Assembly (NCBI GenBank): GCA_024697945.1
Contig: JAILRU010000135.1
Span: 1-64,000, forward strand
Direction of reading: 5' to 3'
DNA from: Bacteroidaceae bacterium
GTDB lineage: Bacteria > Bacteroidota > Bacteroidia > Bacteroidales > Bacteroidaceae
DNA: 64,000 nucleotides
Shown here: piece after piece, positions 1 through 64,000 of the stretch
Position numbering within the stretch: position 1 is the first letter of the stretch
How the letters are laid out: each line of letters begins with the position of its first letter
Notes under the pieces: model-generated
Database searches by the model: none
The model's input: only the letters and a program-made list of their open reading frames with translations
Told to the model about the DNA's origin: nothing
Position numbers and translations under genes: made by a program

Positions 1-225
1 AAGGTGGAGGTCAGTGCCAGCGATAGTGAAATCCGCGTAAAAGACAACGGCAGCGGCATGTCGCCTGACATCCTCGAACATGCTTTTATTCCTTTCTTTA
101 CCACAAAACCTACCGGCACAGGCATCGGCCTCAGTCTTTGTCGGCAAATCATCCTCAAACATGGCGGCACGATTCGCGTGGAGAGTCAGGAAGGCTGCGG
201 CACGACCTTCATCATCAAACTGTAA
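1..225 (+). CDS. Sensor histidine kinase, C-terminal HATPase domain (5' truncated by window edge)
   Basis: Open from base 1 in frame 1; VKDNGSGMSPDILEHAFIPFFTTKPTGTGIGLSLCRQIILKHGGTI matches HATPase N/G1/G2 boxes; stop at 223-225. Confidence 0.9.
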   Translation, partial: KVEVSASDSEIRVKDNGSGMSPDILEHAFIPFFTTKPTGTGIGLSLCRQIILKHGGTIRVESQEGCGTTFIIKL

Positions 226-320
226 AGCTGTGCCTTTCCGCACGTCATTGAGCGAAACCGCACACAACTCAGAAAACTTTGTTTCTCGTAACTTGCGTAG
301 AGTCAGAGCTTTATTATTTT

Positions 321-337
321 GGCATGGTTCTTGATAT
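321..337 (+). promoter_or_regulatory. Possible sigma-54 (-24/-12) promoter upstream of ABC permease
   Basis: TTGGCATGGTTCTTGAT; GG at 323-324 and G at 335 with 12-nt spacing; resembles YTGGCACGRNNNTTGCW; ATG at 371. Confidence 0.45.
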
Positions 338-370
338 ATAGAAGGTAAAATAAACTCTTAAACTCACAGA

Positions 371-2761
371 ATGAAACAAGCATTTCGCATCATCTCCCGC
401 ATGAAGGGCTATACCGCCCTCTCGCTTCTAGGCCTCATCATCTCCCTCAGCGGCACCGTCATCATCAGCCGCTACCTGTATCAGGAGTGGACCATCGACC
501 ACTGGATGCCGGACCTGGACAGGACTTACATCTTGTGCCAACGCTACGTCAATGGCATTTTGGGGGATGAGCCAACGCCTGGTTTGGCTTGGAATCCCAA
601 CAATACAAAGGGCTTCGTGTCGCCTACTTTGGGGCAGAGCGACGTGGAGGCTTTCTCGGATGTTCATCTGCTGCAGAATGGCTCCTACATCATATTGGAT
701 AATGACGAGACCATAACAGCCCCCACTATCAGCGTTGACAGCAGTTTCGTTGATGTCTTTCCGCTACAGGCTATGGAGGGCACATTGGTGCTGCGTACAG
801 AGGGGCAGGCCATCGTGAGCGATGACTTCGCTCGTCGCCACTTCCCGGGCGAGAGTGCTGTGGGGAAGACCATGAAAATGGGCGACGAGAACATATTGCA
901 TACCATCGTGGGCGTATTCCGTCAGCCATCAGGCAAGAGCACCGTCCACTTCGATGTTGCCAACTATGCACGCAGGGACTGGTGGGTTGGCAATGCCCTT
1001 AACTTTACGATGATAAAGCTGGCGAAGGGCGCGAGCATGGAGGCATATAACGAGCGGCAGCCCAGGAATTCATGGGGAGGCCCTAATCCAGAGTTCCATT
1101 TTATGCTTGTGCCCTATACAGGAAACTTGAGAAGGCTGGTTGAGAGATATGGACAGGAATTCCGAACCATTCCTTCGCTGAGTCCGTGTAGCAGTCTGCA
1201 GTACCTGTGGATGCTATTCGGTGTGGCAGTTCTGCTCTTCCTCGTCGGCATCTTCAACTTCCTGAACTTGTATGCTGTGATGCGCAGCCACCGCCGCCAC
1301 GAGCTGGAGGTGCGCCGCATCTTCGGCGCCTCGCGTTGGGACATCTTCTGTCAGCTCTATGCCGAGACGTTCCTGCTCGCTTTGCTCACGATGATAGGCG
1401 TATGGACCGTCGTGGAGCTTATGGAGCCGCTGCTCACCACCTATTATAATATAGAGGTCTTGCCGCAAAGGACGTTCGATGTGGGGCTGACTGTAGCGAT
1501 AGTCTTTGGCTTGCCACTGATAGTAGGTTTCATTCCACGGAGGCTCCCCACCTTCGGGGAGGGGCTGGGGGTAGGCATCCAATTCTTCATCTCCCTGACC
1601 CTCATTACCGTCAGCATCTACATGATGCGTCAGTTGCACCTGATGATGGAAGGCGACCCAGGCTACAGGACGGAGGGCATCCTCCACATCGTCCCCAAGC
1701 CCAGGGAAGACTACAACCGCATCAGGAAGGATGACAACGGGAATAGATACATCGTCGATAACAGCAGCGGAGAAAAGGCTATGGCTGTCTTGAAGAAGCT
1801 GAGGGAATGCCCCTACATCCAAAGCATCATCAAGGACCCTGACATGATAAGTGCCGGTGAACTGATGGAAATAGAGGGGCATAAGCTGGTATGCAAGGAA
1901 ATGTGCCACAAAACGATGGAGATGTTCGGGCTGACATTGCTGGAAGGAAGAGAATTAAACGATACCTTGGACGACTACTCATACAACTGCCTGCTCAATG
2001 AAACAGCAGTACGACGTTTGGGACTGAAGGACTGGCGAAGCGGGAAGGTGCAACTCCCGGAACGATGGTGGACGTCAGCCAATGAGGATTGCTCAGAGAA
2101 TCCCCCCTACAACGTAGTAGGCATCGTGAAAGACTTCCACCCCGGTCGTCTCTCAGAGCCACAGCCTCCCATCATCTTCTTCCCAACCCTGAACTGGGAC
2201 AGTCAGACGATGGACTTCCTGCCCGATGACTTGCTACTGAGCATTGCTTCGGGCTGCGAGGAGGATGCAATAAAGTACCTGCGCCAGATGAACAAGGAGG
2301 TATGGGGAACAGAAGACCTGGAATACCAATGGCTCTCCGACCAAAAGGATGAACTCTACCGCGAGGACCGTCGAACAGCCCGCATCTTCTTCACCTTCTC
2401 GTTCCTGGCGATTGCCGTGACTTGCCTCGGAGTGCTCGGCCTGATGATGTTCGATGTGCGCCGCCGCTACCGCGAGATAGCGCTCCGCAAAGTGAACGGT
2501 GCCACGTTCCTCGACATCGCCCTGCTGCTCTCGCGCCGCTACCTTATTATATTGGCTGTTGCCGCTACCGTCAGCATTCCCGTCTCGCTCATCGGCCTGC
2601 ACCAGCTGATAACGCGCTACTATACCATCCACGCCACCATCGCCTGGTGGATTCCCCTCCTGAGCATCCTCATCGTCCTGCTGCTCTGCGCCCTCACCCT
2701 CTGGCAACAAGTATGGAAGGCAACAAGAATCAAACCCTATGAAGTATTAAAGGAAAACTAA
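371..2761 (+). CDS. ABC transporter permease, FtsX/MacB-like
   Basis: 796 aa; N-terminal TM, large extracytoplasmic domain, C-terminal FtsX TM block; followed by paralog and ABC ATPase. Confidence 0.9.
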   Translation: MKQAFRIISRMKGYTALSLLGLIISLSGTVIISRYLYQEWTIDHWMPDLDRTYILCQRYVNGILGDEPTPGLAWNPNNTKGFVSPTLGQSDVEAFSDVHLLQNGSYIILDNDETITAPTISVDSSFVDVFPLQAMEGTLVLRTEGQAIVSDDFARRHFPGESAVGKTMKMGDENILHTIVGVFRQPSGKSTVHFDVANYARRDWWVGNALNFTMIKLAKGASMEAYNERQPRNSWGGPNPEFHFMLVPYTGNLRRLVERYGQEFRTIPSLSPCSSLQYLWMLFGVAVLLFLVGIFNFLNLYAVMRSHRRHELEVRRIFGASRWDIFCQLYAETFLLALLTMIGVWTVVELMEPLLTTYYNIEVLPQRTFDVGLTVAIVFGLPLIVGFIPRRLPTFGEGLGVGIQFFISLTLITVSIYMMRQLHLMMEGDPGYRTEGILHIVPKPREDYNRIRKDDNGNRYIVDNSSGEKAMAVLKKLRECPYIQSIIKDPDMISAGELMEIEGHKLVCKEMCHKTMEMFGLTLLEGRELNDTLDDYSYNCLLNETAVRRLGLKDWRSGKVQLPERWWTSANEDCSENPPYNVVGIVKDFHPGRLSEPQPPIIFFPTLNWDSQTMDFLPDDLLLSIASGCEEDAIKYLRQMNKEVWGTEDLEYQWLSDQKDELYREDRRTARIFFTFSFLAIAVTCLGVLGLMMFDVRRRYREIALRKVNGATFLDIALLLSRRYLIILAVAATVSIPVSLIGLHQLITRYYTIHATIAWWIPLLSILIVLLLCALTLWQQVWKATRIKPYEVLKEN

Positions 2762-2762
2762 T

Positions 2763-5123
2763 ATGAAACAAGCATTTCGCATCATCTCCCGCATGAAGGG
2801 CTATACAGCCCTCTCCCTGCTGGGTCTCATCATCTCGCTTAGCGGCACCGTCATCATCAGCCGCTACCTCTATCAGGAGTGGACCATCGACCACTGGATG
2901 CCGGACCTGGACAGGACGTATGTATTGATGGAAGAAAGATCTGGTGATAATCCTTACCCGGCAATGTTCTATAAAAGCTTTCTCGGGCGTGCAGAACTCC
3001 AGTCGCCTTTGGACGGACAGAACGAGATAGAGTATTTCTCGTATGCGAGCACCTACACGACGCTGCAATTGAAACTGGATGGGGAAGAGATGCTGAAGCC
3101 GCTGGCCTTGAAGGCTGACAGCATGTTCCACAGGTTCTTCCCCCTGAAGGCTGTGGCTGGCACGTTGGTATTGCGCCACGAAGGGGATGCCATCATCAGC
3201 GAAGAACTGGCTGCACGGCTCTTTCCCGAGGGGGAGGCTGTTGGGCAGACCCTGACGACGGACAACGGACAACTGCGCACTGTTATCGGCGTCTTTCGGA
3301 AACCCGCCTCGAAGCTTTCGCTGAACTTCGACTATGTAGAGTACGAAGCAGAATATGCCTACAATAATCAGGGCAGTGTCTTCTATATGGTCAGACTTCA
3401 CCCAGGGGCCAGCGTGAAGACCTACAACAAACGCCAACCCGTACAGACTCCCAACGTATTCGAAATGGAGGGGCGTACACTGCGTTTTCAGCTGGCTCCA
3501 TACGAAGGACTGCTTTCACAGCTATGGGGCGAAAGGGACGTTACCGTTAGGAGTGTCAGCTCGCCCAAATACCTGTGGATGCTCTTCGCCGTCGCCGTCC
3601 TGCTCTTCCTCGTCGGCATCTTCAACTTCCTGAACCTCTTTGCCGTGATGCGCAGCCACCGACGCCACGAGCTGGAGGTGCGCCGCCTCTTCGGTGCCTC
3701 GCGCCTCGACATATTCTCGATGCTCTACATGGAGAACCTGCTCATCAGCGCTCTTGCCATGCTTGGTGTGTGGATGGTCGTCGAGCTGATTACGCCGCAC
3801 ATGAAGGACTGGTTCAGCATTGAGCAGATGAGCATGCCCCTCTTCGACACGACGCTGTCACTCTCAATCATATTTATATTGCCTCTTATAGCAATCGTAG
3901 GAAGGTTGGGCAAGGCTGGGGCAAGGTCTTTCCTTTTCCTCCAATACTTCATATCCATCACCCTCATCACCGTAAGCCTCTACCTGATGCGGCAACTGCA
4001 CTTCATGATGGGCAGCGACCCTGGCTACCGTACCGAGAATATCCTGAATTGTACACCCTATCCTTCACGAACATGGACGGGAAGCGGCGGGCCCACTATG
4101 GATTGGTTCGAAACAATGAAGAACGACAGCAAGCTACTGAACGACCGCCTGACGGCATGCCCGCATATCAAAAGCTTCTGCTCCTCAGGATACATTTATA
4201 AAATGGGTAACGAGTTGTCGGTCAATAATGTCTCGCTTGAATACCAAAGCATAAGCCCGCAGCAGATGGAGATGTACGGTCTGGAAGTCGTTCAGGGTCG
4301 GGCTTTCAACGACACACTGGACACCAGACAACAATATCGCTGCCTCCTGAACGAAACAGCTATCCGACAACTGGGCATCAAGGACATTGAGAAAGAGACG
4401 GTTCTGCCTGCAAGGCGTCTGTGGTGGATTTTTGACTACACGACTGGCAGGATGCCCGATGAACAACCGCTCGTGCCCTACGAGATAGTGGGTGTAATAC
4501 GCGATTACCATCCTGGCAAACTATCCGAACCTCAACCCGGCATGTTCTTTGCTTATCGTAAGGAAGAACCTGACAGACTGAATGGTTCTGAGGTGGCGGT
4601 CGAAGTTATGCCCGGGCATGAGAAGGAAGCTATTGAATACATACAGAAGACGTCGCGCGAAATCTTCCATGTGGAGGAATTGCCTTATCATTGGCTCAAA
4701 GATGATGTAGCCAGCCTCTACGAGGAGGACCGTCGCACAGCCCGCATTTTCTTCACCTTCTCGTTCTTGGCAATTGCCGTAACCTGTTTGGGAGTCCTCG
4801 GTCTGATGATGTTCGACGTGCGACGTCGCTACCGCGAGATAGCACTCCGTAAGGTCAATGGCGCCACCTTCCTCGACATCGCCTTGCTGCTCTCACGCCG
4901 CTACCTTATTATATTGGCTGTTGCCGCTACCGTCAGCATTCCCGTCTCGCTCATCGGCCTGCATCAGTTGATAACGCGCTACTATACCATCCACGCCACC
5001 ATCGCCTGGTGGATTCCGCTCGTGAGCATCCTCATCGTCCTGCTGCTCTGCGCCCTCACCCTCTGGCAGCAAGTGTGGAAGGCAACACGCATCAAACCCT
5101 ATCAAGTACTCAAAGAAAACTAA
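2763..5123 (+). CDS. ABC transporter permease, FtsX/MacB-like (tandem paralog)
   Basis: 786 aa; N- and C-terminal blocks nearly identical to the preceding ORF, middle divergent. Confidence 0.9.
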   Translation: MKQAFRIISRMKGYTALSLLGLIISLSGTVIISRYLYQEWTIDHWMPDLDRTYVLMEERSGDNPYPAMFYKSFLGRAELQSPLDGQNEIEYFSYASTYTTLQLKLDGEEMLKPLALKADSMFHRFFPLKAVAGTLVLRHEGDAIISEELAARLFPEGEAVGQTLTTDNGQLRTVIGVFRKPASKLSLNFDYVEYEAEYAYNNQGSVFYMVRLHPGASVKTYNKRQPVQTPNVFEMEGRTLRFQLAPYEGLLSQLWGERDVTVRSVSSPKYLWMLFAVAVLLFLVGIFNFLNLFAVMRSHRRHELEVRRLFGASRLDIFSMLYMENLLISALAMLGVWMVVELITPHMKDWFSIEQMSMPLFDTTLSLSIIFILPLIAIVGRLGKAGARSFLFLQYFISITLITVSLYLMRQLHFMMGSDPGYRTENILNCTPYPSRTWTGSGGPTMDWFETMKNDSKLLNDRLTACPHIKSFCSSGYIYKMGNELSVNNVSLEYQSISPQQMEMYGLEVVQGRAFNDTLDTRQQYRCLLNETAIRQLGIKDIEKETVLPARRLWWIFDYTTGRMPDEQPLVPYEIVGVIRDYHPGKLSEPQPGMFFAYRKEEPDRLNGSEVAVEVMPGHEKEAIEYIQKTSREIFHVEELPYHWLKDDVASLYEEDRRTARIFFTFSFLAIAVTCLGVLGLMMFDVRRRYREIALRKVNGATFLDIALLLSRRYLIILAVAATVSIPVSLIGLHQLITRYYTIHATIAWWIPLVSILIVLLLCALTLWQQVWKATRIKPYQVLKEN

Positions 5124-5133
5124 TAAGTATAAT

Positions 5134-5808
5134 ATGATTAAGACTATCAATCTCCAGCGCGCATTTACTACAGAAGAGGTGCGCACTATCGCCCTGAACG
5201 GCGTGAACCTTGAAATCAACGAAGGCGAGTTCGTCGCCATCATGGGCCCCAGCGGCTGCGGTAAATCAACATTGCTGAACATCCTCGGACTCCTGGATGC
5301 CCCGACAGGCGGACAATATCTGCTCGGCGGACAGGATGTGACACCACTCAGCGAACCCGAACGCGACAAGCTGCGCAAAGGACTCATCGGCTTCGTCTTC
5401 CAGAGCTTCAACCTCATCGATGACCTCAGCGTGGAGGAGAACATCGAACTGCCGCTGCTCTACATGCGTCTGCCCAAAGCCGAGCGGCGCAAGCGAGTGG
5501 AGGAAGCCATGCGGCGTATGGACATCAGCCACCGTGCTAAGCATTTTCCCCGTCAGCTAAGCGGCGGTCAGCAGCAGCGTGTCGCCATCGCCCGAGCTGT
5601 CGTCTCGCGTCCGAAGCTCATCCTTGCCGACGAGCCGACGGGCAATCTCGACTCGAAGAACGGTCGCGAGGTGATGGACCTGCTCAGCCAGCTGCACGAC
5701 GAAGGTGCCACCATCGTCATGGTCACCCACTCCCAGCGCGACGCCAGTTACGCCCAGCGCATCGTCAACCTTAGCGACGGACAAATCGTCACGGAAGTGG
5801 AAATGTAA
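5134..5808 (+). CDS. ABC transporter ATP-binding protein (LolD/MacB-type)
   Basis: Walker [10 protein letters not shown], signature LSGGQQQR, Walker [14 protein letters not shown]. Confidence 0.97.
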
Positions 5809-5811
5809 ATC

Positions 5812-5878
5812 ATTAAGAATTAAGAATTAAGAAAGAAGAATTAATTATGAATTGTGAATTATGAATTATGAATTAATT
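5812..5878. repeat. Heptanucleotide array (ATTAAGA x3, then ATTATGA/ATTGTGA x4)
   Basis: Direct 7-nt periodicity; overlaps the tolC-like start codon at 5861. Confidence 0.9.
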
Positions 5879-7282
5879 TCTGCATTTCTTCTTTTCTTCA
5901 TTCCTACATTCCTATTCGCTCAGGACTCGTTGCTGCTGACGCTCAGAGAGACGGTGGAGATGGCGCAGAAGCAGTCGAATGACGCCTTGGCGGCAAAGCA
6001 CTCGCTGGAAGCGGCTGAATGGAACTTCCGCTACTATCAGGCGAACTACCTGCCGTCGGTATCGCTCTCGTCATCGCCTTCGCTGAACCGTCAGGTCAGT
6101 AGCATCACGCAGCCCGATGGTACCAATGTTTTTGTGCGGCAGAACCAGTTGAGTACCGACCTTTCGCTTAGCATCAGACAGAATGTGGCACTGACGGGCG
6201 GCACGCTGTTCGTGAACAGCAACATCTACCGTCAGGACGAGTTCGAACAACACACACACGGCTACAGCACCGTACCGTTTTCCGTCGGCTACCAGCAAAG
6301 CCTCTTCGGTCACAACAGTCTGAAGTGGGCGCGGCGCACGGAACCGCTTCGGGTGCGTATTGCCCGGAAGCAGTATCAAGAGACGATGGAACTGGTGGCA
6401 GCAAGGGCAAGCAGTTACTTCTTCTCGCTGGCTTCTGCCCAGACGAACCTCGACATTGCCCGTCAGAATTACGCCGTGAGCGACACCCTGCACCGCTATG
6501 CCCAGCGCCGCTACGAACGGGGTAGCATCACGGAGAACGAAATGCTGCAATTGGAGGTGAACCGGCTGACGGAGGAGACGAACCAACTGAATGCGGAAGC
6601 AGAGGTCGAGGAGTCGATGCTGGCACTCAAATCCTATTTGGGCATAAAGGAAGCGGTTTCGCTTAGGGTTGTGCCCGACACACTGATTCATGATGTCGTT
6701 ATCGATGCGAACGAGGCGCTGGCGCTCGCACTCGAGAACAATCCCGACCCCGACCAACTGCGCCTCAACGTTCTGGAGAGCCAAAGCTCGCTGGCTTCTG
6801 CTAAGGCGAGTCGCGGTTTGAAAGCCGACCTGTATGTGCAGTTCGGCCTCTCGCAGACGGGAACGACGCTCGGCGAAGCATTCTCCCGACCGCTCAATCA
6901 GCAGTACGGCAGTCTGACGCTCTCGTTGCCGCTCTTGGATTGGGGACGCGGCAAAGGGCAGGTGCGTGTGGCAAAGTCTCGACTGGAACTGACGCAAACG
7001 CAAAGCGAGCAAGCGATGGAGGATTTCCGATTGAACGTATTGAAGATGGTCAGTCGATACAACCTGCAAGGCTATCGTGTCCGCATCGCCTACAAGACGA
7101 GAGAGACTGCCTTGCGTCGCTACGACGTGGCACGGTGGCTGTATGTGCAGGGACGCTCGTCGCTTTTGGAACTGAACACAAGCATCAGCGAGAAAGACAA
7201 TGCGCAACGGGCTTTCATCAGTGCCCTCAGCACGTACTGGAGCCTTTATTACGGATTGAGAAGCCTGACTTTAAAGAATTGA
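5861..7282 (+). CDS. TolC family outer membrane efflux protein
   Basis: 473 aa, signal peptide MNYELISAFLLFFIPTFLFAQ, coiled-coil OEP pattern; between ABC and HlyD genes. Confidence 0.9.
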   Translation: MNYELISAFLLFFIPTFLFAQDSLLLTLRETVEMAQKQSNDALAAKHSLEAAEWNFRYYQANYLPSVSLSSSPSLNRQVSSITQPDGTNVFVRQNQLSTDLSLSIRQNVALTGGTLFVNSNIYRQDEFEQHTHGYSTVPFSVGYQQSLFGHNSLKWARRTEPLRVRIARKQYQETMELVAARASSYFFSLASAQTNLDIARQNYAVSDTLHRYAQRRYERGSITENEMLQLEVNRLTEETNQLNAEAEVEESMLALKSYLGIKEAVSLRVVPDTLIHDVVIDANEALALALENNPDPDQLRLNVLESQSSLASAKASRGLKADLYVQFGLSQTGTTLGEAFSRPLNQQYGSLTLSLPLLDWGRGKGQVRVAKSRLELTQTQSEQAMEDFRLNVLKMVSRYNLQGYRVRIAYKTRETALRRYDVARWLYVQGRSSLLELNTSISEKDNAQRAFISALSTYWSLYYGLRSLTLKN

Positions 7283-7284
7283 CA

Positions 7285-8523
7285 ATGGATATAAAGTTAC
7301 CAAAGAAGCCTTGGTACGTAAGGTACCGCATGTATCTCATGGGCGGAGCTGTGCTTGTCGCCCTGATTGTCTATGCCTTGGTGCTGCAACTTGGACCGCG
7401 AACGTTGAAGGTAGAGATTGACGACGCGCAGATAGCGGTGGCCGAGGAAGGCGAGTTCCTGGAATACATTGACGTGAACGGCGTGGTCTGCCCTGCAACA
7501 AGCATGCGAGTGAACGCGAAGGAAGGCGGCACGGTGGAGCAAATCTGCTGCCACAACGGCGATGTCCTGAAACGAGGTGATACCATTCTCGTTCTTTCTA
7601 ACCCGAAAGTTTTGGAGGAAATGGCTGCGGAACGACAGAACTACGAGCTGCAACAGATGCAGCACCGTCAGCAACTCATCGAGATGCAGCAGAAGAGCAT
7701 CACCCTCCGCAGCCAAGCCCTACAGGCAGACTTTGAACTGAAGAAAATGGAACAGGACTATGAACTGGCCAAGGAGGAGGCGCAGATGGGAGTGAAAAGT
7801 CAGGCGCAGCTGAGGGTAGCAAAAGACGAATACGAATACAACCGCCGCCGAACGCTGTTGAACATTGAGAGCTTGCATCAGGATTCAGTGCTGAACGTGA
7901 TTAACCGTCAGCTCATCCAGCAACAGATGGCGATGGAGGCGCAGAAGCTTGGGAACAGCAACCGCCGTCGCGAGGCTCTCGTCATTCTGGCTCCTACCGA
8001 GGGACAGATTAGTAACCTCAACGCCGTCATTGGTGGACAGGTGTCTGCTGGCGAACAAGTGGGCGAAATCGGTGTGCTGACAGATTATAAGGTGACGGCG
8101 CGTCTGAATGAATACTACATAGACCGCATACAAACTGGTCTTCCTGCCACAGCCACGCTGAAAGGTCGTAAGCTTTCCTTTGAGGTCAGCCGCATTACAC
8201 CACAGATACAGGAGCATAGCTTTGCTGTTGAACTGAGAGGGGAGAGTGCAAATCTCCGCTTGGGACAAAGCCTCCATCTGCAAATCGAGCTTGGCACACC
8301 TGAGCAGCGACTCATCATTCCTCGTGGGAACTTTTACGCGCAGACGAGCGGCCAATGGATTATGAAGGTCGATGAAACAAGGCACTCAGCCCGTCGCGTC
8401 CCCATCAAACTGGGGCGTCAGAACACAGAACGATATGAGGTCATAGAGGGACTTCATGCAGGTGACCATGTTCTTGTCAGTGGCTATGAAGCCTTCGGTG
8501 ACGCTGAGGTCGTGACATGGTGA
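7285..8523 (+). CDS. HlyD/MacA family periplasmic adaptor
   Basis: MDIKLPKKPWYVRYRMYLMGGAVLV TM segment, biotinyl-lipoyl-like and coiled-coil regions; ATG at 7285 is 3 nt after the preceding stop (the 6940 ORF start is over-extended). Confidence 0.88.
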   Translation: MDIKLPKKPWYVRYRMYLMGGAVLVALIVYALVLQLGPRTLKVEIDDAQIAVAEEGEFLEYIDVNGVVCPATSMRVNAKEGGTVEQICCHNGDVLKRGDTILVLSNPKVLEEMAAERQNYELQQMQHRQQLIEMQQKSITLRSQALQADFELKKMEQDYELAKEEAQMGVKSQAQLRVAKDEYEYNRRRTLLNIESLHQDSVLNVINRQLIQQQMAMEAQKLGNSNRRREALVILAPTEGQISNLNAVIGGQVSAGEQVGEIGVLTDYKVTARLNEYYIDRIQTGLPATATLKGRKLSFEVSRITPQIQEHSFAVELRGESANLRLGQSLHLQIELGTPEQRLIIPRGNFYAQTSGQWIMKVDETRHSARRVPIKLGRQNTERYEVIEGLHAGDHVLVSGYEAFGDAEVVTW

Positions 8524-8599
8524 TAATTCATTATCAACCCCACGTTGTTTCTTGGATTAGTTTTTCCTACTCGCCTATTCGTGACGGATGACAGGGACT

Positions 8600-8736
8600 T
8601 ATTGAATCCAATGGAAATACGCATAGGCGGCAATCTCCAACCCAATCGTTATGATTGACAGGATAGAAAGGGAGCCGACGATGTAGAACAGGCTTTGTGA
8701 CAGCCAGCCCCCCTGACGAACAAACGACCAGTCGCG
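8600..8736 (-). pseudogene. Orphan C-terminal fragment of a membrane protein
   Basis: Stop-to-stop frame RDWSFVRQGGWLSQSLFYIVGSLSILSIITIGLEIAAYAYFHWIQ* with no ATG; TGA at 8737-8739 immediately upstream. Confidence 0.45.
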
Positions 8737-8742
8737 TCATTT

Positions 8743-9016
8743 TTGCGGAAAGGTAGCTCCGCAATTGTGCAATAGCCTTTGCGCAAAATTCCAAAGGCTT
8801 TTGTCAGAATCAGCATTGGGAGGCAACTATTTCTACTGTGCGTAGAAAAACTTTTTCCTCCGAAGAGAAAAAAATATTCCCACGAAGGGAAAAAAACGTA
8901 GGGACGTAATGGCAAAAACGGCGCTTTGCTCGTTGCAAAGATAGTGTTTGCAGCGTGTAAACACTATTCTTGCAGGCTGCAAAAGCCGTTTTTGCAATCA
9001 CTTTCCAAAAGGATTG
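8743..9016. repeat. 11-nt-period intergenic array, alternating partly complementary units (22-nt hairpins)
   Basis: From 8830: tttctactgtg|cgtagaaaaac|tttttcctccg|aagagaaaaaa|atattcccacg|aagggaaaaaa|acgtagggacg|... 17 contiguous 11-nt units to 9016; 22-nt dyad TTGCGGA-N8-TCCGCAA at 8743-8764. Confidence 0.85.
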
Positions 9017-9062
9017 TGACATTAAATAGTCGCTCCACCTACATAAAAATTTTTCATGATTT

Positions 9063-9123
9063 TAATGTCACAATGTCATACCTATTGACATACAGCAGTT
9101 TGCGGCGTGACATTGTGACATTA
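9063..9123. repeat. Perfect 16-bp inverted repeat, 29-nt loop
   Basis: TAATGTCACAATGTCA (9063-9078) / TGACATTGTGACATTA (9108-9123); related ATTGTGACATTA at 9014-9025. Confidence 0.9.
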
Positions 9124-9166
9124 GAGTGCCAATTTTAACACCAATTTAACGATATTTCACATCTTT

Positions 9167-9406
9167 TTACATAAAAATCGCCCCAAAATCATAGGTTTTC
9201 TCCCCTCCCACAACCGATGTGCTGCTGAAGCCCGAGAAGGCCTCCTTGGCATCGAGGACGCCTGTGACAAACAGAATGCCAATGGCACAGAGAAACACCC
9301 AGTCGGAGCGCAACTTGGTGAACAGCAGGACACTGAACATGCCCAGCACTGTAACGATAGTTATCCAGGCATCAATTCCGAAGCCTAAGAACATAAATGA
9401 TTCCAT
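9167..9406 (-). pseudogene. Truncated N-terminus of SLC13-family transporter (duplicate of downstream-numbered gene)
   Basis: LGFGIDAWITIVTVLGMFSVLLFTKLRSDWVFLCAIGILFVTGVLDAKEAFSGF aligns with the N-terminus of the 9763-11556 product, then ends after about 80 aa. Confidence 0.75.
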
Positions 9407-9410
9407 GAAA

Positions 9411-9713
9411 TTACAGGAACTCGAAAAGGTTGGTGAAGCCCGTCATGGCGAATACGCTTCGGATTTCGTCGGAGATGCCCCTGATATAGACGTGGCTGCC
9501 CTTGGGCTTGGCGTTCTTCAGGATGCTGAGGAAAATACGCAGTCCACTGGACGAAATGTACTGCATCTGCGTACAGTCGAGGATGATGTTGTGGCCCTCT
9601 GGGTCCATCAGGGGGGCAGCTGCCTTTTCGACTTCGGGAGCCGCAGCCGTGTCAAGGCGGCCTTCAAAGTACATCACCAGATCGTTGTTCTCTTCTTTGA
9701 TTTTAGTGTTCAT
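9411..9713 (-). CDS. STAS-domain anti-anti-sigma factor-like protein (SpoIIAA/RsbV type)
   Basis: EGRLDTAAAPEVEKAA...IILDCTQMQYISSSGLRIFLSILK with conserved Ser motif. Confidence 0.93.
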   Translation of the reverse strand: MNTKIKEENNDLVMYFEGRLDTAAAPEVEKAAAPLMDPEGHNIILDCTQMQYISSSGLRIFLSILKNAKPKGSHVYIRGISDEIRSVFAMTGFTNLFEFL

Positions 9714-9737
9714 TATTATTGTATTTTGAAGTTATTA

Positions 9738-9765
9738 ATTGTCAATTGTCAATTATCAATTATCA
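9738..9765. repeat. Heptanucleotide array ATTGTCA/ATTATCA x4
   Basis: attgtca attgtca attatca attatca; the last unit contains the SLC13 stop codon. Confidence 0.85.
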
Positions 9766-11556
9766 TAGAGGGTAAATAATGTTTACGATGACGAGGGTGA
9801 TGGCCAGCAGGACGATGTGCATGCAGGTGCCGAGGCGGACGAAATCGGTGAACCGGAACGAGCCTGGGCCGAAGATGAGCATGTGGGTGCTGCTGCCTAT
9901 GGGCGAGGCAAAGCTGAACGTGACGGAGAGCATGAGCGACATGACGAAGGGCATGGGATTGCAGCCCAACAGCTCAGCCTGCTGATACATGATAGGGAAG
10001 AAGATTGCACTGGCTCCCACATCGCTGACAAACTCGCTGACGAACGAAGCCAGTAGACACATCACCGCCATGATGATATAGGGATTGTCGCCACAAAGCT
10101 GCATCACGTGAAGCGCGACATTGTCTGCAATGCCGGTCTTGGTGATGGCGGTGGAGAAGACCACCGTGCAACCCAAGACGAGCAGCAGTTCCCATTCGAT
10201 ATACTTAGTGACTCCCGTGATGCGGCAGCAGCCCAGAATCATCATCGTGCCGGCAGCCAGCATGGTGGTGGCCATGAGAGGCAGGACGTGGAACGACGAG
10301 ATGATGAACATGAGCACGATGATGATAGCCGAGGTGACAGTCTTCGGTCCCAGCTGCGGCACGAAGTGGCTGTCGAAGAAGGTGAGGCTGCGGCGGTTGT
10401 CTTGCTCCAGCTGCTCCTCGCCCTTGGGCGGGCACTCCAGGAGGAGCGTGTCGCCAGCCTGCAACTGTATCTCGCGCGGCTGTCCCTTGACGCGGCTTCC
10501 CTGACGGGCCACAGCGACGAGTGCCACGTTGTTCTTCTGCTCGAAGTCGCACTCCGTCATGGAGCGTCCGATGAGGTCGCTGCCGAAGGTGACATATGCT
10601 GTACGCATTCTGCGCTTGGTGTCGATGTCGTTGATGCTCCATACATGATGGTCGGCAGCTGCCAGGCCGTGCGTACGTTTCAGTTCCAGTATCTCGTTGA
10701 TTTGTCCGGCGTAGATGAGGCGGTCGCCGCCAAGAATCCACTCGTCCTTGGGCACGGGCATGATAATCTCGCGGTCGAAGCGTACAATCTCGACCAGCGA
10801 ACCGCCCTTGACGTTCAGCAGTCCTGCCTCCTCGACACTCTCACCCACGGCGGGATTGTCTGTCGGCACCAACAATTCCACAGTATAGTCGCTGGTGGTC
10901 TCGAACGATTGTTCGGCGGACTCGCGCGGCGGAATGAAGCGTTGCAGCAGCATGACCATTGTCACGCCGACAATGGTGAGAATCACTCCAGGCACCAAAG
11001 GCTCGAATACATTGAGCGACTGACCGGTCTGATTCAGATAGAGACCTGCGATGACGAGGTTCGACGAGTTGCCCAGCAACGTGCACATACCGCCCAGGGT
11101 GGCTGCGTAGCTCAAGGGTAGCAGAAGCTTGGAGGGTGCAATGTTGAGTTTTCGCGACCATATCTTCACGGCATCAATGAACAGAATCACCACATTTACG
11201 GAATTCAGCAAGGCAGCCATTATGCTGGTCGGCACCATCAGGCGCAACAAGGCATTGTTGTAGTTCTTGGGGTCGCCAAGCACGTTCTTGGAGAGCCAGT
11301 AGAGCACGCCGGTATGCAGGAGTCCGGCTATGATGATGGCGAAGGCTGCATGAATCACAACGGGTTCGCTACCGAAGCCCGCCATGCCTTCCTCCTCGGT
11401 GACGACACCCGTAACCAGCAATATGGTAAGTGCACCCAGGAATGCCACTTCAGCAGGGATGCGCGAGCGCGACATCACAATGAAGATGCCGATGAGTGTC
11501 AGTATGGTTATCCAGGCACTGATGCTGAAGCCGAGAATAATCTGGTCGAAAAACAT
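9763..11556 (-). CDS. SLC13-family (DASS/CitT-like) permease with RCK_C/TrkA_C domains
   Basis: 597 aa, TM blocks flanking two RCK_C-like segments (GGSLVEIVRFDREIIMPVPKDEWILGGDRLIYAG; NNVALVAVARQGSRVKGQPREIQLQAGDTLLLE). Confidence 0.88.
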   Translation of the reverse strand: MFFDQIILGFSISAWITILTLIGIFIVMSRSRIPAEVAFLGALTILLVTGVVTEEEGMAGFGSEPVVIHAAFAIIIAGLLHTGVLYWLSKNVLGDPKNYNNALLRLMVPTSIMAALLNSVNVVILFIDAVKIWSRKLNIAPSKLLLPLSYAATLGGMCTLLGNSSNLVIAGLYLNQTGQSLNVFEPLVPGVILTIVGVTMVMLLQRFIPPRESAEQSFETTSDYTVELLVPTDNPAVGESVEEAGLLNVKGGSLVEIVRFDREIIMPVPKDEWILGGDRLIYAGQINEILELKRTHGLAAADHHVWSINDIDTKRRMRTAYVTFGSDLIGRSMTECDFEQKNNVALVAVARQGSRVKGQPREIQLQAGDTLLLECPPKGEEQLEQDNRRSLTFFDSHFVPQLGPKTVTSAIIIVLMFIISSFHVLPLMATTMLAAGTMMILGCCRITGVTKYIEWELLLVLGCTVVFSTAITKTGIADNVALHVMQLCGDNPYIIMAVMCLLASFVSEFVSDVGASAIFFPIMYQQAELLGCNPMPFVMSLMLSVTFSFASPIGSSTHMLIFGPGSFRFTDFVRLGTCMHIVLLAITLVIVNIIYPL

Positions 11557-11593
11557 AACTACTTCAATTCAAATTTATAAATCCAAAACCATG

Positions 11594-13951
11594 CTAACTG
11601 CTAACCGGTAACCGCTTCAGCAGCGTGAGGACATTACGTCCGTCAACATATTCATAGTTAATACTGTCCATAATCTGGCGGATGAGGTGAATGCCAAGTC
11701 CGCCTATGCCTCGTTCCTCTGCCGAGAGTGAGGTATCCACTTCAGCCTTGGCGGTGGGGTCGAAGGGCTTACCGTTGTCGCTGATGATGAACTTCAACCC
11801 TTCGTCGCTGATGGTGGCATCGATGCTTACCGTGCCCTTGGTACCCTTGGGATAGGCATAGTTCATCACGTTGACCACAGCCTCTTCGATGGCGAGGTTC
11901 ATCTTCATGCTCGTACCCATGTCGAATTCGGCAGCCTCGCATACCGTATCTGTGAATTCAGCCAGCTTGGGAATGGTCTGCACGTCGTTGGGCAGGGTAA
12001 TGCTGCGTTGATAGCGTATGTTGGGTTTCTGATGCTTGTATTGGAGGGCCAGCATGGTCAGGTCATCACTTTGCTCGGCTTCTCCTACGAATTGGTGCAC
12101 GGCATTGGTCATGATCTCAATAAGTTGCTTGGGTGTATTCTGTGTCTTCCGTATCACGTCTAAGATGCGCTTCTCCTGGAATTGGGCGTGCTCCGCATTT
12201 TCGGCCTCTGTCAGTCCGTCGGTATAAAGGAAAATGGTTGTCTGTGGGTCGATGGTTGCCTCCTGAAGGGAGAACTTCCATCCATTCATGACGCCGATGG
12301 GGATGTTTGGGTCACAGGGCAACAGTCCGACTCCACTGCCTACTAACATGGGAACATCATGACCGGCATTGCAGTAGCGCATACGGCCTGTCGGCATGTC
12401 AAGCACTCCGGCGAAGAACGTGACGAACATATTCGATTCGTTCGTGTCGGCCAAAGCTTCGTTCAACTCGGTGACAATATGGTTAGGCATGGCCTCATGA
12501 GCGGCTATAGAGCGGAACAGAGCACGTGTGACGGCCATAACTAGTGCTGCTGGAACGCCCTTGCCAGAGACATCGCCGATGCAGAAGAAGAGTTTCTCGT
12601 CGCGTATGAAGAAGTCAAAGAGGTCGCCGCCTACCTCTTTGGCAGAGACGAGCTGGCCGTAGATATCTATGTCGTCGCGTTCGGGATAAGGCGGATAGAC
12701 TTTGGGAATCATAGCCATCTGGATGCCGCTGGCGATGCGGAGGTCTCTCTCTATTGAAGCTTTCTCGGCTGTGGTATCCTTCAGTTCCTCGATATGCCTG
12801 ACGAGGGAATTCTGCATGTCGGCAAACGAATGGCTGAGCTGGCCTATCTCGTCGATGCGCTTCAGTTCTGGCAGCTGGGCATCGAACTGTCCCGAGGCAA
12901 TGGTCTCGGCTTCCTTGGCCAGCCGTCTCAGGGGCTTCAGCTCCCGGGTAATGATTTGGATGAAGAAGAAGAGCATCAGCAACAGGCCGCAGATGACGAT
13001 GGCCCTCACGTTGTACCGCAAACGGTCGAAACCGCCAAAAATGTCGCTCTCAGGGCAGACGATGGCCATGCTGCAGCCTGTCTTGCCGAGGGGCTTGTAG
13101 AAAACATAGCAGTGCTTGCCGTCTACCAGCATCTTCTTCATACCCTCCTCACCGCGTTGCATGGCATAGCCCAAAGCGGTCAAGGCAGTGTCTGGCTGCT
13201 CGATGGTTTGTGTGAAGATGGTCTGCCGGGTAATCTTCGTCGTGTCGGGATGTACGAAATAGGTGCCGCCACGGCCAATCATGATGCTGTAGGAATTGGG
13301 GTAGGGCTTGACCGCCGAGATGGTATGCGAGAGCCAGTTGATGGAGAGGCTGGTATTGATGACGCCAATCATCTGTCCCGTATTGTCCTTTATCGTCTGA
13401 CAGTAGCTGGTCACCATCTCGCTGGTGTTTGTGGCTACGTCAAGATCCATATACGGTTCTGTCCAACACGGTTTTTCAAGCAGTTGTGGCATCAAATACC
13501 AGTCTGCGAAGAAATACTGGTAGTAATCGCTGCCGCCCTGTATGGTGCGGATGGAGTCACCGATATGTTTGGTATAGGCGGAGAAGTAGCGCCCTTTGTC
13601 CTTGAAGTAGTAAGGCTCGAAGGCGATGGAGCAGTTGTAGAAATCGGGGTTGTTCTGTAACATGCTCCGACTATAGACAAACATTGAGTCGGCCACATCG
13701 GGATGTCGTTGCACGAGCCATTTGGTCATGTTCGTGGCCACCTCCACCCGGTTCAGGATGCTCTCTACGCGCAGCGATGTGTTGTCCAAAGTTTGCGTGG
13801 CACGGTTGATGGCTTCCTTATGGACGGCCTCACGGGCTTGATAGAACAGGAATCCGAGAGCAACGTTGAAGATGATGCCGGCAAACAAGACGACCCATAA
13901 ACTAACCTTGATGGAAAGCTTGCGACGGATATGATTGATAATCGAATTCAT
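11594..13951 (-). CDS. Membrane sensor PP2C phosphatase: Cache-like sensor, HAMP, SpoIIE phosphatase, RsbW-like HATPase
   Basis: IYGQLVSAKEVGGDLFDFFIRDEKLFFCIGDVSGKGVPAALVMAVT (SpoIIE); NLAIEEAVVNVMNYAYP...GIGGLGIHLIRQIMD (HATPase_c_2). Confidence 0.93.
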   Translation of the reverse strand: MNSIINHIRRKLSIKVSLWVVLFAGIIFNVALGFLFYQAREAVHKEAINRATQTLDNTSLRVESILNRVEVATNMTKWLVQRHPDVADSMFVYSRSMLQNNPDFYNCSIAFEPYYFKDKGRYFSAYTKHIGDSIRTIQGGSDYYQYFFADWYLMPQLLEKPCWTEPYMDLDVATNTSEMVTSYCQTIKDNTGQMIGVINTSLSINWLSHTISAVKPYPNSYSIMIGRGGTYFVHPDTTKITRQTIFTQTIEQPDTALTALGYAMQRGEEGMKKMLVDGKHCYVFYKPLGKTGCSMAIVCPESDIFGGFDRLRYNVRAIVICGLLLMLFFFIQIITRELKPLRRLAKEAETIASGQFDAQLPELKRIDEIGQLSHSFADMQNSLVRHIEELKDTTAEKASIERDLRIASGIQMAMIPKVYPPYPERDDIDIYGQLVSAKEVGGDLFDFFIRDEKLFFCIGDVSGKGVPAALVMAVTRALFRSIAAHEAMPNHIVTELNEALADTNESNMFVTFFAGVLDMPTGRMRYCNAGHDVPMLVGSGVGLLPCDPNIPIGVMNGWKFSLQEATIDPQTTIFLYTDGLTEAENAEHAQFQEKRILDVIRKTQNTPKQLIEIMTNAVHQFVGEAEQSDDLTMLALQYKHQKPNIRYQRSITLPNDVQTIPKLAEFTDTVCEAAEFDMGTSMKMNLAIEEAVVNVMNYAYPKGTKGTVSIDATISDEGLKFIISDNGKPFDPTAKAEVDTSLSAEERGIGGLGIHLIRQIMDSINYEYVDGRNVLTLLKRLPVSS

Positions 13952-13975
13952 AATAGACGATTACTTTTCACCTTT

Positions 13976-14935
13976 TCACTTTTCACTTACGAGTTCCTCG
14001 TACGTCACCTCTCGGCTCAGCATCTGGTTCTCCGCCATCAGGCGGCTGGCCTGCCGCACCATGTCGGGGCGCAGCCGGAACTCGCGTTTCTTCGATTCAC
14101 GGTCAACCTGCAGACGCAATACTTCCTTGAGCATCAGCCGCTGCATCACACGGTTGGTGGCGATGTGGTTCTTTTCGACGTACTGCATCACGATGTCCAG
14201 CGTCTCTTCGGGATGTTGGGCTGCCCACTCCCAGCCCTTACGGCTAGCCTGGGCAAAGCGGCGTGCCTGCTCCTGATGCTTGGCATAGTAGTCGCGAGTC
14301 ATATAGACACCGTCCTCCTGCACGTTGTAGCCGTGGTCGCAGAAGCGATACACGTTCTTGTCGGTCATCTTGACACCCGCCTGAACCAACTGATAATACT
14401 CGTTGTAGCTCATGGCCAACGTGGCGTCGAGAGCTCCGGAGACAAACAGGTTGACATTCTGGGCGAATGGCACCCACTGGTAGTTCAGATGTTCCTTATT
14501 GTTCATGCACATGGCCATCTGACCGAAACCTACGCTCCAGATGCCAACCCGTGCACCCTTCTGTGTCAGCGGGTCCTTGCCATGGGCCGAGACGATGACC
14601 AACGAGTTGTTCATCGATGTTTGGAGTATGTTCACCAAAGGGAATCCTTCGTTCACTATCTCCAATGCTTGGCAGAGCATAAGCGTCGTGGCCTGACACA
14701 TGTTCTTGCGCAGACGGCTCATGGCAGGCTGTGTGACTGATGGATGCTCAATCTTCACGTCCAGGCCTGCTTCACGGTAGAATCCCCTTTGCTCAGCCAC
14801 ATAATATCCTGCGAACTGGGCCTGAGCCGTCCACTGGGGCGTGAACACAATGGTCTCATCCTTTGTCTGTTTGCTTTGTGCTAAGATTGCAAAAGAGCAA
14901 CAGAGCATCAAGGCAGTCATCAGTCGCCTTTTCAT
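13976..14935 (-). CDS. NMT1/THI5-like (SsuA-type) periplasmic substrate-binding protein
   Basis: MKRRLMTALMLCCSFAILAQ signal, VFTPQWTAQAQFAGYYVAEQRGFYREAGLDVKI; start set at 14935, not 15346. Confidence 0.85.
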   Translation of the reverse strand: MKRRLMTALMLCCSFAILAQSKQTKDETIVFTPQWTAQAQFAGYYVAEQRGFYREAGLDVKIEHPSVTQPAMSRLRKNMCQATTLMLCQALEIVNEGFPLVNILQTSMNNSLVIVSAHGKDPLTQKGARVGIWSVGFGQMAMCMNNKEHLNYQWVPFAQNVNLFVSGALDATLAMSYNEYYQLVQAGVKMTDKNVYRFCDHGYNVQEDGVYMTRDYYAKHQEQARRFAQASRKGWEWAAQHPEETLDIVMQYVEKNHIATNRVMQRLMLKEVLRLQVDRESKKREFRLRPDMVRQASRLMAENQMLSREVTYEELVSEK

Positions 14936-14945
14936 TGCAAACTCC

Positions 14946-15860
14946 CTATTTATAAAGCTTAATCTCGCTAAGCTGGAGCCGTGTGCCGTCTGCCATGCGG
15001 ATGAATTCGAAGCGGTAGTAGCGGAAAGAGGCAGGGGAGGGTACCTTGAAGCGGTACTCCTGCTCGTTCTCGTCGCGCATGCGGCGGTTGAACTTCTGTT
15101 CGTCGAGGGACGTCCATGCCTGCTTGTCGTTCGAGCCTGAGACACGCCAGGTGATGGGGTTGCGGTCGGGATAGGTGTGCGTATCGTCGCCCGTAACGAA
15201 GCCGTATTCCGAGACAGCCATCTGCTCACCCGCGTCCAATACGACGGAGTATGGCATCTGCTGGGGTTCGTCGATGCACCATTTCGTGTAGAAGAGACCG
15301 TCGCTAACCATTGCCGCACTTTCCTTGCCGTCACGTCCTGTGCCACTCACGAAGGTTGTCTTGACAGCTGTCTTAGCCGTTTTGTGGAGGTTGATTTCGC
15401 TTAGTTGGATGCGCGTTCCTTCAGCCATGCGGATAAACTCGAAGCGGTAGTAGCGGAACTTTCCCTTGAAAGTCGGCTGGAAGCAGTACTCCTCTTCATT
15501 TTCATCGCCCATGCTGTGGTTGTTCCTCTGGTCGTCTATGAGTACCCAGTCCTGCTTGTCATTGGAACCTGAGACGCGCCACGTTACGGGGTTGCGTTCA
15601 GGATAGCTCTGGGTGTCGTCGCCCGTCACGAAGCCATACTCAGCGATGCTAGTCTCTTCTCCTGCATCAAGGACAATGACATAGGGCATCAGGAACGGGG
15701 CGTCCAAGCACCATTTGGTATCGTATCGTCCATCGGCGACCATTGCAGGCCCTTCCCCTCTGTCTCGGCCAGGACCACTTACAAATGTTGTCTTGATTGT
15801 CTGAGCCGATGCCTCCTGGCATGCAAGTAAGAGCATAAAACAGGCTAAAATATGTTTCAT
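14946..15860 (-). CDS. Secreted protein with two tandem F5/8 type C (discoidin) domains
   Basis: Duplicated KTTFVSG.GRD...YGFVTGDDT..YP.RNP.TWRVSGSNDKQ.W...FRYYRFEFIRMA.GTR.QLSEI; TATCTTTG -7 box (complement of 15889-15896) favours start 15860 (MKHILACF) over 15884. Confidence 0.85.
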   Translation of the reverse strand: MKHILACFMLLLACQEASAQTIKTTFVSGPGRDRGEGPAMVADGRYDTKWCLDAPFLMPYVIVLDAGEETSIAEYGFVTGDDTQSYPERNPVTWRVSGSNDKQDWVLIDDQRNNHSMGDENEEEYCFQPTFKGKFRYYRFEFIRMAEGTRIQLSEINLHKTAKTAVKTTFVSGTGRDGKESAAMVSDGLFYTKWCIDEPQQMPYSVVLDAGEQMAVSEYGFVTGDDTHTYPDRNPITWRVSGSNDKQAWTSLDEQKFNRRMRDENEQEYRFKVPSPASFRYYRFEFIRMADGTRLQLSEIKLYK

Positions 15861-15888
15861 ATATGTAGATGTTTTTGTTTTCATTGTG

Positions 15889-15896
15889 CAAAGATA
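15889..15896 (-). promoter_or_regulatory. Bacteroidetes -7 element (TATCTTTG)
   Basis: Reverse complement of caaagata; matches TAnnTTTG about 30 nt upstream of the 15860 start. Confidence 0.6.
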
Positions 15897-15905
15897 CGAT
15901 ATATA

Positions 15906-15933
15906 ATTCAAAATTCAAAATTCAAAATTCAAA
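15906..15933. repeat. Heptanucleotide array ATTCAAA x4
   Basis: Four perfect 7-nt copies in the divergent intergenic region. Confidence 0.95.
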
Positions 15934-15957
15934 AATATAAGAATAGAAAATAATTAT

Positions 15958-15985
15958 GGACTATGGACTATGAACTATGAACTAA
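15958..15985. repeat. Heptanucleotide array GGACTAT x2, GAACTAT, GAACTAA
   Basis: ggactat ggactat gaactat gaactaa. Confidence 0.9.
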
Positions 15986-16020
15986 AATACTTATCTTTGC
16001 AGGAAATTAATCCAGAAACA

Positions 16021-18267
16021 ATGAATCATAAGCTTAATTCTCTCCTTGCAGTCCTGCTGATTACTCCTTTTGTTGTTTCAGCAGAGACAGCTCCCGTCGA
16101 TTACGTGAATCCCTACATCGGTAGCATCAGCCACTTGCTGGTTCCCTGCTTCCCCACAATCCAGCTGCCCAACAGCCTGATGCGTATCTATCCGACGCGT
16201 GGAGACTATACCACCGAGATGCTCGACGGCTTGCCAATGGTCGTTACCAATCACCGCGAGCGTAGTGCCTTCCGCCTAAGCGTCACTCAAGGCGAGGAGT
16301 TGCATCGCATCATTCCCGTCACTTGGGACAACGAGCGCATTACGCCATATGACTACCAGGTACAGGTGGCGGACAATACCATCGATGTGCGCCTTGCCGT
16401 CTCGCACCAGAGCGCCATCTACGAACTGTCGTTCCGCGACCCTGCCAAGCCTGCCACCATTCTCCTTTATACAGATAACGGCCGTATTCAGGTTGACAGC
16501 AGATATGCTTCTGCCAGTCAACGCCTTAGCAAGAACATGAAGATATACTTTGCAGGCGAGTTCGACGTGGTGCCGGAGAAGTCGGGACTTCTTCAGGACG
16601 GGAAGATCAGCGACAAGTGGATTACCGAGGAGCCTCGTGCCTGTGCGGCTCTCCGTTTCCCTGCCGGCACGAAGAAGATATGCTTCCGCTACGGCATCTC
16701 CCTCATCAGCCAGGAGCAGGCGGAGAAGAACCTCATTCGCGAGCAGGGCAAGGACTTCAACCTTGCGAAGGTTGCAAATGCCGGCCGGAAGGAGTGGAAC
16801 GAAACTTTGAGCAATATCCTGGTGTTAGGCGGTACGGACGACCAGAAGACCGTCATGTACACCGCTTACTACCGTACCTTCGAACGCCCTGTCTGCCTGA
16901 GCGAAGAGGGACGTTACTTCTCAGCTTTCGACGGAAAGGTGCATGAGGATGAGGGAAAGCCTTTCTACACCGACGACTGGATATGGGACACCTATCGTGC
17001 CGCTCATCCCTTGCGTGCCCTTATCCAACCAAAGAAGGAGGAGGACATCATCGAGAGCTATCTGCGTATGGCAGAGCAGATGGGGACGAACTGGATGCCC
17101 ACCTTCCCCGAGATGACAGGTGATACGCGTCGCATGAACAGCAATCACGGTGTGGCTATGGTGGCAGATGCACTTTGGAAGGGACTCAACCTGGATGCCG
17201 AGCGTGCCTTTGAGTATTGCCGTAAGGGCATAGAGGACAAGACTTTGGCTCCTTGGAGTGGTCGCCCTGCCGGTGACGGCATCGACAAGTTCTATAAGGA
17301 ACATGGCTACATCCCCGCTCTGGCCAAGGGCGAAGAGGAGACTGACCCCAATGTGACGGGTTTTGAGAAGCGTCAGCCAGTGGCAGTGACGCTCGGGACT
17401 TCTTACGATGAGTGGTGTCTCTCGCGTATTGCCGAGTTCTTGGGAAAGAAAGACGAGACCGCCAAGTACCTCGCCCTCAGCTACAACTACCGCAACCTTT
17501 GGAATGCCGAGACACGCTTCTTCCATCCGAAGGACAAGGACGGCAACTTCCTGCCAGACTTCGACTATCGCTTTGGCGGCGGCATCGGAGCCCGTGAGGC
17601 TTACGACGAGAACAATGGCTGGACCTATCGTTGGGACGTGCAGCACAACCTTGCGGACCTGGCAAGCCTGATGGGAGGACGCGAGGAGATGGCAATGGAG
17701 CTGGACCGTACCTTTGCCGAACCGATGGGGCGTGGCAAGCGTGAGTTCTACGAACAGCTGCCCGACCAGACGGGAAACATCGGTCAGTTCACGATGGCTA
17801 ACGAGCCTTCGCTCCATATACCTTATATATATAATTACGCTGGAGTGCCCTGGAAGACACAGAAGCGCATCCGCCAGTGCCTCGACACATGGTTCCGCAA
17901 TGACGTCATGGGTATTCCGGGCGATGAGGACGGCGGCGGTCTGACATCCTTTGTGGTTTTCTCCTCGTTGGGCTTCTATCCCGTCACGCCTGGCTTCCCT
18001 GCCTACAATATCGGTTCGCCGTTGTTCTCGGACATCCGTGTCAAGTTGCCTGGCGGCAAGGAGTTGCACATCATTGCCAAGGGAAGCAGCCGCGATAACA
18101 AGTACATCCAGCGAGCCACCCTTAACGGCAAGACTTGGGACAAACCCTGGTTCAGTCACGAGGATATTAAGAACGGTGCCACCCTCATCCTCGAGATGGG
18201 CAGTCAGCCCAACAAGCAATGGGGCAGTGCCGAGAATGCCACCCCGCCATCGGCCCCCCTCAAGTAA
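16021..18267 (+). CDS. GH92 family alpha-mannosidase-like enzyme
   Basis: VDYVNPYIGS start motif, NLADLASLMGGREEMAMELDRTF, GDEDGGGLTSFVVFSSLGFYPVTPG; TATCTTTG -7 box near 15992 places the start at 16021, not 15970. Confidence 0.92.
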   Translation: MNHKLNSLLAVLLITPFVVSAETAPVDYVNPYIGSISHLLVPCFPTIQLPNSLMRIYPTRGDYTTEMLDGLPMVVTNHRERSAFRLSVTQGEELHRIIPVTWDNERITPYDYQVQVADNTIDVRLAVSHQSAIYELSFRDPAKPATILLYTDNGRIQVDSRYASASQRLSKNMKIYFAGEFDVVPEKSGLLQDGKISDKWITEEPRACAALRFPAGTKKICFRYGISLISQEQAEKNLIREQGKDFNLAKVANAGRKEWNETLSNILVLGGTDDQKTVMYTAYYRTFERPVCLSEEGRYFSAFDGKVHEDEGKPFYTDDWIWDTYRAAHPLRALIQPKKEEDIIESYLRMAEQMGTNWMPTFPEMTGDTRRMNSNHGVAMVADALWKGLNLDAERAFEYCRKGIEDKTLAPWSGRPAGDGIDKFYKEHGYIPALAKGEEETDPNVTGFEKRQPVAVTLGTSYDEWCLSRIAEFLGKKDETAKYLALSYNYRNLWNAETRFFHPKDKDGNFLPDFDYRFGGGIGAREAYDENNGWTYRWDVQHNLADLASLMGGREEMAMELDRTFAEPMGRGKREFYEQLPDQTGNIGQFTMANEPSLHIPYIYNYAGVPWKTQKRIRQCLDTWFRNDVMGIPGDEDGGGLTSFVVFSSLGFYPVTPGFPAYNIGSPLFSDIRVKLPGGKELHIIAKGSSRDNKYIQRATLNGKTWDKPWFSHEDIKNGATLILEMGSQPNKQWGSAENATPPSAPLK

Positions 18268-18285
18268 AAAGTTTCAATAATCCTT

Positions 18286-18406
18286 GCTCTAAGGCTTCTC
18301 TAAGGCTTCTCTAAGGCTTCTCAGAGCATGCTCAGAGGATCGTCATAGGACCGTCATAGGATGCTCATACTCCAGAGGTATGAGAGCGGTATGGGCGCTA
18401 TGGGGT
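18286..18406. repeat. 11-nt-period intergenic array
   Basis: gctctaaggct|tctctaaggct|tctctaaggct|tctcagagcat|gctcagaggat|cgtcataggac|cgtcataggat|gctcatactcc|agaggtatgag|agcggtatggg|cgctatggggt. Confidence 0.9.
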
Positions 18407-18477
18407 CTGTAACTCCTACTTCCATAAACAGCGACCTTTCCCTTTGCCCGTAGCGTGCTGTCCTTCCGGACGGAGCG

Positions 18478-18569
18478 ATAGTAATCCTATTGCTGAAAGA
18501 ATACTAATCCTATGCAGGAAGGAATAGTAATCCTTCAGTGGAAGGAATAGTAATCCTTCGAAGGTAGGG
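18478..18569. repeat. 23-nt tandem repeat x4 with internal dyad
   Basis: atagtaatcctattgctgaaaga|atactaatcctatgcaggaagga|atagtaatccttcagtggaagga|atagtaatccttcgaaggtaggg. Confidence 0.9.
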
Positions 18570-18630
18570 ATAGGACGCTAATGACAAAGCGACCTTTACT
18601 ATTCATTGACGTTAAGGTTTCTGGGTGGGT

Positions 18631-21375
18631 TTATTTCAGTATCTTCTTCCCGTTGAAGATGTAAACACCCTTAGATAATTTTGAATTTTGAATTTTGAAT
18701 TTTGTATTATCAAAGCGGCGGCCAGCGATATCAAAGATGGCACCCTCATTTTCCATTTTTAACTGTTCACTTTTGATTTCATCAATTCCGTCCTCAATGT
18801 CTTTCTCGGTTACGGTGAACTGGGGGCCTTCGGTGAAGACGGAGCCCACGTAGGCGGCGTCGATGGTCTGAACGCCCCATTTGTAGGTGCCGGGCTTCGC
18901 GGGAAGGAACGTCCACTCCGTCAGGCAACCAACACGTCCGAGGCGGTTCACCTTGCGGAGTCCGTCCTTCGTGCCGCCTATGATGGACGGCGTGCTGTTC
19001 ACAAGGTTGCCCTCTTCGTCCTTGATGTAAATCTCGTAGGTGTAGCCCGGGTGGGCTGTCTCTGGTGCCTGCCAGGAGAGGCGTGTCCTGCCGTCTTGCT
19101 TCGTGACAGTAGGAGCGAGCGGGGCATCGGGTCGCGAGGGGATGGGGTAGAGGTTGCTGCAAAGGATGGCATTGCGGCCTTCCTGCTCTGTGGTCAGGTA
19201 GTTCTTGTCCTTCGAAAAGCCATTGAGCAGGAAGTCTTTGCGTCCGTCGCCGTTATAGTCGGGGAAGATGATGCAGGCTCCTGTGGCTCCGGGGATGCTG
19301 ACGCTTCGTTTGAGGTGGCCCTTGCCGTCGTTGAGGTAGAGCATGCCGCTATAGGCATTCGACTTCGTGCCGCCAAGCATGATGTCGTAGTAGCCGTCCC
19401 AATTCCAGTCGATGACGCCTGCAGAGTTGCTTGCCGAAGAAGAGAGCGTGTAGAGGTCTGTCTGGAACTCGCAGGCGATGGGGCTGAACGAAGGCACGGC
19501 GGTCTGCTGGTTGAGGTAGATGCGCTGGCGTGTGGTCGATTCGCCGGAAGATATCTCGCCCTGTCCGGCCAGCATGATGTCGAGCCAGCCGTCATCGTTG
19601 AAGTCTGCCACCTGCAGTGCTCCGTTCGACTTGCGTTTGATTTCGCCATCTTTCTCGCCAAGTCCCAGACGGGTGAACTGATGCCCGTAGTTATTGGGGC
19701 TGTTGAGATAGACGTCGGTGAAGCGCAGCTGGTCTTCCTTCCCATCCACGAGGGCAGAGATGGCAAAGTCCTGAAAGCCGTCGTTGTTGAAGTCGGCGGG
19801 CTGTATGATGGCCTCACGGAGGAGGAAGCCGGGCTCGTAGGGCTCTACGGAGAAACGTAGAGTACTGACGTTGTCGGTGGTCTGGTTGTGGAGGATGACG
19901 TTGTAGTTCATCTCGCTCTGATGCCCCACGAGGATGATGTCGAGCCGTCCGTCGTTGTCAATGTCAATAACCTCTGCGTTGCATGGAGCCCTCCAATCAA
20001 AAGAATTGATAATTGATAATTGATGATTGATAATTAACTCCACGCTTGCTTCTTCGAACGTTCCGTTTCCTTTGCCCAGGAAGATGCCTTCGTGTCCATA
20101 GTTGCCGGCATAGGCTTCTTCGGTAACGTCATAGCCTGTCTGCTCGAAGGCGATGATGTCCATGTTCCCGTCGTTGTTGATGTCGCAGGGAACGAGGGAG
20201 GGAGAGTCTGCCACCTGGAAGGGTGGGGCGGTTGTGACTTTCACCCATCTATGGTTAGTAGAGTTAAAGGTTGCAAGGTAGGACATGCGCTTGCTCGTGA
20301 AATCGTCTGTGGCGGAGTTCTGAACAGTATTGCCGGAGCCACCGGTCACGATGTCCTGGCTTCCGTCGTTGTTCATATCTACGGTGACCGCTCCGCCGCG
20401 CTCAAAACCCCATTTCTTCGTGATGAGCTCGGGGCTGTAGGGAGCTGAGGTGGAGAGCGTTGGCCGGATGATGGGGTCGCCCAGCATCACGAGACTGCTC
20501 CCTCGTATCTGCATGGTGCCAATGTACATCAGGCGGTCGTGAACCGCCTCGGTGCTGTTATGGGCATGGAAAACGATGCGCAGCAGGCCCTCCTTGTCGT
20601 AGAAGAGCGAGTGGTGGCCTGTGCCTACGAGGTCGTCCCAGCGGCGAAGGATGGGATTGTTGTTATACTTCGTCCAATTTCCCGAAGCGATGTTCGTCGC
20701 ATAGGCATAGCCCACGGCATAGTCCTGACTGCGGTAGTCGTTGCCCGAGTAGGTGAGGAAGTAGCGATGGCCATTCTTAATGACATTGGGCCCTTCGTTG
20801 ACTTTGCCCATCTTGAGCTCCCAGGACTGGGATGCAGCGAAGCACATACGCAGGGTGCTCCCGATGGGCGTGATGAAGTCGTCGCTGAGCTTTGCCTGCC
20901 AGATGCAGTTACCGTCGGTGAAGCGGACAAAGAAGATGTAGGCAGTGCTGTCCTCGTCGATGAAGACGTGCGAGTCGATGCACTTCTCGCTTCCGATGAT
21001 GCTCTCCATCTGGTAGGAGCCTACTTGCTTGAAAGGTCCTTTCGGGGAGTTGGATGTGGCGGCAAAGAGGTGCTCGTTGGCGGAGTAGTACATGATGTAC
21101 TTGCCCTTGATGCGATAGACCTCGGGTGCCCAGAACCACTGGGTCTCGGTGGTGTTCTCCTTGTTCAGAGCCTGCCCCTCGTCCTTCCAAGTCCGCAGGT
21201 CGTCGCTCGAGTAGCAATGGATGCCACTGGCATCGTGGGTGCCGTAGGCATAGTAGGTGTCCCCGTCGAGCAGGATATACGGGTCGGCCAGGGGAATCTG
21301 ACTCTTCCCGCCCTCAGCTTTCACGAAGAGCGGGATGAGTAAAAGAATCCCCACTAAAAAGGATTGTCTGTTCAT
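18631..21375 (-). CDS. GH43-like glycosidase with VCBS/FG-GAP repeats and C-terminal sorting-like tail
   Basis: IPLADPYILLDGDTYYAYGT...WFWAPEVYRIKGKYIMYYSA; multiple DFNNDG/DINNDG motifs; tail FDIAGRRFDNTKFKIQNSKLSKGVYIFNGKKILK. Confidence 0.88.
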   Translation of the reverse strand: MNRQSFLVGILLLIPLFVKAEGGKSQIPLADPYILLDGDTYYAYGTHDASGIHCYSSDDLRTWKDEGQALNKENTTETQWFWAPEVYRIKGKYIMYYSANEHLFAATSNSPKGPFKQVGSYQMESIIGSEKCIDSHVFIDEDSTAYIFFVRFTDGNCIWQAKLSDDFITPIGSTLRMCFAASQSWELKMGKVNEGPNVIKNGHRYFLTYSGNDYRSQDYAVGYAYATNIASGNWTKYNNNPILRRWDDLVGTGHHSLFYDKEGLLRIVFHAHNSTEAVHDRLMYIGTMQIRGSSLVMLGDPIIRPTLSTSAPYSPELITKKWGFERGGAVTVDMNNDGSQDIVTGGSGNTVQNSATDDFTSKRMSYLATFNSTNHRWVKVTTAPPFQVADSPSLVPCDINNDGNMDIIAFEQTGYDVTEEAYAGNYGHEGIFLGKGNGTFEEASVELIINHQLSIINSFDWRAPCNAEVIDIDNDGRLDIILVGHQSEMNYNVILHNQTTDNVSTLRFSVEPYEPGFLLREAIIQPADFNNDGFQDFAISALVDGKEDQLRFTDVYLNSPNNYGHQFTRLGLGEKDGEIKRKSNGALQVADFNDDGWLDIMLAGQGEISSGESTTRQRIYLNQQTAVPSFSPIACEFQTDLYTLSSSASNSAGVIDWNWDGYYDIMLGGTKSNAYSGMLYLNDGKGHLKRSVSIPGATGACIIFPDYNGDGRKDFLLNGFSKDKNYLTTEQEGRNAILCSNLYPIPSRPDAPLAPTVTKQDGRTRLSWQAPETAHPGYTYEIYIKDEEGNLVNSTPSIIGGTKDGLRKVNRLGRVGCLTEWTFLPAKPGTYKWGVQTIDAAYVGSVFTEGPQFTVTEKDIEDGIDEIKSEQLKMENEGAIFDIAGRRFDNTKFKIQNSKLSKGVYIFNGKKILK
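18679..18705. repeat. Heptanucleotide array TTTTGAA (ATTCAAA family), coding
   Basis: Three perfect copies plus one partial, encoding the KFKIQNSK part of the GH43 tail. Confidence 0.9.
20005..20039. repeat. Heptanucleotide array ATTGATA x5 (degenerate) inside CDS
   Basis: attgata attgata attgatg attgata attaact; encodes ELIINHQLSIINS within the VCBS region. Confidence 0.9.
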
Positions 21376-21383
21376 TACTTCAA

Positions 21384-22784
21384 TTATTCCTCAAACGGTG
21401 TCTTCCAGCCTGCGGCTTTCGCCATCTTCTTGCAGATTTCGGTGTTGTCGAAGCGGCCGTGGAACTGTTCTGCACCTGCGCCGATGGCAAAGGCGGGAAC
21501 GTAGCCGTTGCTGTGGCCGCCGCTCTGCCAACCAATCAGTGCGCACTCGGAGATGACGTGCTTCACGGTGCTGCACAGACGTCCGGCATCAGCCTTGCCG
21601 TCCTTGAACTCGTTGAAGGAACTTTCCAAGCGCTTTGCCTGTTCGTCGTTCACCTCTACGCCGTTCCAGAAGCCGAAGTTATCTGTGAGGAACTTCTTTG
21701 TCTCTTCCCATGTGAAGCCGCTGCCCAGCTTTTCCTTCACGCTGTTCAGCTCGCGGTTCAGCTTGTCCATACTCATGCGCTGGTACGAGACAGCCTTGAG
21801 GTTCAGCTCGTACGGGCCACGACCGAGGACGAGACCGCCTGTCTCGTGGTCGGCAGTGATGACGATGAGTGTCTCGTCGGGGTGCTGCTGGTAGAACTCG
21901 TAAGCCACCTTCACGGCATTGTCCATGTCGATGAGCTCGGCGATGAAGGCAGGGTCGTTGGCGTGGCAGGCCCAGTCAATCTTGCCGCCCTCGACCATGA
22001 AGAAGAAACCGTCGCGGAGGCCCTGCTTCTTCATGAGGAAGTTGATGCCGGCGCGTGTGATTTCCTCCAAGGTGAGGTCGTCTTTCGTGCGGTCCAGGGC
22101 GTAAGGAATGGAGTTGCGGTCGCGCTTGCTGGCTTCTTCTGTCTGGAAAAGAATCATCTTGTCAGCCTTCTTGGCCTTCTTCTGGAAGTCCTTGTAGCCG
22201 CGGGCGATGGTGTAGCCGCCTGCCTCAGCCTGAGCATAGAGGTCGGGACCGCCATTGGGGTTCTCGGGCTTTACGAAGTCACTGGCAGCGAAGTAGTCGA
22301 AGCCGGAGCCAGGGAGCTGAGAACCGATTTCGTATGCCATGGAGCGCTTGGGCACATGGGAATAGAAGGCAGCAGGCGTGGCATGGTCGATGCTCACGCT
22401 GGTGCTGACACCTACGGCAGCTCCGGCATCCTTAGCCCAGTGGGCGATGCAAGTCACGGGAGTCGTCAGGTCCTTCAGCACACCCAGTGCGCCATTCTTG
22501 GTTTTGTTGCCAGAAGCGAGTGCCGTACCGCCTGCAGCGGAGTCGGTCACACCGTTAGTGGCGCTCTGCGTGTTGATAAGGCCGAAGTAGGGGAAGCTGG
22601 GGAAACAGAGTTCCTTGATTCCGATGCGGCCTTCTAAGGCACCGAGATAAGTTTCTGCGGCATTGACTTGGTTCACTCCCATACCGTCACCGATGAAATA
22701 GAACACATACTTGGCCTTGCCCTCGGCAAGACATGCAAGAGCAACCAGCAGGATACTCAGCGTAGAAAAGAAACGTTTCTTCAT
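21384..22784 (-). CDS. Alkaline phosphatase
   Basis: YVFYFIGDGMG...VTDSAAGGTALASG...VITADHETGGL; signal peptide MKKRFFSTLSILLVALACLA; start 22784. Confidence 0.93.
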   Translation of the reverse strand: MKKRFFSTLSILLVALACLAEGKAKYVFYFIGDGMGVNQVNAAETYLGALEGRIGIKELCFPSFPYFGLINTQSATNGVTDSAAGGTALASGNKTKNGALGVLKDLTTPVTCIAHWAKDAGAAVGVSTSVSIDHATPAAFYSHVPKRSMAYEIGSQLPGSGFDYFAASDFVKPENPNGGPDLYAQAEAGGYTIARGYKDFQKKAKKADKMILFQTEEASKRDRNSIPYALDRTKDDLTLEEITRAGINFLMKKQGLRDGFFFMVEGGKIDWACHANDPAFIAELIDMDNAVKVAYEFYQQHPDETLIVITADHETGGLVLGRGPYELNLKAVSYQRMSMDKLNRELNSVKEKLGSGFTWEETKKFLTDNFGFWNGVEVNDEQAKRLESSFNEFKDGKADAGRLCSTVKHVISECALIGWQSGGHSNGYVPAFAIGAGAEQFHGRFDNTEICKKMAKAAGWKTPFEE

Positions 22785-22867
22785 GATTGTATATTTTGAA
22801 TTTAATAATATATGATTATTCCTGTATTCCGTCAAGGTCCGGCTTTTCGCTTGTAGAGTGAAGGAAC

Positions 22868-25800
22868 TTATTTCAGTATCTTCTTGCCGCTTTGGATATA
22901 TATACCCTTTGGTAATTTACTATTTGACGATTTACAATTTACGATTTTCCGGCCGGTAAGGTCATAAACGGCATCATCATTTTGAATTTTGAATTTTGAA
23001 TTTTGAATTATTTCTATGCCTGTGCCGTTCTTCAGGATTTCTTCTGCGCGGTCGATAGCCTCACGCAGGGCTTGGCGGTCCTCGCTTGTGACGGAGTTCG
23101 CCGAGATGTGGGAGCGGAAGCTCTGGAGCTCTGTCTGCAGGGCATCGAAGGCTTCCTTGACCTCTGGCCTCTGGTAATAGGGTGAAGCTGCTTCGTCGAT
23201 GATGGCATTGTGCACTTGGAACTCACTCATGGCGAAGATGCGGCTGTCGGCACGCTTACCGAGGGTCTGCATGACCTGGAAACGCAGGAAGCGCGATGCT
23301 CCGTCGGTGAAGAGAACCGGCGAGGTGTAGCTTTCGCTGATGTTGGTGGGCAGGCCTTCCGTTATCCGAGCCACAGGCAGCAGGTTGCGCATGGTGGCTG
23401 AAGCCGAAACGATGATGTCCGAAGGAATGTCGGGCTGTCCGTATTCGGGGTTCTGCGAGGGGGTGAAGCTGAAGGCAAAGGCCTGGATGTCACCGCTGGT
23501 GCGAGCCTGGATGTAGGACATCTCGTCTGGCCATGTAATGCCGCTGTACCACGTCTCGTAGTAGGTGTTCGTCTTGCCGTCAATGAGCTTGGCGAGACTG
23601 TGCTCTTCCTGTTGATTGGTATTGGCGTTGGACGAGAGGTACGAGCTGGTGCGGATGAGTTTCGATTCTGTGTCTGCGTAGGCAACGAATGCTTTCCCAT
23701 AGGTCTGAATACCCTGCAGGAAGAGGTAGTCGGGCGTGTTCTCATGGACAGCCTGCTCGCCCTCTGCGGTTATTCCGTGTACGGCATCCTCAGAGGGCCT
23801 CAGATACTGGTTGGTGCGCAGCTGGAAGATGGCTCCACTGCCTCCTGAGTTCTGAAGTACAACGGGCTTCTCGCCACTTGGGGTGATGCCCACATACTTG
23901 CCGCCCGCATTGATGGTGAAGCCATCGCCGCTCTTGCTGAGGGTGATGGTCGTAGGAATGTCGGAGAGTGTGAGTTCGGAGCCATCTACGGAGAGATACT
24001 TACCTGTTCCCAGGTTGTAGAGGTAACTTTCGTTGTATTTCTCGGAGCGTAGAATCATCCAGTTGCAATAGGGGTCACTCACGCGGCACTTCTGGCGGTA
24101 GGCTTCGGGAGCCGTCGTGGAATTGGAGGCAGCAATGGAAAGCACTCCGTCAGTGGTGGCGATGAGGTCGCCGCGACCGGAAGCATTGTGGAGCTGATAG
24201 ACAGCCATAGGTGTGAAGCTCTCGGCCTTGGCAACCACTCCGTATGTGAGCGGCTGTGCCGTAGCGCCAATCTCTCGGATGGTTTCGCGGAGAGCATCGA
24301 TATCTGTGCAGGTGCCGTCGGCATAGACTGTGCGCAGAGGCTCAAGGTCGGCTGGTGCGTAGCCACCCCAGGCATCGGACTCCTCGAATATCTGTCGAGC
24401 GAGGTCAAGCAGGCTTCCGAGACGGTATTCGTGCTTGAAATAGAGCTCGTTGATGACAAGGTTGGACCCGTAGCCGGATGTGAAGCGCAGACGGAAGAAC
24501 TTGGCTGTGACAGGTTCCGGCAGGGTGACGGTGGGACTTTCGGTGTCTTCGATGGTGAGGCGCGAGGAAACAGTCGTCCAGCGACTCCCGTCTTCGGACA
24601 TGTAGAATGCCATCTGTTTGGCGCGGTATTTGCTTTCGCGGTTCTGATAGATTTCCAACGAGCTGACAGTGACGGGTTCGGGGGCCTCGAAGGTGAAGGT
24701 GTGGGGATAGCCTGCGGCATTGCTCTTCCAACGGTTGTGGTAGTATGAGCTTCGGTCGCCGTCAAGCATCATGGCAGCACGTCCGTAGTCGCCCTCTCCA
24801 ACGGTCTCCTCGTCGCTGAAACTGATGAGCTTCCATGTGGCCGGGTCGGAAACGGTGCGAGTGGTTTCGATGCGCTGCTTCATGGTCTTGGAATTGTAGT
24901 GGAGGACACCTTCATCCACGCGGCGCTCCAAACGAGCAATATTAATGGTATCTACCCAAGGCATCTCGCCCATCAGGGGAGGCTCGCAGGTGTTCGCGCT
25001 GTCGCGTTTGCCCATGTAGCCGCCTGTCTCCAGATAGAAGGTCTTGTCGTATAGCTGCGTAACACCGTGACCGAAGTCATAGCGGGAGTTGCGCGTGCCC
25101 TTGTTCTGGGTGTTGCCAAAGCCTGCATAATTCAAGGCGTACCATTGTCCGGTAGCTGCTGAGCGCATGGCTCCGTTGCGGAAGTAACAGCGGCGCATAA
25201 GCTCGCCGCCTGTATCGCCAAAGTTCTCAAGGAAGCTGTAGATGCCGCTCGTGAGGCGGTTGGCAGCTGCCATACGCAGAGTGCCCATGTAGTGCCAGTC
25301 GTTTTCCTCGGCCATCTTGTACCACACGGTCTGCAAAGTGCTCTCGAACTCCGAGACGCTGCCGTCCTCGTTGGTGACGCTGACAATGTCCGGACGTACG
25401 TTGTAGAGGAACTGTACCCAGTGGTCGAACTCCCATAGGTCGTCGCGGTTGTATCGGATGCTGGAACCCGTGCCCTCTCCGCCGAAGCGCGTGGCATAGG
25501 CATCCGGACCGAGATCAACGGCTCCGGCGCGCATGATGTCGGGCAGGCTCTTGTCCTTGTCCGTGTCGCCGTTGTCCCATACGGAGAAGAGGACCGTATG
25601 ACCGTAACTGCCGTCGCTGCGTGTGGGCATCTGTATGCCGGAGTACATGCCGTCGGTGCCGATAGCCATCTGGTAGGAGGCCGGTTGACGGTATGCACTG
25701 GGATACATTACCTCGAGGTAGGTCCAGTTGTAGCTTTGTCCCGACGGCGCTCCTGGAACCTTTGTGCTCCACCACAGATGTACGCTGGGAGCCATGAAGA

Positions 25801-26305
25801 TTTCAGAGTCGGTGATGCTGAGCGCCGAAGTGCGCTGGAAGAGAAGCAGGTTGAGGCGGTCGAGGGTGTTCCCTCCGCCCGGGCAAGTCAACTCGAAGCG
25901 GTACCAGCCGTCGTAGGGCATCTCCGTATCGGGCATAATCTCCATACGCTGCTCCGCCGTGGTGTTCTTGGTGCTCTTGATAGTTGTATCCAGGACAACG
26001 GTGCCGGTAGCAGGGTGTACGATGCGTACGCCAAAGGTGACTCTGGTTTCGCTCTTGGCTCTGAACAGGGCATCGGCGCGGACGTGTCCCGTAGGGAAAT
26101 GGATGCCATAGACGAGAACAGTGCCCTCGGGGTAGTTCCAGTTGATGTAAGATTTCGAACGCTGACTACCAGTAGCCTGGCCGTTGAGTTCGCGATAGTG
26201 GCGTGCCGGCCAGATGGTATCAGTCTTTGCCTGCCAGTCGGCAGCATAGGTTGGCATGATGGTAATCAATGCCAGAAGAAGAGTTGTTAAAAGTCCCTGT
26301 TTCAT
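22868..26305 (-). CDS. Secreted DUF3472/DUF5077-like protein with F5/8C-like region and sorting-like tail
   Basis: 1145 aa; WNYPEGTVLVYGIHFPTG; F5/8C-like EPVTVSSLEIYQNRESKYRAKQMAFYMSEDGSRW; tail VYDLTGRKIVNCKSSNSKLPKGIYIQSGKKILK. Confidence 0.72.
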   Translation of the reverse strand: MKQGLLTTLLLALITIMPTYAADWQAKTDTIWPARHYRELNGQATGSQRSKSYINWNYPEGTVLVYGIHFPTGHVRADALFRAKSETRVTFGVRIVHPATGTVVLDTTIKSTKNTTAEQRMEIMPDTEMPYDGWYRFELTCPGGGNTLDRLNLLLFQRTSALSITDSEIFMAPSVHLWWSTKVPGAPSGQSYNWTYLEVMYPSAYRQPASYQMAIGTDGMYSGIQMPTRSDGSYGHTVLFSVWDNGDTDKDKSLPDIMRAGAVDLGPDAYATRFGGEGTGSSIRYNRDDLWEFDHWVQFLYNVRPDIVSVTNEDGSVSEFESTLQTVWYKMAEENDWHYMGTLRMAAANRLTSGIYSFLENFGDTGGELMRRCYFRNGAMRSAATGQWYALNYAGFGNTQNKGTRNSRYDFGHGVTQLYDKTFYLETGGYMGKRDSANTCEPPLMGEMPWVDTINIARLERRVDEGVLHYNSKTMKQRIETTRTVSDPATWKLISFSDEETVGEGDYGRAAMMLDGDRSSYYHNRWKSNAAGYPHTFTFEAPEPVTVSSLEIYQNRESKYRAKQMAFYMSEDGSRWTTVSSRLTIEDTESPTVTLPEPVTAKFFRLRFTSGYGSNLVINELYFKHEYRLGSLLDLARQIFEESDAWGGYAPADLEPLRTVYADGTCTDIDALRETIREIGATAQPLTYGVVAKAESFTPMAVYQLHNASGRGDLIATTDGVLSIAASNSTTAPEAYRQKCRVSDPYCNWMILRSEKYNESYLYNLGTGKYLSVDGSELTLSDIPTTITLSKSGDGFTINAGGKYVGITPSGEKPVVLQNSGGSGAIFQLRTNQYLRPSEDAVHGITAEGEQAVHENTPDYLFLQGIQTYGKAFVAYADTESKLIRTSSYLSSNANTNQQEEHSLAKLIDGKTNTYYETWYSGITWPDEMSYIQARTSGDIQAFAFSFTPSQNPEYGQPDIPSDIIVSASATMRNLLPVARITEGLPTNISESYTSPVLFTDGASRFLRFQVMQTLGKRADSRIFAMSEFQVHNAIIDEAASPYYQRPEVKEAFDALQTELQSFRSHISANSVTSEDRQALREAIDRAEEILKNGTGIEIIQNSKFKIQNDDAVYDLTGRKIVNCKSSNSKLPKGIYIQSGKKILK
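22980..23007. repeat. Heptanucleotide array TTTTGAA x4, coding
   Basis: Four perfect copies at the tail junction. Confidence 0.95.
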
Positions 26306-26346
26306 GGTTGTTATAGGTAAAATTCAAGGCAAAGGTACGAAAAATA

Positions 26347-26374
26347 ATTCATAATTCATAATACATAATTCAAA
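26347..26374. repeat. Heptanucleotide array ATTCATA x2, ATACATA, ATTCAAA
   Basis: Intergenic, between the 26305 start and a terminator. Confidence 0.85.
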
Positions 26375-26381
26375 AAAAATA

Positions 26382-26413
26382 GGAAGACAGCTCCTTTGAG
26401 GGAACTGCCTTCC
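26382..26413 (-). terminator. Intrinsic terminator for the 26455-28470 gene
   Basis: GGAAGGCAGTTCC-ctcaaa-GGAGCTGTCTTCC stem on minus strand followed within 2 nt by T8. Confidence 0.85.
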
Positions 26414-26454
26414 TGATTAGTCATAAGTTGCACACGCAACCTTTCCTTATTATC

Positions 26455-28470
26455 TTATTTTACCAACACTTTCTTGCCGTTAACGATGTTGATGCCCTTC
26501 TGCATCTTCTGGAGGCGCTGACCAGCCATGTTGTAAATGGCTGATGTCTCATTTTGAATTTTGAATTTTGAATTTTGAATTGACTCAATGCCTGTTGCGT
26601 CATCATTACCAAACTTGAAGCAGAAGCCCTTAATCTCAGTCCCTTCGGGAACCTCGAGATAAGCCTTGCCAGCGGCGATGGTGCCACTCTCGGCCTTGTA
26701 GAAGCCTACTTCCTCGCCTTCGGGCTTAGCAAGAATGTACTTGCCGGCAGCATCGATGGGTTCGAGAGTACCCTTCAGGTCATTATCCTCAACAGCAGGA
26801 GCCCATTGCTTGACGAGGGCTTTATCACCGTCCACAGTTGTATCCTGGAAGATGTCCAGGTAATCACCATCAGGATCATTCTTGCCGTCAACTTCGAATG
26901 CGTAGGTGCCGGGAGTTCCCTTCAGGATGACAGCGGTGAGTGCAGGAATGGTTCCTTCAACCTCTGAGAGGGTCAGCCATTCGCCGTTAATCTTACCAGT
27001 GTAAGCCGTTACAGTTCCCGATGAACCGACAGTGCCAAGCATTGCAACTTGAGCGGTATTCAGAGCCTGGTTCCAGAAGCGAATCTCAGATGTTAACACT
27101 TCATTGTCTTCTCCGTCTTCATCTTCGAAGAGGTAGAAAGCATTACCAATGCCCCATTTCGAAAGCTGTGCAGAACTCTTGCCAACCAGATTGCCGTCAA
27201 CATAGACTTCTCCATACAACTCGTTAACTACAAATACAATGCGATACCATGTGTCATCTACCAGTGAGCCGTGGTAGTACAAGCCGGCGGAATTGATACC
27301 AATCTGTCCGTTGTGAACGAACAGGCCAGCGTCATTGGCGTTATCAAGATCGGTCTGGATAATAGCATTGTAGCTGACCACGTCAGGGAATTTGACATCC
27401 ATCATTAACGTGTAGCTATTGAGGGATTCCTCAGGGAGGTTTGTAGTCATCTTAAGACGGTCATCCTTGGGAATCGTGATGGAGCCGTCTTCATTAGCAA
27501 CGACACCAGAAGTGGCAGTCAGGGTGGCAGTGCCTGTCCCATTAATTGTACCGCCCTCGAATGTCCAAGCACCTGTTGTTTCAGGTACTATAACAGGTTC
27601 GGGAGCTTCTCCTGCAGCTTCTCCTTCTATTGTGCCAAGTGCTGCAACTTGCTTAGCATCGAAGGGAACATCCCAGAAACGGAGACCAGTCACCTTGATA
27701 TCCTTCTCCTCGCCGTCTTCGTCAGCGAAGAAGACTGCACCTGGGCCTTGCAGCAGCCAGTGCTTGTTGTAGGAGTCGGTGTGCTCGCAAGCGCTTAACA
27801 GCTCGCCGTCAACATAGAGGGCTGCCTTGTTGGGAGTGTCGATTACCAATACAACACGATACCACACGCCGGCACTGAAGTTGCCATTGTAGCCGAGAGA
27901 GCCGCCAAGACCCATCTGACCGTTCTTGATGAAGAGGCTGCCGTCCTTGCTGTCGGTCATACTGTTCTGCCAAAGTGGAGTGTAGCCGGTCATGTCGTCT
28001 GAGCAGATGTCGAACATCACGGTGTACTTGTCGAAGCCTTCTGCGCCATTATTGGTGTTCATGAGCAGGCTTGAGCCTTTGGGAATGTACAGGGCACCGC
28101 CTTCGAGTGTTGTGATGCCGGCTGCTTCAAGGCTTTCCTTTGTCTCAAGCCAGCCCTTGCCTTCGTTAGGGTCACCGTTCGTGCCGTGAATGGCAGGAGT
28201 GAGAGTTGCTGTGCCTGTACCTGCCAATGGATTATCGGGATCGTCGAATGTCCAGGCACCAACGGGTGTTGGAAGATCATCCGCACCAACAGGAACTAAA
28301 CCGGCAAATGTGATGGAGTAGGGCATGTAGGCCGTTGCATAACCGCTCTCGCCAATCGTCACGGTTGTAGTTGTTTTTTCATCTTCTGCCCATGCGGTGA
28401 AGGCAGCACACATCAGAGCTACGCACATAACGCCACGCAGCCTGAATAGGTTTAGTAGTCTTTGTTTCAT
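26455..28470 (-). CDS. Secreted protein with two LamG/concanavalin-like domains and sorting-like tail
   Basis: Two repeats of GAWTFDD.../GAWTFEGGTINGTGTATL...WYRIVFVVNELYGEVYVDGNLVG; tail IYNMAGQRLQKMQKGINIVNGKKVLVK. Confidence 0.8.
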   Translation of the reverse strand: MKQRLLNLFRLRGVMCVALMCAAFTAWAEDEKTTTTVTIGESGYATAYMPYSITFAGLVPVGADDLPTPVGAWTFDDPDNPLAGTGTATLTPAIHGTNGDPNEGKGWLETKESLEAAGITTLEGGALYIPKGSSLLMNTNNGAEGFDKYTVMFDICSDDMTGYTPLWQNSMTDSKDGSLFIKNGQMGLGGSLGYNGNFSAGVWYRVVLVIDTPNKAALYVDGELLSACEHTDSYNKHWLLQGPGAVFFADEDGEEKDIKVTGLRFWDVPFDAKQVAALGTIEGEAAGEAPEPVIVPETTGAWTFEGGTINGTGTATLTATSGVVANEDGSITIPKDDRLKMTTNLPEESLNSYTLMMDVKFPDVVSYNAIIQTDLDNANDAGLFVHNGQIGINSAGLYYHGSLVDDTWYRIVFVVNELYGEVYVDGNLVGKSSAQLSKWGIGNAFYLFEDEDGEDNEVLTSEIRFWNQALNTAQVAMLGTVGSSGTVTAYTGKINGEWLTLSEVEGTIPALTAVILKGTPGTYAFEVDGKNDPDGDYLDIFQDTTVDGDKALVKQWAPAVEDNDLKGTLEPIDAAGKYILAKPEGEEVGFYKAESGTIAAGKAYLEVPEGTEIKGFCFKFGNDDATGIESIQNSKFKIQNETSAIYNMAGQRLQKMQKGINIVNGKKVLVK
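26552..26579. repeat. Heptanucleotide array TTTTGAA x4, coding
   Basis: Four perfect copies at the tail junction of the LamG protein. Confidence 0.95.
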
Positions 28471-28605
28471 AATGCATCAAGTTTTAAAAGAAGTTAGTTT
28501 GTTTTTAAATATTTTGTATAGTTTGATAGTATAACACCCTGCAAAGTTACACATTATTTATAATATAACAAAGCAAAATCGAAAAAAACTTTTATTATAA
28601 ACAAA

Positions 28606-28634
28606 GAAGGCAGCCCCTCGTGGGAACTGCCTTC
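28606..28634 (-). terminator. Intrinsic terminator downstream of the 28659-28814 small ORF
   Basis: GAAGGCAG-N13-CTGCCTTC stem, T-rich 3' side on minus strand. Confidence 0.75.
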
Positions 28635-28658
28635 TTTTACAGAGTTTACTAAATGTTC

Positions 28659-28814
28659 TTATTCGTCTGCCCAGATGTCCCAGGCATCTTCCTTAGTGAG
28701 CGCGTCGCCACCATCTACTGTGACTTCGCTGTTGATAGGCAGGCTCTCTGCCAGCATTTGTGCTGCTTGAGCCTCTTCTACCTTCAAAGCAGGATTCAAA
28801 TAAGTTTTCTTCAT
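28659..28814 (-). CDS. 51-aa small protein (absent from ORF track)
   Basis: MKKTYLNPALKVEEAQAAQMLAESLPINSEVTVDGGDALTKEDAWDIWADE*; starts 20 nt after the preceding stop; terminator follows. Confidence 0.7.
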   Translation of the reverse strand: MKKTYLNPALKVEEAQAAQMLAESLPINSEVTVDGGDALTKEDAWDIWADE

Positions 28815-28833
28815 ATTTGAATTCTATTTTGAA

Positions 28834-31800
28834 TTAGTAGAGAACCTTCTTGCCGTTCACGATGTTGATGCCCTTCTGCATCTTGTTCAGGCGCTGACCA
28901 GCGATGTTGTAGATGAGACCATCCTCGCTGTTAACAGTGTTAACGAACTTAATTGCATCGGGATCATCAGCGAACTTGAAGGTGAAGCCCTTAATCTCAG
29001 TTCCTTCGGGAACCTCGAGATAAGCCTTGCCAGCGGCAATCTTGCCACCCGCAGCCAAATAGAAGCCAACTTCCTCACCAGCGGGCATAGCAAGAACGTA
29101 CTTGCCAGCAGCATCGATGGGTTCGAGCGTACCCTTCAGGTCGTTCTCCTCAATGATAGCTTCTTCCTTAACGAGGGCCTTGCCACCATCGATTTCGTCA
29201 TCGTAAATACCCAGAGCTCCATCAGGAATCTGTTCCTCAGCGTCTGCCGGGGTAATATTGAAGGTGTAGGTAGCGGGCTCACCCTTCACGATGATAGCGG
29301 TAAGTGCAGGAATAGCACCCTCTACTTCTGACAGAGTCAGATATTCACCGTTAATCTTACCAGTGAATGCTACAGCATTCTTAGGTTCGGGAACCACTGT
29401 GCCAACAGCACCGAGCATTCCAGCTTGAGCCTCAGTCAGAGCCTGATCCCAGAAGCGGAGCTCGCCGCAGGTAACTTCGTTCTCCTCACCGTCGTTGTCA
29501 GCGAAGAAGAGAGCTACGTCGTGCATTGTCCAGTGTTCTACAACAGCAGAAGTAGCAGCAGCAACCTTTACACCATCAACATAAATAGTGGGGATATTTT
29601 CCTCGCAAGAGAAGATTACACGATACCATGTATCCAATGCAATGCTACCCTGAGCGCCGTAGCCTAAGCCACCGGAATTAAGTCCAATGCCTCTGCCGTT
29701 GGTCTTGTGGTTGTAGAAGAAGAGACTTCCATCACCATCGTTGTTGGGCTTGTTCTGATAGAGTGCAGTGTACTTGCCTGCATTTTCATTGTTAATCTTG
29801 ACATCCATCATGAATGCGTAGGTGGTGAGGTCACCGAGACCTGTGGTCATGGTCAGCTTGTCACCAACGGGAACGGTAACAGCACCGTCAGCAAATGTCA
29901 CACCTTCGCTTGCAGCCAGAGTAGCGGAGCCAGTGCCGGCAACTGTGCCGTCTTCGAATGTCCATGTACCCTTAGCCTCAGGAACAGAGATGGTCTTACC
30001 AATCTCTACACCAAATGGCAGATAAGCAGTTGCATAGCCAGCCTCGCCAACAGCAAACTCAATGCTGGTAGCGTCAGCTACTGCCCACTGAGAAGCGTCA
30101 GCTGTGGGTTCCCAACCTACAACAGAACCGCCACTTGCGCAGTGCAGTGCAGAGTACTGGGCTTCTGTGTTGGCCTGGAATGCAGCATAACCAACAGAAG
30201 AAACAACGGCAGTGTAGGTGCCTGCTTCTGCAGCGGCTGTAACCTGTCCGCTCTGTGCTACGGTTGCAGGAGCATACTTGCCCATCAAACCGATGGTATA
30301 GGTGTTGCTACCAGTCTTGGTCAGCTTCACAATCTGCTTGGCAGCGACTGCAGTCTTGTAGTTGCCATACATGTTGGCGTCACTGGGATCAATGCCCATG
30401 AAGGTGCCATACAACTTACATGTCAGAGTGTAGTAACCTGTTCCAGGAAGAACGAAGTTGGAGATGTCTTCCATTGCGGCAGCCATCTTCTGCTTCATGC
30501 TCTTGAAGTCTGCAAATGAGCAGCTCTCCTTGAAAGCGGGATCGTAGCCGATGGCAGCCTTAGCAGCGTCAGTGAATGTGAAGTAACCTGTAGCTTCCAT
30601 AGCAGGAGCAACTTCAGATACAACGTATTCAGAGAAGTCATCGGGAACTTCATAAACAGTGAAAGCAGAACCTGCGTCGCCAACATTGTTACCGCTGTCC
30701 CAGAACTTCACGGAACCACCTGCACCACCATACTGGTTGATGTAGAGGTTGGTGCCAGGAACATTCAGGCAGAATGAGTTAGCAGGAACAGTGGTGTTGG
30801 TGCTGGCAACAATCTTCCAGCCATGATTGCCTTCAGCATCATCCATTACAGTAGGAATACCGGCATTGGTCTTTTGTGCATCGGTCCAACCGAAGCTCTT
30901 GCCTTCGCCTTCAGCCTTGTTGAGAATCTTGATGCCGTCGTAGCCGTTGCCAGAGAATGCCCACTGATAGGAATCTTCTCCGAGACCCATTGTGTTGGCG
31001 TTCTGAGTCTTGTATGCACCGTCGCCGTCCTTGACGTCAGTTGTTACATACCAAGTGCCACGCATAGACATGTTGTACCAATGTGCGCTTGCGAAGTCAG
31101 CAGAAAGCTCGAACGGACCAGTCCAAGTAGCAGTGAACTCAACAGTCGTTGCGACGTCAGCGATGGTAACTTCCACTTCGTCTTCATTGTATGTGTAGAA
31201 TGTGCGCTTGTAATCACTGGGCAGAGTGGAAATGACTGCACCTTCAGTGGTCGGCTGCGGGTCGGAAGTGAAGATGGTGTTGCCAAAGGCATCCTTCACT
31301 ACGTATGTAACAGTATATGAGGGATGGAAGTATCCTTCCAGAGCTGCCAGAGCCTCAGTGGCATCGAAGTCAGCTGCCTCAACCATATAGTACAGGTTGC
31401 CCGGGTCGGCATTCATCCAATTGTTGATGACGTATCCGTAAGGATCGTTGCCGTTGGTGTTCAGACCATAGTTTGTTCCCTCAGCAACGGTGAAGTACCA
31501 GAAGAAGTAAGGAACAGTCTTCGGATCCATCTGGATGGCATCGAAAGTACCATGGAAGCCATCGGTCATGAGGTTACCTGCCAAAGCACCGGTATTCGTT
31601 ACGAACTTGCTATCGGCTACACTGTAGAGATAGTAGTTGTCCTCATAGTTGAGAACAGCGAAGGTAGAGGGCTCAGCGTCAGTAAGGCTGCTGTGTGCAG
31701 TAGAAGCCAGATAGCCGTCCTTGGTGAGGAACTTACCGCGGTCGCAGGTAATGAAGTATGCCTTGCTGTTTGACAGGTCATCCAATTTACCAACGTAGCC

Positions 31801-33225
31801 AGCTTTGAGCTTGCGGGTAACTGTAATCGTGCAGTCTGTTGTACCAATAACAGAGCCTTCTGCTACCTCATACTCAAAGAACGGTGAGCTGGGCGTCAAG
31901 GCAGCAGGAACATCCACGGCGCTGTTTGGCTCCTGAACGACTTCTTTCGAGCCAATTAAATTACCGTCTTCATCGTAGAGTTCGTATGTCACATTTACTG
32001 TAGAAATCATAGCCTTCATCGTTTCATCGATAGTGTTAATCGTTGCGATGTCTTCTGCAGTAAGGTCGTCTGTAACAGTAGCAGTGTACTTGTTGTAGAG
32101 AGGAGCAAGTTGTTCAGCTGCATCGGGGAACAGATAGAACTCAGAGAAGGTGAAGAATACATAACCGGGGTCAGTATTGCCATTAACAGCACCATTGTTA
32201 GTTGCTGTCACGGTGAAACGTACATACTTGTAGGCAGCACCGAGATCAACTACATTAGACATGTAGTCAACAACAAACTCACTGGTTGGGAAATCACCTG
32301 TCAGAGTCGTGACTTCTGTGAATTCCTCTCCATCGTTGCTGGCAGAAACAACAATCGTGGTAGGACGGTTGTTATTGTTCTGCTGACGCTTCTTGAAGTA
32401 GAACTGGAACTTCTGGGTTGCTTGAGACAATTCTGCCTGCAGGTAATGTTCCTCTGCTACAGCACCGCCAGCACTCCATGCAGAATGGAAGTATGTAGAA
32501 TAGGTGTCGTCAAGCAGAGCTTCGTAAGAGCCTTCAGATGATTCTTTCGCATTGCTGTAGAATTTGTCTGCACTCTTTACGAGGCCAGCAGCGCTCTGAA
32601 TGAAGAAGGGCCATGCCTTAACGGTGGCCATTGCTGCTTCCTGATCAGGAGTAACAGTGTACTCTTCCAGCTCCCAAACGAAAGCGGCTTCATAGGAATA
32701 CTGAGGAGTAACAGGCTCTACCTTGTATGTCCAGAAGGTACGGCCGGCATCTGCCCAGCTGCTTTCACCATAAGCGGTGTTGCAAGTGCGGATGGCATAC
32801 TTGCCAGCTTCATTGAGGAAGAACACCTGAGTTTCCCAATCTTTACGATTGTTTGTTGAAGTGGCGAAAGCACTAACGTCCAAAACCGCATGGCTGTCGG
32901 AAAGAGGACCATTGGTGAACGTCTTGCCATCAGTGCTGGTAATTTGAATGCCAGTAGCAGTGTTCTCACCATCATACACGTATGCTCCACCTTCGGTTAT
33001 CTTCGCGAAGGTAAAGACACCAGCTGCAGTTTTGGTAGTTGTCAAGCCACCTGCATTGGTTACATAGTACTTGGTCTCATTGACAGTAGTTGCGATACGA
33101 TATTGACCGCCATCAGTGATGGCAGTGAGAGCAGCTTCGTATTCTGCAGCTGTCTGTGCGTGAGCACGAGTACAAGACATCATTGTTGCTGTTGCAAGCA
33201 ACATAAGAAATAAAACTTTTCTCAT
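28834..33225 (-). CDS. Large secreted multidomain protein (lectin-like modules, F5/8C-like region, LamG) with sorting-like tail
   Basis: 1463 aa; signal peptide; LamG KGTWTFEDGTVAGTGSATL; tail IYNIAGQRLNKMQKGINIVNGKKVLY. Confidence 0.8.
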   Translation of the reverse strand: MRKVLFLMLLATATMMSCTRAHAQTAAEYEAALTAITDGGQYRIATTVNETKYYVTNAGGLTTTKTAAGVFTFAKITEGGAYVYDGENTATGIQITSTDGKTFTNGPLSDSHAVLDVSAFATSTNNRKDWETQVFFLNEAGKYAIRTCNTAYGESSWADAGRTFWTYKVEPVTPQYSYEAAFVWELEEYTVTPDQEAAMATVKAWPFFIQSAAGLVKSADKFYSNAKESSEGSYEALLDDTYSTYFHSAWSAGGAVAEEHYLQAELSQATQKFQFYFKKRQQNNNNRPTTIVVSASNDGEEFTEVTTLTGDFPTSEFVVDYMSNVVDLGAAYKYVRFTVTATNNGAVNGNTDPGYVFFTFSEFYLFPDAAEQLAPLYNKYTATVTDDLTAEDIATINTIDETMKAMISTVNVTYELYDEDGNLIGSKEVVQEPNSAVDVPAALTPSSPFFEYEVAEGSVIGTTDCTITVTRKLKAGYVGKLDDLSNSKAYFITCDRGKFLTKDGYLASTAHSSLTDAEPSTFAVLNYEDNYYLYSVADSKFVTNTGALAGNLMTDGFHGTFDAIQMDPKTVPYFFWYFTVAEGTNYGLNTNGNDPYGYVINNWMNADPGNLYYMVEAADFDATEALAALEGYFHPSYTVTYVVKDAFGNTIFTSDPQPTTEGAVISTLPSDYKRTFYTYNEDEVEVTIADVATTVEFTATWTGPFELSADFASAHWYNMSMRGTWYVTTDVKDGDGAYKTQNANTMGLGEDSYQWAFSGNGYDGIKILNKAEGEGKSFGWTDAQKTNAGIPTVMDDAEGNHGWKIVASTNTTVPANSFCLNVPGTNLYINQYGGAGGSVKFWDSGNNVGDAGSAFTVYEVPDDFSEYVVSEVAPAMEATGYFTFTDAAKAAIGYDPAFKESCSFADFKSMKQKMAAAMEDISNFVLPGTGYYTLTCKLYGTFMGIDPSDANMYGNYKTAVAAKQIVKLTKTGSNTYTIGLMGKYAPATVAQSGQVTAAAEAGTYTAVVSSVGYAAFQANTEAQYSALHCASGGSVVGWEPTADASQWAVADATSIEFAVGEAGYATAYLPFGVEIGKTISVPEAKGTWTFEDGTVAGTGSATLAASEGVTFADGAVTVPVGDKLTMTTGLGDLTTYAFMMDVKINNENAGKYTALYQNKPNNDGDGSLFFYNHKTNGRGIGLNSGGLGYGAQGSIALDTWYRVIFSCEENIPTIYVDGVKVAAATSAVVEHWTMHDVALFFADNDGEENEVTCGELRFWDQALTEAQAGMLGAVGTVVPEPKNAVAFTGKINGEYLTLSEVEGAIPALTAIIVKGEPATYTFNITPADAEEQIPDGALGIYDDEIDGGKALVKEEAIIEENDLKGTLEPIDAAGKYVLAMPAGEEVGFYLAAGGKIAAGKAYLEVPEGTEIKGFTFKFADDPDAIKFVNTVNSEDGLIYNIAGQRLNKMQKGINIVNGKKVLY

Positions 33226-33386
33226 AATGTTTTTGTTTTGGTTAATAAAAAAGGTTAATTAAAAATGGTTTCTATTTTTACTTTTTGGACTACAAATTTA
33301 TACATTATTTAAATACGAAGCAAGTAAATGCAAGAAAAATTATTTAAAAAGTTTGTTGAAGTTATAAATGAAAGTTAAAATCGGAG

Positions 33387-36300
33387 TTAATTGGGAAGGA
33401 TCTTTATTGCCCTTGTGCTTCCGTCTTCAAAAATCTCCTTGCGGATGATGACACCATTGGATTTACCATTCAACGATTTCCTGTCGACTAATTGACCGGC
33501 GACGTTAAAGTACTGTACGGCAACAAGTTTGGACGCAGTGGATGATGCAGGAATGTTCTCTATCTCGTTCGGGTCGTTCCAGTTGGCGGTGAGGTCGAGG
33601 AAGTCAGCCATTCCTATCTTGTTTGCCCTGTCTATGGTGGGCTGGTTCAGGATGGTGGCCATATTCCCGCCGTCGGGATACCTGCCGTAGGTCTGCCATT
33701 TGCCCTGTTCCATGTATTCCAAACAGTCCGTCCACGAGCCGTCTTCGGCTTGTATGCTGACACAGGCTCCATCTGCATTTTTCAGTTTGAAGGGCACATG
33801 CAGCTGGCTGATGGCATCCCTGTCGTCGCACCAGATGATGCGCGTCCCGTGAGCCGGTACAATTAAGTCTCCGCTCTTCATTCCTAATTCTTCATCCTTG
33901 AACTGGAACTTCTGCGGATTGTCGGGATCGTCGCTCAGGTAGAGTCCTTCTAAGCTGATGTCCTGGTTGGTTGTGTTGTAAAGCTCCACCCAGTCGGACT
34001 TCTTGCCATAATCGCTGATGTAGATGTCGTTGCCGGTGCTGACTTCGTTGATGCGCAAGGGCGAGGCTCCTGCCTCTATGCGTTCCTGTTCGTCTGTGAT
34101 AGGTGCGAAGATGGCCCGCAGTATCACGTTGCTGTTATTGCTATAGGTTTCGTGCAAGTCAAATACGTCTTCTGCGGCAATCGTTTCCCCGCCTTTGCTG
34201 GTCAGGGTCAAGTTGCCTTCAAACCACATGTCGGAACTGGTTGCCGAACTGTTCTTTGCCTCTACTGCTATCAGGTTGAGGCCGTCCACTAAATATTCAT
34301 GCGGGATGACGATACTGCCCGAGTAGGGGTATTCCCCCTCATAGTGCCCGCCAGTCGTATAGTCTCTGTACTTGGAGCCGCTATTGACATAGTAGCCGCC
34401 CACCTCATGACCGTTCACGTAGAGCATCATTCCGTCGTCTATCTGGTAGTTGAAGGTCAGGATGTCCGTGTCCAGGAGGGGAGAGTCCAGGTTGAAGGTC
34501 TTGCGGAAATAGTAGGTCGGACGCTTGCTGCTGCTATTGGAGCCATAGTTCAGTTTCGTGACGGAGTTCTCCTGCATGGGGTAGCCGTCATTGGCATATC
34601 CGAAAGGAGCTGTACCAGTGCGCCATCCGTTCTGCCCTTCATCAAAGCCGATGGATTTCCAATCGTAGTCGTCCATTGACCCTCGGTCGAAGTACATCCA
34701 TTCTGCGCCCAAAGGAATCAGGTCGGTTGTGGTGGCTGTCTGATTCTCCGTTCTCCATCCGGTGAAGGTATATCCGGCAGGCGCTTTGGCTGAAAGTTCT
34801 ATGGGTTGGTTGTGGTACGAGAAGAGGTAACCGGCAAACCGGCCTGTGGGTATCTCCTGTCCGTTCACGGCAAGCCGTGCTTCCGGAATGTTGGCTGAGA
34901 TGGTGGCATAGAGCTTGTAGCTTAGGCCATAATAGCTGCGCATGTTGCTGATACGGGTGCCGTTGTATGCATTGCGGATAGTGTATATCAGACTTGTGCT
35001 GGAGCTGCTGCCCTCGAACGACAGAGCAGGATTGGTGTTCTCGTAGATGTTCCAGATGATTTCCTGGCAACGAGTGGGTTCGAACACGCTGCCGTCCACG
35101 ATGCAGTAGGCATCCATGAATTGACGGCGGAAGGGGTCGTACTTCATCAGGTTGCGGAACAGGTCATCCACAGTGGTACCGCCGCTTGTGTTCAGTACAG
35201 ATGTTAGCATGTCGTCTCTGTCAAATGCCGATTCGACATCGAAGAGGACAAAGTGGAACTTGCCGTCCGAGCGGCTGCGGAAGCCCTTTACGTTGTTGGT
35301 GTTCGTTATCCAGTCCGACGGACCCATATAGCAGTCCAGCGCCATGTAGTTGATGTACTCGTCTATGTCAAGGAGTTCGCGTATCTCCTGATAGGTCTCT
35401 TCCGACTTTGTCTGAGCCAGCCGTTTCGCCAACGACAGCAACTTCTTCCAGGCCACGTCGTCGCCCATCTTCTGGTTATATTGTGCATTGCTCAGGTCGA
35501 ACTGGTCCATGTCGTCGAAGTCAATGCCGTAGTTGCTGTATGCAAAGTGCTTGTTGTTGCTCTCGCGTATGTTGAGCATGCCGTAGTAGTCTCCATTCAG
35601 GAAGACATGGGCCGGCTGATAGTCCTGACAATCCACGTAGAATCCGCTCTTCAGTACAATCTGCTGTAGGCCAGGGTCTTTTATGCGTTGGTATGTGTCG
35701 TTTCCGCCGTTGCGTACCTGCCAGCAGCGATATTTGTTGTAGGGTTTTGAGGGGAACACGGGATAGTCTATCGAATTCACTCCTTCGTACCGCTTGTCCG
35801 TCTTGATGCGGAAGGAACTCCGGGCTTCCCAATACCTGTCATCTACGTAGCCTCCTCCGTATGCCCTTGTCCAGCCGCCGCAGATTTCAAGGTCGGCCTC
35901 CTGATTCAAGACCATCTTCCAACCTCTGTCGTCCGTTGTCTGTTGACCGTCGTCTGTCGTCGATGGAATAATATATTCCATGTTTATAGGCCGTTCCCAG
36001 TCCATGTTCCAGTTGCAGGCAGTGCTCTGTCCGTTACCGCTAATGCCGTTAGACCCTCTCACGAAGACTCCCACCTTGTTGTCGAAGAAGTTCTTCGGTT
36101 CCGAACAGATGGACAGGATGGGCAGGTAGTAGTCGTGATTCTGATAGATGTAGCTGCGTGTCACGACGGGACTGGGCAGATACCCGTTCCTGAAGAGACA
36201 AAGTCGCAGGATTGTCGTGGAACTGATTTCGAAGCGACCGTCGGGACTTGTCTCGCCATTGGTGGCTGTCGGTGCACTGCCGTCGGTGGTGTATCGCAGG

Positions 36301-36914
36301 GTGGCAGCCCTTGGGATAGTCACCTGTACCGTAAGGCTTCCGCTGAAGACGCGGCTGTCCGTATCCACCACAGGAGCTCCCAGCCTGAAGGTGGCAAACT
36401 TGCTTGTGGTGTTTGTGGCTCCTGGCGTGGGGCTGCTGGTATATTCCCATTCGTCACCGCCATCCTGAGTGCGTGCCCAGGAACAACGGGCAATGGAGGG
36501 CGGGTAGTCAACGGTCGAGATGACCGAGAGGTCGGAAGCCAGCAGGCTGATGGTGCCGCCTTCCGGTTCCAGTTTGTAGGGAACCTGTCGCCGGGCATTG
36601 GATCCGTAGTTGCCTTCCGAGTAGTGGTGGTCGAACCAGAACGCTTTGAATCCATTTGCAGGCACATTGCCGTGAGCACTCTGGAAGCGCATGTCGTTCA
36701 CCCCGTCGCTCAGATGCATACCTGCGAGAGAGATGGCGGTGTCGTTCGGATTATAAATCTCTATCCAACTACCGTAACAATTGGCATTGTCCAGAAACTG
36801 ATCCAGGTTAGCAACCTGAACCTCATTGATTATCAATGTTTTATCTGCCGTTTCCTGTGCCAGCATAAATGCAGGAAAAAGTAGCAATAGAAGGCTGATT
36901 ATGTAGTTTCTCAT
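33387..36914 (-). CDS. CotH-kinase family secreted protein with lamin-tail domains
   Basis: LIINEVQVANLDQFLDNANCYGSWIEIYNPND (LTD); VFLNGDYYGMLNIRESNNKHF...DWITNTNNVKGFRSRSDGKFHFVLFDVESAF (CotH); TLRYTTDGSAPT. Confidence 0.85.
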   Translation of the reverse strand: MRNYIISLLLLLFPAFMLAQETADKTLIINEVQVANLDQFLDNANCYGSWIEIYNPNDTAISLAGMHLSDGVNDMRFQSAHGNVPANGFKAFWFDHHYSEGNYGSNARRQVPYKLEPEGGTISLLASDLSVISTVDYPPSIARCSWARTQDGGDEWEYTSSPTPGATNTTSKFATFRLGAPVVDTDSRVFSGSLTVQVTIPRAATLRYTTDGSAPTATNGETSPDGRFEISSTTILRLCLFRNGYLPSPVVTRSYIYQNHDYYLPILSICSEPKNFFDNKVGVFVRGSNGISGNGQSTACNWNMDWERPINMEYIIPSTTDDGQQTTDDRGWKMVLNQEADLEICGGWTRAYGGGYVDDRYWEARSSFRIKTDKRYEGVNSIDYPVFPSKPYNKYRCWQVRNGGNDTYQRIKDPGLQQIVLKSGFYVDCQDYQPAHVFLNGDYYGMLNIRESNNKHFAYSNYGIDFDDMDQFDLSNAQYNQKMGDDVAWKKLLSLAKRLAQTKSEETYQEIRELLDIDEYINYMALDCYMGPSDWITNTNNVKGFRSRSDGKFHFVLFDVESAFDRDDMLTSVLNTSGGTTVDDLFRNLMKYDPFRRQFMDAYCIVDGSVFEPTRCQEIIWNIYENTNPALSFEGSSSSTSLIYTIRNAYNGTRISNMRSYYGLSYKLYATISANIPEARLAVNGQEIPTGRFAGYLFSYHNQPIELSAKAPAGYTFTGWRTENQTATTTDLIPLGAEWMYFDRGSMDDYDWKSIGFDEGQNGWRTGTAPFGYANDGYPMQENSVTKLNYGSNSSSKRPTYYFRKTFNLDSPLLDTDILTFNYQIDDGMMLYVNGHEVGGYYVNSGSKYRDYTTGGHYEGEYPYSGSIVIPHEYLVDGLNLIAVEAKNSSATSSDMWFEGNLTLTSKGGETIAAEDVFDLHETYSNNSNVILRAIFAPITDEQERIEAGASPLRINEVSTGNDIYISDYGKKSDWVELYNTTNQDISLEGLYLSDDPDNPQKFQFKDEELGMKSGDLIVPAHGTRIIWCDDRDAISQLHVPFKLKNADGACVSIQAEDGSWTDCLEYMEQGKWQTYGRYPDGGNMATILNQPTIDRANKIGMADFLDLTANWNDPNEIENIPASSTASKLVAVQYFNVAGQLVDRKSLNGKSNGVIIRKEIFEDGSTRAIKILPN
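35923..35964. repeat. Heptanucleotide array inside CotH CDS
   Basis: cctctgt cgtccgt tgtctgt tgaccgt cgtctgt cgtcgat; encodes STTDDGQQTTDDRG. Confidence 0.85.
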
Positions 36915-36985
36915 GAGTTTTAGGCATATTTTTTTTGCAAATATACGAAAAAGAATTCATGAAGTTGAAATAATTTTCGAATTTC

Positions 36986-37017
36986 TTTGGTAATTGTTGA
37001 AAAAATCACTAACTTTG
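36986..37017 (+). promoter_or_regulatory. Canonical Bacteroidetes promoter directed into the 37.1-kb array
   Basis: TTTG-N20-TAACTTTG; no convincing ORF of its own before the next promoter. Confidence 0.65.
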
Positions 37018-37100
37018 CATCAAGATATCGATTTGTCTTTGCGGAGTTGTTTGTAAAGATTCGATGGTATCAATCCCTCAATATTTTCCAAGAAAATCCC

Positions 37101-37364
37101 AGACCAAGTCTATACCAAGTCTATACCATCTCTATACCAAGTCTATACCAACTCTATAGCCCCTCCACTCCCTCTCTGGTTCCTCTCATGTTGCCCTCAT
37201 GTCGCTCTCATGTTGCCCTCATGTCGCTCTCATGTTCCCCTCTAATCGCTGTCTAATTCTATATATTAGAGGAAATATAGAGAAAGAGTGGAGGGAACTC
37301 GGAGAAAACATGGAGGGGACATGGAGAAAAGATGGAGGAAACATGGGGTGAACGTTGATTAAAA
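37101..37364. repeat. 24-unit 11-nt-period array with pyrimidine-rich left and purine-rich right half (imperfect giant inverted repeat)
   Basis: agaccaagtct|ataccaagtct|ataccatctct|ataccaagtct|ataccaactct|...|tgttgccctca|tgtcgctctca|tgttgccctca|tgtcgctctca|...|atggaggggac|atggagaaaag|atggaggaaac|atggggtgaac. Confidence 0.93.
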
Positions 37365-37459
37365 ACAGCAGAAACCTAAATTACTTAAAAATAAAAGAGT
37401 TTTGTTTTGTAGTGTGAATGCTTTTTCGTAACTTTGCGGCGCAAACTAAAGAAATTGCC

Positions 37460-40400
37460 ATGAAGAGAGTACTTACATTATTAATATTATGCGTTTTCGC
37501 ATGTATGGGTTTCCTTCCTTCGGTAGCATACGCTGATGCACCTGTCGAGGATGGTGTGTATTATATCTCCAATACTTCAGTGGAAGGATATCTGGGCTTG
37601 GGGTCCTACCACAGTGTTGCCCCCTTCATCTATTATGTGACCGACGGGCAGGAGATGACAGCTGATGCCTATTGGGTGGTGACAAACACACGGTCGGGCT
37701 ATACCTTCCGCAACGAAGCCACAAATGAGTTGCTTGTCTTCACTTATGACCGCATTGACCAGTACTACAAGTACATGACGCTGGCATCCGAGGCTCCTGA
37801 TGACCATTCTCAATACTGGAACATCATAGAGGGCGACGATGGGGCGGTATGCATTCAGAGTGCCTATGATACCGACTATTACTGGAACCTTCGCAGCGGA
37901 ACGAACATGATGGGGACCTATAGGGGAAGTTACGGCTCGGGTGCAAACGAGCGCTATGTCTTTCATAAGAAGGGTGAAAAGCCGGACATCGACCCTGACC
38001 CCGACCCCTCCACGGTGATGCCGACCTTCCCCAAGGCGTTGCATGTCTATCTGAACGACGGACGGCTTGAAGCCTATCCCCTGGAGTATGTGACAAACTA
38101 CTCGGAGGTTGACGGTAAGCTGAACATCGAAACCAATCTCAACTGGACCTATAAGTACGACCTCTCCTTGGTGGATTCGGTGAGCGAGAATACGCCTACT
38201 GACTTCCCCACCTTCGAGACATACAAGTTCAATAACAGTTTCAACGACCAGCTCTTCACCACTGCCAATGGTGAAATAGTGGGCGATACGGTATTTGTTA
38301 CGCTTGCTGCCATAGGCAAACGCCTGACCCCCTCGTTCAAGGTGGCAGACGAAACTGTGGAAGCCTATGTGGATGAGAAACTCCAGAAGAGCAAGGAGAC
38401 CCGCCTGCGTTTCGACAAGGACATTTATTATATCGTGGCCAGGAAGGGGTGCAAGATACTGACCCCCGAGGCGGACGGCAAGTATTTCCTGAAACCTTAC
38501 GGCCGTTATGTCCGCGTTCATGTCGATTGGCTGACAGACCGTGCCGAAGTGCCTACCATCTATATCAATACTGCCGACGGACAGGCTATAACCAGCAAGG
38601 ACTACTTCAAGGATGCTACCATCAGCATCGACGGTCACGGCATCTTCCCCTCGATGGAAGAGACAGCCATGCAAATCAAGGGTAGGGGAAACAGCAGCTG
38701 GGGCTGGCCCAAGAAACCCTACCGCATGAAGTTCGAAGAGAAAGTGAAACCCTTGGGCATGACCAAGGGTAAGAACTGGGTGTTGCTGTCCAACTACCAG
38801 ACGGGCTCGCTGATGTCGAACGCCGTGGGCATGAAGGCTGCCAACTTGATGGGCGCTGCTGCCGCCAACCACATCGTGCCGGTGGACTTGTACCTCAACG
38901 GCGAATATCGCGGCAGCTACAACCTGACGGAGAAGGTGGGCCTCGCAAACAACAGCGTTGATTTGGATGACGAGACGGCTGCCGCCCTGCTGGAGCTTGA
39001 CTCCTATTACGACGAGCCATCGGGACAGAAGTTCCGCTCCAGCCCTTACAACCTGCCCATCAACATCAAGGAACCTGAGTTCGACGAAGGCACAACCTCC
39101 CTCACGTTGGAGATGATACAGAACGACTTCAATGGCTTCATGAAGACGCTCAAAAACGCAGGTGACATCTCGCGCCACGTCGAAGTGGACCCGTTGGTGC
39201 GCTTCCTCATGGTGAACGAGCTCATCTGCAACTTCGAGCTCTACCATCCCAAGAGCACGTTCTGCTACCGCGAGAGCTTCGAGGCCGACACCAGTAAGTA
39301 TGTCTTCGGACCTGTCTGGGATCTCGACTGGGGCTTCGGCTACGAGCAGCACCGCAGCTACTTCAAGGACAACATCACCACCAACTACTGGACTAAGATG
39401 CCCAACATGGAGGTGATACAGTTCATTCAGGACCTCCGATGGAACTACGAGCCGATGTGCGACCTCTACAAGCAACTCTGGAAGAAGTTCATGGACAACG
39501 ACCTGCAGGAACTGATGGAGTACTGCCAGGACTACTACGACTTTGCCCACAACTCGTTCGACAGCAACCGCGATGTTTGGGGCGACAGGACGAACTATGC
39601 GCAGCAGGCCAAGGATGCAGCCAACTGGTTGCAGCAGCGTTCCCAAAAGATTTACGAGGATATCCTCAACGACGTGCGTCCTCCCAAGCCTGAACCGGTT
39701 GATCCTGTCGAGTTTGCAAATGACAAGCTCTACACCCTCACCTGTAAGCGTGGCGAACTGATACTCAGCTATGACTATCAGGGACTGGAGGCAGGTCAGA
39801 GCGCATGGTGGACAGTGGAAGACTATGAGAAACAGTTCGCCATCATCAACATCGAGGGTAACAACTACCTCTACAGCCCCCACCTGAAGAGCTACCTGAG
39901 AACCGGCTATGCCTCAAACGGCGAATGGGTGAAGCAATTAGGATCGCCCATCTACTTCGACACAAATAACCCAGACGGGAAGTACCAGTTCATGATAAGC
40001 ACGCTCACCGACTACGGAACGACGCTGTGGTTCAATAACAATTCTAGCACAATCGTCATCAACTCATGGAATACACCTGACGACGGAGACCGGTGGTACA
40101 TAGCAGAAGTGGGTGACTTCGACCCGACGGAGGCTCTGGAACTTGCTCAGGCCGACCTGCTGGCCATAACCATTAATCTTATGTATGACGGTGAAGTCAT
40201 TGCTACAGTGACAAAGGATCTGCCTTACGGTGCAGATATGCCAGAGCCACCAGCTGAATGGAGCAACGCTTTTGTGACGCTGGAGCCTGTTGGCATACAT
40301 CCGTATATGGTCACAGAGGAGACGACCATTGCCTACGAAGCTGAGTGGGTGGGTCCCTTCGACTTTACGACCTCGTTGGAAGACTCAAAGTGGTACAACA

Positions 40401-40924
40401 TGACCATCCGCTCGGACTACATGGTGGGCAAGACGGATTCAGAGCCCTACTATCCCGTAGCGGTGGATGACTCGGATACGCCGTACTTGTTAACCTATCA
40501 GTGGGCTTTCGCCGGTAACCCTTATAAAGTAAAGGTATATAACCGTTCCACAGGATTGGACGAAGTGCTGACGCTTGTTGGTCAGGACGGCGTTATGCGT
40601 CCTGGTGATTACGAGTGGGAGATACTGCCCAACCGAGACGGCTTCGTGCTCCGCGTGCCTGGCTCGGGCACTTGGTGTCTCAATCAGTTCGGTGGCGGTG
40701 GTGGTCCTCTTCGCTATTGGGACAGTCAAAATAGCCTGACAGATAATGGTTCCACCTTCCGTGTGACAGAGGCGCCAGATCCGGACGGCATTGTTGAAGT
40801 CCATAGTTCAGAGTCCATAGACCATGGTTCTGCTGTCTATGACCTCAGCGGACGACGCATTGATAATCGTAAGTTGTCTCAGGGCATCTACATTGTCAAT
40901 GGAAAGAAAATTGCGATTAAGTGA
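37460..40924 (+). CDS. CotH-kinase family secreted protein with lectin-like module and sorting-like tail
   Basis: MQIKGRGNSSWGWPKKPYRMKF...GPVWDLDWGFG; own promoter TTTG-N19-TAACTTTG just upstream places the start at 37460, not 37418. Confidence 0.88.
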   Translation: MKRVLTLLILCVFACMGFLPSVAYADAPVEDGVYYISNTSVEGYLGLGSYHSVAPFIYYVTDGQEMTADAYWVVTNTRSGYTFRNEATNELLVFTYDRIDQYYKYMTLASEAPDDHSQYWNIIEGDDGAVCIQSAYDTDYYWNLRSGTNMMGTYRGSYGSGANERYVFHKKGEKPDIDPDPDPSTVMPTFPKALHVYLNDGRLEAYPLEYVTNYSEVDGKLNIETNLNWTYKYDLSLVDSVSENTPTDFPTFETYKFNNSFNDQLFTTANGEIVGDTVFVTLAAIGKRLTPSFKVADETVEAYVDEKLQKSKETRLRFDKDIYYIVARKGCKILTPEADGKYFLKPYGRYVRVHVDWLTDRAEVPTIYINTADGQAITSKDYFKDATISIDGHGIFPSMEETAMQIKGRGNSSWGWPKKPYRMKFEEKVKPLGMTKGKNWVLLSNYQTGSLMSNAVGMKAANLMGAAAANHIVPVDLYLNGEYRGSYNLTEKVGLANNSVDLDDETAAALLELDSYYDEPSGQKFRSSPYNLPINIKEPEFDEGTTSLTLEMIQNDFNGFMKTLKNAGDISRHVEVDPLVRFLMVNELICNFELYHPKSTFCYRESFEADTSKYVFGPVWDLDWGFGYEQHRSYFKDNITTNYWTKMPNMEVIQFIQDLRWNYEPMCDLYKQLWKKFMDNDLQELMEYCQDYYDFAHNSFDSNRDVWGDRTNYAQQAKDAANWLQQRSQKIYEDILNDVRPPKPEPVDPVEFANDKLYTLTCKRGELILSYDYQGLEAGQSAWWTVEDYEKQFAIINIEGNNYLYSPHLKSYLRTGYASNGEWVKQLGSPIYFDTNNPDGKYQFMISTLTDYGTTLWFNNNSSTIVINSWNTPDDGDRWYIAEVGDFDPTEALELAQADLLAITINLMYDGEVIATVTKDLPYGADMPEPPAEWSNAFVTLEPVGIHPYMVTEETTIAYEAEWVGPFDFTTSLEDSKWYNMTIRSDYMVGKTDSEPYYPVAVDDSDTPYLLTYQWAFAGNPYKVKVYNRSTGLDEVLTLVGQDGVMRPGDYEWEILPNRDGFVLRVPGSGTWCLNQFGGGGGPLRYWDSQNSLTDNGSTFRVTEAPDPDGIVEVHSSESIDHGSAVYDLSGRRIDNRKLSQGIYIVNGKKIAIK
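40801..40828. repeat. Heptanucleotide array (CCATAGT family), coding
   Basis: ccatagt tcagagt ccataga ccatggt at the CotH tail junction. Confidence 0.7.
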
Positions 40925-41139
40925 ATAAGATGAGAAAAAAAGGAGGCTTACCTATGCTTTTCTTTGCATGAGTGAGTCCCTTTTTGCCCTTTATATGTTA
41001 AAAAATGTTTATAAGATAAAAATTTTGTTATAAGTATAGTGTAAGGTTCCGATTAAAAATTTAACTTTGCATGGCAAAAGGTATATAAACCAGCTAAACA
41101 ATTATATTAATTAACCAAAACATTTAAATTGTTTTAAAA

Positions 41140-44100
41140 ATGAAAAAACGTTACTTATTTTTGATGACGTTGTTGTTCCCGTTAGCAACAATGTTATCGT
41201 CGGGTTTTGTACATGCACAGGACCCCGACAAATCCGAGTATGATGCTGCAATAGCAGCCTTCCCCAGTGGTGCCTATTACATCACGACGGAAGTGGATGG
41301 TGTCAAGTACTATGTAACTGCCTCCGGTTCTTTGGAAGAACGGTATGACGGTATTGAAGCGAGTGAGGGATTGTTTACAATCAATCAGGTCTCAGGTGGT
41401 GCACTTTACGATGTCGGCTGGCATATTGAGGGCGCCAATGGACACTTCTCCAATACCACGCTGTCCGACGACAGTAAGGCTGTCCTGAACCCTGGTACTG
41501 GAGTCTTCCGTCTTGATACCAGTAATGACCGTAATGACTGGGAAAGTCAGGTGTTCTTCTTGAACGTAGAAGAGGGTAAGTTTGCCATCCGTTCCTGTAA
41601 CACCGCTTATGGTGAAAGCAGCTGGGCTGACGCAGGCCGTGCCTTCTGGACCTACGAGGTTGATGAGGCTGGCGAAGTTGTCTTTGGCGATTACGGTCCC
41701 ATCCCTTGCTACAGCTACGAACCCGCCTACATTTGGACTTTGGAACAGCCCACTGGCTTTGACAAGGTGAGGATGATTTTCGACGCACTCTATACTAAGT
41801 ATGAGGATTTAATCTGGGATGACCGTGACGAACCAACTGTTTTAAATATGGGTACGGGCTTTGGCCAGTATGCCGATATGGAAAGCTGGTATCAGTTGTG
41901 GGATTTGCTTCAGGAACTCAGTGCTATTTGTGACAAGTTTATAGATCCGGACTATGATTTCTATACAGATCCGGAAGCTCCCACAGAGGAGCAGGGCAAT
42001 GCCATTACTGATCAGTGCAATGCTTTGTACCAGAAGATTCTGGACAGCGAGGTTGCATATTCTCTGCCTAATGGCGATGGCTACTATCGCATCTACTCAC
42101 CCTTACGCTATTACACCACCACGGTGATTGGCAAGGATGAATATGATGAGGATATCACAGAGACTACTTATGTTGACAAGGTTCTGCTTGCTTCATTCCA
42201 GAATGTCGGTCAGTTTGGCACATTCAGGGAGAACATGGCTAACCAGGTATGGTATCTCAGCCAGAAGGGCGATAGCATCCTGATGAAGAACTTGGGCATG
42301 GAATCCTATGTCAGCAAAGCTTCTGCATCATCAGGAAGGTTGGACCTTACTGAGGACGAAAGTGAAGTCAGCTATGTTGTATTCGACTATGCAGGTGTCG
42401 AAGAATCTGAGGTAGGTGGTAGCTGGGAAGAAAGGGATGCCTTCAATATCCGTCTGGCCAGCAAGGCAAGACATGAGGGCAACTATGTTCACTCGAATGG
42501 TCATAACAAGGGTAAGGATTCCCACAGCGATTTGAATGTAAGTTTCTGGTATGGAACCTACGGAAAAGAAAAGTACAATGATGATGGCGGTACCAGCGAA
42601 TGGTATCTGGAGCCTGTATCCGCAGAAGAGGCTGCAGAACTCAGTGAGATATTTGGCCCGATGAAGGATCACGATCTCTTGGTTATTCAGAACAACGAGC
42701 TCCGCGCTCAGGTTCTTGAGACCCTGACACTTGCAAAGGACGTTTCCTATACTCCGATGATTACCTCTGTCAGCCAGCTGAGCAGTCCTTACAGCGATTC
42801 TTCAGAAGGTCAGCACCTCGAATATCTGATTGATAATGACGCAAGCACATTCTGGCACACCACTTGGCATGGCTATGCTGACGGTGTAGATCCTTTCTAC
42901 TACTATGGTGCAGGTTACGAAGAAGACGGTCTCGAAAGCCACTACCTCCAGATCTCCGGCATGCAGAATTTGGTTGGCAACTGCGAACTTTACGTTCGTG
43001 AGAGAGACGGTGCCGATAACGACCGCATTAAGACTCTTGTTCTCCTGGGTACGGACAACCTGAAGAACGAAGATGACGAATGGGAAGAAATTGTAAAGAT
43101 TACACTTCCTAACACAGGCAAGGGCGAAGAGAACACTGTTCCCTTCACTATCGAAGAAGGTTATCCTTATATTCGCGTGGTTGTTATTGAGGTTGCATCC
43201 TCAGACTATGAATTCCGTCAGTTCTGGCATGCTGCTGAGATTCAGCTCTACACTGTAGAAGAGAATCCCAACTCTCAGTTCGTTCTGATGGGCGAAGTTG
43301 CTCAGAATCTTCAGGACGCCTACGATGCTAACGTGGCTATCTCAGACGAAGATCTCACTCTGGATGATTACAACGCATTGCTGGCAGCTTACGAAGCATT
43401 CCAGAATGTAGGTTTGGTTGATCCTGCAGAAATGCGTGCTGCTTTGACAAAGTATGCTAAGGCAACCGAGGGTGTTGTGGAAGGTACAAATCCTGGTTAT
43501 TGGGAGGATATGACTATTGCCAACCAGTACAATGACCTGTATGCAGAAATTGAGGCCTACAACAAGGCTGGTATTTACAAGGCTGAGGATGTTCACAAGT
43601 ATGCTGTAATGCTCAAGGCTATGCAGAAGAGCGTTATGGAAAAGGCCAACGATGTGAAGACCGACAAGTGGTATCGCATCATGGTTCCGACAGAGGAAAT
43701 GTATGATGCTTACGACTTCAGCAAGGAAGGCGTCGATAACTGTAATGACCTTATTGAGGACCAGATCACTATTTGTGGTAACTTTGCAACTACTGCCCAG
43801 GGCTTCTCAGAAGAAGTTCCAGCTCCTACAGACGAAGATCCCGATGCAGTGACTACTAAGACACGTCTCGAAACTATTAACGGTGAAGACGTTCGCGAGT
43901 CTGATCGTCTGTTCTTCATGCCAGACGATGAAATCGAAGACAAGGCTGTCAGCATGTTCCGCTTTGTTGAGCTCGAGTCAGATGCTGCCGATTATACTGC
44001 TCTCCTCCTTGATGTTAAGGAGAACATGGGTATGGCTCTGGACATGAGCACCACTTACACACAGGGCGAGCCTCTGATTACAAAGGCTTCTCAGTTCACA

Positions 44101-45732
44101 AGTAACGCTTCTTATCCTGGCAATGATGGTCAGAAACTGGAGAGTGGTTGCCTTATCGACAATGACTTTGCTACATACTGGCATAGTGACTATGGCAAGA
44201 CATTCTGCTGCATTCCTTATCTGCAGGTAGCACTCAATGAGCCTGTTTCCGGTCTCATCCAGGTATATGTTGGACGTCGTAACACTTCCAACGGCCACGT
44301 CGTTCGTATGTATGTTCAGGGTAGTAATGATGCCGAGACTTGGACAAATATCGGTTACATTGAGTTACCTTACACCAATGCTACGACTCCTGCTACCAGC
44401 CAGCCTCTCGATTTGGGCGGTACATTCAGCCACCTGCGCTTCTCTATGACTAACAGATATGGTACTGACGGTGGTAGCAACATTGAGTTTGATCCGTTTG
44501 AAGAGAACATCACTGCTGACGACTACAACACGAAGTACACTTACTTCCACGCTTCTGAGTTCCAGATTTATCCTGTCAAGGCTGACTCTCAGCTGAGCGC
44601 AAGCGGTCAGGCTCTGCAGAATGCATACGTAGTTGCCAACAAGGTTGTCCTCAAGGACGCTACAGCTGAAGACCTTGCTGCTGCTGCACAGGCTTACAAG
44701 ACCTATCAGAAGGAGTTCAATGCTAAGCAAGGCAAGACTGTCCTGCCCAATGGCTTGGACAAGGCTCCTGCTACCTATGCTCTCCAGAACAAGGCTACAG
44801 GTCTCTTCGTCATGGTTGACGGTACTGGCAACCAGAACAATATTTATCTGAAGACCATTCCTACCCTCGTTGGTTACAAGGCAATTGGTTATCAGAGAAG
44901 CTTGCTGAGTGCTAGGACTCTCAACAATGTAAGTTGCAACAACCTGCATGTTGGAGAAAGCAACCGCAGATTCTGCACATGGGGTTCTACAGAGCCTACC
45001 AGTAATTCCGGTTTGGTTATTTGCGAGGCAGACGAAGAGTATGCAGCTCCCAATGAGTTCTCGTTCACCAAGAACGTGAAGCCCGGCCGCATTGCTGACT
45101 GGTGTCACAGTGTCACCCTCACTCAGGTGAGCGCTCTTGATGAAGGCGTTGCCTATACTGCTGTTGGCCAATATACTGTTGGTGAGGATGAAGACGCAGA
45201 GACATTCCTGGCTCTGAAGGCCATCCAGACTATCCCCGCTGGTGAACCCGCTCTCTACATCTATGGTGACACTACATCTTATGATGCAGAAGACGACTAT
45301 GTTGAGCCCGTGAAGTTCACCATAACTGGAGGTGAGAAGCCAGTAGTTGAAGGCACATCAGTTAATGGTCTCGTTGGTACTCTGGTTACTGCTACATACA
45401 ATAACTATTATATTTACTTCAATGCTAATTATGCAGCATGTCCTGCTGAAAGCGTATCAGTTACTCCTTGCAGCGCTGTTCTGGATCTCGAGAACTGCCC
45501 GCAGATTGATGCAAATGGTGACTTTGACTTCAGCATCTTCCTCGGTGGTGCAGCTGGCGATGTTGCCGACGGCGTGAAGGATGTTTCTACAGCAATCGAG
45601 AACATCAGCAAGCCCGGAAATGTTTACAGCATGGACGGCAAGCTGCTCCGCACCGGTGCAAACCTCAACAGCCTGAAGTCTCTTGGCAAGGGTATGTACA
45701 TCCTCAATGGTGTGAAAGTTGTTGTTAAGTAA
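41140..45732 (+). CDS. Large secreted protein with F5/8C domains and sorting-like tail
   Basis: 1530 aa; ESGCLIDNDFATYWHSDYG; N-terminus paralogous to the 28834-33225 product (CNTAYGESSWADAGRxFWTY); tail VYSMDGKLLR...LGKGMYILNGVKVVVK. Confidence 0.8.
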   Translation: MKKRYLFLMTLLFPLATMLSSGFVHAQDPDKSEYDAAIAAFPSGAYYITTEVDGVKYYVTASGSLEERYDGIEASEGLFTINQVSGGALYDVGWHIEGANGHFSNTTLSDDSKAVLNPGTGVFRLDTSNDRNDWESQVFFLNVEEGKFAIRSCNTAYGESSWADAGRAFWTYEVDEAGEVVFGDYGPIPCYSYEPAYIWTLEQPTGFDKVRMIFDALYTKYEDLIWDDRDEPTVLNMGTGFGQYADMESWYQLWDLLQELSAICDKFIDPDYDFYTDPEAPTEEQGNAITDQCNALYQKILDSEVAYSLPNGDGYYRIYSPLRYYTTTVIGKDEYDEDITETTYVDKVLLASFQNVGQFGTFRENMANQVWYLSQKGDSILMKNLGMESYVSKASASSGRLDLTEDESEVSYVVFDYAGVEESEVGGSWEERDAFNIRLASKARHEGNYVHSNGHNKGKDSHSDLNVSFWYGTYGKEKYNDDGGTSEWYLEPVSAEEAAELSEIFGPMKDHDLLVIQNNELRAQVLETLTLAKDVSYTPMITSVSQLSSPYSDSSEGQHLEYLIDNDASTFWHTTWHGYADGVDPFYYYGAGYEEDGLESHYLQISGMQNLVGNCELYVRERDGADNDRIKTLVLLGTDNLKNEDDEWEEIVKITLPNTGKGEENTVPFTIEEGYPYIRVVVIEVASSDYEFRQFWHAAEIQLYTVEENPNSQFVLMGEVAQNLQDAYDANVAISDEDLTLDDYNALLAAYEAFQNVGLVDPAEMRAALTKYAKATEGVVEGTNPGYWEDMTIANQYNDLYAEIEAYNKAGIYKAEDVHKYAVMLKAMQKSVMEKANDVKTDKWYRIMVPTEEMYDAYDFSKEGVDNCNDLIEDQITICGNFATTAQGFSEEVPAPTDEDPDAVTTKTRLETINGEDVRESDRLFFMPDDEIEDKAVSMFRFVELESDAADYTALLLDVKENMGMALDMSTTYTQGEPLITKASQFTSNASYPGNDGQKLESGCLIDNDFATYWHSDYGKTFCCIPYLQVALNEPVSGLIQVYVGRRNTSNGHVVRMYVQGSNDAETWTNIGYIELPYTNATTPATSQPLDLGGTFSHLRFSMTNRYGTDGGSNIEFDPFEENITADDYNTKYTYFHASEFQIYPVKADSQLSASGQALQNAYVVANKVVLKDATAEDLAAAAQAYKTYQKEFNAKQGKTVLPNGLDKAPATYALQNKATGLFVMVDGTGNQNNIYLKTIPTLVGYKAIGYQRSLLSARTLNNVSCNNLHVGESNRRFCTWGSTEPTSNSGLVICEADEEYAAPNEFSFTKNVKPGRIADWCHSVTLTQVSALDEGVAYTAVGQYTVGEDEDAETFLALKAIQTIPAGEPALYIYGDTTSYDAEDDYVEPVKFTITGGEKPVVEGTSVNGLVGTLVTATYNNYYIYFNANYAACPAESVSVTPCSAVLDLENCPQIDANGDFDFSIFLGGAAGDVADGVKDVSTAIENISKPGNVYSMDGKLLRTGANLNSLKSLGKGMYILNGVKVVVK

Positions 45733-45750
45733 ATAACTAATCTATCAATG

Positions 45751-45791
45751 GAGGGAGTTTTCCGGCAATGCCTGGGGACTCCCTCTTTTTT
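45751..45791 (+). terminator. Intrinsic terminator
   Basis: GAGGGAGT...ACTCCCTC followed by T6. Confidence 0.8.
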
Positions 45792-45792
45792 A

Positions 45793-45812
45793 ATTCACAA
45801 TTCATAATTATG
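45793..45812. repeat. Heptanucleotide array ATTCACA/ATTCATA/ATTATG, spanning start codon
   Basis: attcaca attcata attatg; ATG of the protease gene at 45810. Confidence 0.7.
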
Positions 45813-48800
45813 AAAAAGAGTCTGCTTTTGATAGTTGGTCTGCTTCCCGCTCTTAGCGGTATGGCACAGATAGAGGATTATACCCTGCCCGACGGCAAGG
45901 TTGTGAAAATAGATCGTAGTGTCTTTCCTGACCTCAAGTATGATGTAACCCCCAAGGCCAAGCCTGCCGACTATGTGGCTCGGCGCAAGGCACGCAAGGC
46001 TCCGGTGCAGCTACCGCCCTACGTTTATAACGGACAGGACAAGTATTTCCCTCCCATCTTCAATCAGGACGGCGGCTCCTGTGGCTCTGCAGCTGCTATT
46101 GGCTATCAGTTCACACACGAGATAAACAGCTATCGCGATGCTGATGCTTCACTGACCGAGAACCAATATCCTTCCCATTTTACCTGGCTGTTGGCATACC
46201 AGACCAGCACGACAGAGGGAATGGCAAAGGCTATCGGAATCCCCAATGTTCCCACATACGGCGGACGAACATACAGCAGACTCTTTGGACCTCAGACACA
46301 CGACGACCCCGACTACGGGTGGATGCAGGGCTACGACAAGTGGTTCAGTGCCATGTGGAACAAGTCGGCCTATGATTTCAGCCTTGCTCCTACCAATACA
46401 CCCGAGGGTCGTCAGGAGCTCAAGGAATGGCTCTACAACCACAGCGGTGACGAGACCATGCACGGAGGCGGCGTGGCAGGTATAGGTGTGGCTGCATACG
46501 GCACATGGGCAGCTATTCCCAATTCTGCCGCCAACAAAGCAGCAGGTGTGGTAGGCATGAAGTACGTGAAGGCTTGGGGCGAGACATTCAATCATGCCCT
46601 TACCGTTTGCGGATATGACGACCGCATAGAATTCGACCTCGATGGGGACGGCATCATCGGAGAGGTGGAAGAAGACGAGGTGGGAGCCTGGATTATTGCC
46701 AATTCCTGGGGTGACGGCTGGGAGAACAAGGGCTTTATCTATTGCCCTTACAAGTACAGTTTCTCTGTCAATAACGATACATGGACCTGGACACCAGGGG
46801 CGTTTGTCATCCGACAAGACTATCGTCCCTTGCGCACCATCAAGCTTACGATGGATTACTCGCATCGCAGCGAGCTTCTTCTCTCTGCCGGCATTTCAGA
46901 GAATCTGAATGCCACCAAACCTGATAAGACCATTCCGTTTGAACATTTCCGCTATGCAGGCAATACCTTGGGAGCTGACCCTGCTCCCGAAGTGCCGATG
47001 CTGGGACGCTGGACTGACGGTATGCACTACGAACCTATGGAGTTCGGTTACGACCTGACAGACCTTACTGCCGCATTTGACCGCACCAAACCGTTGAAGT
47101 ACTTCTTCATTGTCAAGACGAAGTCAGGTGCCATAGGCAGCGGACATATCTACAACGCCTCCATTATCAATTATGAGATTGAGAATGACGGTGTGGAGAT
47201 TCCTTTTGAGCAGACAGATGTGGAAATTAGGAATAAGGGCCGCGAGACGATTATCAGTGTCGTGGTACCAGGCGAGCAGCTTTATGCTCCCACCAATCTC
47301 AACCTGGAGGATGGCGTGCTCGTATGGTCCGCTCCACAGACTTCCAGTCTCACGCTTACCGGCTATCATGTCTATGAGGGTACAAGCCTTGTGGCACAGC
47401 TGCCAGTAAGCCAGACCTATTATACGCCAAGCGATGAGGCTTCCGGCGCGTTTACCGTCAAGGCAGTCTATCAGACGGGACAGTACAGCCTGGAATCCGA
47501 TGCATCCAATGCCGTAGTGCTCCAGATTCCTCAGCAAGGAGCCAATCATATTGTCAATCTGAATGAGAGTGGCATCACCATTCCCAATGCCATCTCCGAG
47601 ATGCTTGGGAAGGCTACCATAGAGTTCTGGATGCGCAACGACAAGAATGTCAGCTACACACACCAGGTCGGTCCCGGCTGGGGCAAGTTCCTTTTCCATA
47701 ACAATAGCAACGGCACCCTTTCCGTGGGGTGGGATAGCAGTGGCTCCGACCGCCTGAATGTTTCCGATGTCTTCTCTACCTTGAAGAAATGGAATCACAT
47801 CGCCATTGTGATAAACGGAAGCACGCTGACACTTTACGTCAATGGCGTCAAGAAAGGGCAGATAACCTCCAAGACTTACTCAGGCCTGGTTGCCTTTGGC
47901 GACCTCCCATTCGGCCGCACTTCTGATGTCAACCAGTGGTGGATAGGCGGTCTGGACGAGATACGTGTCTGGCGGACTGCCCGTACGCAGACAGAGATAA
48001 GGAACAACATGCGTGTTCGCATTGCCTCTCCTGCCCTGCAGCCCGACCTCATGGTCTATGTGCCTATGGAAACCATCGAGGTGGATGGCGAGACCAGATT
48101 GCGTGAGTATGTTAGCGGCAAGCACGCCAAGTTCCAGTTGATAGGCACTTGGCAGGTTGACGAGAGCGACGAGCCTCTCACTGGTTCGCAGCCCACGCCC
48201 GCGCTTACCATCTCGGAAGAAGGGACCACCCATCTGGCAGGCATTCCCTTCCGTCTTACAGCACAGACTCTGCTCAATGTGACTGATTGGGAATGGAAAG
48301 CTGAAAGAATACAGACCACAGACGACGGACAACAGACGGTGGTCGATGGTCAATGGCCGGTGCTCTATGGCATGAGTCCCACTTTCCTCTTCTCGGAAGC
48401 CGGAACATATAATATTATATGTACTGCCACATACGTCGATGGCACCACGCTTACAGCCGAAAAGGAGATTGTGGTTGCTGATGGTGAGGCTCCTGTGGCA
48501 GCCTTCGATGTGGTCAATGCCGAACTGCCCGCAGGGGACCGTTTCAGCTTCATCAACCGCACAGAGGGCGCAGGATGCACCTATCAGTGGAGTATGCCGG
48601 GAGCTGAGGTGGAGCAACTGGGAGGCACCAATGCCACAGCGCTCTATCCCACGACGGGAACGTTCCCCGTAACCCTTACGGCAATAAATCCGTACGGCTC
48701 CAGTAGCGTGACGAAGGAGGTGACAGTACGCGAGTCGGCTCCCCGTGCCCTTTTCGAAATCTCCGAGACAGCCATCATGCTGGGTGAGAGCATCCAGCTT

Positions 48801-50351
48801 ATCGATGCCAGCCGCTATAGTCCCATCTCATGGAAATGGGAGCTCAATAACGGCTGTCGTGCTTTGACCATTGACGAACAGTCGCCCCTCATCGTTCCCA
48901 CCGCTCCTGGTGTCTATGACATCAGCCTCCGTGTGACGAATCCCTTGGGCGAAAATACACTGACCCGTAACCGCTACCTTATCGTCAGCAACGACGACCC
49001 CATTTCCTGCCTCAACTTCACTGGTGTGGAAACCCTGCAGCTTCCCTGTCCCTTTACTGAGGAGCAGAAGTCACTCACCCTCGACTGGTGGATGCGTCCT
49101 CAGCAGTATCAGGGCAGCGTCAGCCTCACTTCTTCGCAGGGCGACTTCTCCACTTCTGTGGATAGCAAGGGCGTGCTTCTCTTGACATTGGGGAACAGGA
49201 AGGCCCAGTCGTCCGAAGGTTACATCATTACGGGCGAATGGCACCACTATGCCGTAGTCTATAATGCTGGCGCAGTCAAGTTCTACCGCGACGGTCAGTT
49301 CTTCAATACCTCGACTTCCAGGATTGCTTCACGTATGCCTGCCTTGGAGACCATCACTATGGGCGAGGGTGGCTTCAACGGACAGATTGACGAGGTCCGT
49401 CTATGGGGCGAAGCACTTACCGAGGAAAAGATAAATGCCTACTGCAACCAGCATATAGCTGACGTTCAGGAGGCGCAGGCCACAGACAACCTGCTGCTCT
49501 ACTATGACTTCAATCAGAATGGCGGCGATGTGCAGGACCGCACCTCAAATGCCTGCATTGCAAAGCGCATAGGCTTCGGTCCCGACGGCGATGCATGGAA
49601 CTCGGCCTTGGGAGTCTTTACCATCGACACCGGTGCCCTCATGCATGGAGACATCTCCGACTTGTACCTGACAAACTATAAGAACCCCTATCTCACGGCA
49701 TCGGGAACCGTCAATCCCAATAACAGCAGTCGCTTCCTGAAACTGTTGATGCGTAATACCCGTTCCAGGTGGCAGGATGCCAATGCCATCGTCTCCGGCA
49801 ACATTACGACAGGAGCACACATAGACACGTCGCACCACAACGACATCCAGTTCGAGACGCAATGGAGCGGCTTTGCCACACCTTTGCTCGACTATCGTCT
49901 CTGGCAGGCAATCACGTTGCCGGCCGGCAGGTATCGCTTCAGTATCGTCCCTGGCGACGTTGACGACATGCAGACCAGCCGCCTTGTGGCTTGCGAGGGC
50001 AGTACCATGGTCAGCGATGCAGCATGCGAGGAGAAAGCCCTTGCCTGGTGCAAGCTAATGGATGGCAGCATCAACTTCACGCTCGAAGAGGAGAAGGAAG
50101 TCTCCCTTGGCATCATCGTTAACCTGACCGGTCAGTCCAGCTTCGGCATCCATGCCTTCAAGTTGGAGGGTGTCACCATCGAACCCCTCACGCCGACAGG
50201 CATTGAATCAATTCAAAATTCAAAAGTGAAAATTCAAAATGACGATGCCGTCTATGACCTTGCTGGCCGGAAAATAGTAAATCGTCAATCGTCAAATAGT
50301 AAATTACCTAAGGGTGTTTACATCATTAACGGCAAAAAGATACTCAAATGA
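45810..50351 (+). CDS. Papain-like (C1A-like) cysteine protease with LamG and PKD-like domains and sorting-like tail
   Basis: FNQDGGSCGSAAAIGYQF...FNHALTVCGYDD...IIANSWGDGWENKGF; two LamG blocks; start 45810. Confidence 0.85.
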   Translation: MKKSLLLIVGLLPALSGMAQIEDYTLPDGKVVKIDRSVFPDLKYDVTPKAKPADYVARRKARKAPVQLPPYVYNGQDKYFPPIFNQDGGSCGSAAAIGYQFTHEINSYRDADASLTENQYPSHFTWLLAYQTSTTEGMAKAIGIPNVPTYGGRTYSRLFGPQTHDDPDYGWMQGYDKWFSAMWNKSAYDFSLAPTNTPEGRQELKEWLYNHSGDETMHGGGVAGIGVAAYGTWAAIPNSAANKAAGVVGMKYVKAWGETFNHALTVCGYDDRIEFDLDGDGIIGEVEEDEVGAWIIANSWGDGWENKGFIYCPYKYSFSVNNDTWTWTPGAFVIRQDYRPLRTIKLTMDYSHRSELLLSAGISENLNATKPDKTIPFEHFRYAGNTLGADPAPEVPMLGRWTDGMHYEPMEFGYDLTDLTAAFDRTKPLKYFFIVKTKSGAIGSGHIYNASIINYEIENDGVEIPFEQTDVEIRNKGRETIISVVVPGEQLYAPTNLNLEDGVLVWSAPQTSSLTLTGYHVYEGTSLVAQLPVSQTYYTPSDEASGAFTVKAVYQTGQYSLESDASNAVVLQIPQQGANHIVNLNESGITIPNAISEMLGKATIEFWMRNDKNVSYTHQVGPGWGKFLFHNNSNGTLSVGWDSSGSDRLNVSDVFSTLKKWNHIAIVINGSTLTLYVNGVKKGQITSKTYSGLVAFGDLPFGRTSDVNQWWIGGLDEIRVWRTARTQTEIRNNMRVRIASPALQPDLMVYVPMETIEVDGETRLREYVSGKHAKFQLIGTWQVDESDEPLTGSQPTPALTISEEGTTHLAGIPFRLTAQTLLNVTDWEWKAERIQTTDDGQQTVVDGQWPVLYGMSPTFLFSEAGTYNIICTATYVDGTTLTAEKEIVVADGEAPVAAFDVVNAELPAGDRFSFINRTEGAGCTYQWSMPGAEVEQLGGTNATALYPTTGTFPVTLTAINPYGSSSVTKEVTVRESAPRALFEISETAIMLGESIQLIDASRYSPISWKWELNNGCRALTIDEQSPLIVPTAPGVYDISLRVTNPLGENTLTRNRYLIVSNDDPISCLNFTGVETLQLPCPFTEEQKSLTLDWWMRPQQYQGSVSLTSSQGDFSTSVDSKGVLLLTLGNRKAQSSEGYIITGEWHHYAVVYNAGAVKFYRDGQFFNTSTSRIASRMPALETITMGEGGFNGQIDEVRLWGEALTEEKINAYCNQHIADVQEAQATDNLLLYYDFNQNGGDVQDRTSNACIAKRIGFGPDGDAWNSALGVFTIDTGALMHGDISDLYLTNYKNPYLTASGTVNPNNSSRFLKLLMRNTRSRWQDANAIVSGNITTGAHIDTSHHNDIQFETQWSGFATPLLDYRLWQAITLPAGRYRFSIVPGDVDDMQTSRLVACEGSTMVSDAACEEKALAWCKLMDGSINFTLEEEKEVSLGIIVNLTGQSSFGIHAFKLEGVTIEPLTPTGIESIQNSKVKIQNDDAVYDLAGRKIVNRQSSNSKLPKGVYIINGKKILK
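48311..48357. repeat. Heptanucleotide array inside protease CDS
   Basis: acagacc acagacg acggaca acagacg gtggtcg atggtca atggcc; encodes QTTDDGQQTVVDGQW. Confidence 0.85.
50211..50304. repeat. Two heptanucleotide arrays flanking the GRK tail core, coding
   Basis: attcaaa attcaaa agtgaaa attcaaa (50211-50238); gtaaatc gtcaatc gtcaaat agtaaat (50277-50304). Confidence 0.9.
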
Positions 50352-53215
50352 AACGTCTCCTCCTCATTCTCTATTCTTCATTCTTCATTCTTCATTCTTC
50401 ATTCAGTCCTGCAAGGGCGCAGAACCCTGACAGCCTTACCTTCGCTGTGCTGGGCAACTCCATCTCGACCTACTATGACTATATCCCTTCCGGCTACGCC
50501 ATCTACTATACAGCGGACCGCGAGAAGACCTATGGCATACAGGTAGGCGACACATGGTGGATGCAGCTCAGCCGTCTCTCGGGACTCACTTTCCTTGCCA
50601 ATGCCTCGTGGAGCGGCAGTCGCGTGTCGTGCGATTTGCTCAACAGCAAAGCCCCATTCCTCAGCAATGAGCGCGTGAAAGCCTTGGGACGAGCCGGCAA
50701 GCCCGACTTCATCTTCATCGCAGGCGGTACCAACGACTGGAACCAATCCAAAGTGCCTTTGGGCGAGTACCGTACGAAGAACTTCACCGACTCCGTCACC
50801 TTTCGGGGAGCATATCAGCGGCTCCTCTTCAAACTCACGACGTGGTATCCGCAGGCTCGCGTAGTCTGTCTGGGCATCTTCCCTCGGGGGAACGGTGTCA
50901 ATGACAAGAATTCACAGGGATGGTCGCAGGCCGATGCCAATGCCAGCATCAAGTACATTGCAGAGCAGTTTGGCCAGTACTATATAGACTGTACCAACGT
51001 CCCCTGGAGCAACGACTGGGCGGCATATACCCTCGACAGGCTTCATCCCTCGGCAGCTGGTGCCACACTGCTTGCCCAACACATCACCAATGCCATGTTA
51101 TCCCAGGGAATCATCACGCGCGACCTGAAGCGTTCCAACGAAGTGGAGGAGGCAGAACGCCTGTTGGACATCAGCTTCACCGCCGATGGCATTGTCAATC
51201 AGGGCACCTATGCCGCCAAGGTCGGTAAGCACGGCACAGCCACAACCTTCTACGATGCCGCTCGCGACACCTACTACGGTTGCTCCAAGGCACGCGCCTC
51301 AGACTACTACTATGCCACCTACGACGAGGGCTCACCCTTGGTCAAAGCCTTCAACAGCAGCGTGACGTGGGAGATGCTCGTGCGCCTTGACGCCCTTGCC
51401 GACCAGAACGGCAACATCAGCCGGACCTGCATCCTTGGTAACGAGGAGAACGGCGGCTGGGCTTTCTACAACTCCGAACTGGCAAGCAGCTTCTGCTACC
51501 AGAACAAGAGCGGCGTGAAGAGCAGCATGAAGAGCATCACCGGCGACTCCATCCTCCTTTCCGGCAAGTTCTACCACCTGGTTGCGACGATGGACCGTAT
51601 GAGCCACATCATGCGCTACTTCATCAACGGCAAGCTCGTCTGCACCAGCACCCGTGCTGGCTCAGACATGACGATGCCCCAGTGCGGCACCACCAAGGGA
51701 CGCAAGGGCATGTGGATATGCCTTGGCGGAGATGCCACGTCCGGCTCGGTCAACAACGGAGCCGAGGGATCTTCCGCATGCAGCTTCGTCTTCGCCCGCA
51801 TCTACGACGGCGCCCTTTCCCAAAAGGCGGCCACGGCACTCTATAACGACGACGTCAAGCGGTTCACCGAGCCGCAGACACCCTACGGAACTGAACTCCT
51901 CATGGATTGCGAGTTCACCCCCGACGGAGCCGTCAACCATGCACCCTCCTTCGGGGACAGACCTATAGTCATGATGGACACCGTACAGATGCGCTACAAT
52001 GCCGACATTAACCACTATGAAGCACAGTTCAACGATATCAGGTCGGAGTTCTTCAAGTACCAGCTGGGCGACGACCCCGCAATCATGAGCCAGCTCACCG
52101 ATGCCTACAGCGTCGAGGTCTTCTGCCGCAGCAGCGAAGCCCTGCCCACCACCAGCATCCGTCCACTCAGCTTCGTCAACGGCTATGGCTTTGGTCTGCA
52201 GATGAACAACAGGGGCAACATCGGCTACACCACCACCACGCAGGGCAACAAGGCCGACGGCACCTTTGCCAAGACCCAGTGGTCGTGGATAGGAGCGGGA
52301 AACCTCACTGCCGACTATACCCACTATGTCATCGTCTATGACCGCAAGAACTACCGTTCGCAGTTCTACGTGAACGGCGAGCTGGCCGATACGCGCTGGC
52401 TGACCTTCAAGGAGTGTCCCGTTTACGAATGGGCACCAACCACGTGGCTGTCCATAGGTGGCGATGCCGTGGGAACTTACGAGCAGACATCCTCCGTGGG
52501 CAGCTATTCCTTCATGGGCGATGTGGCATTGGTACGCGTCTATGGCAATGCGCTGAGCAAAAACCAGGTCCAGAGCCTCGCAGGCATCCTGAGCACACAG
52601 GAGATGACATACACCCTGGGGACCAACGGCTATGCCGCCGTCTGCCTGCCCTACATCTGGCAAGTGCCCGAGGACTGTACAGCCTATATCATTACAGAGA
52701 TAGCCTCACCGTCTGCCATGCTGACAGCCATCGCCGCTACAGGAGATTATGTCCCCTACGGCACACCCGTCTTGTTGAGCGGCCCCGCAAAAGCTCAGGT
52801 CACCCTGACAGCCCAGAACAAGGATGAAGTAAGTGAAATGGTAAATGATAGTTGGTCAAATGGTAGTTGGCAAAATCTCTTGGTAGGAACCTATCCAGGC
52901 AAGACGCTTGATGCTGGCGAGGGTTATTATATGAGGACTACGGGCACGAGCATCTATCGGGCCACAACCCCTGTCGCCTTGCCTCCGTTCAGTTGCTACC
53001 TGCCTTCAGCTGAAAAGCGGTCACTATTCAAGCTCGAAGAAGCAGAGACAGGCATTGAATCAATTCAAAATTCAAAATTGAAAATTCAAAATGACGATGC
53101 CGTCTATGACCTCACCGGCCGGAAAATAGTAAATAGTAAATCGTCAAATAGTAAATTACCAAAGGGGCTCTACATCCAGAACGGAAAGAAGATATTTGTA
53201 AGAAGCAACGACTGA
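50348..53215 (+). CDS. SGNH/GDSL-like hydrolase with LamG domains and sorting-like tail
   Basis: LTFAVLGNSISTYYDYIP...IFIAGGTNDWNQ...LDRLHPSAAG; LamG blocks; ATGA overlap with preceding gene. Confidence 0.85.
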   Translation: MKRLLLILYSSFFILHSSFSPARAQNPDSLTFAVLGNSISTYYDYIPSGYAIYYTADREKTYGIQVGDTWWMQLSRLSGLTFLANASWSGSRVSCDLLNSKAPFLSNERVKALGRAGKPDFIFIAGGTNDWNQSKVPLGEYRTKNFTDSVTFRGAYQRLLFKLTTWYPQARVVCLGIFPRGNGVNDKNSQGWSQADANASIKYIAEQFGQYYIDCTNVPWSNDWAAYTLDRLHPSAAGATLLAQHITNAMLSQGIITRDLKRSNEVEEAERLLDISFTADGIVNQGTYAAKVGKHGTATTFYDAARDTYYGCSKARASDYYYATYDEGSPLVKAFNSSVTWEMLVRLDALADQNGNISRTCILGNEENGGWAFYNSELASSFCYQNKSGVKSSMKSITGDSILLSGKFYHLVATMDRMSHIMRYFINGKLVCTSTRAGSDMTMPQCGTTKGRKGMWICLGGDATSGSVNNGAEGSSACSFVFARIYDGALSQKAATALYNDDVKRFTEPQTPYGTELLMDCEFTPDGAVNHAPSFGDRPIVMMDTVQMRYNADINHYEAQFNDIRSEFFKYQLGDDPAIMSQLTDAYSVEVFCRSSEALPTTSIRPLSFVNGYGFGLQMNNRGNIGYTTTTQGNKADGTFAKTQWSWIGAGNLTADYTHYVIVYDRKNYRSQFYVNGELADTRWLTFKECPVYEWAPTTWLSIGGDAVGTYEQTSSVGSYSFMGDVALVRVYGNALSKNQVQSLAGILSTQEMTYTLGTNGYAAVCLPYIWQVPEDCTAYIITEIASPSAMLTAIAATGDYVPYGTPVLLSGPAKAQVTLTAQNKDEVSEMVNDSWSNGSWQNLLVGTYPGKTLDAGEGYYMRTTGTSIYRATTPVALPPFSCYLPSAEKRSLFKLEEAETGIESIQNSKLKIQNDDAVYDLTGRKIVNSKSSNSKLPKGLYIQNGKKIFVRSND
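50373..50407. repeat. Heptanucleotide array ATTCTTC x4 in signal-peptide coding region
   Basis: Four perfect copies plus attcagt, encoding YSSFFILHSSFS. Confidence 0.95.
53063..53155. repeat. Two heptanucleotide arrays flanking the GRK tail core, coding
   Basis: attcaaa attcaaa attgaaa attcaaa (53063-53090); agtaaat agtaaat cgtcaaa tagtaaa (53128-53155). Confidence 0.9.
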
Positions 53216-53298
53216 TGACGCATGCCACCGTAAACACACGTAACAAACGAAAATCTATATATAGTAAAAGGAATTAATTCTAATAATGCAAACAGAAC

Positions 53299-53955
53299 AT
53301 GAAAAGGCAAATTCTTACCATCCTGCTTGCTTTCGCTTGCTTGACTGCGAAGGCACAAGTGAGCAAGGCCGTCAAGTGCACAGATAACATCTTCATGCTG
53401 AAAGGAAAGGTTGCAAGCGAGCTGAATGTTGACAGATACCTCGTTTATATATGGGACTATGCTCAGAAAGAGATGCCGCAACCCGTGGATACTTTAAAGG
53501 TGAAGAATGGAAAATTTGAGTTCTTCACAACCTTAGACCAACCCTATTCCGGCATGATGAAGGCCGTGAAAAAAGACGGAACGACGGGCGAGTTTTTCCT
53601 GGAATTTTTCTTCGTGCCGGGAGAGGAATGTAAGATTGATGTCAAGGGCGATGGTTTGAACGAATTCACCCTCGGTGGCAGCAAGTTCTATCGCGACTGG
53701 GAAGCATTCGCTCAGTTCTATGAGAAAACACAGAAGAAGGCAATCGCCCTGAATGGCGCAGGCGATGAGGAGTTCTTTGCTTCTATAGCCAAATATAACC
53801 GCCAGCACAAGGATGAAGAGGGTTGCCTCATGTATCAATGTATGTGGCTGTCAGGCTCAGCGATGAACTTCTCCATGTTCGACGGCATACAAGACGGTCG
53901 CTTCAAATCATACATACAACACCGCAAAAACCAGTACTCCTCGCAAGGCTCTTGA
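53299..53955 (+). CDS. DUF4369-like secreted protein lacking the usual C-terminal thioredoxin domain
   Basis: Signal peptide; FMLKGKVAS...VDTLKVKNGKFEFF; ends at IQDGRFKSYIQHRKNQYSSQGS without a CxxC domain. Confidence 0.65.
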   Translation: MKRQILTILLAFACLTAKAQVSKAVKCTDNIFMLKGKVASELNVDRYLVYIWDYAQKEMPQPVDTLKVKNGKFEFFTTLDQPYSGMMKAVKKDGTTGEFFLEFFFVPGEECKIDVKGDGLNEFTLGGSKFYRDWEAFAQFYEKTQKKAIALNGAGDEEFFASIAKYNRQHKDEEGCLMYQCMWLSGSAMNFSMFDGIQDGRFKSYIQHRKNQYSSQGS

Positions 53956-53976
53956 AGAATAAAATCAGCAACCAAG

Positions 53977-54420
53977 ATGGCAACAATCAATGGTATTCCA
54001 CTAAATTTCAACGAAATCCCCCTGTCGTGGCGTTTCTGTTTCTGCGACGGCTGCCCCAAGCATCAGGATTGTTTGCGATATCAGAGCGGACTACACGTCA
54101 AGGTGACACAGGGCTTCGCAATCTTTCCTCCTGCATACCAGCAAGGGGACTGTCCGCACTTCAAGCGGATACGTGTCATCAAAGCGGCATACGGTTTCCG
54201 CAGTCTCTTCAGCGAAATAAAGGAGAAGGACGGTTCGGAACTGCGCAGAAAGATAAAGTACTACCTCGGAGGCCACGGCACCTATTACCGCTATAACAGC
54301 GGCGAGAAGTTGCTTACTCCGGAGCAGCAGCAGTGGATTCTGAACCTGTTTGCAAAACGGGGATATACCGAGGGACTTTCGTTCGACCATTACCACGAAA
54401 TGCTTGACTTTTCCAGCTGA
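53977..54420 (+). CDS. DUF6078-like cysteine-rich small protein
   Basis: FCFCDGCPKHQDCLRYQSG...YLGGHGTYYRYNSGEKLLTPEQQQWI. Confidence 0.6.
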   Translation: MATINGIPLNFNEIPLSWRFCFCDGCPKHQDCLRYQSGLHVKVTQGFAIFPPAYQQGDCPHFKRIRVIKAAYGFRSLFSEIKEKDGSELRRKIKYYLGGHGTYYRYNSGEKLLTPEQQQWILNLFAKRGYTEGLSFDHYHEMLDFSS

Positions 54421-54449
54421 TACCTAATCTCAGTTTTTATTTTTCCATG

Positions 54450-54490
54450 CTTAGGCTGGCAGATGTTGAGGCTGCCAGCCTAAGTCTTTT
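54450..54490 (+). terminator. Intrinsic terminator
   Basis: CTTAGGCTGGCAG-atgttgagg-CTGCCAGCCTAAG perfect 13-bp stem followed by tctttt. Confidence 0.9.
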
Positions 54491-54517
54491 ACGGTCTTCG
54501 AGACACTTTACTGCATG

Positions 54518-54638
54518 TACCGATGTCATACCAAATGACGGTCTGATTACTACCAGCATATGGTACGACCAATACCACCTACTGGTACTGCCAGTACCAA
54601 ATTCTGGTACGGATAGTACCACCTGCTGGTACTTTAGA
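54518..54638. repeat. 11-nt-period array with alternating TACC / GGTAC units
   Basis: taccgatgtca|taccaaatgac|ggtctgattac|taccagcatat|ggtacgaccaa|taccacctact|ggtactgccag|taccaaattct|ggtacggatag|taccacctgct|ggtactttaga. Confidence 0.93.
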
Positions 54639-54717
54639 TATTGAGAGTATGGCAGCACACATCACGATGTGGTTTCTCCCGATTTTAATTGTTTTAAATT
54701 CATTTAACATATTAATG

Positions 54718-54750
54718 GGGCAGCGTCAGCATGAAGGCTGACGACTGCCC
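54718..54750 (-). terminator. Hairpin terminator downstream of the 54772-55278 gene
   Basis: GGGCAG.GTCAGC / GCTGAC..CTGCCC stem; weak T-tract. Confidence 0.6.
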
Positions 54751-54771
54751 TAACGAGAGAGTATTTATGGA

Positions 54772-55278
54772 TCACTTTTTTGTTGTGATAAGAATAATTT
54801 GCTTGGGGATTGTCTTGTAGATCTTCATATATTCTTTAGAAAATTTCTGGAAATTCTTGTCTTGAGTGTTTTTGATAACTGTCATGGATTCTATGTTAGA
54901 TGATGACAGCGGTTGAATTTCTGTATATGGGACAATCTTACCATCCAGCACAAAAGCAATCTCATCAGCTTTTACATGAAGAATATCTGCAGAAACTCCT
55001 GTATTATCAGAATCGCTGGACTTTACTGATCTGGATGCTGAGAGGACCTTCACGCTCTTCACTTCCTTGCCGCCTGTTAGCTCTGAGGTAATAATAGAGT
55101 GAAGGTTGTGTGCATGGTCAATGGAATAGTTGACGATAGTCTTGCCAACTAACTGTGACCCATCAAAGTTTTCGATCTGCTTACCATCAATCACATAGAT
55201 TGCCTTTCTCGTTTCCTGTGCAGCCATAGTTGCAACACAGAGTACTGCTACAAGCAGCAATAGATTCATTTTTTTCAT
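54772..55278 (-). CDS. Secreted small protein with TonB plug-like motifs
   Basis: Signal peptide; YVIDGKQIENFDGSQL and FVLDGKIVPYTEIQPLSSSNIESMTVIKN...IILITTKK. Confidence 0.6.
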   Translation of the reverse strand: MKKMNLLLLVAVLCVATMAAQETRKAIYVIDGKQIENFDGSQLVGKTIVNYSIDHAHNLHSIITSELTGGKEVKSVKVLSASRSVKSSDSDNTGVSADILHVKADEIAFVLDGKIVPYTEIQPLSSSNIESMTVIKNTQDKNFQKFSKEYMKIYKTIPKQIILITTKK

Positions 55279-55288
55279 CTTGAATAAT

Positions 55289-55840
55289 TTAAAAGTTTAT
55301 TAATTGGGATTTTAGTTGTATCGAAGTTCCATCAGAGCATCGTTTTAGCATATATGAATTGGGAAGTCCATTTGGTGTATAAGTTTTTATGATAAAGCCA
55401 TCATTACATGAGGATGCTGTTATGGTCATATCATCAGTTCCTACATTAGAAAGGATGTTAATGGCTTCCAGTAATTCAGAAGTTGTAATCTCAGGCTGTT
55501 CCTTAGCATTGTCTGTAGGGCGGATTGGCAGAAACAAGACTGCACATATTATAGCGGCAGCAGCTGAAACAATCCAGCGCAGAGCAACAATCTTACTTTT
55601 TTTACTTCCTCTTTGCATCAGGCGGTCGAACTCCTCGGCCTTTTCTTCCGAAACTTCAGGCCGTCCGATGATATTGGAGGTTTGAAGCATGAGCAGAATA
55701 TCTTCTTCCTCGGTGGAAAGGGCAATATTGGTGTCGCTAAGAAAATCAGCCAACAAGCGTTCTTCCTCCAATGTTGTCTCTGCATTCAGATAGCGTCTGA
55801 TGAGTTCCTGACGTATCTTTTCATCATTGAGATTTATCAT
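55289..55840 (-). CDS. FecR-like anti-sigma factor (membrane)
   Basis: RRYLNAETTLEEERLLADFL; single central TM segment; ATGA overlap with sigma gene. Confidence 0.7.
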   Translation of the reverse strand: MINLNDEKIRQELIRRYLNAETTLEEERLLADFLSDTNIALSTEEEDILLMLQTSNIIGRPEVSEEKAEEFDRLMQRGSKKSKIVALRWIVSAAAAIICAVLFLPIRPTDNAKEQPEITTSELLEAINILSNVGTDDMTITASSCNDGFIIKTYTPNGLPNSYMLKRCSDGTSIQLKSQLINF

Positions 55841-56346
55841 TTATTGTTCCTCCTTGTCTTTAATAACTCCATCATTTTCTTTCTTGCAGCGCATATCATC
55901 GTTTTTGTACTGGTGGGCGTTGCATTGCAGGTTGCGGCGATTTCCACCATTGACATTCCTTCGCTCCGCATCATCAACATTCGCTGTTGCGTTCTCGGCA
56001 GTTTTGCCAATGCATTGCCTATTATCCGCTCAGTGTCGTGAGTTATCATCGACTGATCAGCCTGTACGTTTCCGATGATGTTGTAGGTTTCGTCAAGCGG
56101 CTCATGTTGCTCTTTATTGAGTTTCACGATGTCAATGCACACGTTCTTTGCAATCAACATAGCCAGTGCTTCGGGCTTCTGATATTCGCTTAGCCTGTCT
56201 CGCATCTGCCAGAGACGCAAAAGAGTTTCTTGTACGGCATCTTCTGCGTCGTAGGCTAGTTCCTGTCTATCGAAGAAACTCCGGCAGAGATTCATCAGCT
56301 TTGGACGAACGGATGTTGCGATTTTTTGAAAGTCTTGCGATTCCAT
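55837..56346 (-). CDS. ECF RNA polymerase sigma factor (RpoE-like)
   Basis: AEDAVQETLLRLWQ; LPRTQQRMLMMRSEGMSMVEIAATCNATPTSTKTMICAARKKM. Confidence 0.95.
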   Translation of the reverse strand: MESQDFQKIATSVRPKLMNLCRSFFDRQELAYDAEDAVQETLLRLWQMRDRLSEYQKPEALAMLIAKNVCIDIVKLNKEQHEPLDETYNIIGNVQADQSMITHDTERIIGNALAKLPRTQQRMLMMRSEGMSMVEIAATCNATPTSTKTMICAARKKMMELLKTRRNNK

Positions 56347-56573
56347 TTTGTTTATGCACTTCTACTATTAACACGAATAAGAACGGGAAAGGTAAACTAA
56401 AAAATGGAAATATCTCGTTCGAGGCATTCATTTCACGATGCGACCTTCTTTGAAGGTCAATTCAGATGGCAAAGTTACGGAAAACGGCTCAAAAAATCCC
56501 TCGACAAAACCCGAAAATCGGATGCCGAGGGTGAAAGTCTCAACTCAGGTTAAGAGTTTCAGGTTTTATAGTC

Positions 56574-59500
56574 TCAATCGCTGCTTCTTACAAATATCTT
56601 TTGCCCGTTGTTGATATATAGTCCCCTTTTTAATTTTAATGAAGAGTGAAGAGTGAAGAGTGAAGAATTTGCTCCCTCTCTGATTTTTCGGCCAGCGAGG
56701 TCATAGACGGCATTATCATTTATCATTTGTCCTTTATCATTTAGACGCGGGGCGTCGCCAATGCCCGTGGTGTTGTCGTAGTCGATGGTTACTACGTCGC
56801 CTTGCTTCACTCCGGGAATGGTATAGACATCGCCGTCTGCAATGGGCGCTACGCTTTCTCCGTTGAGGCGGAAGGTATATACTGCATTTTTCAGTTTTGC
56901 ATAGCGGATGCGCAGGGGCTGTCCGGCATGGCTGGTGATGGTGGCGCTGGTAATGGTGCCGTTCTGCCATGTCTCATCGACGGTGAAACCTGCCTGGGCC
57001 TTCAGGCCTGCAACGCTGCCGTCTTTCCAGGCGGATGGCAATGCGGGAAGCAGGGTGATGATGTCATCGTAGGACTGCAGCAGCATTTCGCAGATGCCGC
57101 TGGTGCAGCCGTAGTTGCCGTCGATCTGGAAGGGCGAATGGGCATCGAAGAGGTTGTAGTAGCATCCGCCGTAGTTGCCCATCTCGATGACGTAGCTGCC
57201 GGAGTGCCGGAGTGCCAGCGAGAGATTTTTGCGGGCGCGGTCGCCGTCGAGGCAGCGGCTGTAGGTGTTGGTCTGCCAACCCATCGACCATCCGGTCACG
57301 TCGCCGTTGCGGGCTATCTGTCCGTTGTAGGCTGCCTGGAACAGTCGCTTGCCTGCTGTGCTCTGGTCGTAGGCGCTAACCTGCGAGAAGGGATAGAGGC
57401 ACATGAGGTGGGAGAGGTGGCGGTGACCCGGGTCAGAGAGGGGATTGTTCTTCCACTCGGAGATGCAGGTCTTGCCATTGTAGGTCTCGGTCCACAGTCC
57501 TTTGTCGAAGTTGTCGTAGAGGTCCTGGATTACTGCTATCTCTGCTGCCGTCAGTGGCGATTCCTCGCCCAGCTCTGCGTGTCCCTTCATTACCTCGTCG
57601 AGCACTTCGTAGCTGGTCTGCTGTGCAAAGGCCGTCACGTCGGTGGGTCCGTGCTCGGGGCTCCATTCGCCTGTGATTTCATAGAGTCCTTTGCTGTCCT
57701 TGGTGGCGATGGATTTGGTGAAGAGGGCGCACTGGTACATGACGGGCAGGGCTCGCTTCAGGAACTCGCGGTCCAATGTGTATTTATAGTAGCGCCAAAG
57801 GTGTGTGCAGTACCACGACCCGCAGGTCTTGATGGAGCCGTTGCACCAGTTGGATGTGCCGCCGAAGATGTTGTTCTCCACGGCTACCATCCATCCCTTG
57901 GCTCCGCTTTTGACTTTGCTTGCCAGCTGATACCAGGGCGAATTGGAGCCAGGTGCGCCCAGGTCGAGGATGTAGTTGAGGAAGGGCAGGTGCATCTCGG
58001 AGAGGTTGGCGGGGTCTGCGGGCCAGTAGTTCATCTGGACGTTGATGTCGGCGTGTATGTCGCAATGCCAGAAGCTGGTGTTGCTGCGGTCGTTCCAGAT
58101 GCCTTGGAGGTTGGAGGGCGCATGGATGGTGGTGTCGAGGTTGGCGCCGATGGTGAGGTAGCGGCCGTACTGGAAGTAGAGGGCTTCGAGGAAGAGACCG
58201 TCGCTGCTTGCCTTGTTCTGCGTCGAGGCGTTGTAGTATTTGATGAGGTCCTCGGTGGTCTTGGTCGAGCTTCCGCCCAGGTTGAGGCTGACGCGGTTCA
58301 TCAGGGCGCTGTGGGCTGCCTTGTGGTCGGCAAGAAGTGTCGCAAAGCCCTTCACGGCAGCTTCATCGATGCGAGTGCTGACTGTGGCGGAGAGTTCAGA
58401 AGCCGTCGCTCCGCTCTTGCAATTTGCTTTGCTCGCGTCGTAATCCGTAGCGGCAGCCATGATGATGTTCACCCAAGACGCGCCACTGACATTGATGCCG
58501 TTGGAGCTTGTGACTATTGTGCCGTTGCTCTCCACCTTGAAGCGTGTGTTGTAGCTGACAATCTGCATCTTGCCGGAGAATGTCGCGGAGGCTGTTCCGT
58601 CGTCTTCCAAAGCGTATGTCACACTGCTCGCATTGATTTCGGTGTCGGGCGCGTAGCTGATGTCGAGATCCATCGTTTCCTGTCCCACCGATTCGTACAC
58701 CGCCTCGTAGTGTGCCACGAAGACGCGGTCTGTGGCAGAGGCGAAGTAGCGGCGTTGGAAGGTGGTCTGATGGTCAGGCGACTGGAAGTTGACGCCTGCC
58801 ACGCCGTCTATGATGTCGAGGAAGCGGTTGTAGTTTTCGATGGGTTTGCCGTCGGACGAAGCAGCCGAGAAGGTTCCGCTCTTGTCCTTGACTAGAATCG
58901 AGCCGAAGTTCTGGAAATAGCCCTGATTGCCGGAGTTGGTGGCTGTGCCGCTCCAAAGCGTTTTCTCGTTGAACTGTATGTCGTCGCAGAGCACGCCGCC
59001 GCGAATGGTGGCGCCAAGCTGGCCGTTGCCCATCGGCAGGGCATACTCCATCCATGTGTCGGAGACGCCTGTCGCTGTGGCGGGGACGTCGTACCACAGG
59101 GAGAAGTCGTGGATGTCGGTCGGACGCGAGCCTTTCTCTCCTACGCAGAACTCGGTGGGCTGGACATCTGCTTCAGCGACGAGGTAGAGGATGTTGTTGA
59201 CGTCTGAGGCCTGCCAGAGTCCGATTTCCTTGCCTACTCCTGTGCCGCCCCATTGGTTTAAGTAGCGGTTGGCCTGACCTGCTGCACCCAACCAGGCTAT
59301 CTCGTAGTTGCCGGCATAGTTCGTGTTTTTCGTCATCTCGATGGTGAAGCCGTTGGCATCTGCACCAGCGCGCGTCTTGAGTCTGTTGCCGTCGTAATAG
59401 GCTTTGCGCCCTGAGCCTTTGTTGACGAGCTGGAAGTTGTTCTCGTTGCCGACGAGTTTCCACAGCTGGCTCGGTTCGCCGTACTTACGTCCCTGCGTTG

Positions 59501-60116
59501 TGACGTTTTTGCCTGCCCCCATGTCCTGGAGCACGAGGCTCGAGTTGGCGAAGGTGACATAATAGTAGCCGTCCTCCTGTTCCTCTGTAGAGAAGAAATC
59601 GGGAATGCCCTGAATGGTGAGGATGAAGCGTGAGCCGGCATCGTTGCTGCCAGAGGCATTGTCCCAGTAGGCGAGGTAGTCCCCACGTTTGTTCCAGTAC
59701 TTGTGCTCGGAGCCGTGGTCCTTGATCCAGAAGCCCGCGCCGTTCTTGCCCATGTCGAACTTGGTGACATTCTTGTTGTTGTCCTCCGTCACCATCTTAG
59801 CTCTGCCATTGGCTTCGGAGCCTGTCATACCAAGCACGTATCCTTCGCCTCGGGCTTTGTTGTAGAAGGAGTAGCCGTCGGTGTCGTTACCGATGAAGGT
59901 CCAAAGGCCTGTGTCCTCAGTGTCTTCGGTGGTGTTGTTCAGTAACAGATATACGCCATCCTTGTAGCCGGTCTTGAAACTGAGATAACCGCCGTTGGCA
60001 ACTTTGATGGTGTACCACTTTGCCTTGCTCAGGTCGGCAGCACTGGCATGGGTGAAAGGGTGAAAAGGAGAAAAAGTGAAAAGGAGTAGAATCAGAAGAA
60101 GTGTTATACGTTTCAT
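56574..60116 (-). CDS. GH95-like alpha-L-fucosidase with N-terminal lectin-like module and sorting-like tail
   Basis: [63 protein letters not shown]; tail [10 protein letters not shown]...[19 protein letters not shown]. Confidence 0.92.
56641..56668. repeat. Heptanucleotide array GAAGAGT x3 plus GAAGAAT, coding
   Basis: gaagagt gaagagt gaagagt gaagaat in the GH95 tail. Confidence 0.9.
56711..56745. repeat. Heptanucleotide array (ATTTATC family), coding
   Basis: cattatc atttatc atttgtc ctttatc atttaga at the GH95 tail junction. Confidence 0.85.
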
Positions 60117-60173
60117 AATGTACTGTAGTTTTAGTTATTTCGTGATTTCGATATTTCGATAAGCTTTAGGGTT

Positions 60174-61226
60174 TTATCCTTCGCGGAGGAAGTCGAGCAT
60201 TTCAAAGATGTCGTCCTTCGAGGCTTGCTGGTTGATGCGGATGTCTCCGATGCCGCCCAGCAGGGTGAAGTTGATGATGTCACCTTCGTTCTTCTTGTCG
60301 TGCGTCATGAATTCGTAGAGACGTTCGTACTGTTTGCAGTCAAGGGCAAAGTCGCCATAGTTCTGTCGGATGAACTGCACTGTCTGGCGCAATTTGTCTT
60401 TTGGGAAGCCGCATTTCACAGTACTCAGATAGAGCTCGCAGATGAGGCCCCAAGCCACAGCATAGCCGTGCAGGACGGTGTGTTCCTGTTCCATGGCGAG
60501 GCTCTCGAGCGCGTGACCTGCGGTGTGCCCCAGGTTGAGTGCCTTGCGTAGGCCTTTCTCTGTCGGGTCTTCCTCCACGATGTGCTCCTTGACAGCCACG
60601 CTCTTCGCTACAAGGGTGCCGAGTTGGGCGTAGTCGAGTTCATCGAGGTCGAATCGAAGCAGCTCAGCCCAGGTTTCAGTATCGCTGATGAGGCCGTGTT
60701 TGAGCATCTCGGCAAAGCCCGAGAGGATGTTCCGATGGTCGAGTGAGCGCAGGAACTCGCTGGAGAGGATGACTGAGGCAGCGCAGTTGAATACCCCAAT
60801 CTCGTTCTTCAGTCCACCAAAGTTGATTCCCGTCTTGCCCCCCACGCTGGCATCGACTTGACTGAGCAGCGTCGTCGGAATGTTGATGTAGGTGATGCCG
60901 CGCTTGAAGGTACTGGCAGCGAAACCACCCAGGTCTGTCACCATGCCGCCTCCCAGGTTCACCAGGAGCGAGTGGCGAGTGGCACCGCCTTGCTGCAGGG
61001 CTGCCCAAACATGAGTGAGCGAATCCAGCGTTTTGTTGTCGTCCGTGTCGCCAATGGTAATCATCTGTGCTCCTTCGAAGCAGGGTAGGGTACTGACGAG
61101 CGGCCAACAGAGCCTGACCGTCGTCGTATCTGTGAGTACGAAGAGACGGTCGTATGATTGTCTCTTAATGGCACCCTCGATATCCACCAGCAGGTTTTGG
61201 CTTATGATAACTTCCTGTTTATTCAT
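60174..61226 (-). CDS. aroB: 3-dehydroquinate synthase
   Basis: LVNLGGGMVTDLGGFAASTFKRGITYINIPTTLLSQVDASVGGKTGINFGGLKNEIG...NLGHTAGHALE. Confidence 0.96.
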   Translation of the reverse strand: MNKQEVIISQNLLVDIEGAIKRQSYDRLFVLTDTTTVRLCWPLVSTLPCFEGAQMITIGDTDDNKTLDSLTHVWAALQQGGATRHSLLVNLGGGMVTDLGGFAASTFKRGITYINIPTTLLSQVDASVGGKTGINFGGLKNEIGVFNCAASVILSSEFLRSLDHRNILSGFAEMLKHGLISDTETWAELLRFDLDELDYAQLGTLVAKSVAVKEHIVEEDPTEKGLRKALNLGHTAGHALESLAMEQEHTVLHGYAVAWGLICELYLSTVKCGFPKDKLRQTVQFIRQNYGDFALDCKQYERLYEFMTHDKKNEGDIINFTLLGGIGDIRINQQASKDDIFEMLDFLREG

Positions 61227-61340
61227 GGATGTAAGTACATATTACGTTTGCAAAGATACATATTATATATCATTAAAGAGAAAAATGGTGTCGAAGAAAA
61301 TGAGAAAAATGAGAAAATATGAAAGAAAGTTTGGCAAATG

Positions 61341-61372
61341 TTTGGCTGTTCCATGAAAAAGCTGTATCTTTG
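61341..61372 (+). promoter_or_regulatory. Canonical Bacteroidetes promoter for tRNA
   Basis: TTTG (61341-61344)-N20-TATCTTTG (61365-61372). Confidence 0.75.
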
Positions 61373-61401
61373 CGCTCGCAAATCCGAAAGGAATAGCGGA
61401 T

Positions 61402-61475
61402 GGCGGGATAGCTCAGCTGGTTAGAGCGTCGGATTCATAATCCGGAGGTCGTGGGATCGTGACCCACTCCCGCTA
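61402..61475 (+). tRNA. tRNA with CAT anticodon (Met-type)
   Basis: GGCGGGA acceptor pairs TCCCGCT; D-arm GCTCAGCTGGTTAGAGC; anticodon loop TTCATAA; T-arm GTGGG-ATCGTGA-CCCAC. Confidence 0.95.
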
Positions 61476-61525
61476 CAGGAAAAAGGACTCATTTCGAGTC
61501 CTTTATTTGCATTATTATTATAATT

Positions 61526-63106
61526 ATGAAAGAAAGCCTACTCCAGTTCGGTACATTAGCATCTGCTTTTTTACCTGTTATTCCCGCCGCAGCCAAGACT
61601 CAGAAGGGGAATCCGTCTGTCGATAACCGTCAGCAGCCCAACGTCATAGTCATCCTGGCCGATGATCTTGGATATGGCGACCTTGAGTGTTTTGGTGCCT
61701 CACGTGTGCAGACTCCCAATGTCAATGTTTTGGCACAGAGCGGTATTCGCTTCACGAACGCACATGCTATCGCTGCCACCAGCACTCCGTCGCGTTATGG
61801 CTTGCTTACTGGCGAATATGCTTTCAGGCATCCCAATACCGATATCGCACGTGGTAATGCAGGTATGATTATTCGTCCTGAGCAGTTTACAATAGCCGAT
61901 GCCTTCAAGAGTGCGGGCTATGCCACCGCCGCCATTGGAAAATGGCATCTGGGATTGGGCGACAGGGACGCAGAACAGGACTGGAATGCACAGCTACCCA
62001 TGCATCCAGGCGATATAGGCTTCGATTACCATTATATCATGGCAGCAACGGCAGACCGTACTCCCTGCGTTTTCATTGAACAGGGTCATGTGGCCAACTA
62101 TGACGCTTCCGCTCCTATCAAGGTAAGCTACGAGGAGAATTTCCCAGGCGAGCCTACAGGCAAGGAGAATCCTGAATTGCTCTTTAACCTCAAGGCTAGT
62201 CATGGGCACAATCAGAGCATCGTCAACGGCATCGGCCGTATCGGTTATATGAAGGGTGGAGGCAAAGCTCTTTGGAAGGACGAGAATATTGCTGACAGCA
62301 TCACAGCCCATGCCATCGGTTTCATCCAGAAACACCAGCAGGAGCCTTTCTTCATGTATCTGGCCACCAATGATGTACATGTGCCTCGCTTCCCCCATGA
62401 GCGTTTCCGTGGTAAGAACCCAATGGGTTTTCGTGGCGACGCCATTGCACAGTTCGACTGGACGGTGGGACAGGTTATCTCTGAGTTGGAGCGTCTGGGC
62501 TTGCGACAGAACACCCTTATCATTCTTAGCAGCGACAATGGTCCAGTGGTGGATGACGGCTATCAGGATCGTGCCGTAGAGCTTCTTGGCGACCATCGTC
62601 CCGCAGGCCCCTATCGTGCCGGCAAATACAGCACCTTCGAGGGTGGCACTGTCGTTCCCGCCATTGTTTCGTGGCCCAAGAAGGTTCAGGCGGGACAGGA
62701 GTCGGATGCCCTCATTTCGCAGATTGACTGGTTGGCATCTCTCAGCACTCTTGTTGGTGCCCGTATCCCCAGAGGCGGCGCCATAGACAGCCAGAACCAT
62801 CTCAGTACTCTTTTGGGCGAAGACAGGCAGGACCGTTCCTACGTCCTGGAGCAGGCTGCCAATCACGCCCTTTCTGTTCGTACAAAAGAGTGGAAGTACA
62901 TTTCCCCAAGCCAGGGACCTGCCGTTATCTCAGGACCGAACATGGAGAGCGGATATGCCCGTGAGCCCCAGCTCTACAACATGCAGCAGGCCTACGAGCA
63001 GGAAAATGTCGCCCTTCAGCATCCGGAGGTAGTCTTCAAATTGCAGTCTTATATAGAAAAGGAACGCACAGGCGGCAGGGGCTACACCTCACCGATTTCC
63101 AAGTAA
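61526..63106 (+). CDS. Sulfatase (S1 family, serine-type S-x-P-S-R motif)
   Basis: NVIVILADDLGYGDLECFG...ATSTPSRYGLLTGEY...AIGKWHLG. Confidence 0.93.
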   Translation: MKESLLQFGTLASAFLPVIPAAAKTQKGNPSVDNRQQPNVIVILADDLGYGDLECFGASRVQTPNVNVLAQSGIRFTNAHAIAATSTPSRYGLLTGEYAFRHPNTDIARGNAGMIIRPEQFTIADAFKSAGYATAAIGKWHLGLGDRDAEQDWNAQLPMHPGDIGFDYHYIMAATADRTPCVFIEQGHVANYDASAPIKVSYEENFPGEPTGKENPELLFNLKASHGHNQSIVNGIGRIGYMKGGGKALWKDENIADSITAHAIGFIQKHQQEPFFMYLATNDVHVPRFPHERFRGKNPMGFRGDAIAQFDWTVGQVISELERLGLRQNTLIILSSDNGPVVDDGYQDRAVELLGDHRPAGPYRAGKYSTFEGGTVVPAIVSWPKKVQAGQESDALISQIDWLASLSTLVGARIPRGGAIDSQNHLSTLLGEDRQDRSYVLEQAANHALSVRTKEWKYISPSQGPAVISGPNMESGYAREPQLYNMQQAYEQENVALQHPEVVFKLQSYIEKERTGGRGYTSPISK

Positions 63107-63123
63107 GTTACCTTTTAAGGCTT

Positions 63124-64000
63124 TTATTTCCATTCGTCGCGCCAGCGAATGACGGGTTTCCCGTCCTCAAACTCTATCGGGAGCCAGATGTAGCGGGCAT
63201 CAATGGGATGTCGCGGACGCCAGATGTCGGCCATGAAAATATATTGAGAGTTCAGAGTTAGGACGAATGTGCTTTGTCCGCCGAAGGTTATCTCAGCTTT
63301 GGGCCCTCGGCAGGGATTGGGGTGTTGCGTCCAGGGGCCCCAGATGCTTGGGGCAGAAAACATACGGGCCTCGTTGGGAGCCCAACCCGTGCAGCCAGAA
63401 GTAATCATCCAGTAGGTACCTTCGTGCTTGAAGATGGCAGGCGCCTCGTTGTGACCTGCAGGTGCGACGCGTGTGTAACGGCCGCTGTGGTGCAGGTAGT
63501 CGTCCGTCAGTTCTGCGATGTGCAGGGTCAGGTTCTCTTCCGACGAGAAGATATGGTAGGCCTTCCCGTCGTCATCCACGTAGAGCGTCATATCGCGTGA
63601 CATCTGTCCGCCCTCGAAGTCGCGTTTTACGAAAAGTCCCTGCTCCACAGCCCTGAGCCAGGCGGGCGTCCATTCTTCCTTGTAATTAGCCCCATCAAGC
63701 GTGTCTATGACTGCCAGTTCCTGTTCTCCGAACTCCACAGGCCAGATGCCTGCATCTGCCCTTTGCGAATAGAGAAACTTGTAGGGACCATCGGGCTGGT
63801 CGGCTACAGCCACACCATAGCGTGCCGCATTGTAGCCCTGCCCTTTCAGCTCCAAGTGGAACCACATGCAGAACTTCTTCGTCGCCTCATTGTATATCAC
63901 CTTCGGACGCTCCAGGACGCAACCTCGTTCAATGTCATGGCCGCGTTCGTCCGTGACGCTGAGTGCCACGCCGCAGTTCCGCCAGTTCAGCAGGTCCTCC
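63124..64000 (-). CDS. GH43-family glycoside hydrolase (5' truncated by window edge)
   Basis: RPKVIYNEATKKFCMWFH...SRDMTLYVDDDGKAYHIFSSEENLTLHIAELTDDY...HNEAPAIFKHEGTYWMITSGCTGW; frame stays open to 64000. Confidence 0.85.
   Translation of the reverse strand, partial: EDLLNWRNCGVALSVTDERGHDIERGCVLERPKVIYNEATKKFCMWFHLELKGQGYNAARYGVAVADQPDGPYKFLYSQRADAGIWPVEFGEQELAVIDTLDGANYKEEWTPAWLRAVEQGLFVKRDFEGGQMSRDMTLYVDDDGKAYHIFSSEENLTLHIAELTDDYLHHSGRYTRVAPAGHNEAPAIFKHEGTYWMITSGCTGWAPNEARMFSAPSIWGPWTQHPNPCRGPKAEITFGGQSTFVLTLNSQYIFMADIWRPRHPIDARYIWLPIEFEDGKPVIRWRDEWK

Follow-up and report, generated by a model that had tools for sequence, protein, structure and literature searches.

Organization of the repeat locus

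The window, i.e. the whole stretch of 64,000 nt that was analysed, is contig C114 of a 3.68-Mb assembly consisting of 138 contigs (86.6% complete). The region from 8709 to 9193 is a mosaic of dispersed modules arranged in the order E-B-C-D and lies between two gene stumps, as follows.

8602–8712, minus strand: membrane-protein stump, a 37-aa C-terminal piece cut where module E starts
8709–8805, plus strand: module E, approximately three 22-nt dyads (8743–8764, TTGCGGA..TCCGCAA; 8765–8786; 8787–8803)
8813–8911, plus strand: module B, 22-nt hairpins TTTCTAC..GTAGAAA (8830), TTTTTC..GAAAAA (8852) and TTCCC..GGGAA (8876)
8912–8998, plus strand: module C, 22-nt hairpins obtained by folding, CTTTGC..GCAAAG (8924–8940), ATAGTGTTTGC..AAACACTAT (8941–8967) and TTGCA..TGCAA (8970–8982)
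8912–8922 and 8985–8995: outer inverted repeat of module C, GCAAAAACGGC and GCCGTTTTTGC, enclosing the C hairpins
9058–9126, plus strand: module D, with a 16-nt perfect inverted repeat, TAATGTCACAATGTCA and TGACATTGTGACATTA (9063–9078 and 9108–9123)
9127–9193, plus strand: tail of D, TTTAACACNAATTTAACG...AAAATCGCCC, common to several copies (compared with L011, L015 and L016)
9170–9406, minus strand: stump of a CitMHS-type transporter paralog, an N-terminal piece whose end reads into the D tail

The membrane-protein stump had no Pfam match; in five genomes of the same genus, longer ORFs have C-termini that are 75–81% identical to it. The transporter stump shares 45% identity with the N-terminus of the product of 9763–11556 and 86–94% identity with intact ORFs of 599–606 aa in two relatives. 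The two stumps abut the repeat on both sides, as if recombination there had joined two broken loci. A first-pass annotation of the window had described an array of small hairpins at 8743–9016; this end was placed too early, since module D and its tail (to approximately 9193) also belong to the feature.

Dyad structure of the focal array

The dyads named in that annotation (TTTCTAC, CTTTGC, TTGCGGA and others) were found at the positions given. It had named a hairpin density equal to that of shuffled DNA as the observation that would speak against an array; the segment 8743–9016 contains 11 hairpins (arm of at least 6 and loop of 3–10), compared with 1.27 in dinucleotide shuffles (p ≤ 0.007), and 8 hairpins are found in 8830–9016, where 0.81 are expected from the same type of shuffle (p = 0.003). 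Self-similarity at a lag of 22 nt in 8743–9016 was 0.49 versus 0.25 (z = 8.6), and a direct 11-nt repeat was not detected in this segment (lag 11, z = −0.9). Because lag 22 is enriched and lag 11 is null, the true unit of the focal array is the 22-nt dyad. Thus, only the 22-nt part of the original description as an 11/22-nt array holds, and the reported alternation of 11-mers with their reverse complements reflects genuine dyads but not a separate 11-nt unit, being the automatic outcome of a dyad with a 22-nt period. There is practically no prospect that these structures are chance hairpins in AT-rich intergenic DNA, an explanation which is refuted by the dinucleotide shuffle tests and opposed both by the fold z-scores of the focal strand against shuffles (−7.6 as DNA and −5.9 as RNA) and by the homologous copies elsewhere in the genome.

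Further arrays were identified in the window:

18274–18573: 11-nt direct array followed by the 22/23-nt module A, same class; TCATAGGATCG has copies at L071 and L074
18478–18573: module A, a 22/23-nt array, GGAATAGTAATCC...
37067–37346: direct 11-nt arrays, the second of which is in part the reverse complement of the other (lag 11, z = 14.3)
54521–54649: 22-nt dyad array TACCA-N5/6-TGGTA (lag 22, z = 7.7), with 15 hairpins (arm of at least 5) versus 1.1 expected

Direct arrays with an 11-nt unit, of several sequences unrelated to one another, occur in the window (18287–18369 and 37103–37346) and at L066 (21–151), L071, L074 and L077 (16011). In some cases an array that is partly their reverse complement follows, and such direct arrays are more frequent here than in the rest of the sampled genomes. 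Tandem arrays of 7 nt (AATTCAA, ATTTTGA, TCATTCT and others) are located at 15905–15984, 18677–18708, 20004–20035, 22979–23009, 26344–26581, 50210–50404 and 53062–53163. No other period is as frequent in the window's genome as lag 7, whose multiple 14 shows no dyad symmetry.

Dispersal of the modules

The first-pass annotation did not recognise the array as dispersed. A blastn search of 8700–9140 against its own genome yielded 59 matches falling into separable modules, and the array is therefore a dispersed repeat rather than a structure of one locus. Four copies of module E were found (C40:14044, 91%; C137:32544, 82%; C40:47622, 82%; C72:2383, 75%), together with approximately 25 partial or full copies of module B genome-wide, copies of module C on C40, C91, C118, C37 and C64, and approximately 19 copies of module D. 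The order of the modules differs between loci: E-B-C-D at the focal locus, A-D-B at L009, L022 and L023, B-D at L015 and L016, and C-D at L011 and L035. Three contigs of G000 (C93, C108 and C118) end inside copies of modules B/C, and these repeats probably break the assembly.

No DNA match to the focal repeat was obtained among 24 sampled species of the same genus or among 16 other families. Module D is shared more widely than the other modules, with three copies (72–78%) in G081 and a core that recurs unchanged in the Prevotella MAGs Red_deer_2_mag_11 and RUI080; in the D-bearing MAG loci that were read, it lies near 22-nt hairpin arrays of other sequence, e.g. ATTCCCACCGTGGGAAT-AAAAC. The matches of D to uncultured Prevotella MAGs suggest that the window's genome comes from a Prevotella-like member of the Bacteroidaceae. 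A module located beside D (TGACAGTTTTTTGTACTTTTCCTGATATGGTTGACAACC) appears nearly identical at L026 (approximately 1040–1150) and L124 (approximately 1400–1500), which represent two species whose arrays otherwise differ; this suggests either horizontal transfer or a conserved site. A plasmid or phage origin was considered and rejected: plasmid and phage records gave no match, and two array cores had no exact match in viral contigs. Five 18-mer matches of D to viral contigs were at approximately the level of chance.

Distribution of the 22-nt pitch in the genus and family

Periodic regions were sought in sampled stretches, mostly from MAGs, by testing each lag for windows of 66 nt in which identity reached 60% or more; lag similarity was used instead of a strict detector of perfect-arm dyads, which was too weak genome-wide. 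In the window's own genome, the 464 kb scanned contained 22 lag-22 regions. Ten genomes of the same genus yielded 28 such regions over 729 kb (none in G081 and G004, of which approximately 40 kb each was scanned), and ten further genera of the family, most of which contain them, yielded 10 over 383 kb. A single one was present in the 346 kb sampled from five other families within the order. Approximately seven of the 22 regions in the own genome, i.e. about a third, are direct 11-nt arrays rather than dyads. In most genomes of the family sampled, array density was 2.4–8 per 100 kb. The sequences of the arrays are species-specific (AACCAGTSACTGGTT, AACGTGTTGA, CCTTAGG, GACCTAGGTC, AACAATATTGTT, etc.).

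Arrays selected by 22-nt periodicity alone are palindromic: with shuffled columns as the control, 23 of 49 reached p ≤ 0.02, and the mean z was 2.48. The same dyad test gave mean z values of −0.4 to 0.9 at lags 9, 12, 14, 18, 21, 24, 28, 36 and 42, and lag 23 behaved in the same way as lag 22. Across 67 arrays, mean pairing at the best centre was 0.577, compared with 0.478 ± 0.007 in permuted columns. A fixed 22-nt pitch combined with changing sequence is a trait of the (Bacteroidaceae-like) family. The proposal that structure and spacing are conserved while sequence is not is thus borne out at the family level by the 22-nt pitch, the dyad symmetry and the unrelated sequences, but not by covariation: among the copies of module B, compensatory change did not exceed that in shuffles. 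Among the papers that could be searched, none was found to describe such arrays in Prevotella or Bacteroides.

Spread and turnover in relatives

In G017, approximately 20 places contain copies, 82–100% identical, of one array that differs from the focal one; some copies have a leader and tail, some are bare and some consist of 5–6 units. The leader recurs in G046 beside a different array, and G046 carries another array where G017 has AACCAGTSACTGGTT. G113 has yet another 22-nt array behind an efflux-gene ortholog (92% identical), and no array was recognised at this ortholog in G048 and G086. In a second set of orthologs, only one of 15 flanks has an array. At the few sites examined, orthologous gene ends thus show turnover of arrays and not a preference for the same site. 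When the empty site of the G017 copies was sought in relatives, arrays were replaced or absent, and no clean junction was found. The ends of the element vary between copies, and visual inspection revealed neither a TIR nor a TSD. Because no TIR, TSD or clean empty site was established, we infer transposition rather than observe it; tandem duplication and gene conversion could explain much of the spread.

It is conceivable, although we regard it as rather doubtful, that the arrays are mere by-products of mutation in place, with slippage and hairpin-templated copying duplicating 11- or 22-nt steps and with neither mobility nor function. The occurrence of direct 11-nt arrays of many sequences and the lack of conserved array positions would agree with such a process. 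Local slippage is nevertheless insufficient, because near-identical copies reside at unrelated loci, companion modules are common to several species and the class is limited taxonomically to the family.

Gene context and level of action

Based on a simple ORF caller, 18 of 54 arrays lie in convergent gaps, versus 18% expected by length (p = 0.005), and 20 of the 28 arrays in tandem gaps are nearer to the 3' end of the upstream gene (p = 0.036). This bias fits a 3'-end function and avoidance of promoters alike. Three terminator-like sites are present in the focal gap, compared with 0.6 expected, and the T run is missing from most units.

These biases, together with the strong folding of the focal strand as RNA (z = −5.9) and the excess of terminator-like sites, are what would be anticipated if the arrays acted in RNA as bidirectional terminators or 3' stabilisers of mRNA, with selection keeping the structure. 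Action in RNA is nonetheless unlikely in view of several other observations. An excess of G-U pairs on the transcribed strand is absent (16 G-T versus 31 A-C in 10 arrays). Complementarity is above chance even at the adjacent central bases (0.43), where a loop in RNA would not require pairing, and palindromes often have no loop, pairing running through the centre. Within arrays, the apparent covariation between units reached a ratio of 2.28, practically the same as in controls with permuted columns (2.21); inter-unit covariation had looked strong at first (126 versus 60 expected) and vanished against such controls. Moreover, arrays appear and vanish at orthologous sites, and RNA has no need of a rigid 22-nt pitch. 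Known structured RNAs were also considered and rejected, Rfam 15 having given only matches below the gathering score, mostly to miRNA models. Recognition of dsDNA or a cruciform is weakly favoured over RNA structure, because there is no G-U excess, the central bases are complementary and covariation does not exceed that in controls.

Relationship to known repeat systems

BrickBuilt, a MITE/minisatellite of Porphyromonas gingivalis, consists of 23-nt tandem units with predicted stem-loops, occurs in approximately 20 intergenic copies with an optional leader and tail, is species-specific and accounts for 0.44% of the genome (PMC4596501). The repeats described here resemble it in belonging to the same order, in their intergenic tandem stem-loop units and in their species-specific sequences. 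A leader and tail accompany part of the G017 copies, and module D may play a comparable role in the window's genome. BrickBuilt, however, is known from one species with one sequence, as direct repeats with TIRs like those of ISPg1/ISPg9 (PMC4596501), whereas the present class has palindromic units, many sequence families per genome, a family-wide distribution and no apparent TIR, and its pitch is 22 rather than 23 nt; the comparison of the two covers pitch and published description. The 464/PgRS elements of P. gingivalis are 41-nt tandem repeats (PMC4596501), likewise intergenic and from the same order, and differ from the arrays here in unit length (41 versus 22 nt), the single property by which they were compared. 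The relative G071 contains a hairpin array of approximately 41 nt and about 10 units beside a STAS gene ortholog (L248, approximately 960–1400), which recalls the 41-nt repeats of P. gingivalis.

REP/BIME and REPIN (RAYT) elements share with the present repeat the form of short palindromes dispersed between genes in mosaics with other motifs. If the arrays were classical REP/BIME elements, they would be moved by a RAYT transposase (TnpA_REP, Y1), as in Enterobacteriaceae and Pseudomonas. The window's genome has one Y1_Tnp gene (270 aa), and a Bacteroidetes subclass of RAYTs with atypical hairpins has been described (PMC6006769). This origin is nevertheless improbable. No Y1_Tnp match was obtained in G012, which has 7 arrays in 84 kb, or in G016, which has 6 in 99 kb (the genomes are 86 and 92% complete, respectively), and G003 and G017 have only borderline matches, located inside frames of 433 and 356 aa. 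Conversely, every one of the five outgroups except G039 gave Y1_Tnp matches, yet these four have almost no arrays. Around the window genome's own Y1_Tnp gene, reading by eye showed no 22-nt array over approximately 1 kb of one flank and 0.3 kb of the opposite flank. GTAG or CGTC tags, which in REP elements stand at the foot of the hairpin, recur with a 22-nt period in no more than 2 and 4 arrays, respectively, among the 67, and units touch at a fixed 22-nt pitch, which also distinguishes the arrays from REP/BIME and REPIN elements. As a general mobiliser, RAYT is largely refuted by the two array-rich genomes in which no Y1 gene was detected, both of which are incomplete. By behaviour, the repeat belongs with the REP/BIME and BrickBuilt-type repeats, yet it lacks the REP/RAYT hallmarks that were tested.

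Nature of the repeat

The arrays are dispersed and modularly shuffled, have species-specific sequences at a fixed pitch with dyad symmetry, show no positional conservation at the sites examined and are mildly enriched at 3' ends. We consider it probable (roughly 0.6) that the focal array is one copy of a non-coding, non-autonomous mosaic repeat that is REP/BIME- or BrickBuilt-like and interspersed in intergenic gaps. In such a repeat, palindromes of approximately 15–16 nt would alternate with spacers of approximately 6–7 nt, keeping the pitch constant at 22 nt, and companion modules, for example D, would be linked to them; the class would be spread across the family with its own sequences in each species. 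Its units would spread as non-autonomous elements, through transposition or recombination by a putative enzyme.

Negatively supercoiled DNA in vivo has about 11 bp per turn, and 22 nt would thus equal two turns. The pitch would then reflect double-stranded or cruciform DNA recognised by an oligomeric protein, rather than mRNA structure, with the spacing being read on one face of the supercoiled DNA. More tentatively, and at lower odds than the mosaic repeat itself, the family may possess a sequence-independent system that makes or keeps strings of short palindromes at exactly two helical turns, in which a putative enzyme or DNA-coating protein would read spacing and symmetry and not the letters.

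The position of the focal copy, with a broken gene on either side, makes these repeats a possible source of genome rearrangement, and they are a likely cause of contig breaks in MAGs because several copies end contigs. Should complete genomes follow the same rule, a whole family of dominant gut and rumen bacteria would carry an unnamed repeat class, which would comprise on the order of 50–200 arrays per genome provided that the stretches sampled are representative. One architecture would then be maintained with constantly replaced sequences, and the arrays would allow a direct test of what holds a 22-bp pitch constant while the sequence remains free to change.

Follow-up and report, generated by a model that had tools for sequence, protein, structure and literature searches.

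A widely scattered intergenic unit that very probably makes a noncoding RNA of 11-base repeats in rumen-type Bacteroidales

Little is known about the noncoding RNAs of gut and rumen Bacteroidota. In type III toxin-antitoxin systems (ToxI-ToxN), a promoter is followed by a tandem-repeat RNA, with repeats of about 36 nt in ToxI, and then by a small protein gene. The BrickBuilt elements of Porphyromonas gingivalis are made of 23-nt repeats and bounded by similar terminal inverted repeats that are related to the ends of IS elements; promoter activity has been shown for them, one copy is listed as putative sRNA35, long stem-loops are predicted, and the searches of their authors confined them to P. 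gingivalis (PMC4596501). FopS and GibS of Bacteroides thetaiotaomicron are multicopy noncoding RNAs from canonical sigma-ABfr promoters (PMC11697453, PMC7366714), FopS being about 65-70 nt long with a seed for susC mRNAs (PMC11697453). For rut sites, the published descriptors are C>G and a spacing of about 11-13 nt between successive C or YC (PMC6407284; PMC9160355).

A rumen-type Bacteroidales bacterium carries, in the 545-nt intergenic gap between two of its genes and within a 64-kb stretch of DNA that was analyzed whole (the window), a unit of ~330 bases that very probably makes a noncoding RNA of 11-base repeats. Judged from sequence comparison, the probability that this unit (36986-37350) is a single copy of a dispersed, self-contained noncoding-RNA gene is roughly 70%, and the prediction of a stand-alone RNA is itself well supported by the relatives. 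The family is widely scattered and apparently undescribed. Rfam held no family above its gathering threshold for the element, a literature search confined to open-access papers returned nothing relevant on 11-nt or 11-bp repeats in Prevotella or Bacteroidetes, and neither source appears to contain a multicopy RNA family with its own promoter and a strict 11-nt register.

Like BrickBuilt, the unit is intergenic and dispersed and consists of leader, tandem repeats and tail in a Bacteroidales genome; BrickBuilt, however, lacks the 11-nt register, the conserved order of promoter, hairpin and core, and the neighboring DUF6266 genes. Multiple copies and a canonical sigma-ABfr promoter recall FopS and GibS, but the RNA predicted here would consist of 11-nt repeats over ~330 nt, with no excess of sites complementary to its core outside arrays, and the FopS sRNA family was rejected on length, repeat content and the missing target excess. 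The order of promoter, tandem-repeat RNA and small protein gene resembles the type III toxin-antitoxin layout, whereas most elements here have no protein gene; membership was rejected, since the window element precedes cotH and DUF6266 has no ToxN-type match. With rut sites the unit shares C-rich, G-poor stretches of >78 nt with C at ~11-nt steps (PMC6407284, PMC9160355). Rut sites, by contrast, are not conserved repeats with a promoter and leader hairpin of their own, and the YC phasing of the present arrays does not exceed a composition null.

Promoter and layout of the unit

The promoter lies where the initial annotation had placed it, on the plus strand at 36986-37017 and pointing into the array, with a -33 TTTG (36986-36989), N20 and a -7 box TAACTTTG (37010-37017). 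Downstream of the element, and outside it, a cotH-like gene (37460-40924, plus strand; CotH kinase domain, Pfam PF08757, E 2.9e-27) has the separate promoter also proposed for it (37406-37436, plus strand), in which TTTG (37406-37409), N19 and TAACTTTG (37429-37436) end 23 nt before the ATG at 37460. The upstream neighbor, likewise outside the element, is a divergent CotH/lamin-tail-domain gene (33387-36914, minus strand; PF08757, PF00932). Both promoters match the published sigma-ABfr motif, TAnnTTTG at -7 and TTTG near -33 (PMC7366714), which for the first bears out its earlier assignment to the Bacteroidetes -33/-7 consensus. Strict TTTG-N19..21-TAnnTTTG occurs at only five sites on both strands of the 64-kb window, two of them in this 545-nt gap; one of the others is 37 nt upstream of a tRNA at 61402 and two are near minus-strand ORF starts, so that all five sit in plausible promoter places. 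In 2000 dinucleotide shuffles of the gap, the mean was 0.0055 strict sites, and no shuffle contained two.

From the predicted transcript start (~37024), the plus strand encodes a putative leader hairpin (GATATCGA...TCGATGGTATC; 37024-37071), assigned from arm-pairing permutations, and then a C-rich, G-poor leader that includes a first degenerate unit (37072-37109). The core array (37110-37164) consists of five 11-nt units, CTATACCAAGT/CTATACCATCT/CTATACCAAGT/CTATACCAACT/CTATAGCCCCT, with the consensus CTATACCAAST that is common to several Bacteroidales genera. It passes into a variable array (37165-37252) of 11-nt units (CATGTTGCCCT and relatives) in unchanged register, with C-T|C kept at positions 10-11-1. 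A central hairpin, TCTAAT...ATTAGA (37241-37272), is seen in sequence and fold and has counterparts in the terminal hairpins of relatives; the 3' arm (37269-37350) is purine-rich and also built of 11-nt units (GGAGAAAACAT), its minus strand being a C-rich array. Blocks of 11-nt units were delimited at 37103-37158 and 37185-37242, with the purine-rich inverse block at 37269-37346. Over 400 kb of stretches from this genome, period 11 yielded 11 arrays and periods 9, 10, 12 and 13 yielded 0-4.

The segment 37024-37364 folds with z = -2.3 against shuffles, in line with the structured RNA predicted earlier. No ORF of constant frame or length crosses the core among the copies compared, and an array-encoded peptide was rejected because open stretches vary in frame and length between copies.

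Comparison with array-selected relatives

Relatives were collected by scanning contigs for three phased CTATACC units. The 97 stretches found include many from rumen Bacteroidales, several of them from one genome; others come from unrelated taxa and look like chance or other repeats. Removal of near-duplicates left 42 with a Bacteroidales-type core, and exclusion of L021 of Dawidia soli gave the 41 elements kept, of which 39, mostly from rumen Bacteroidales, had enough upstream DNA for the promoter test. This genome holds three CTATACC-core elements; a fourth array, L004, has only CTCATGTT units in common with them, and a CTATACC element also occurs in the same-genus genome G033. Since the relatives were chosen by array sequence only, their upstream features provide an independent test.

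TTG-N19..21-TANNTTTG was found 65-125 nt before the array in 20 of the 39 relatives, with exactly N20 in 17, against ~0.004 expected per element from the background of the same loci and two on the opposite strand. Alignment of the relatives gave TTG-N20-TATCTTTGCA, after which the leaders are similar in length. The position and spacing of the promoter are thus kept in relatives selected by the array, supporting a dedicated promoter. The initial annotation had proposed checking whether the promoter is conserved where the array is; its recurrence in these 20 supports that annotation, but the other 19 lack the -7/-33 motif, so not all elements have a promoter of this type.

An AT-rich perfect palindrome (ATATAATTTATAAATTATAT, ATATATTCTTC...GAAGAATATAT or GTATATTATTC...GAATAATATAC), varying in sequence with its pairing kept, occupies the leader position of motif-less elements (L029, L030, L031, L036, L039, L044, L051, L052, L056, L072, L097, L100 and L112). 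As it replaces the motif in most motif-less relatives, these may use another start signal.

Downstream of the -7 box, leaders form stems of differing sequence, such as GGCTTATAA/TTATAAGC, GGCTTAAAT/ATTTAAGCC, GGGTTATAA/TTATAACCC and GTCTATA/TATAGAC. Pairing between the two arms of the same leader scored 18.8 in 19 leaders vs. 13.9 for swapped arms, and 17.5 vs. 13.3 in the 14 dissimilar leaders; in neither set did any of 5000 permutations reach the observed value. The leaders of L024, L048 and L067 are exceptions, scoring no higher than swapped arms when fixed zones were scored. This preference for a leader's own arm is evidence of selection at the RNA level on the sequence following the promoter, and it gives good support to a leader hairpin maintained by compensatory changes, by pairing rather than by sequence.

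The first units of the relatives are near CTATACCAAST, partly a product of how the elements were selected, and later units are variable, with positions 10-11-1 (C, T, C) the most conserved. C exceeds G in all 39 elements, the C/G ratio being ~2.9 over the 95-nt leader plus core. In elements with a terminal hairpin, pairing of the 3' arm is better with the array of the same element than with swapped ones (0/5000 permutations). Without the central 28 nt the same test gave 47/5000, a weaker result than that for the leader arms; the automatic search misplaced some hairpin centers, including that of the window element.

In the MAG Tb.RUG.517, the sequence common to five copies runs from the -33 region to a little beyond the terminal hairpin, after which the copies part. 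Genome G013 keeps the divergent gene pair of the window (81% and 74% identity) without the array; only 140 nt separate the two starts there, vs. 545 here, and its cotH retains a promoter of its own. The shared extent of the five copies and the pair without the unit together mark array plus promoter as a discrete unit. As to terminal inverted repeats and a target-site duplication, no sharp ends were seen in the five-paralogue alignment, and the flanks of the array-free G013 site were too diverged for a duplication to be found.

The element also stands apart from its neighbors. A convergent gene lies downstream in at least 14 of the 37 elements with a callable neighbor, as judged by a simple longest-ORF rule by which single cases may be wrong, and the upstream gene is oriented 19:19; at least 14 elements facing a convergent gene exclude a general 5'-UTR role of the array. 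Elsewhere in the genus, cotH orthologues have no array, yet keep a promoter at the equivalent place. The earlier contention that cotH does not need the first promoter therefore stands, given its own promoter here and in the array-free orthologues, and on the same grounds we rejected the array as a cotH 5' UTR dependent on the upstream promoter. The promoters of relatives, the discreteness of the unit and the convergent genes all favor the reading put forward by the initial annotation, in which a dedicated promoter would drive a noncoding RNA.

Candidate partners and competing readings

Transcription would start near 37024 from the sigma-ABfr promoter, and the RNA would open with a hairpin in which pairing and not sequence is conserved, followed by a G-poor stretch, about five CTATACCAAST units of 11 nt and further 11-nt units of variable sequence in the same register; many copies would close with a terminal hairpin and a complementary purine-rich arm. 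Such a C-rich RNA could serve as a multivalent platform, and the mechanism we favor would have it bound by a protein that forms a ring or a filament and reads one 11-nt step at a time. This platform reading, with Rho as the best named candidate partner, is tentative and well short of an even chance; DUF6266 or another protein is the alternative partner. No intrinsic terminator was found at the element end, and we infer that the transcript ends near the array end, separate from the cotH mRNA. Rho would end the transcript without an intrinsic terminator and would let the element insulate its neighbors on both strands.

A Rho gene is present in this genome. By C-minus-G excess over 78 nt, the plus strand at 37097 ranks within the top 0.04% of windows and the minus strand at 37271 within the top 0.02%, and the element has C>G over at least 70-78 nt, as rut sites do. 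At 37097, YC is in phase in 10 of 10 positions, as at only a few array loci in 400 kb. Across 27 array halves, however, in-phase YC was not above a column-shuffle (unit-position) null (Wilcoxon p = 0.11). It is no higher than composition plus periodicity gives, which leaves the case for Rho in particular weak, and YC phasing was dropped as a proof that Rho is involved. The near-invariant CTATACC core suggests a sequence-specific partner over generic rut chemistry. The complement of the core is no commoner outside arrays than a control pattern, which speaks against a simple antisense role, and antisense to other genes was rejected. Should Rho prove to be the partner, the arrays would count as natural rut sites of unusual regularity, in a phylum where Rho itself shows unusual behavior.

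The unit might instead be a bidirectional Rho-type terminator or insulator that presents a C-rich phased half first on each strand, its short transcript being a by-product. The window element does show the C-rich half first on both strands, and similar arrays that lack a promoter separate convergent genes at 18.27-18.4 kb and in L120. A terminator would have no use for a dedicated promoter and leader hairpin, however, and with in-phase YC not above the composition null we regard this explanation as doubtful.

DUF6266, a protein family of uncharacterized function, is encoded directly downstream on the same strand, at a distance of 116-386 nt, in 12 of the 41 elements and divergently in two more, and the sole DUF6266 gene of this genome stands behind one of its three CTATACC elements. 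With no intrinsic terminator at the array end, these positions would suit a regulatory 5' leader (attenuator or protein-binding) that evolved upstream of DUF6266, solo copies, including that of cotH, being leaders or remnants. Against this stand the elements that face a convergent gene (at least 14), the promoter of cotH itself, here and in array-free orthologues, and an array of CTCTCACTCAA in G085 (L172, about 784-978) that lies upstream of the promoter of a DUF6266-like gene, so that the array is not always in the leader of the DUF6266 gene. We consider the leader explanation unlikely.

The same adjacency would also fit a two-part system with a type III toxin-antitoxin layout, in which the array RNA is a substrate, inhibitor or guide of DUF6266 and many RNAs are orphans. 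A survey of 120 related genomes showed few carriers of either DUF6266 or the CTATACC core in the genus; DUF6266 occurs in G000, G006, G033 and G085 and CTATACC elements in G000 and G033, the two thus coinciding in G000 and G033. Of a further 22 DUF6266 genes from the order, nine are preceded within ~0.7 kb by an 11-nt array of other sequence, vs. two 11-nt arrays in 383 kb of control DNA from the same genomes, a control that spans more than intergenic DNA and so overstates the enrichment by some factor without removing it. However, DUF6266 belongs to no known RNA-binding or nuclease family and had no padloc, PDB-sequence or PHROG match, its medium-confidence predicted structure (pLDDT 70.6) gave only generic FN3-like matches, in the C-terminal half, on which no argument rests, and most solo elements have no DUF6266 nearby; we consider a two-part system improbable. 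Searches for DUF6266 on phages or plasmids and in the literature yielded none and nothing relevant, respectively.

A broader possibility, also doubtful, is a Bacteroidales-wide RNA-protein system in which 11-nt-repeat RNAs with their own promoter and leader hairpin would act with DUF6266 proteins, each unit corresponding to one turn of an A-form helix; the DUF6266 genes of other families, likewise near 11-nt arrays of other sequence, would fall within it. The recurrent association offers a first handle on this protein family. In another family of the order, a near-perfect long hairpin of 11-nt units (L185, 1253-1364; CAACTCCAGTACAGGTCCAGTACAACTCCAGT and its complement) lies upstream of a DUF6266 gene.

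A purely DNA-level element with an incidental promoter (an imperfect-palindrome minisatellite, MITE-like repeat or iteron-like array) is very unlikely, for although its copies would be dispersed, multicopy, intergenic and imperfectly inverted as observed, with an array-free orthologous site in G013 and a precedent in BrickBuilt (PMC4596501), it would predict neither the position and spacing of the promoter nor the arm-specific pairing of the leader.

Other repeats in the window and genome

Apart from the predicted RNA gene, a second 11-nt array lies in the window at 18265-18376, with a downstream half to ~18430, and consists of CTCTAAGGCTT three times and then CTCAGAGCATG, GTCATAGGACC and further units. 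It is promoterless, stands between convergent GH92 and GH43-like genes and closes with a hairpin, CTCATACTCCAGAGGTATGAG, that strongly resembles the terminal hairpin of L045 in Tb.RUG.517; possibly this is a relative truncated at its 5' end that works as a terminator. Counting the two in the window, 400 kb of this genome hold nine period-11 array loci (the others being L118, L120, L121, L123, L127, L133 and L135), all intergenic and differing in unit sequence; many are strongly C-rich on one strand (C/G 5 to 14) with an imperfect-palindrome layout.

Heptamer repeats (AATTCAA, ATTTTGA, TCATTCT) occur at 15905-15934, 18677-18708, 20004-20035, 22979-23009, 26551-26581, 50364-50404 and 53062-53092. 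Periods 7 and 14 are also common across the genome sample, a phenomenon separate from the 11-nt arrays. Further intergenic repeats have periods of 23 nt (ATAGTAATCCTATGCAGGAAAGA; 18478-18573) and of 22 nt, twice 11 (TACCACATACTGGTACGACCAA; 54551-54632).

Follow-up and report, generated by a model that had tools for sequence, protein, structure and literature searches.

A strict 11-nt tandem array between divergent cotH genes in a Bacteroidaceae genome, tentatively read as a two-way Rho-loading element

Introduction

Several described systems place short tandem repeats next to promoters. In the parC/ParR system of plasmid R1, 11-bp repeats flank a promoter, whereas type III toxin-antitoxin systems (ToxIN-like) consist of a promoter, a tandem-repeat RNA and a gene, with repeats of about 35-40 nt and pseudoknot folds. 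In Bacteroidota, promoters follow the TTTG/TAnnTTTG rule. Rho-dependent terminators form another class, one that is hard to predict because rut sites are almost without sequence signature, and to our knowledge few rut sites have been mapped in Bacteroidota.

What has been described of rut sites is a matter of composition and spacing: repeated (YC)N9-13 motifs within stretches where C exceeds G (PMC9160355), or 78 nt of C>G sequence in which a C recurs every 11-13 nt, followed by a hairpin (PMC6407284). Among repeats without a fixed reader, REP/BIME elements are dispersed and intergenic, have inverted symmetry and have been given proposed roles in termination and mRNA stability (PMC3733652). 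Long simple sequence repeats (SSRs) with units of 5-11 nt, mostly heptamers, accumulate in some genomes, and polymerase slippage has been proposed as their source (Mrazek et al. 2007, as summarised in PMC4679880). The same account describes sets of TAACTGA heptamers in Beggiatoaceae, many of them just upstream of start codons (PMC4679880).

Here we analyse an array at positions 37101-37364 of a 64,000-nt stretch of DNA from a Bacteroidaceae bacterium, hereafter the window. A sequence-only reading of this DNA had concluded that no known class of feature explained the array, a conclusion that overlooked rut sites, whose published descriptors (PMC9160355; PMC6407284) combine repeated YC and N9-13 in a C>G stretch. 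Our literature search found no description of 11-nt intergenic repeats in Bacteroidota. We put forward, at somewhat less than even confidence, that the array is a two-way Rho-loading (rut-like) element, i.e., a terminator or attenuator-insulator made of two opposed arrays of 11-nt units.

Results

Two opposed arms of 11-nt units

The array lies between two ORFs of annotated size that encode CotH-domain proteins and are transcribed divergently: 33387-36914 on the minus strand, with CotH/LTD domains, and 37418-40924 on the plus strand, with its ATG at 37460. The features of the region are the following.

36937..36945, minus strand: -7 element TATATTTGC, presumed promoter of the left-hand cotH-like gene (TAnnTTTG match).
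36986..37017, plus strand: candidate promoter into the array, by sequence match (TTTG at 36986-36989, a 20-nt spacer, TAACTTTG at 37010-37017).
37022..37090, plus strand: leader between the presumed start site and the array, with a predicted hairpin at about 37024-37071 (fold).
37101..37254, plus strand: left arm, 14 units of 11 nt, ATACCAAGTCT-type then TGTTGCCCTCA-type, with YC at phase 9-10 throughout.
37243..37275, no strand: turn between the arms, with the short palindromic CTAATTCTATATATTAG (counterpart CTCTAATGTATAGGATTAGAG in the sister array).
37257..37364, minus strand: right arm, a like array on the minus strand, CTCCATGTTTT-type units, YC phase occupancy 0.90.
37429..37437, plus strand: -7 element TAACTTTGC, presumed promoter of the right-hand cotH gene (ATG 37460, ORF to 40924).

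The sequence-only reading had parsed 37101-37364 into 24 contiguous units of 11 nt, and this parse holds, with accurate boundaries and no gaps. The autocorrelation check that it had suggested gave an identity of 0.644 at lag 11, against 0.249 in 1000 dinucleotide shuffles (z 13.8). Lags 22 (z 14.5) and 33 (z 10.0) follow, no other lag from 5 to 35 rises above z 4 relative to these shuffles, and the lag-11 signal is found in each arm taken singly (left, 37101-37256, z 12.2; right, 37257-37364, z 5.4). The mirrored arrangement of a pyrimidine half on the left and a purine half on the right, in an 11-nt register, is also real and far above chance. It is nevertheless a loose inversion, judging from the purine-rich right arm, whose reverse complement yields units that are CTCCATGTTTT-like. 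We rejected a coding repeat, given the intergenic position of the array and a unit length that three does not divide.

Neither a sigma-70-type promoter nor an intrinsic terminator pattern was found in 36900-37500. A 23-nt inverted repeat (36937-36959 / 37415-37437) surrounds the array and raised the possibility of an invertible promoter; its arms coincide with the outward-facing promoters of two related genes, and we therefore do not take it to be a recombination site.

C-rich arms with YC in a single phase

A polymerase entering from either side would transcribe, in the arm on that side, a strand rich in C and poor in G. The left arm (37101-37256) has 57 C and 18 G, the right arm, read on the minus strand, 36 C and 7 G, and the best 78-nt stretches have 32 C to 6 G (plus strand, 37121-37198) and 33 C to 6 G (minus strand, 37280-37357). 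In a ranking by C minus G of every 78-nt stretch in the 64 kb, both strands included, the right arm comes second and the left arm third, the first being inside the ORF at 56574-60116. YC occurs in a single phase of the 11-nt period, in 14 of 14 left-arm units and at 0.90 of the right-arm positions. In the left arms of the window array and of its sister L050 taken together, YC is at positions 9-10 in 28 of 28 units; position 10 alone never varies, and position 9 varies twice, each time by a T/C exchange that keeps YC. Since any tandem repeat with YC in its unit gives such phase locking for free, the weight of the argument falls mainly on the switch of unit type along the array: the ATACCAAGTCT-type and TGTTGCCCTCA-type units have nothing but TC in common. 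Two elements of the rut description, C>G over about 78 nt or more and YC or C spaced every 9-13 nt, are found in the window array.

The same change of units bears on a different reader. The location between divergent promoters and a unit of 11 bp, close to the turn of B-DNA, would suit an operator array, in which a protein would sit on each 11-bp unit of double-stranded DNA, nearly on one face of the helix, spread from both sides and control the divergent promoters. The 11-bp repeats of plasmid R1 are a precedent, and the private unit sequences of the DUF6266-like leader arrays (see below) are what private operators would have. A protein of this kind would, however, meet units that change completely within one array, with only TC kept, and 24 units at 11 bp drift by more than one 10.5-bp turn. 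Many period-11 arrays, furthermore, lie between convergent genes or after gene ends. We regard an operator array as improbable.

Orientation relative to transcription

We compared the strand composition of period-11 arrays with the direction of the transcription that reaches them. In 62 arrays, the side at which transcription would arrive from a gene end or promoter (the incoming side) was C>G 38 times and C<G 13 times (sign test, p 0.0006). The incoming side was also the richer in C in 24 of the 32 one-sided arrays, against 8 (p 0.007). A CTC pattern served to retrieve many of these arrays; it biases the set towards C-rich strands without preferring either orientation to the genes. The orientation bias is absent from the period-7 arrays used as a control (18 vs 25). 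When every incoming side is set against all the others, the difference is weak (Mann-Whitney, p 0.059), in part owing to the two-armed arrays, where C exceeds G on either side; both sides were above 0 in only 2 of the 10 arrays with incoming signals at both sides. The pyrimidine arm comes first in 12 of 14 two-armed arrays (p 0.013), the exceptions being the ACGAG-TTTT-CTCGT arrays of genomes G030 and G031. In these genomes, hairpin arrays of opposite polarity, with ACGAG units, a TTTT loop and CTCGT units, occur in many places (L144, L147, L149).

RNA structure

The window array had been described as a giant inverted repeat, possibly selected as RNA because 11 nt is about one turn of an A-form duplex. 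Its arms do lie opposite one another, yet their pairing is no stronger than that between arms taken from unrelated arrays: -44.8 kcal/mol for the cognate arms and a mean of -43.3 kcal/mol for non-cognate ones, among which are homologous arms oppositely oriented. As for the weak structure that the loading region of a rut site would have, the evidence is mixed: the sense strand folds less well than its complement, but the arms are paired in the minimum-energy fold of the entire region. The expected long stem is unexceptional relative to shuffles (z -1.8 for the 381 nt of 37020-37400, z -1.2 for 37085-37364). We thus observed neither a fold well below shuffles nor covarying arms, the marks of a long-stem RNA. 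Among the promoter-driven arrays, the transcribed strand is less stably folded than the complement in the window, L050, L044, L052 and L077, the exception being L079; selection for G-U pairs is therefore not indicated. No Rfam 15 family scored above its gathering threshold in 36900-37470, the one sub-threshold match being ST7-AS1_2 (20.4 bits vs 50). With a weak fold, average cognate pairing and no G-U asymmetry, a giant RNA hairpin is not supported for the window array, and neither is the A-form duplex idea.

Other arrays keep a more general version of this idea in play, according to which the transcript would be a long hairpin with 11-bp A-form phasing, acting as a noncoding RNA or as a leader element. 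Promoters lie just upstream of the arrays of the window, L044, L131, L052 and L069/L076. The related arrays L113, L115, L119, L078 and L133 fold strongly, with z from -7 to -11 (L113 -10.7, L119 -11.0), and in L119, L078 and L077 the cognate arms rank first to fifth among pairings. On the other side stand the results for the window array and for the transcribed strands, the several leader arrays with one arm (L275, L276) and the lack of an Rfam match. We find this explanation improbable.

The strongly folding arrays belong to a sub-family (L113, L115, L119, L078, L133, L136, L138, L142, L146) with central 11-mers of the TTCGGTA/ACCGAA type. It recurs in seven species with a constant layout and altered sequence. 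Its folds are far more stable than those of shuffles, so that a role of RNA or cruciform structure is possible in this sub-family. Another structured candidate is an apparently noncoding stretch of 158-166 nt that is 93-95% identical in three genomes (L046:7868-8033, L277:382-538, L218:918-1085) whose coding DNA is far more diverged; it has a hairpin near its end and no Rfam match.

Copies of the array and their spread

The same genome carries a sister array that is 80% identical across 226 nt (C116), and weaker kin (C98, C101). Many substitutions separate the window array from its sister L050, yet the two can be aligned unit by unit, with the same order of unit types and no unit gained or lost through the left arm and the turn; this comparison of unit number is that of one sister pair. 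A four-fold pattern of CTC every 11 nt has 101 matches in the genome, clustering into dozens of arrays. The five-fold pattern has 63 matches at period 11, none at period 10 and 7 at period 12, the latter in simple- or coding-like repeats. Matches were found in 39 of 121 genomes of the genus, and in only 5 of 148 genomes of a class-wide sample outside it. Among the matches listed for named genomes, noncoding arrays also occur in Prevotella, Alistipes, Chitinophaga and other Bacteroidota. Random samples of two genomes, about 538 kb of G000 and 379 kb of G131, contain an excess of periods 7, 11 and 22; these samples and the pattern searches are the basis of the genome-wide counts.

The window contains further repeats. 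A second period-11 array (CTCTAAGGCTT, then CTCATAGGATC) lies between convergent genes at 18265-18376 and is followed, at 18478-18573, by an array of 23-nt repeats with internal dyads (GGAATAGTAATCC). Intergenic arrays of small palindromes with a 22-nt period are found at 54551-54632 and 8810-9001 (TACCA...TGGTA; TTTGCA-rich). Period 7 is the most frequent repeat period in this genome, and heptamer arrays (TTATCAA, AATTCAA, ATAATTC) occur at 9732-9765, 15905-15984, 26344-26372 and elsewhere, several adjoining -7 promoter elements.

The arrays might be the functionless product of neutral expansion in a lineage prone to slippage on 7- and 11-nt units, with the inverted form arising by template switching between hairpin arms. 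The excess of periods 7, 11 and 22 agrees with this, as does the published record of 5-11 nt units in other genomes (Mrazek et al. 2007, as summarised in PMC4679880). Neighbouring units of the window array are also the most alike (0.73 at distance 1, falling to 0.32-0.36 at distances 8-9). Furthermore, no array was found upstream of the cotH orthologues of five relatives (G131, G069, G115, G104, G033; 63-78% identity), whose left neighbours differ, at least in part, from those of this locus. This makes the array lineage-specific at this locus, and speaks against a conserved element there. Yet a slipping repeat would not be expected to align without gain or loss of units and to keep the order of its unit types, as the sister pair does, and YC survives the substitutions. 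Neutral expansion also sits poorly with the enrichment of arrays of differing units in the leaders of one gene family, and with the orientation of the C>G strand to transcription. We consider it unlikely, while giving it real weight.

Arrays in the leaders of DUF6266-like genes

Period-11 arrays are present in the leaders of 10 of 16 DUF6266-like genes and in 11 of 144 upstream regions in general (p about 1e-6), the 16 leaders including close copies and so not being fully independent. One protein reaches the Pfam cut-off for DUF6266 and the others are its relatives by alignment, most members falling outside the Pfam model; a literature search for DUF6266 found no mention. The order is fixed in L052, L121, L278, L279, L269, L272, L044 and others: a promoter, a leader of 60-100 nt, a period-11 array and the start codon. 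The units differ between leaders (CTCATGTTGAA, CTCTGTTCCCG, CTCTAGTTCAT, GCTAGGTTACC, TCAAGGTTAGT, CTATACCAACT). The window array has no adjoining gene of this family.

Some leader arrays are not C>G in the sense of the transcript, namely GCTAGGTTACC in L275, TCAAGGTTAGT in L276 and the purine-rich leader of L114. A rut role therefore cannot cover every period-11 array, and rut composition fails as a rule for all of them. The conserved quantity may instead be the 11-nt spacing, read by an RNA- or DNA-binding protein. The arrays would then form a lineage-specific regulatory system in which gene-private leader units are under the control of the downstream DUF6266-like proteins, as autoregulatory pairs, and solitary arrays are targets or relics. 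We think this has a small chance of being right.

Discussion

The proposal of two-way Rho loading accounts for the window array as follows. Each arm would give the nascent RNA an untranslated, C-rich and G-poor stretch with YC every 11 nt. Whichever side a polymerase came from, it would begin with the pyrimidine arm on that side, and Rho loaded on this RNA would end transcription within the turn and the far arm or beyond them. The array could in this way stop transcripts from the 37010 promoter, and stray ones from the other side, short of the divergent cotH genes. In the DUF6266-like leaders, arrays of this kind, placed between the promoter and the start codon, might act as attenuators. We infer Rho binding, termination and regulation at the array from its period, composition and phase-locked YC, from the orientation bias and from the promoter match. 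The genome encodes one Rho, with a full RNA-binding domain and a long charged N-terminal stretch; by eye, it has the residues that we take to form the cytosine pocket of E. coli Rho, one Tyr being replaced by Phe. It counts against the rut reading that period-11 arrays are concentrated in one genus although Rho is widespread.

If the rut reading is true, these arrays are a natural series, varying in unit number, phase and C content, with which to test how YC spacing affects Rho loading. Should Rho not be the reader, an explanation is still needed for leader arrays that occur across the genus, conserved in spacing, independent of sequence and tied to the DUF6266-like family.

Comparison with known systems

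The DUF6266-like leaders resemble ToxIN-like systems in their order of promoter, tandem-repeat RNA and a gene of one family. The window array differs from these systems in having no such gene, and we know of no DUF6266-like protein that is a ribonuclease. Period-11 arrays share with REP/BIME (PMC3733652) a dispersed, intergenic distribution and inverted symmetry, but REPs are palindromes of 20-40 bp with a fixed sequence, whereas period-11 arrays are 60-490 nt long and defined by their period. The long SSRs and the TAACTGA heptamers, as presented in PMC4679880, are like the array in being short-unit tandems, largely intergenic and sporadic. The window array differs from them in that its unit is 11 nt long, degenerate, mirrored and changing in register, and in that the sister pair compared shows no gain or loss of units through the left arm and turn.

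The closest likeness is to rut sites and Rho-dependent terminators. Like them, the array is C-rich, G-poor, longer than 78 nt and, from its position between ORFs, presumably untranslated, with YC every 11 nt, a spacing within (YC)N9-13, and it occurs without an intrinsic terminator pattern in a genome that has a Rho gene. Known rut sites are irregular, whereas the window array keeps a strict 11-nt tandem period, runs in opposite directions on the two strands and is accompanied by related copies, dozens of them per genome.
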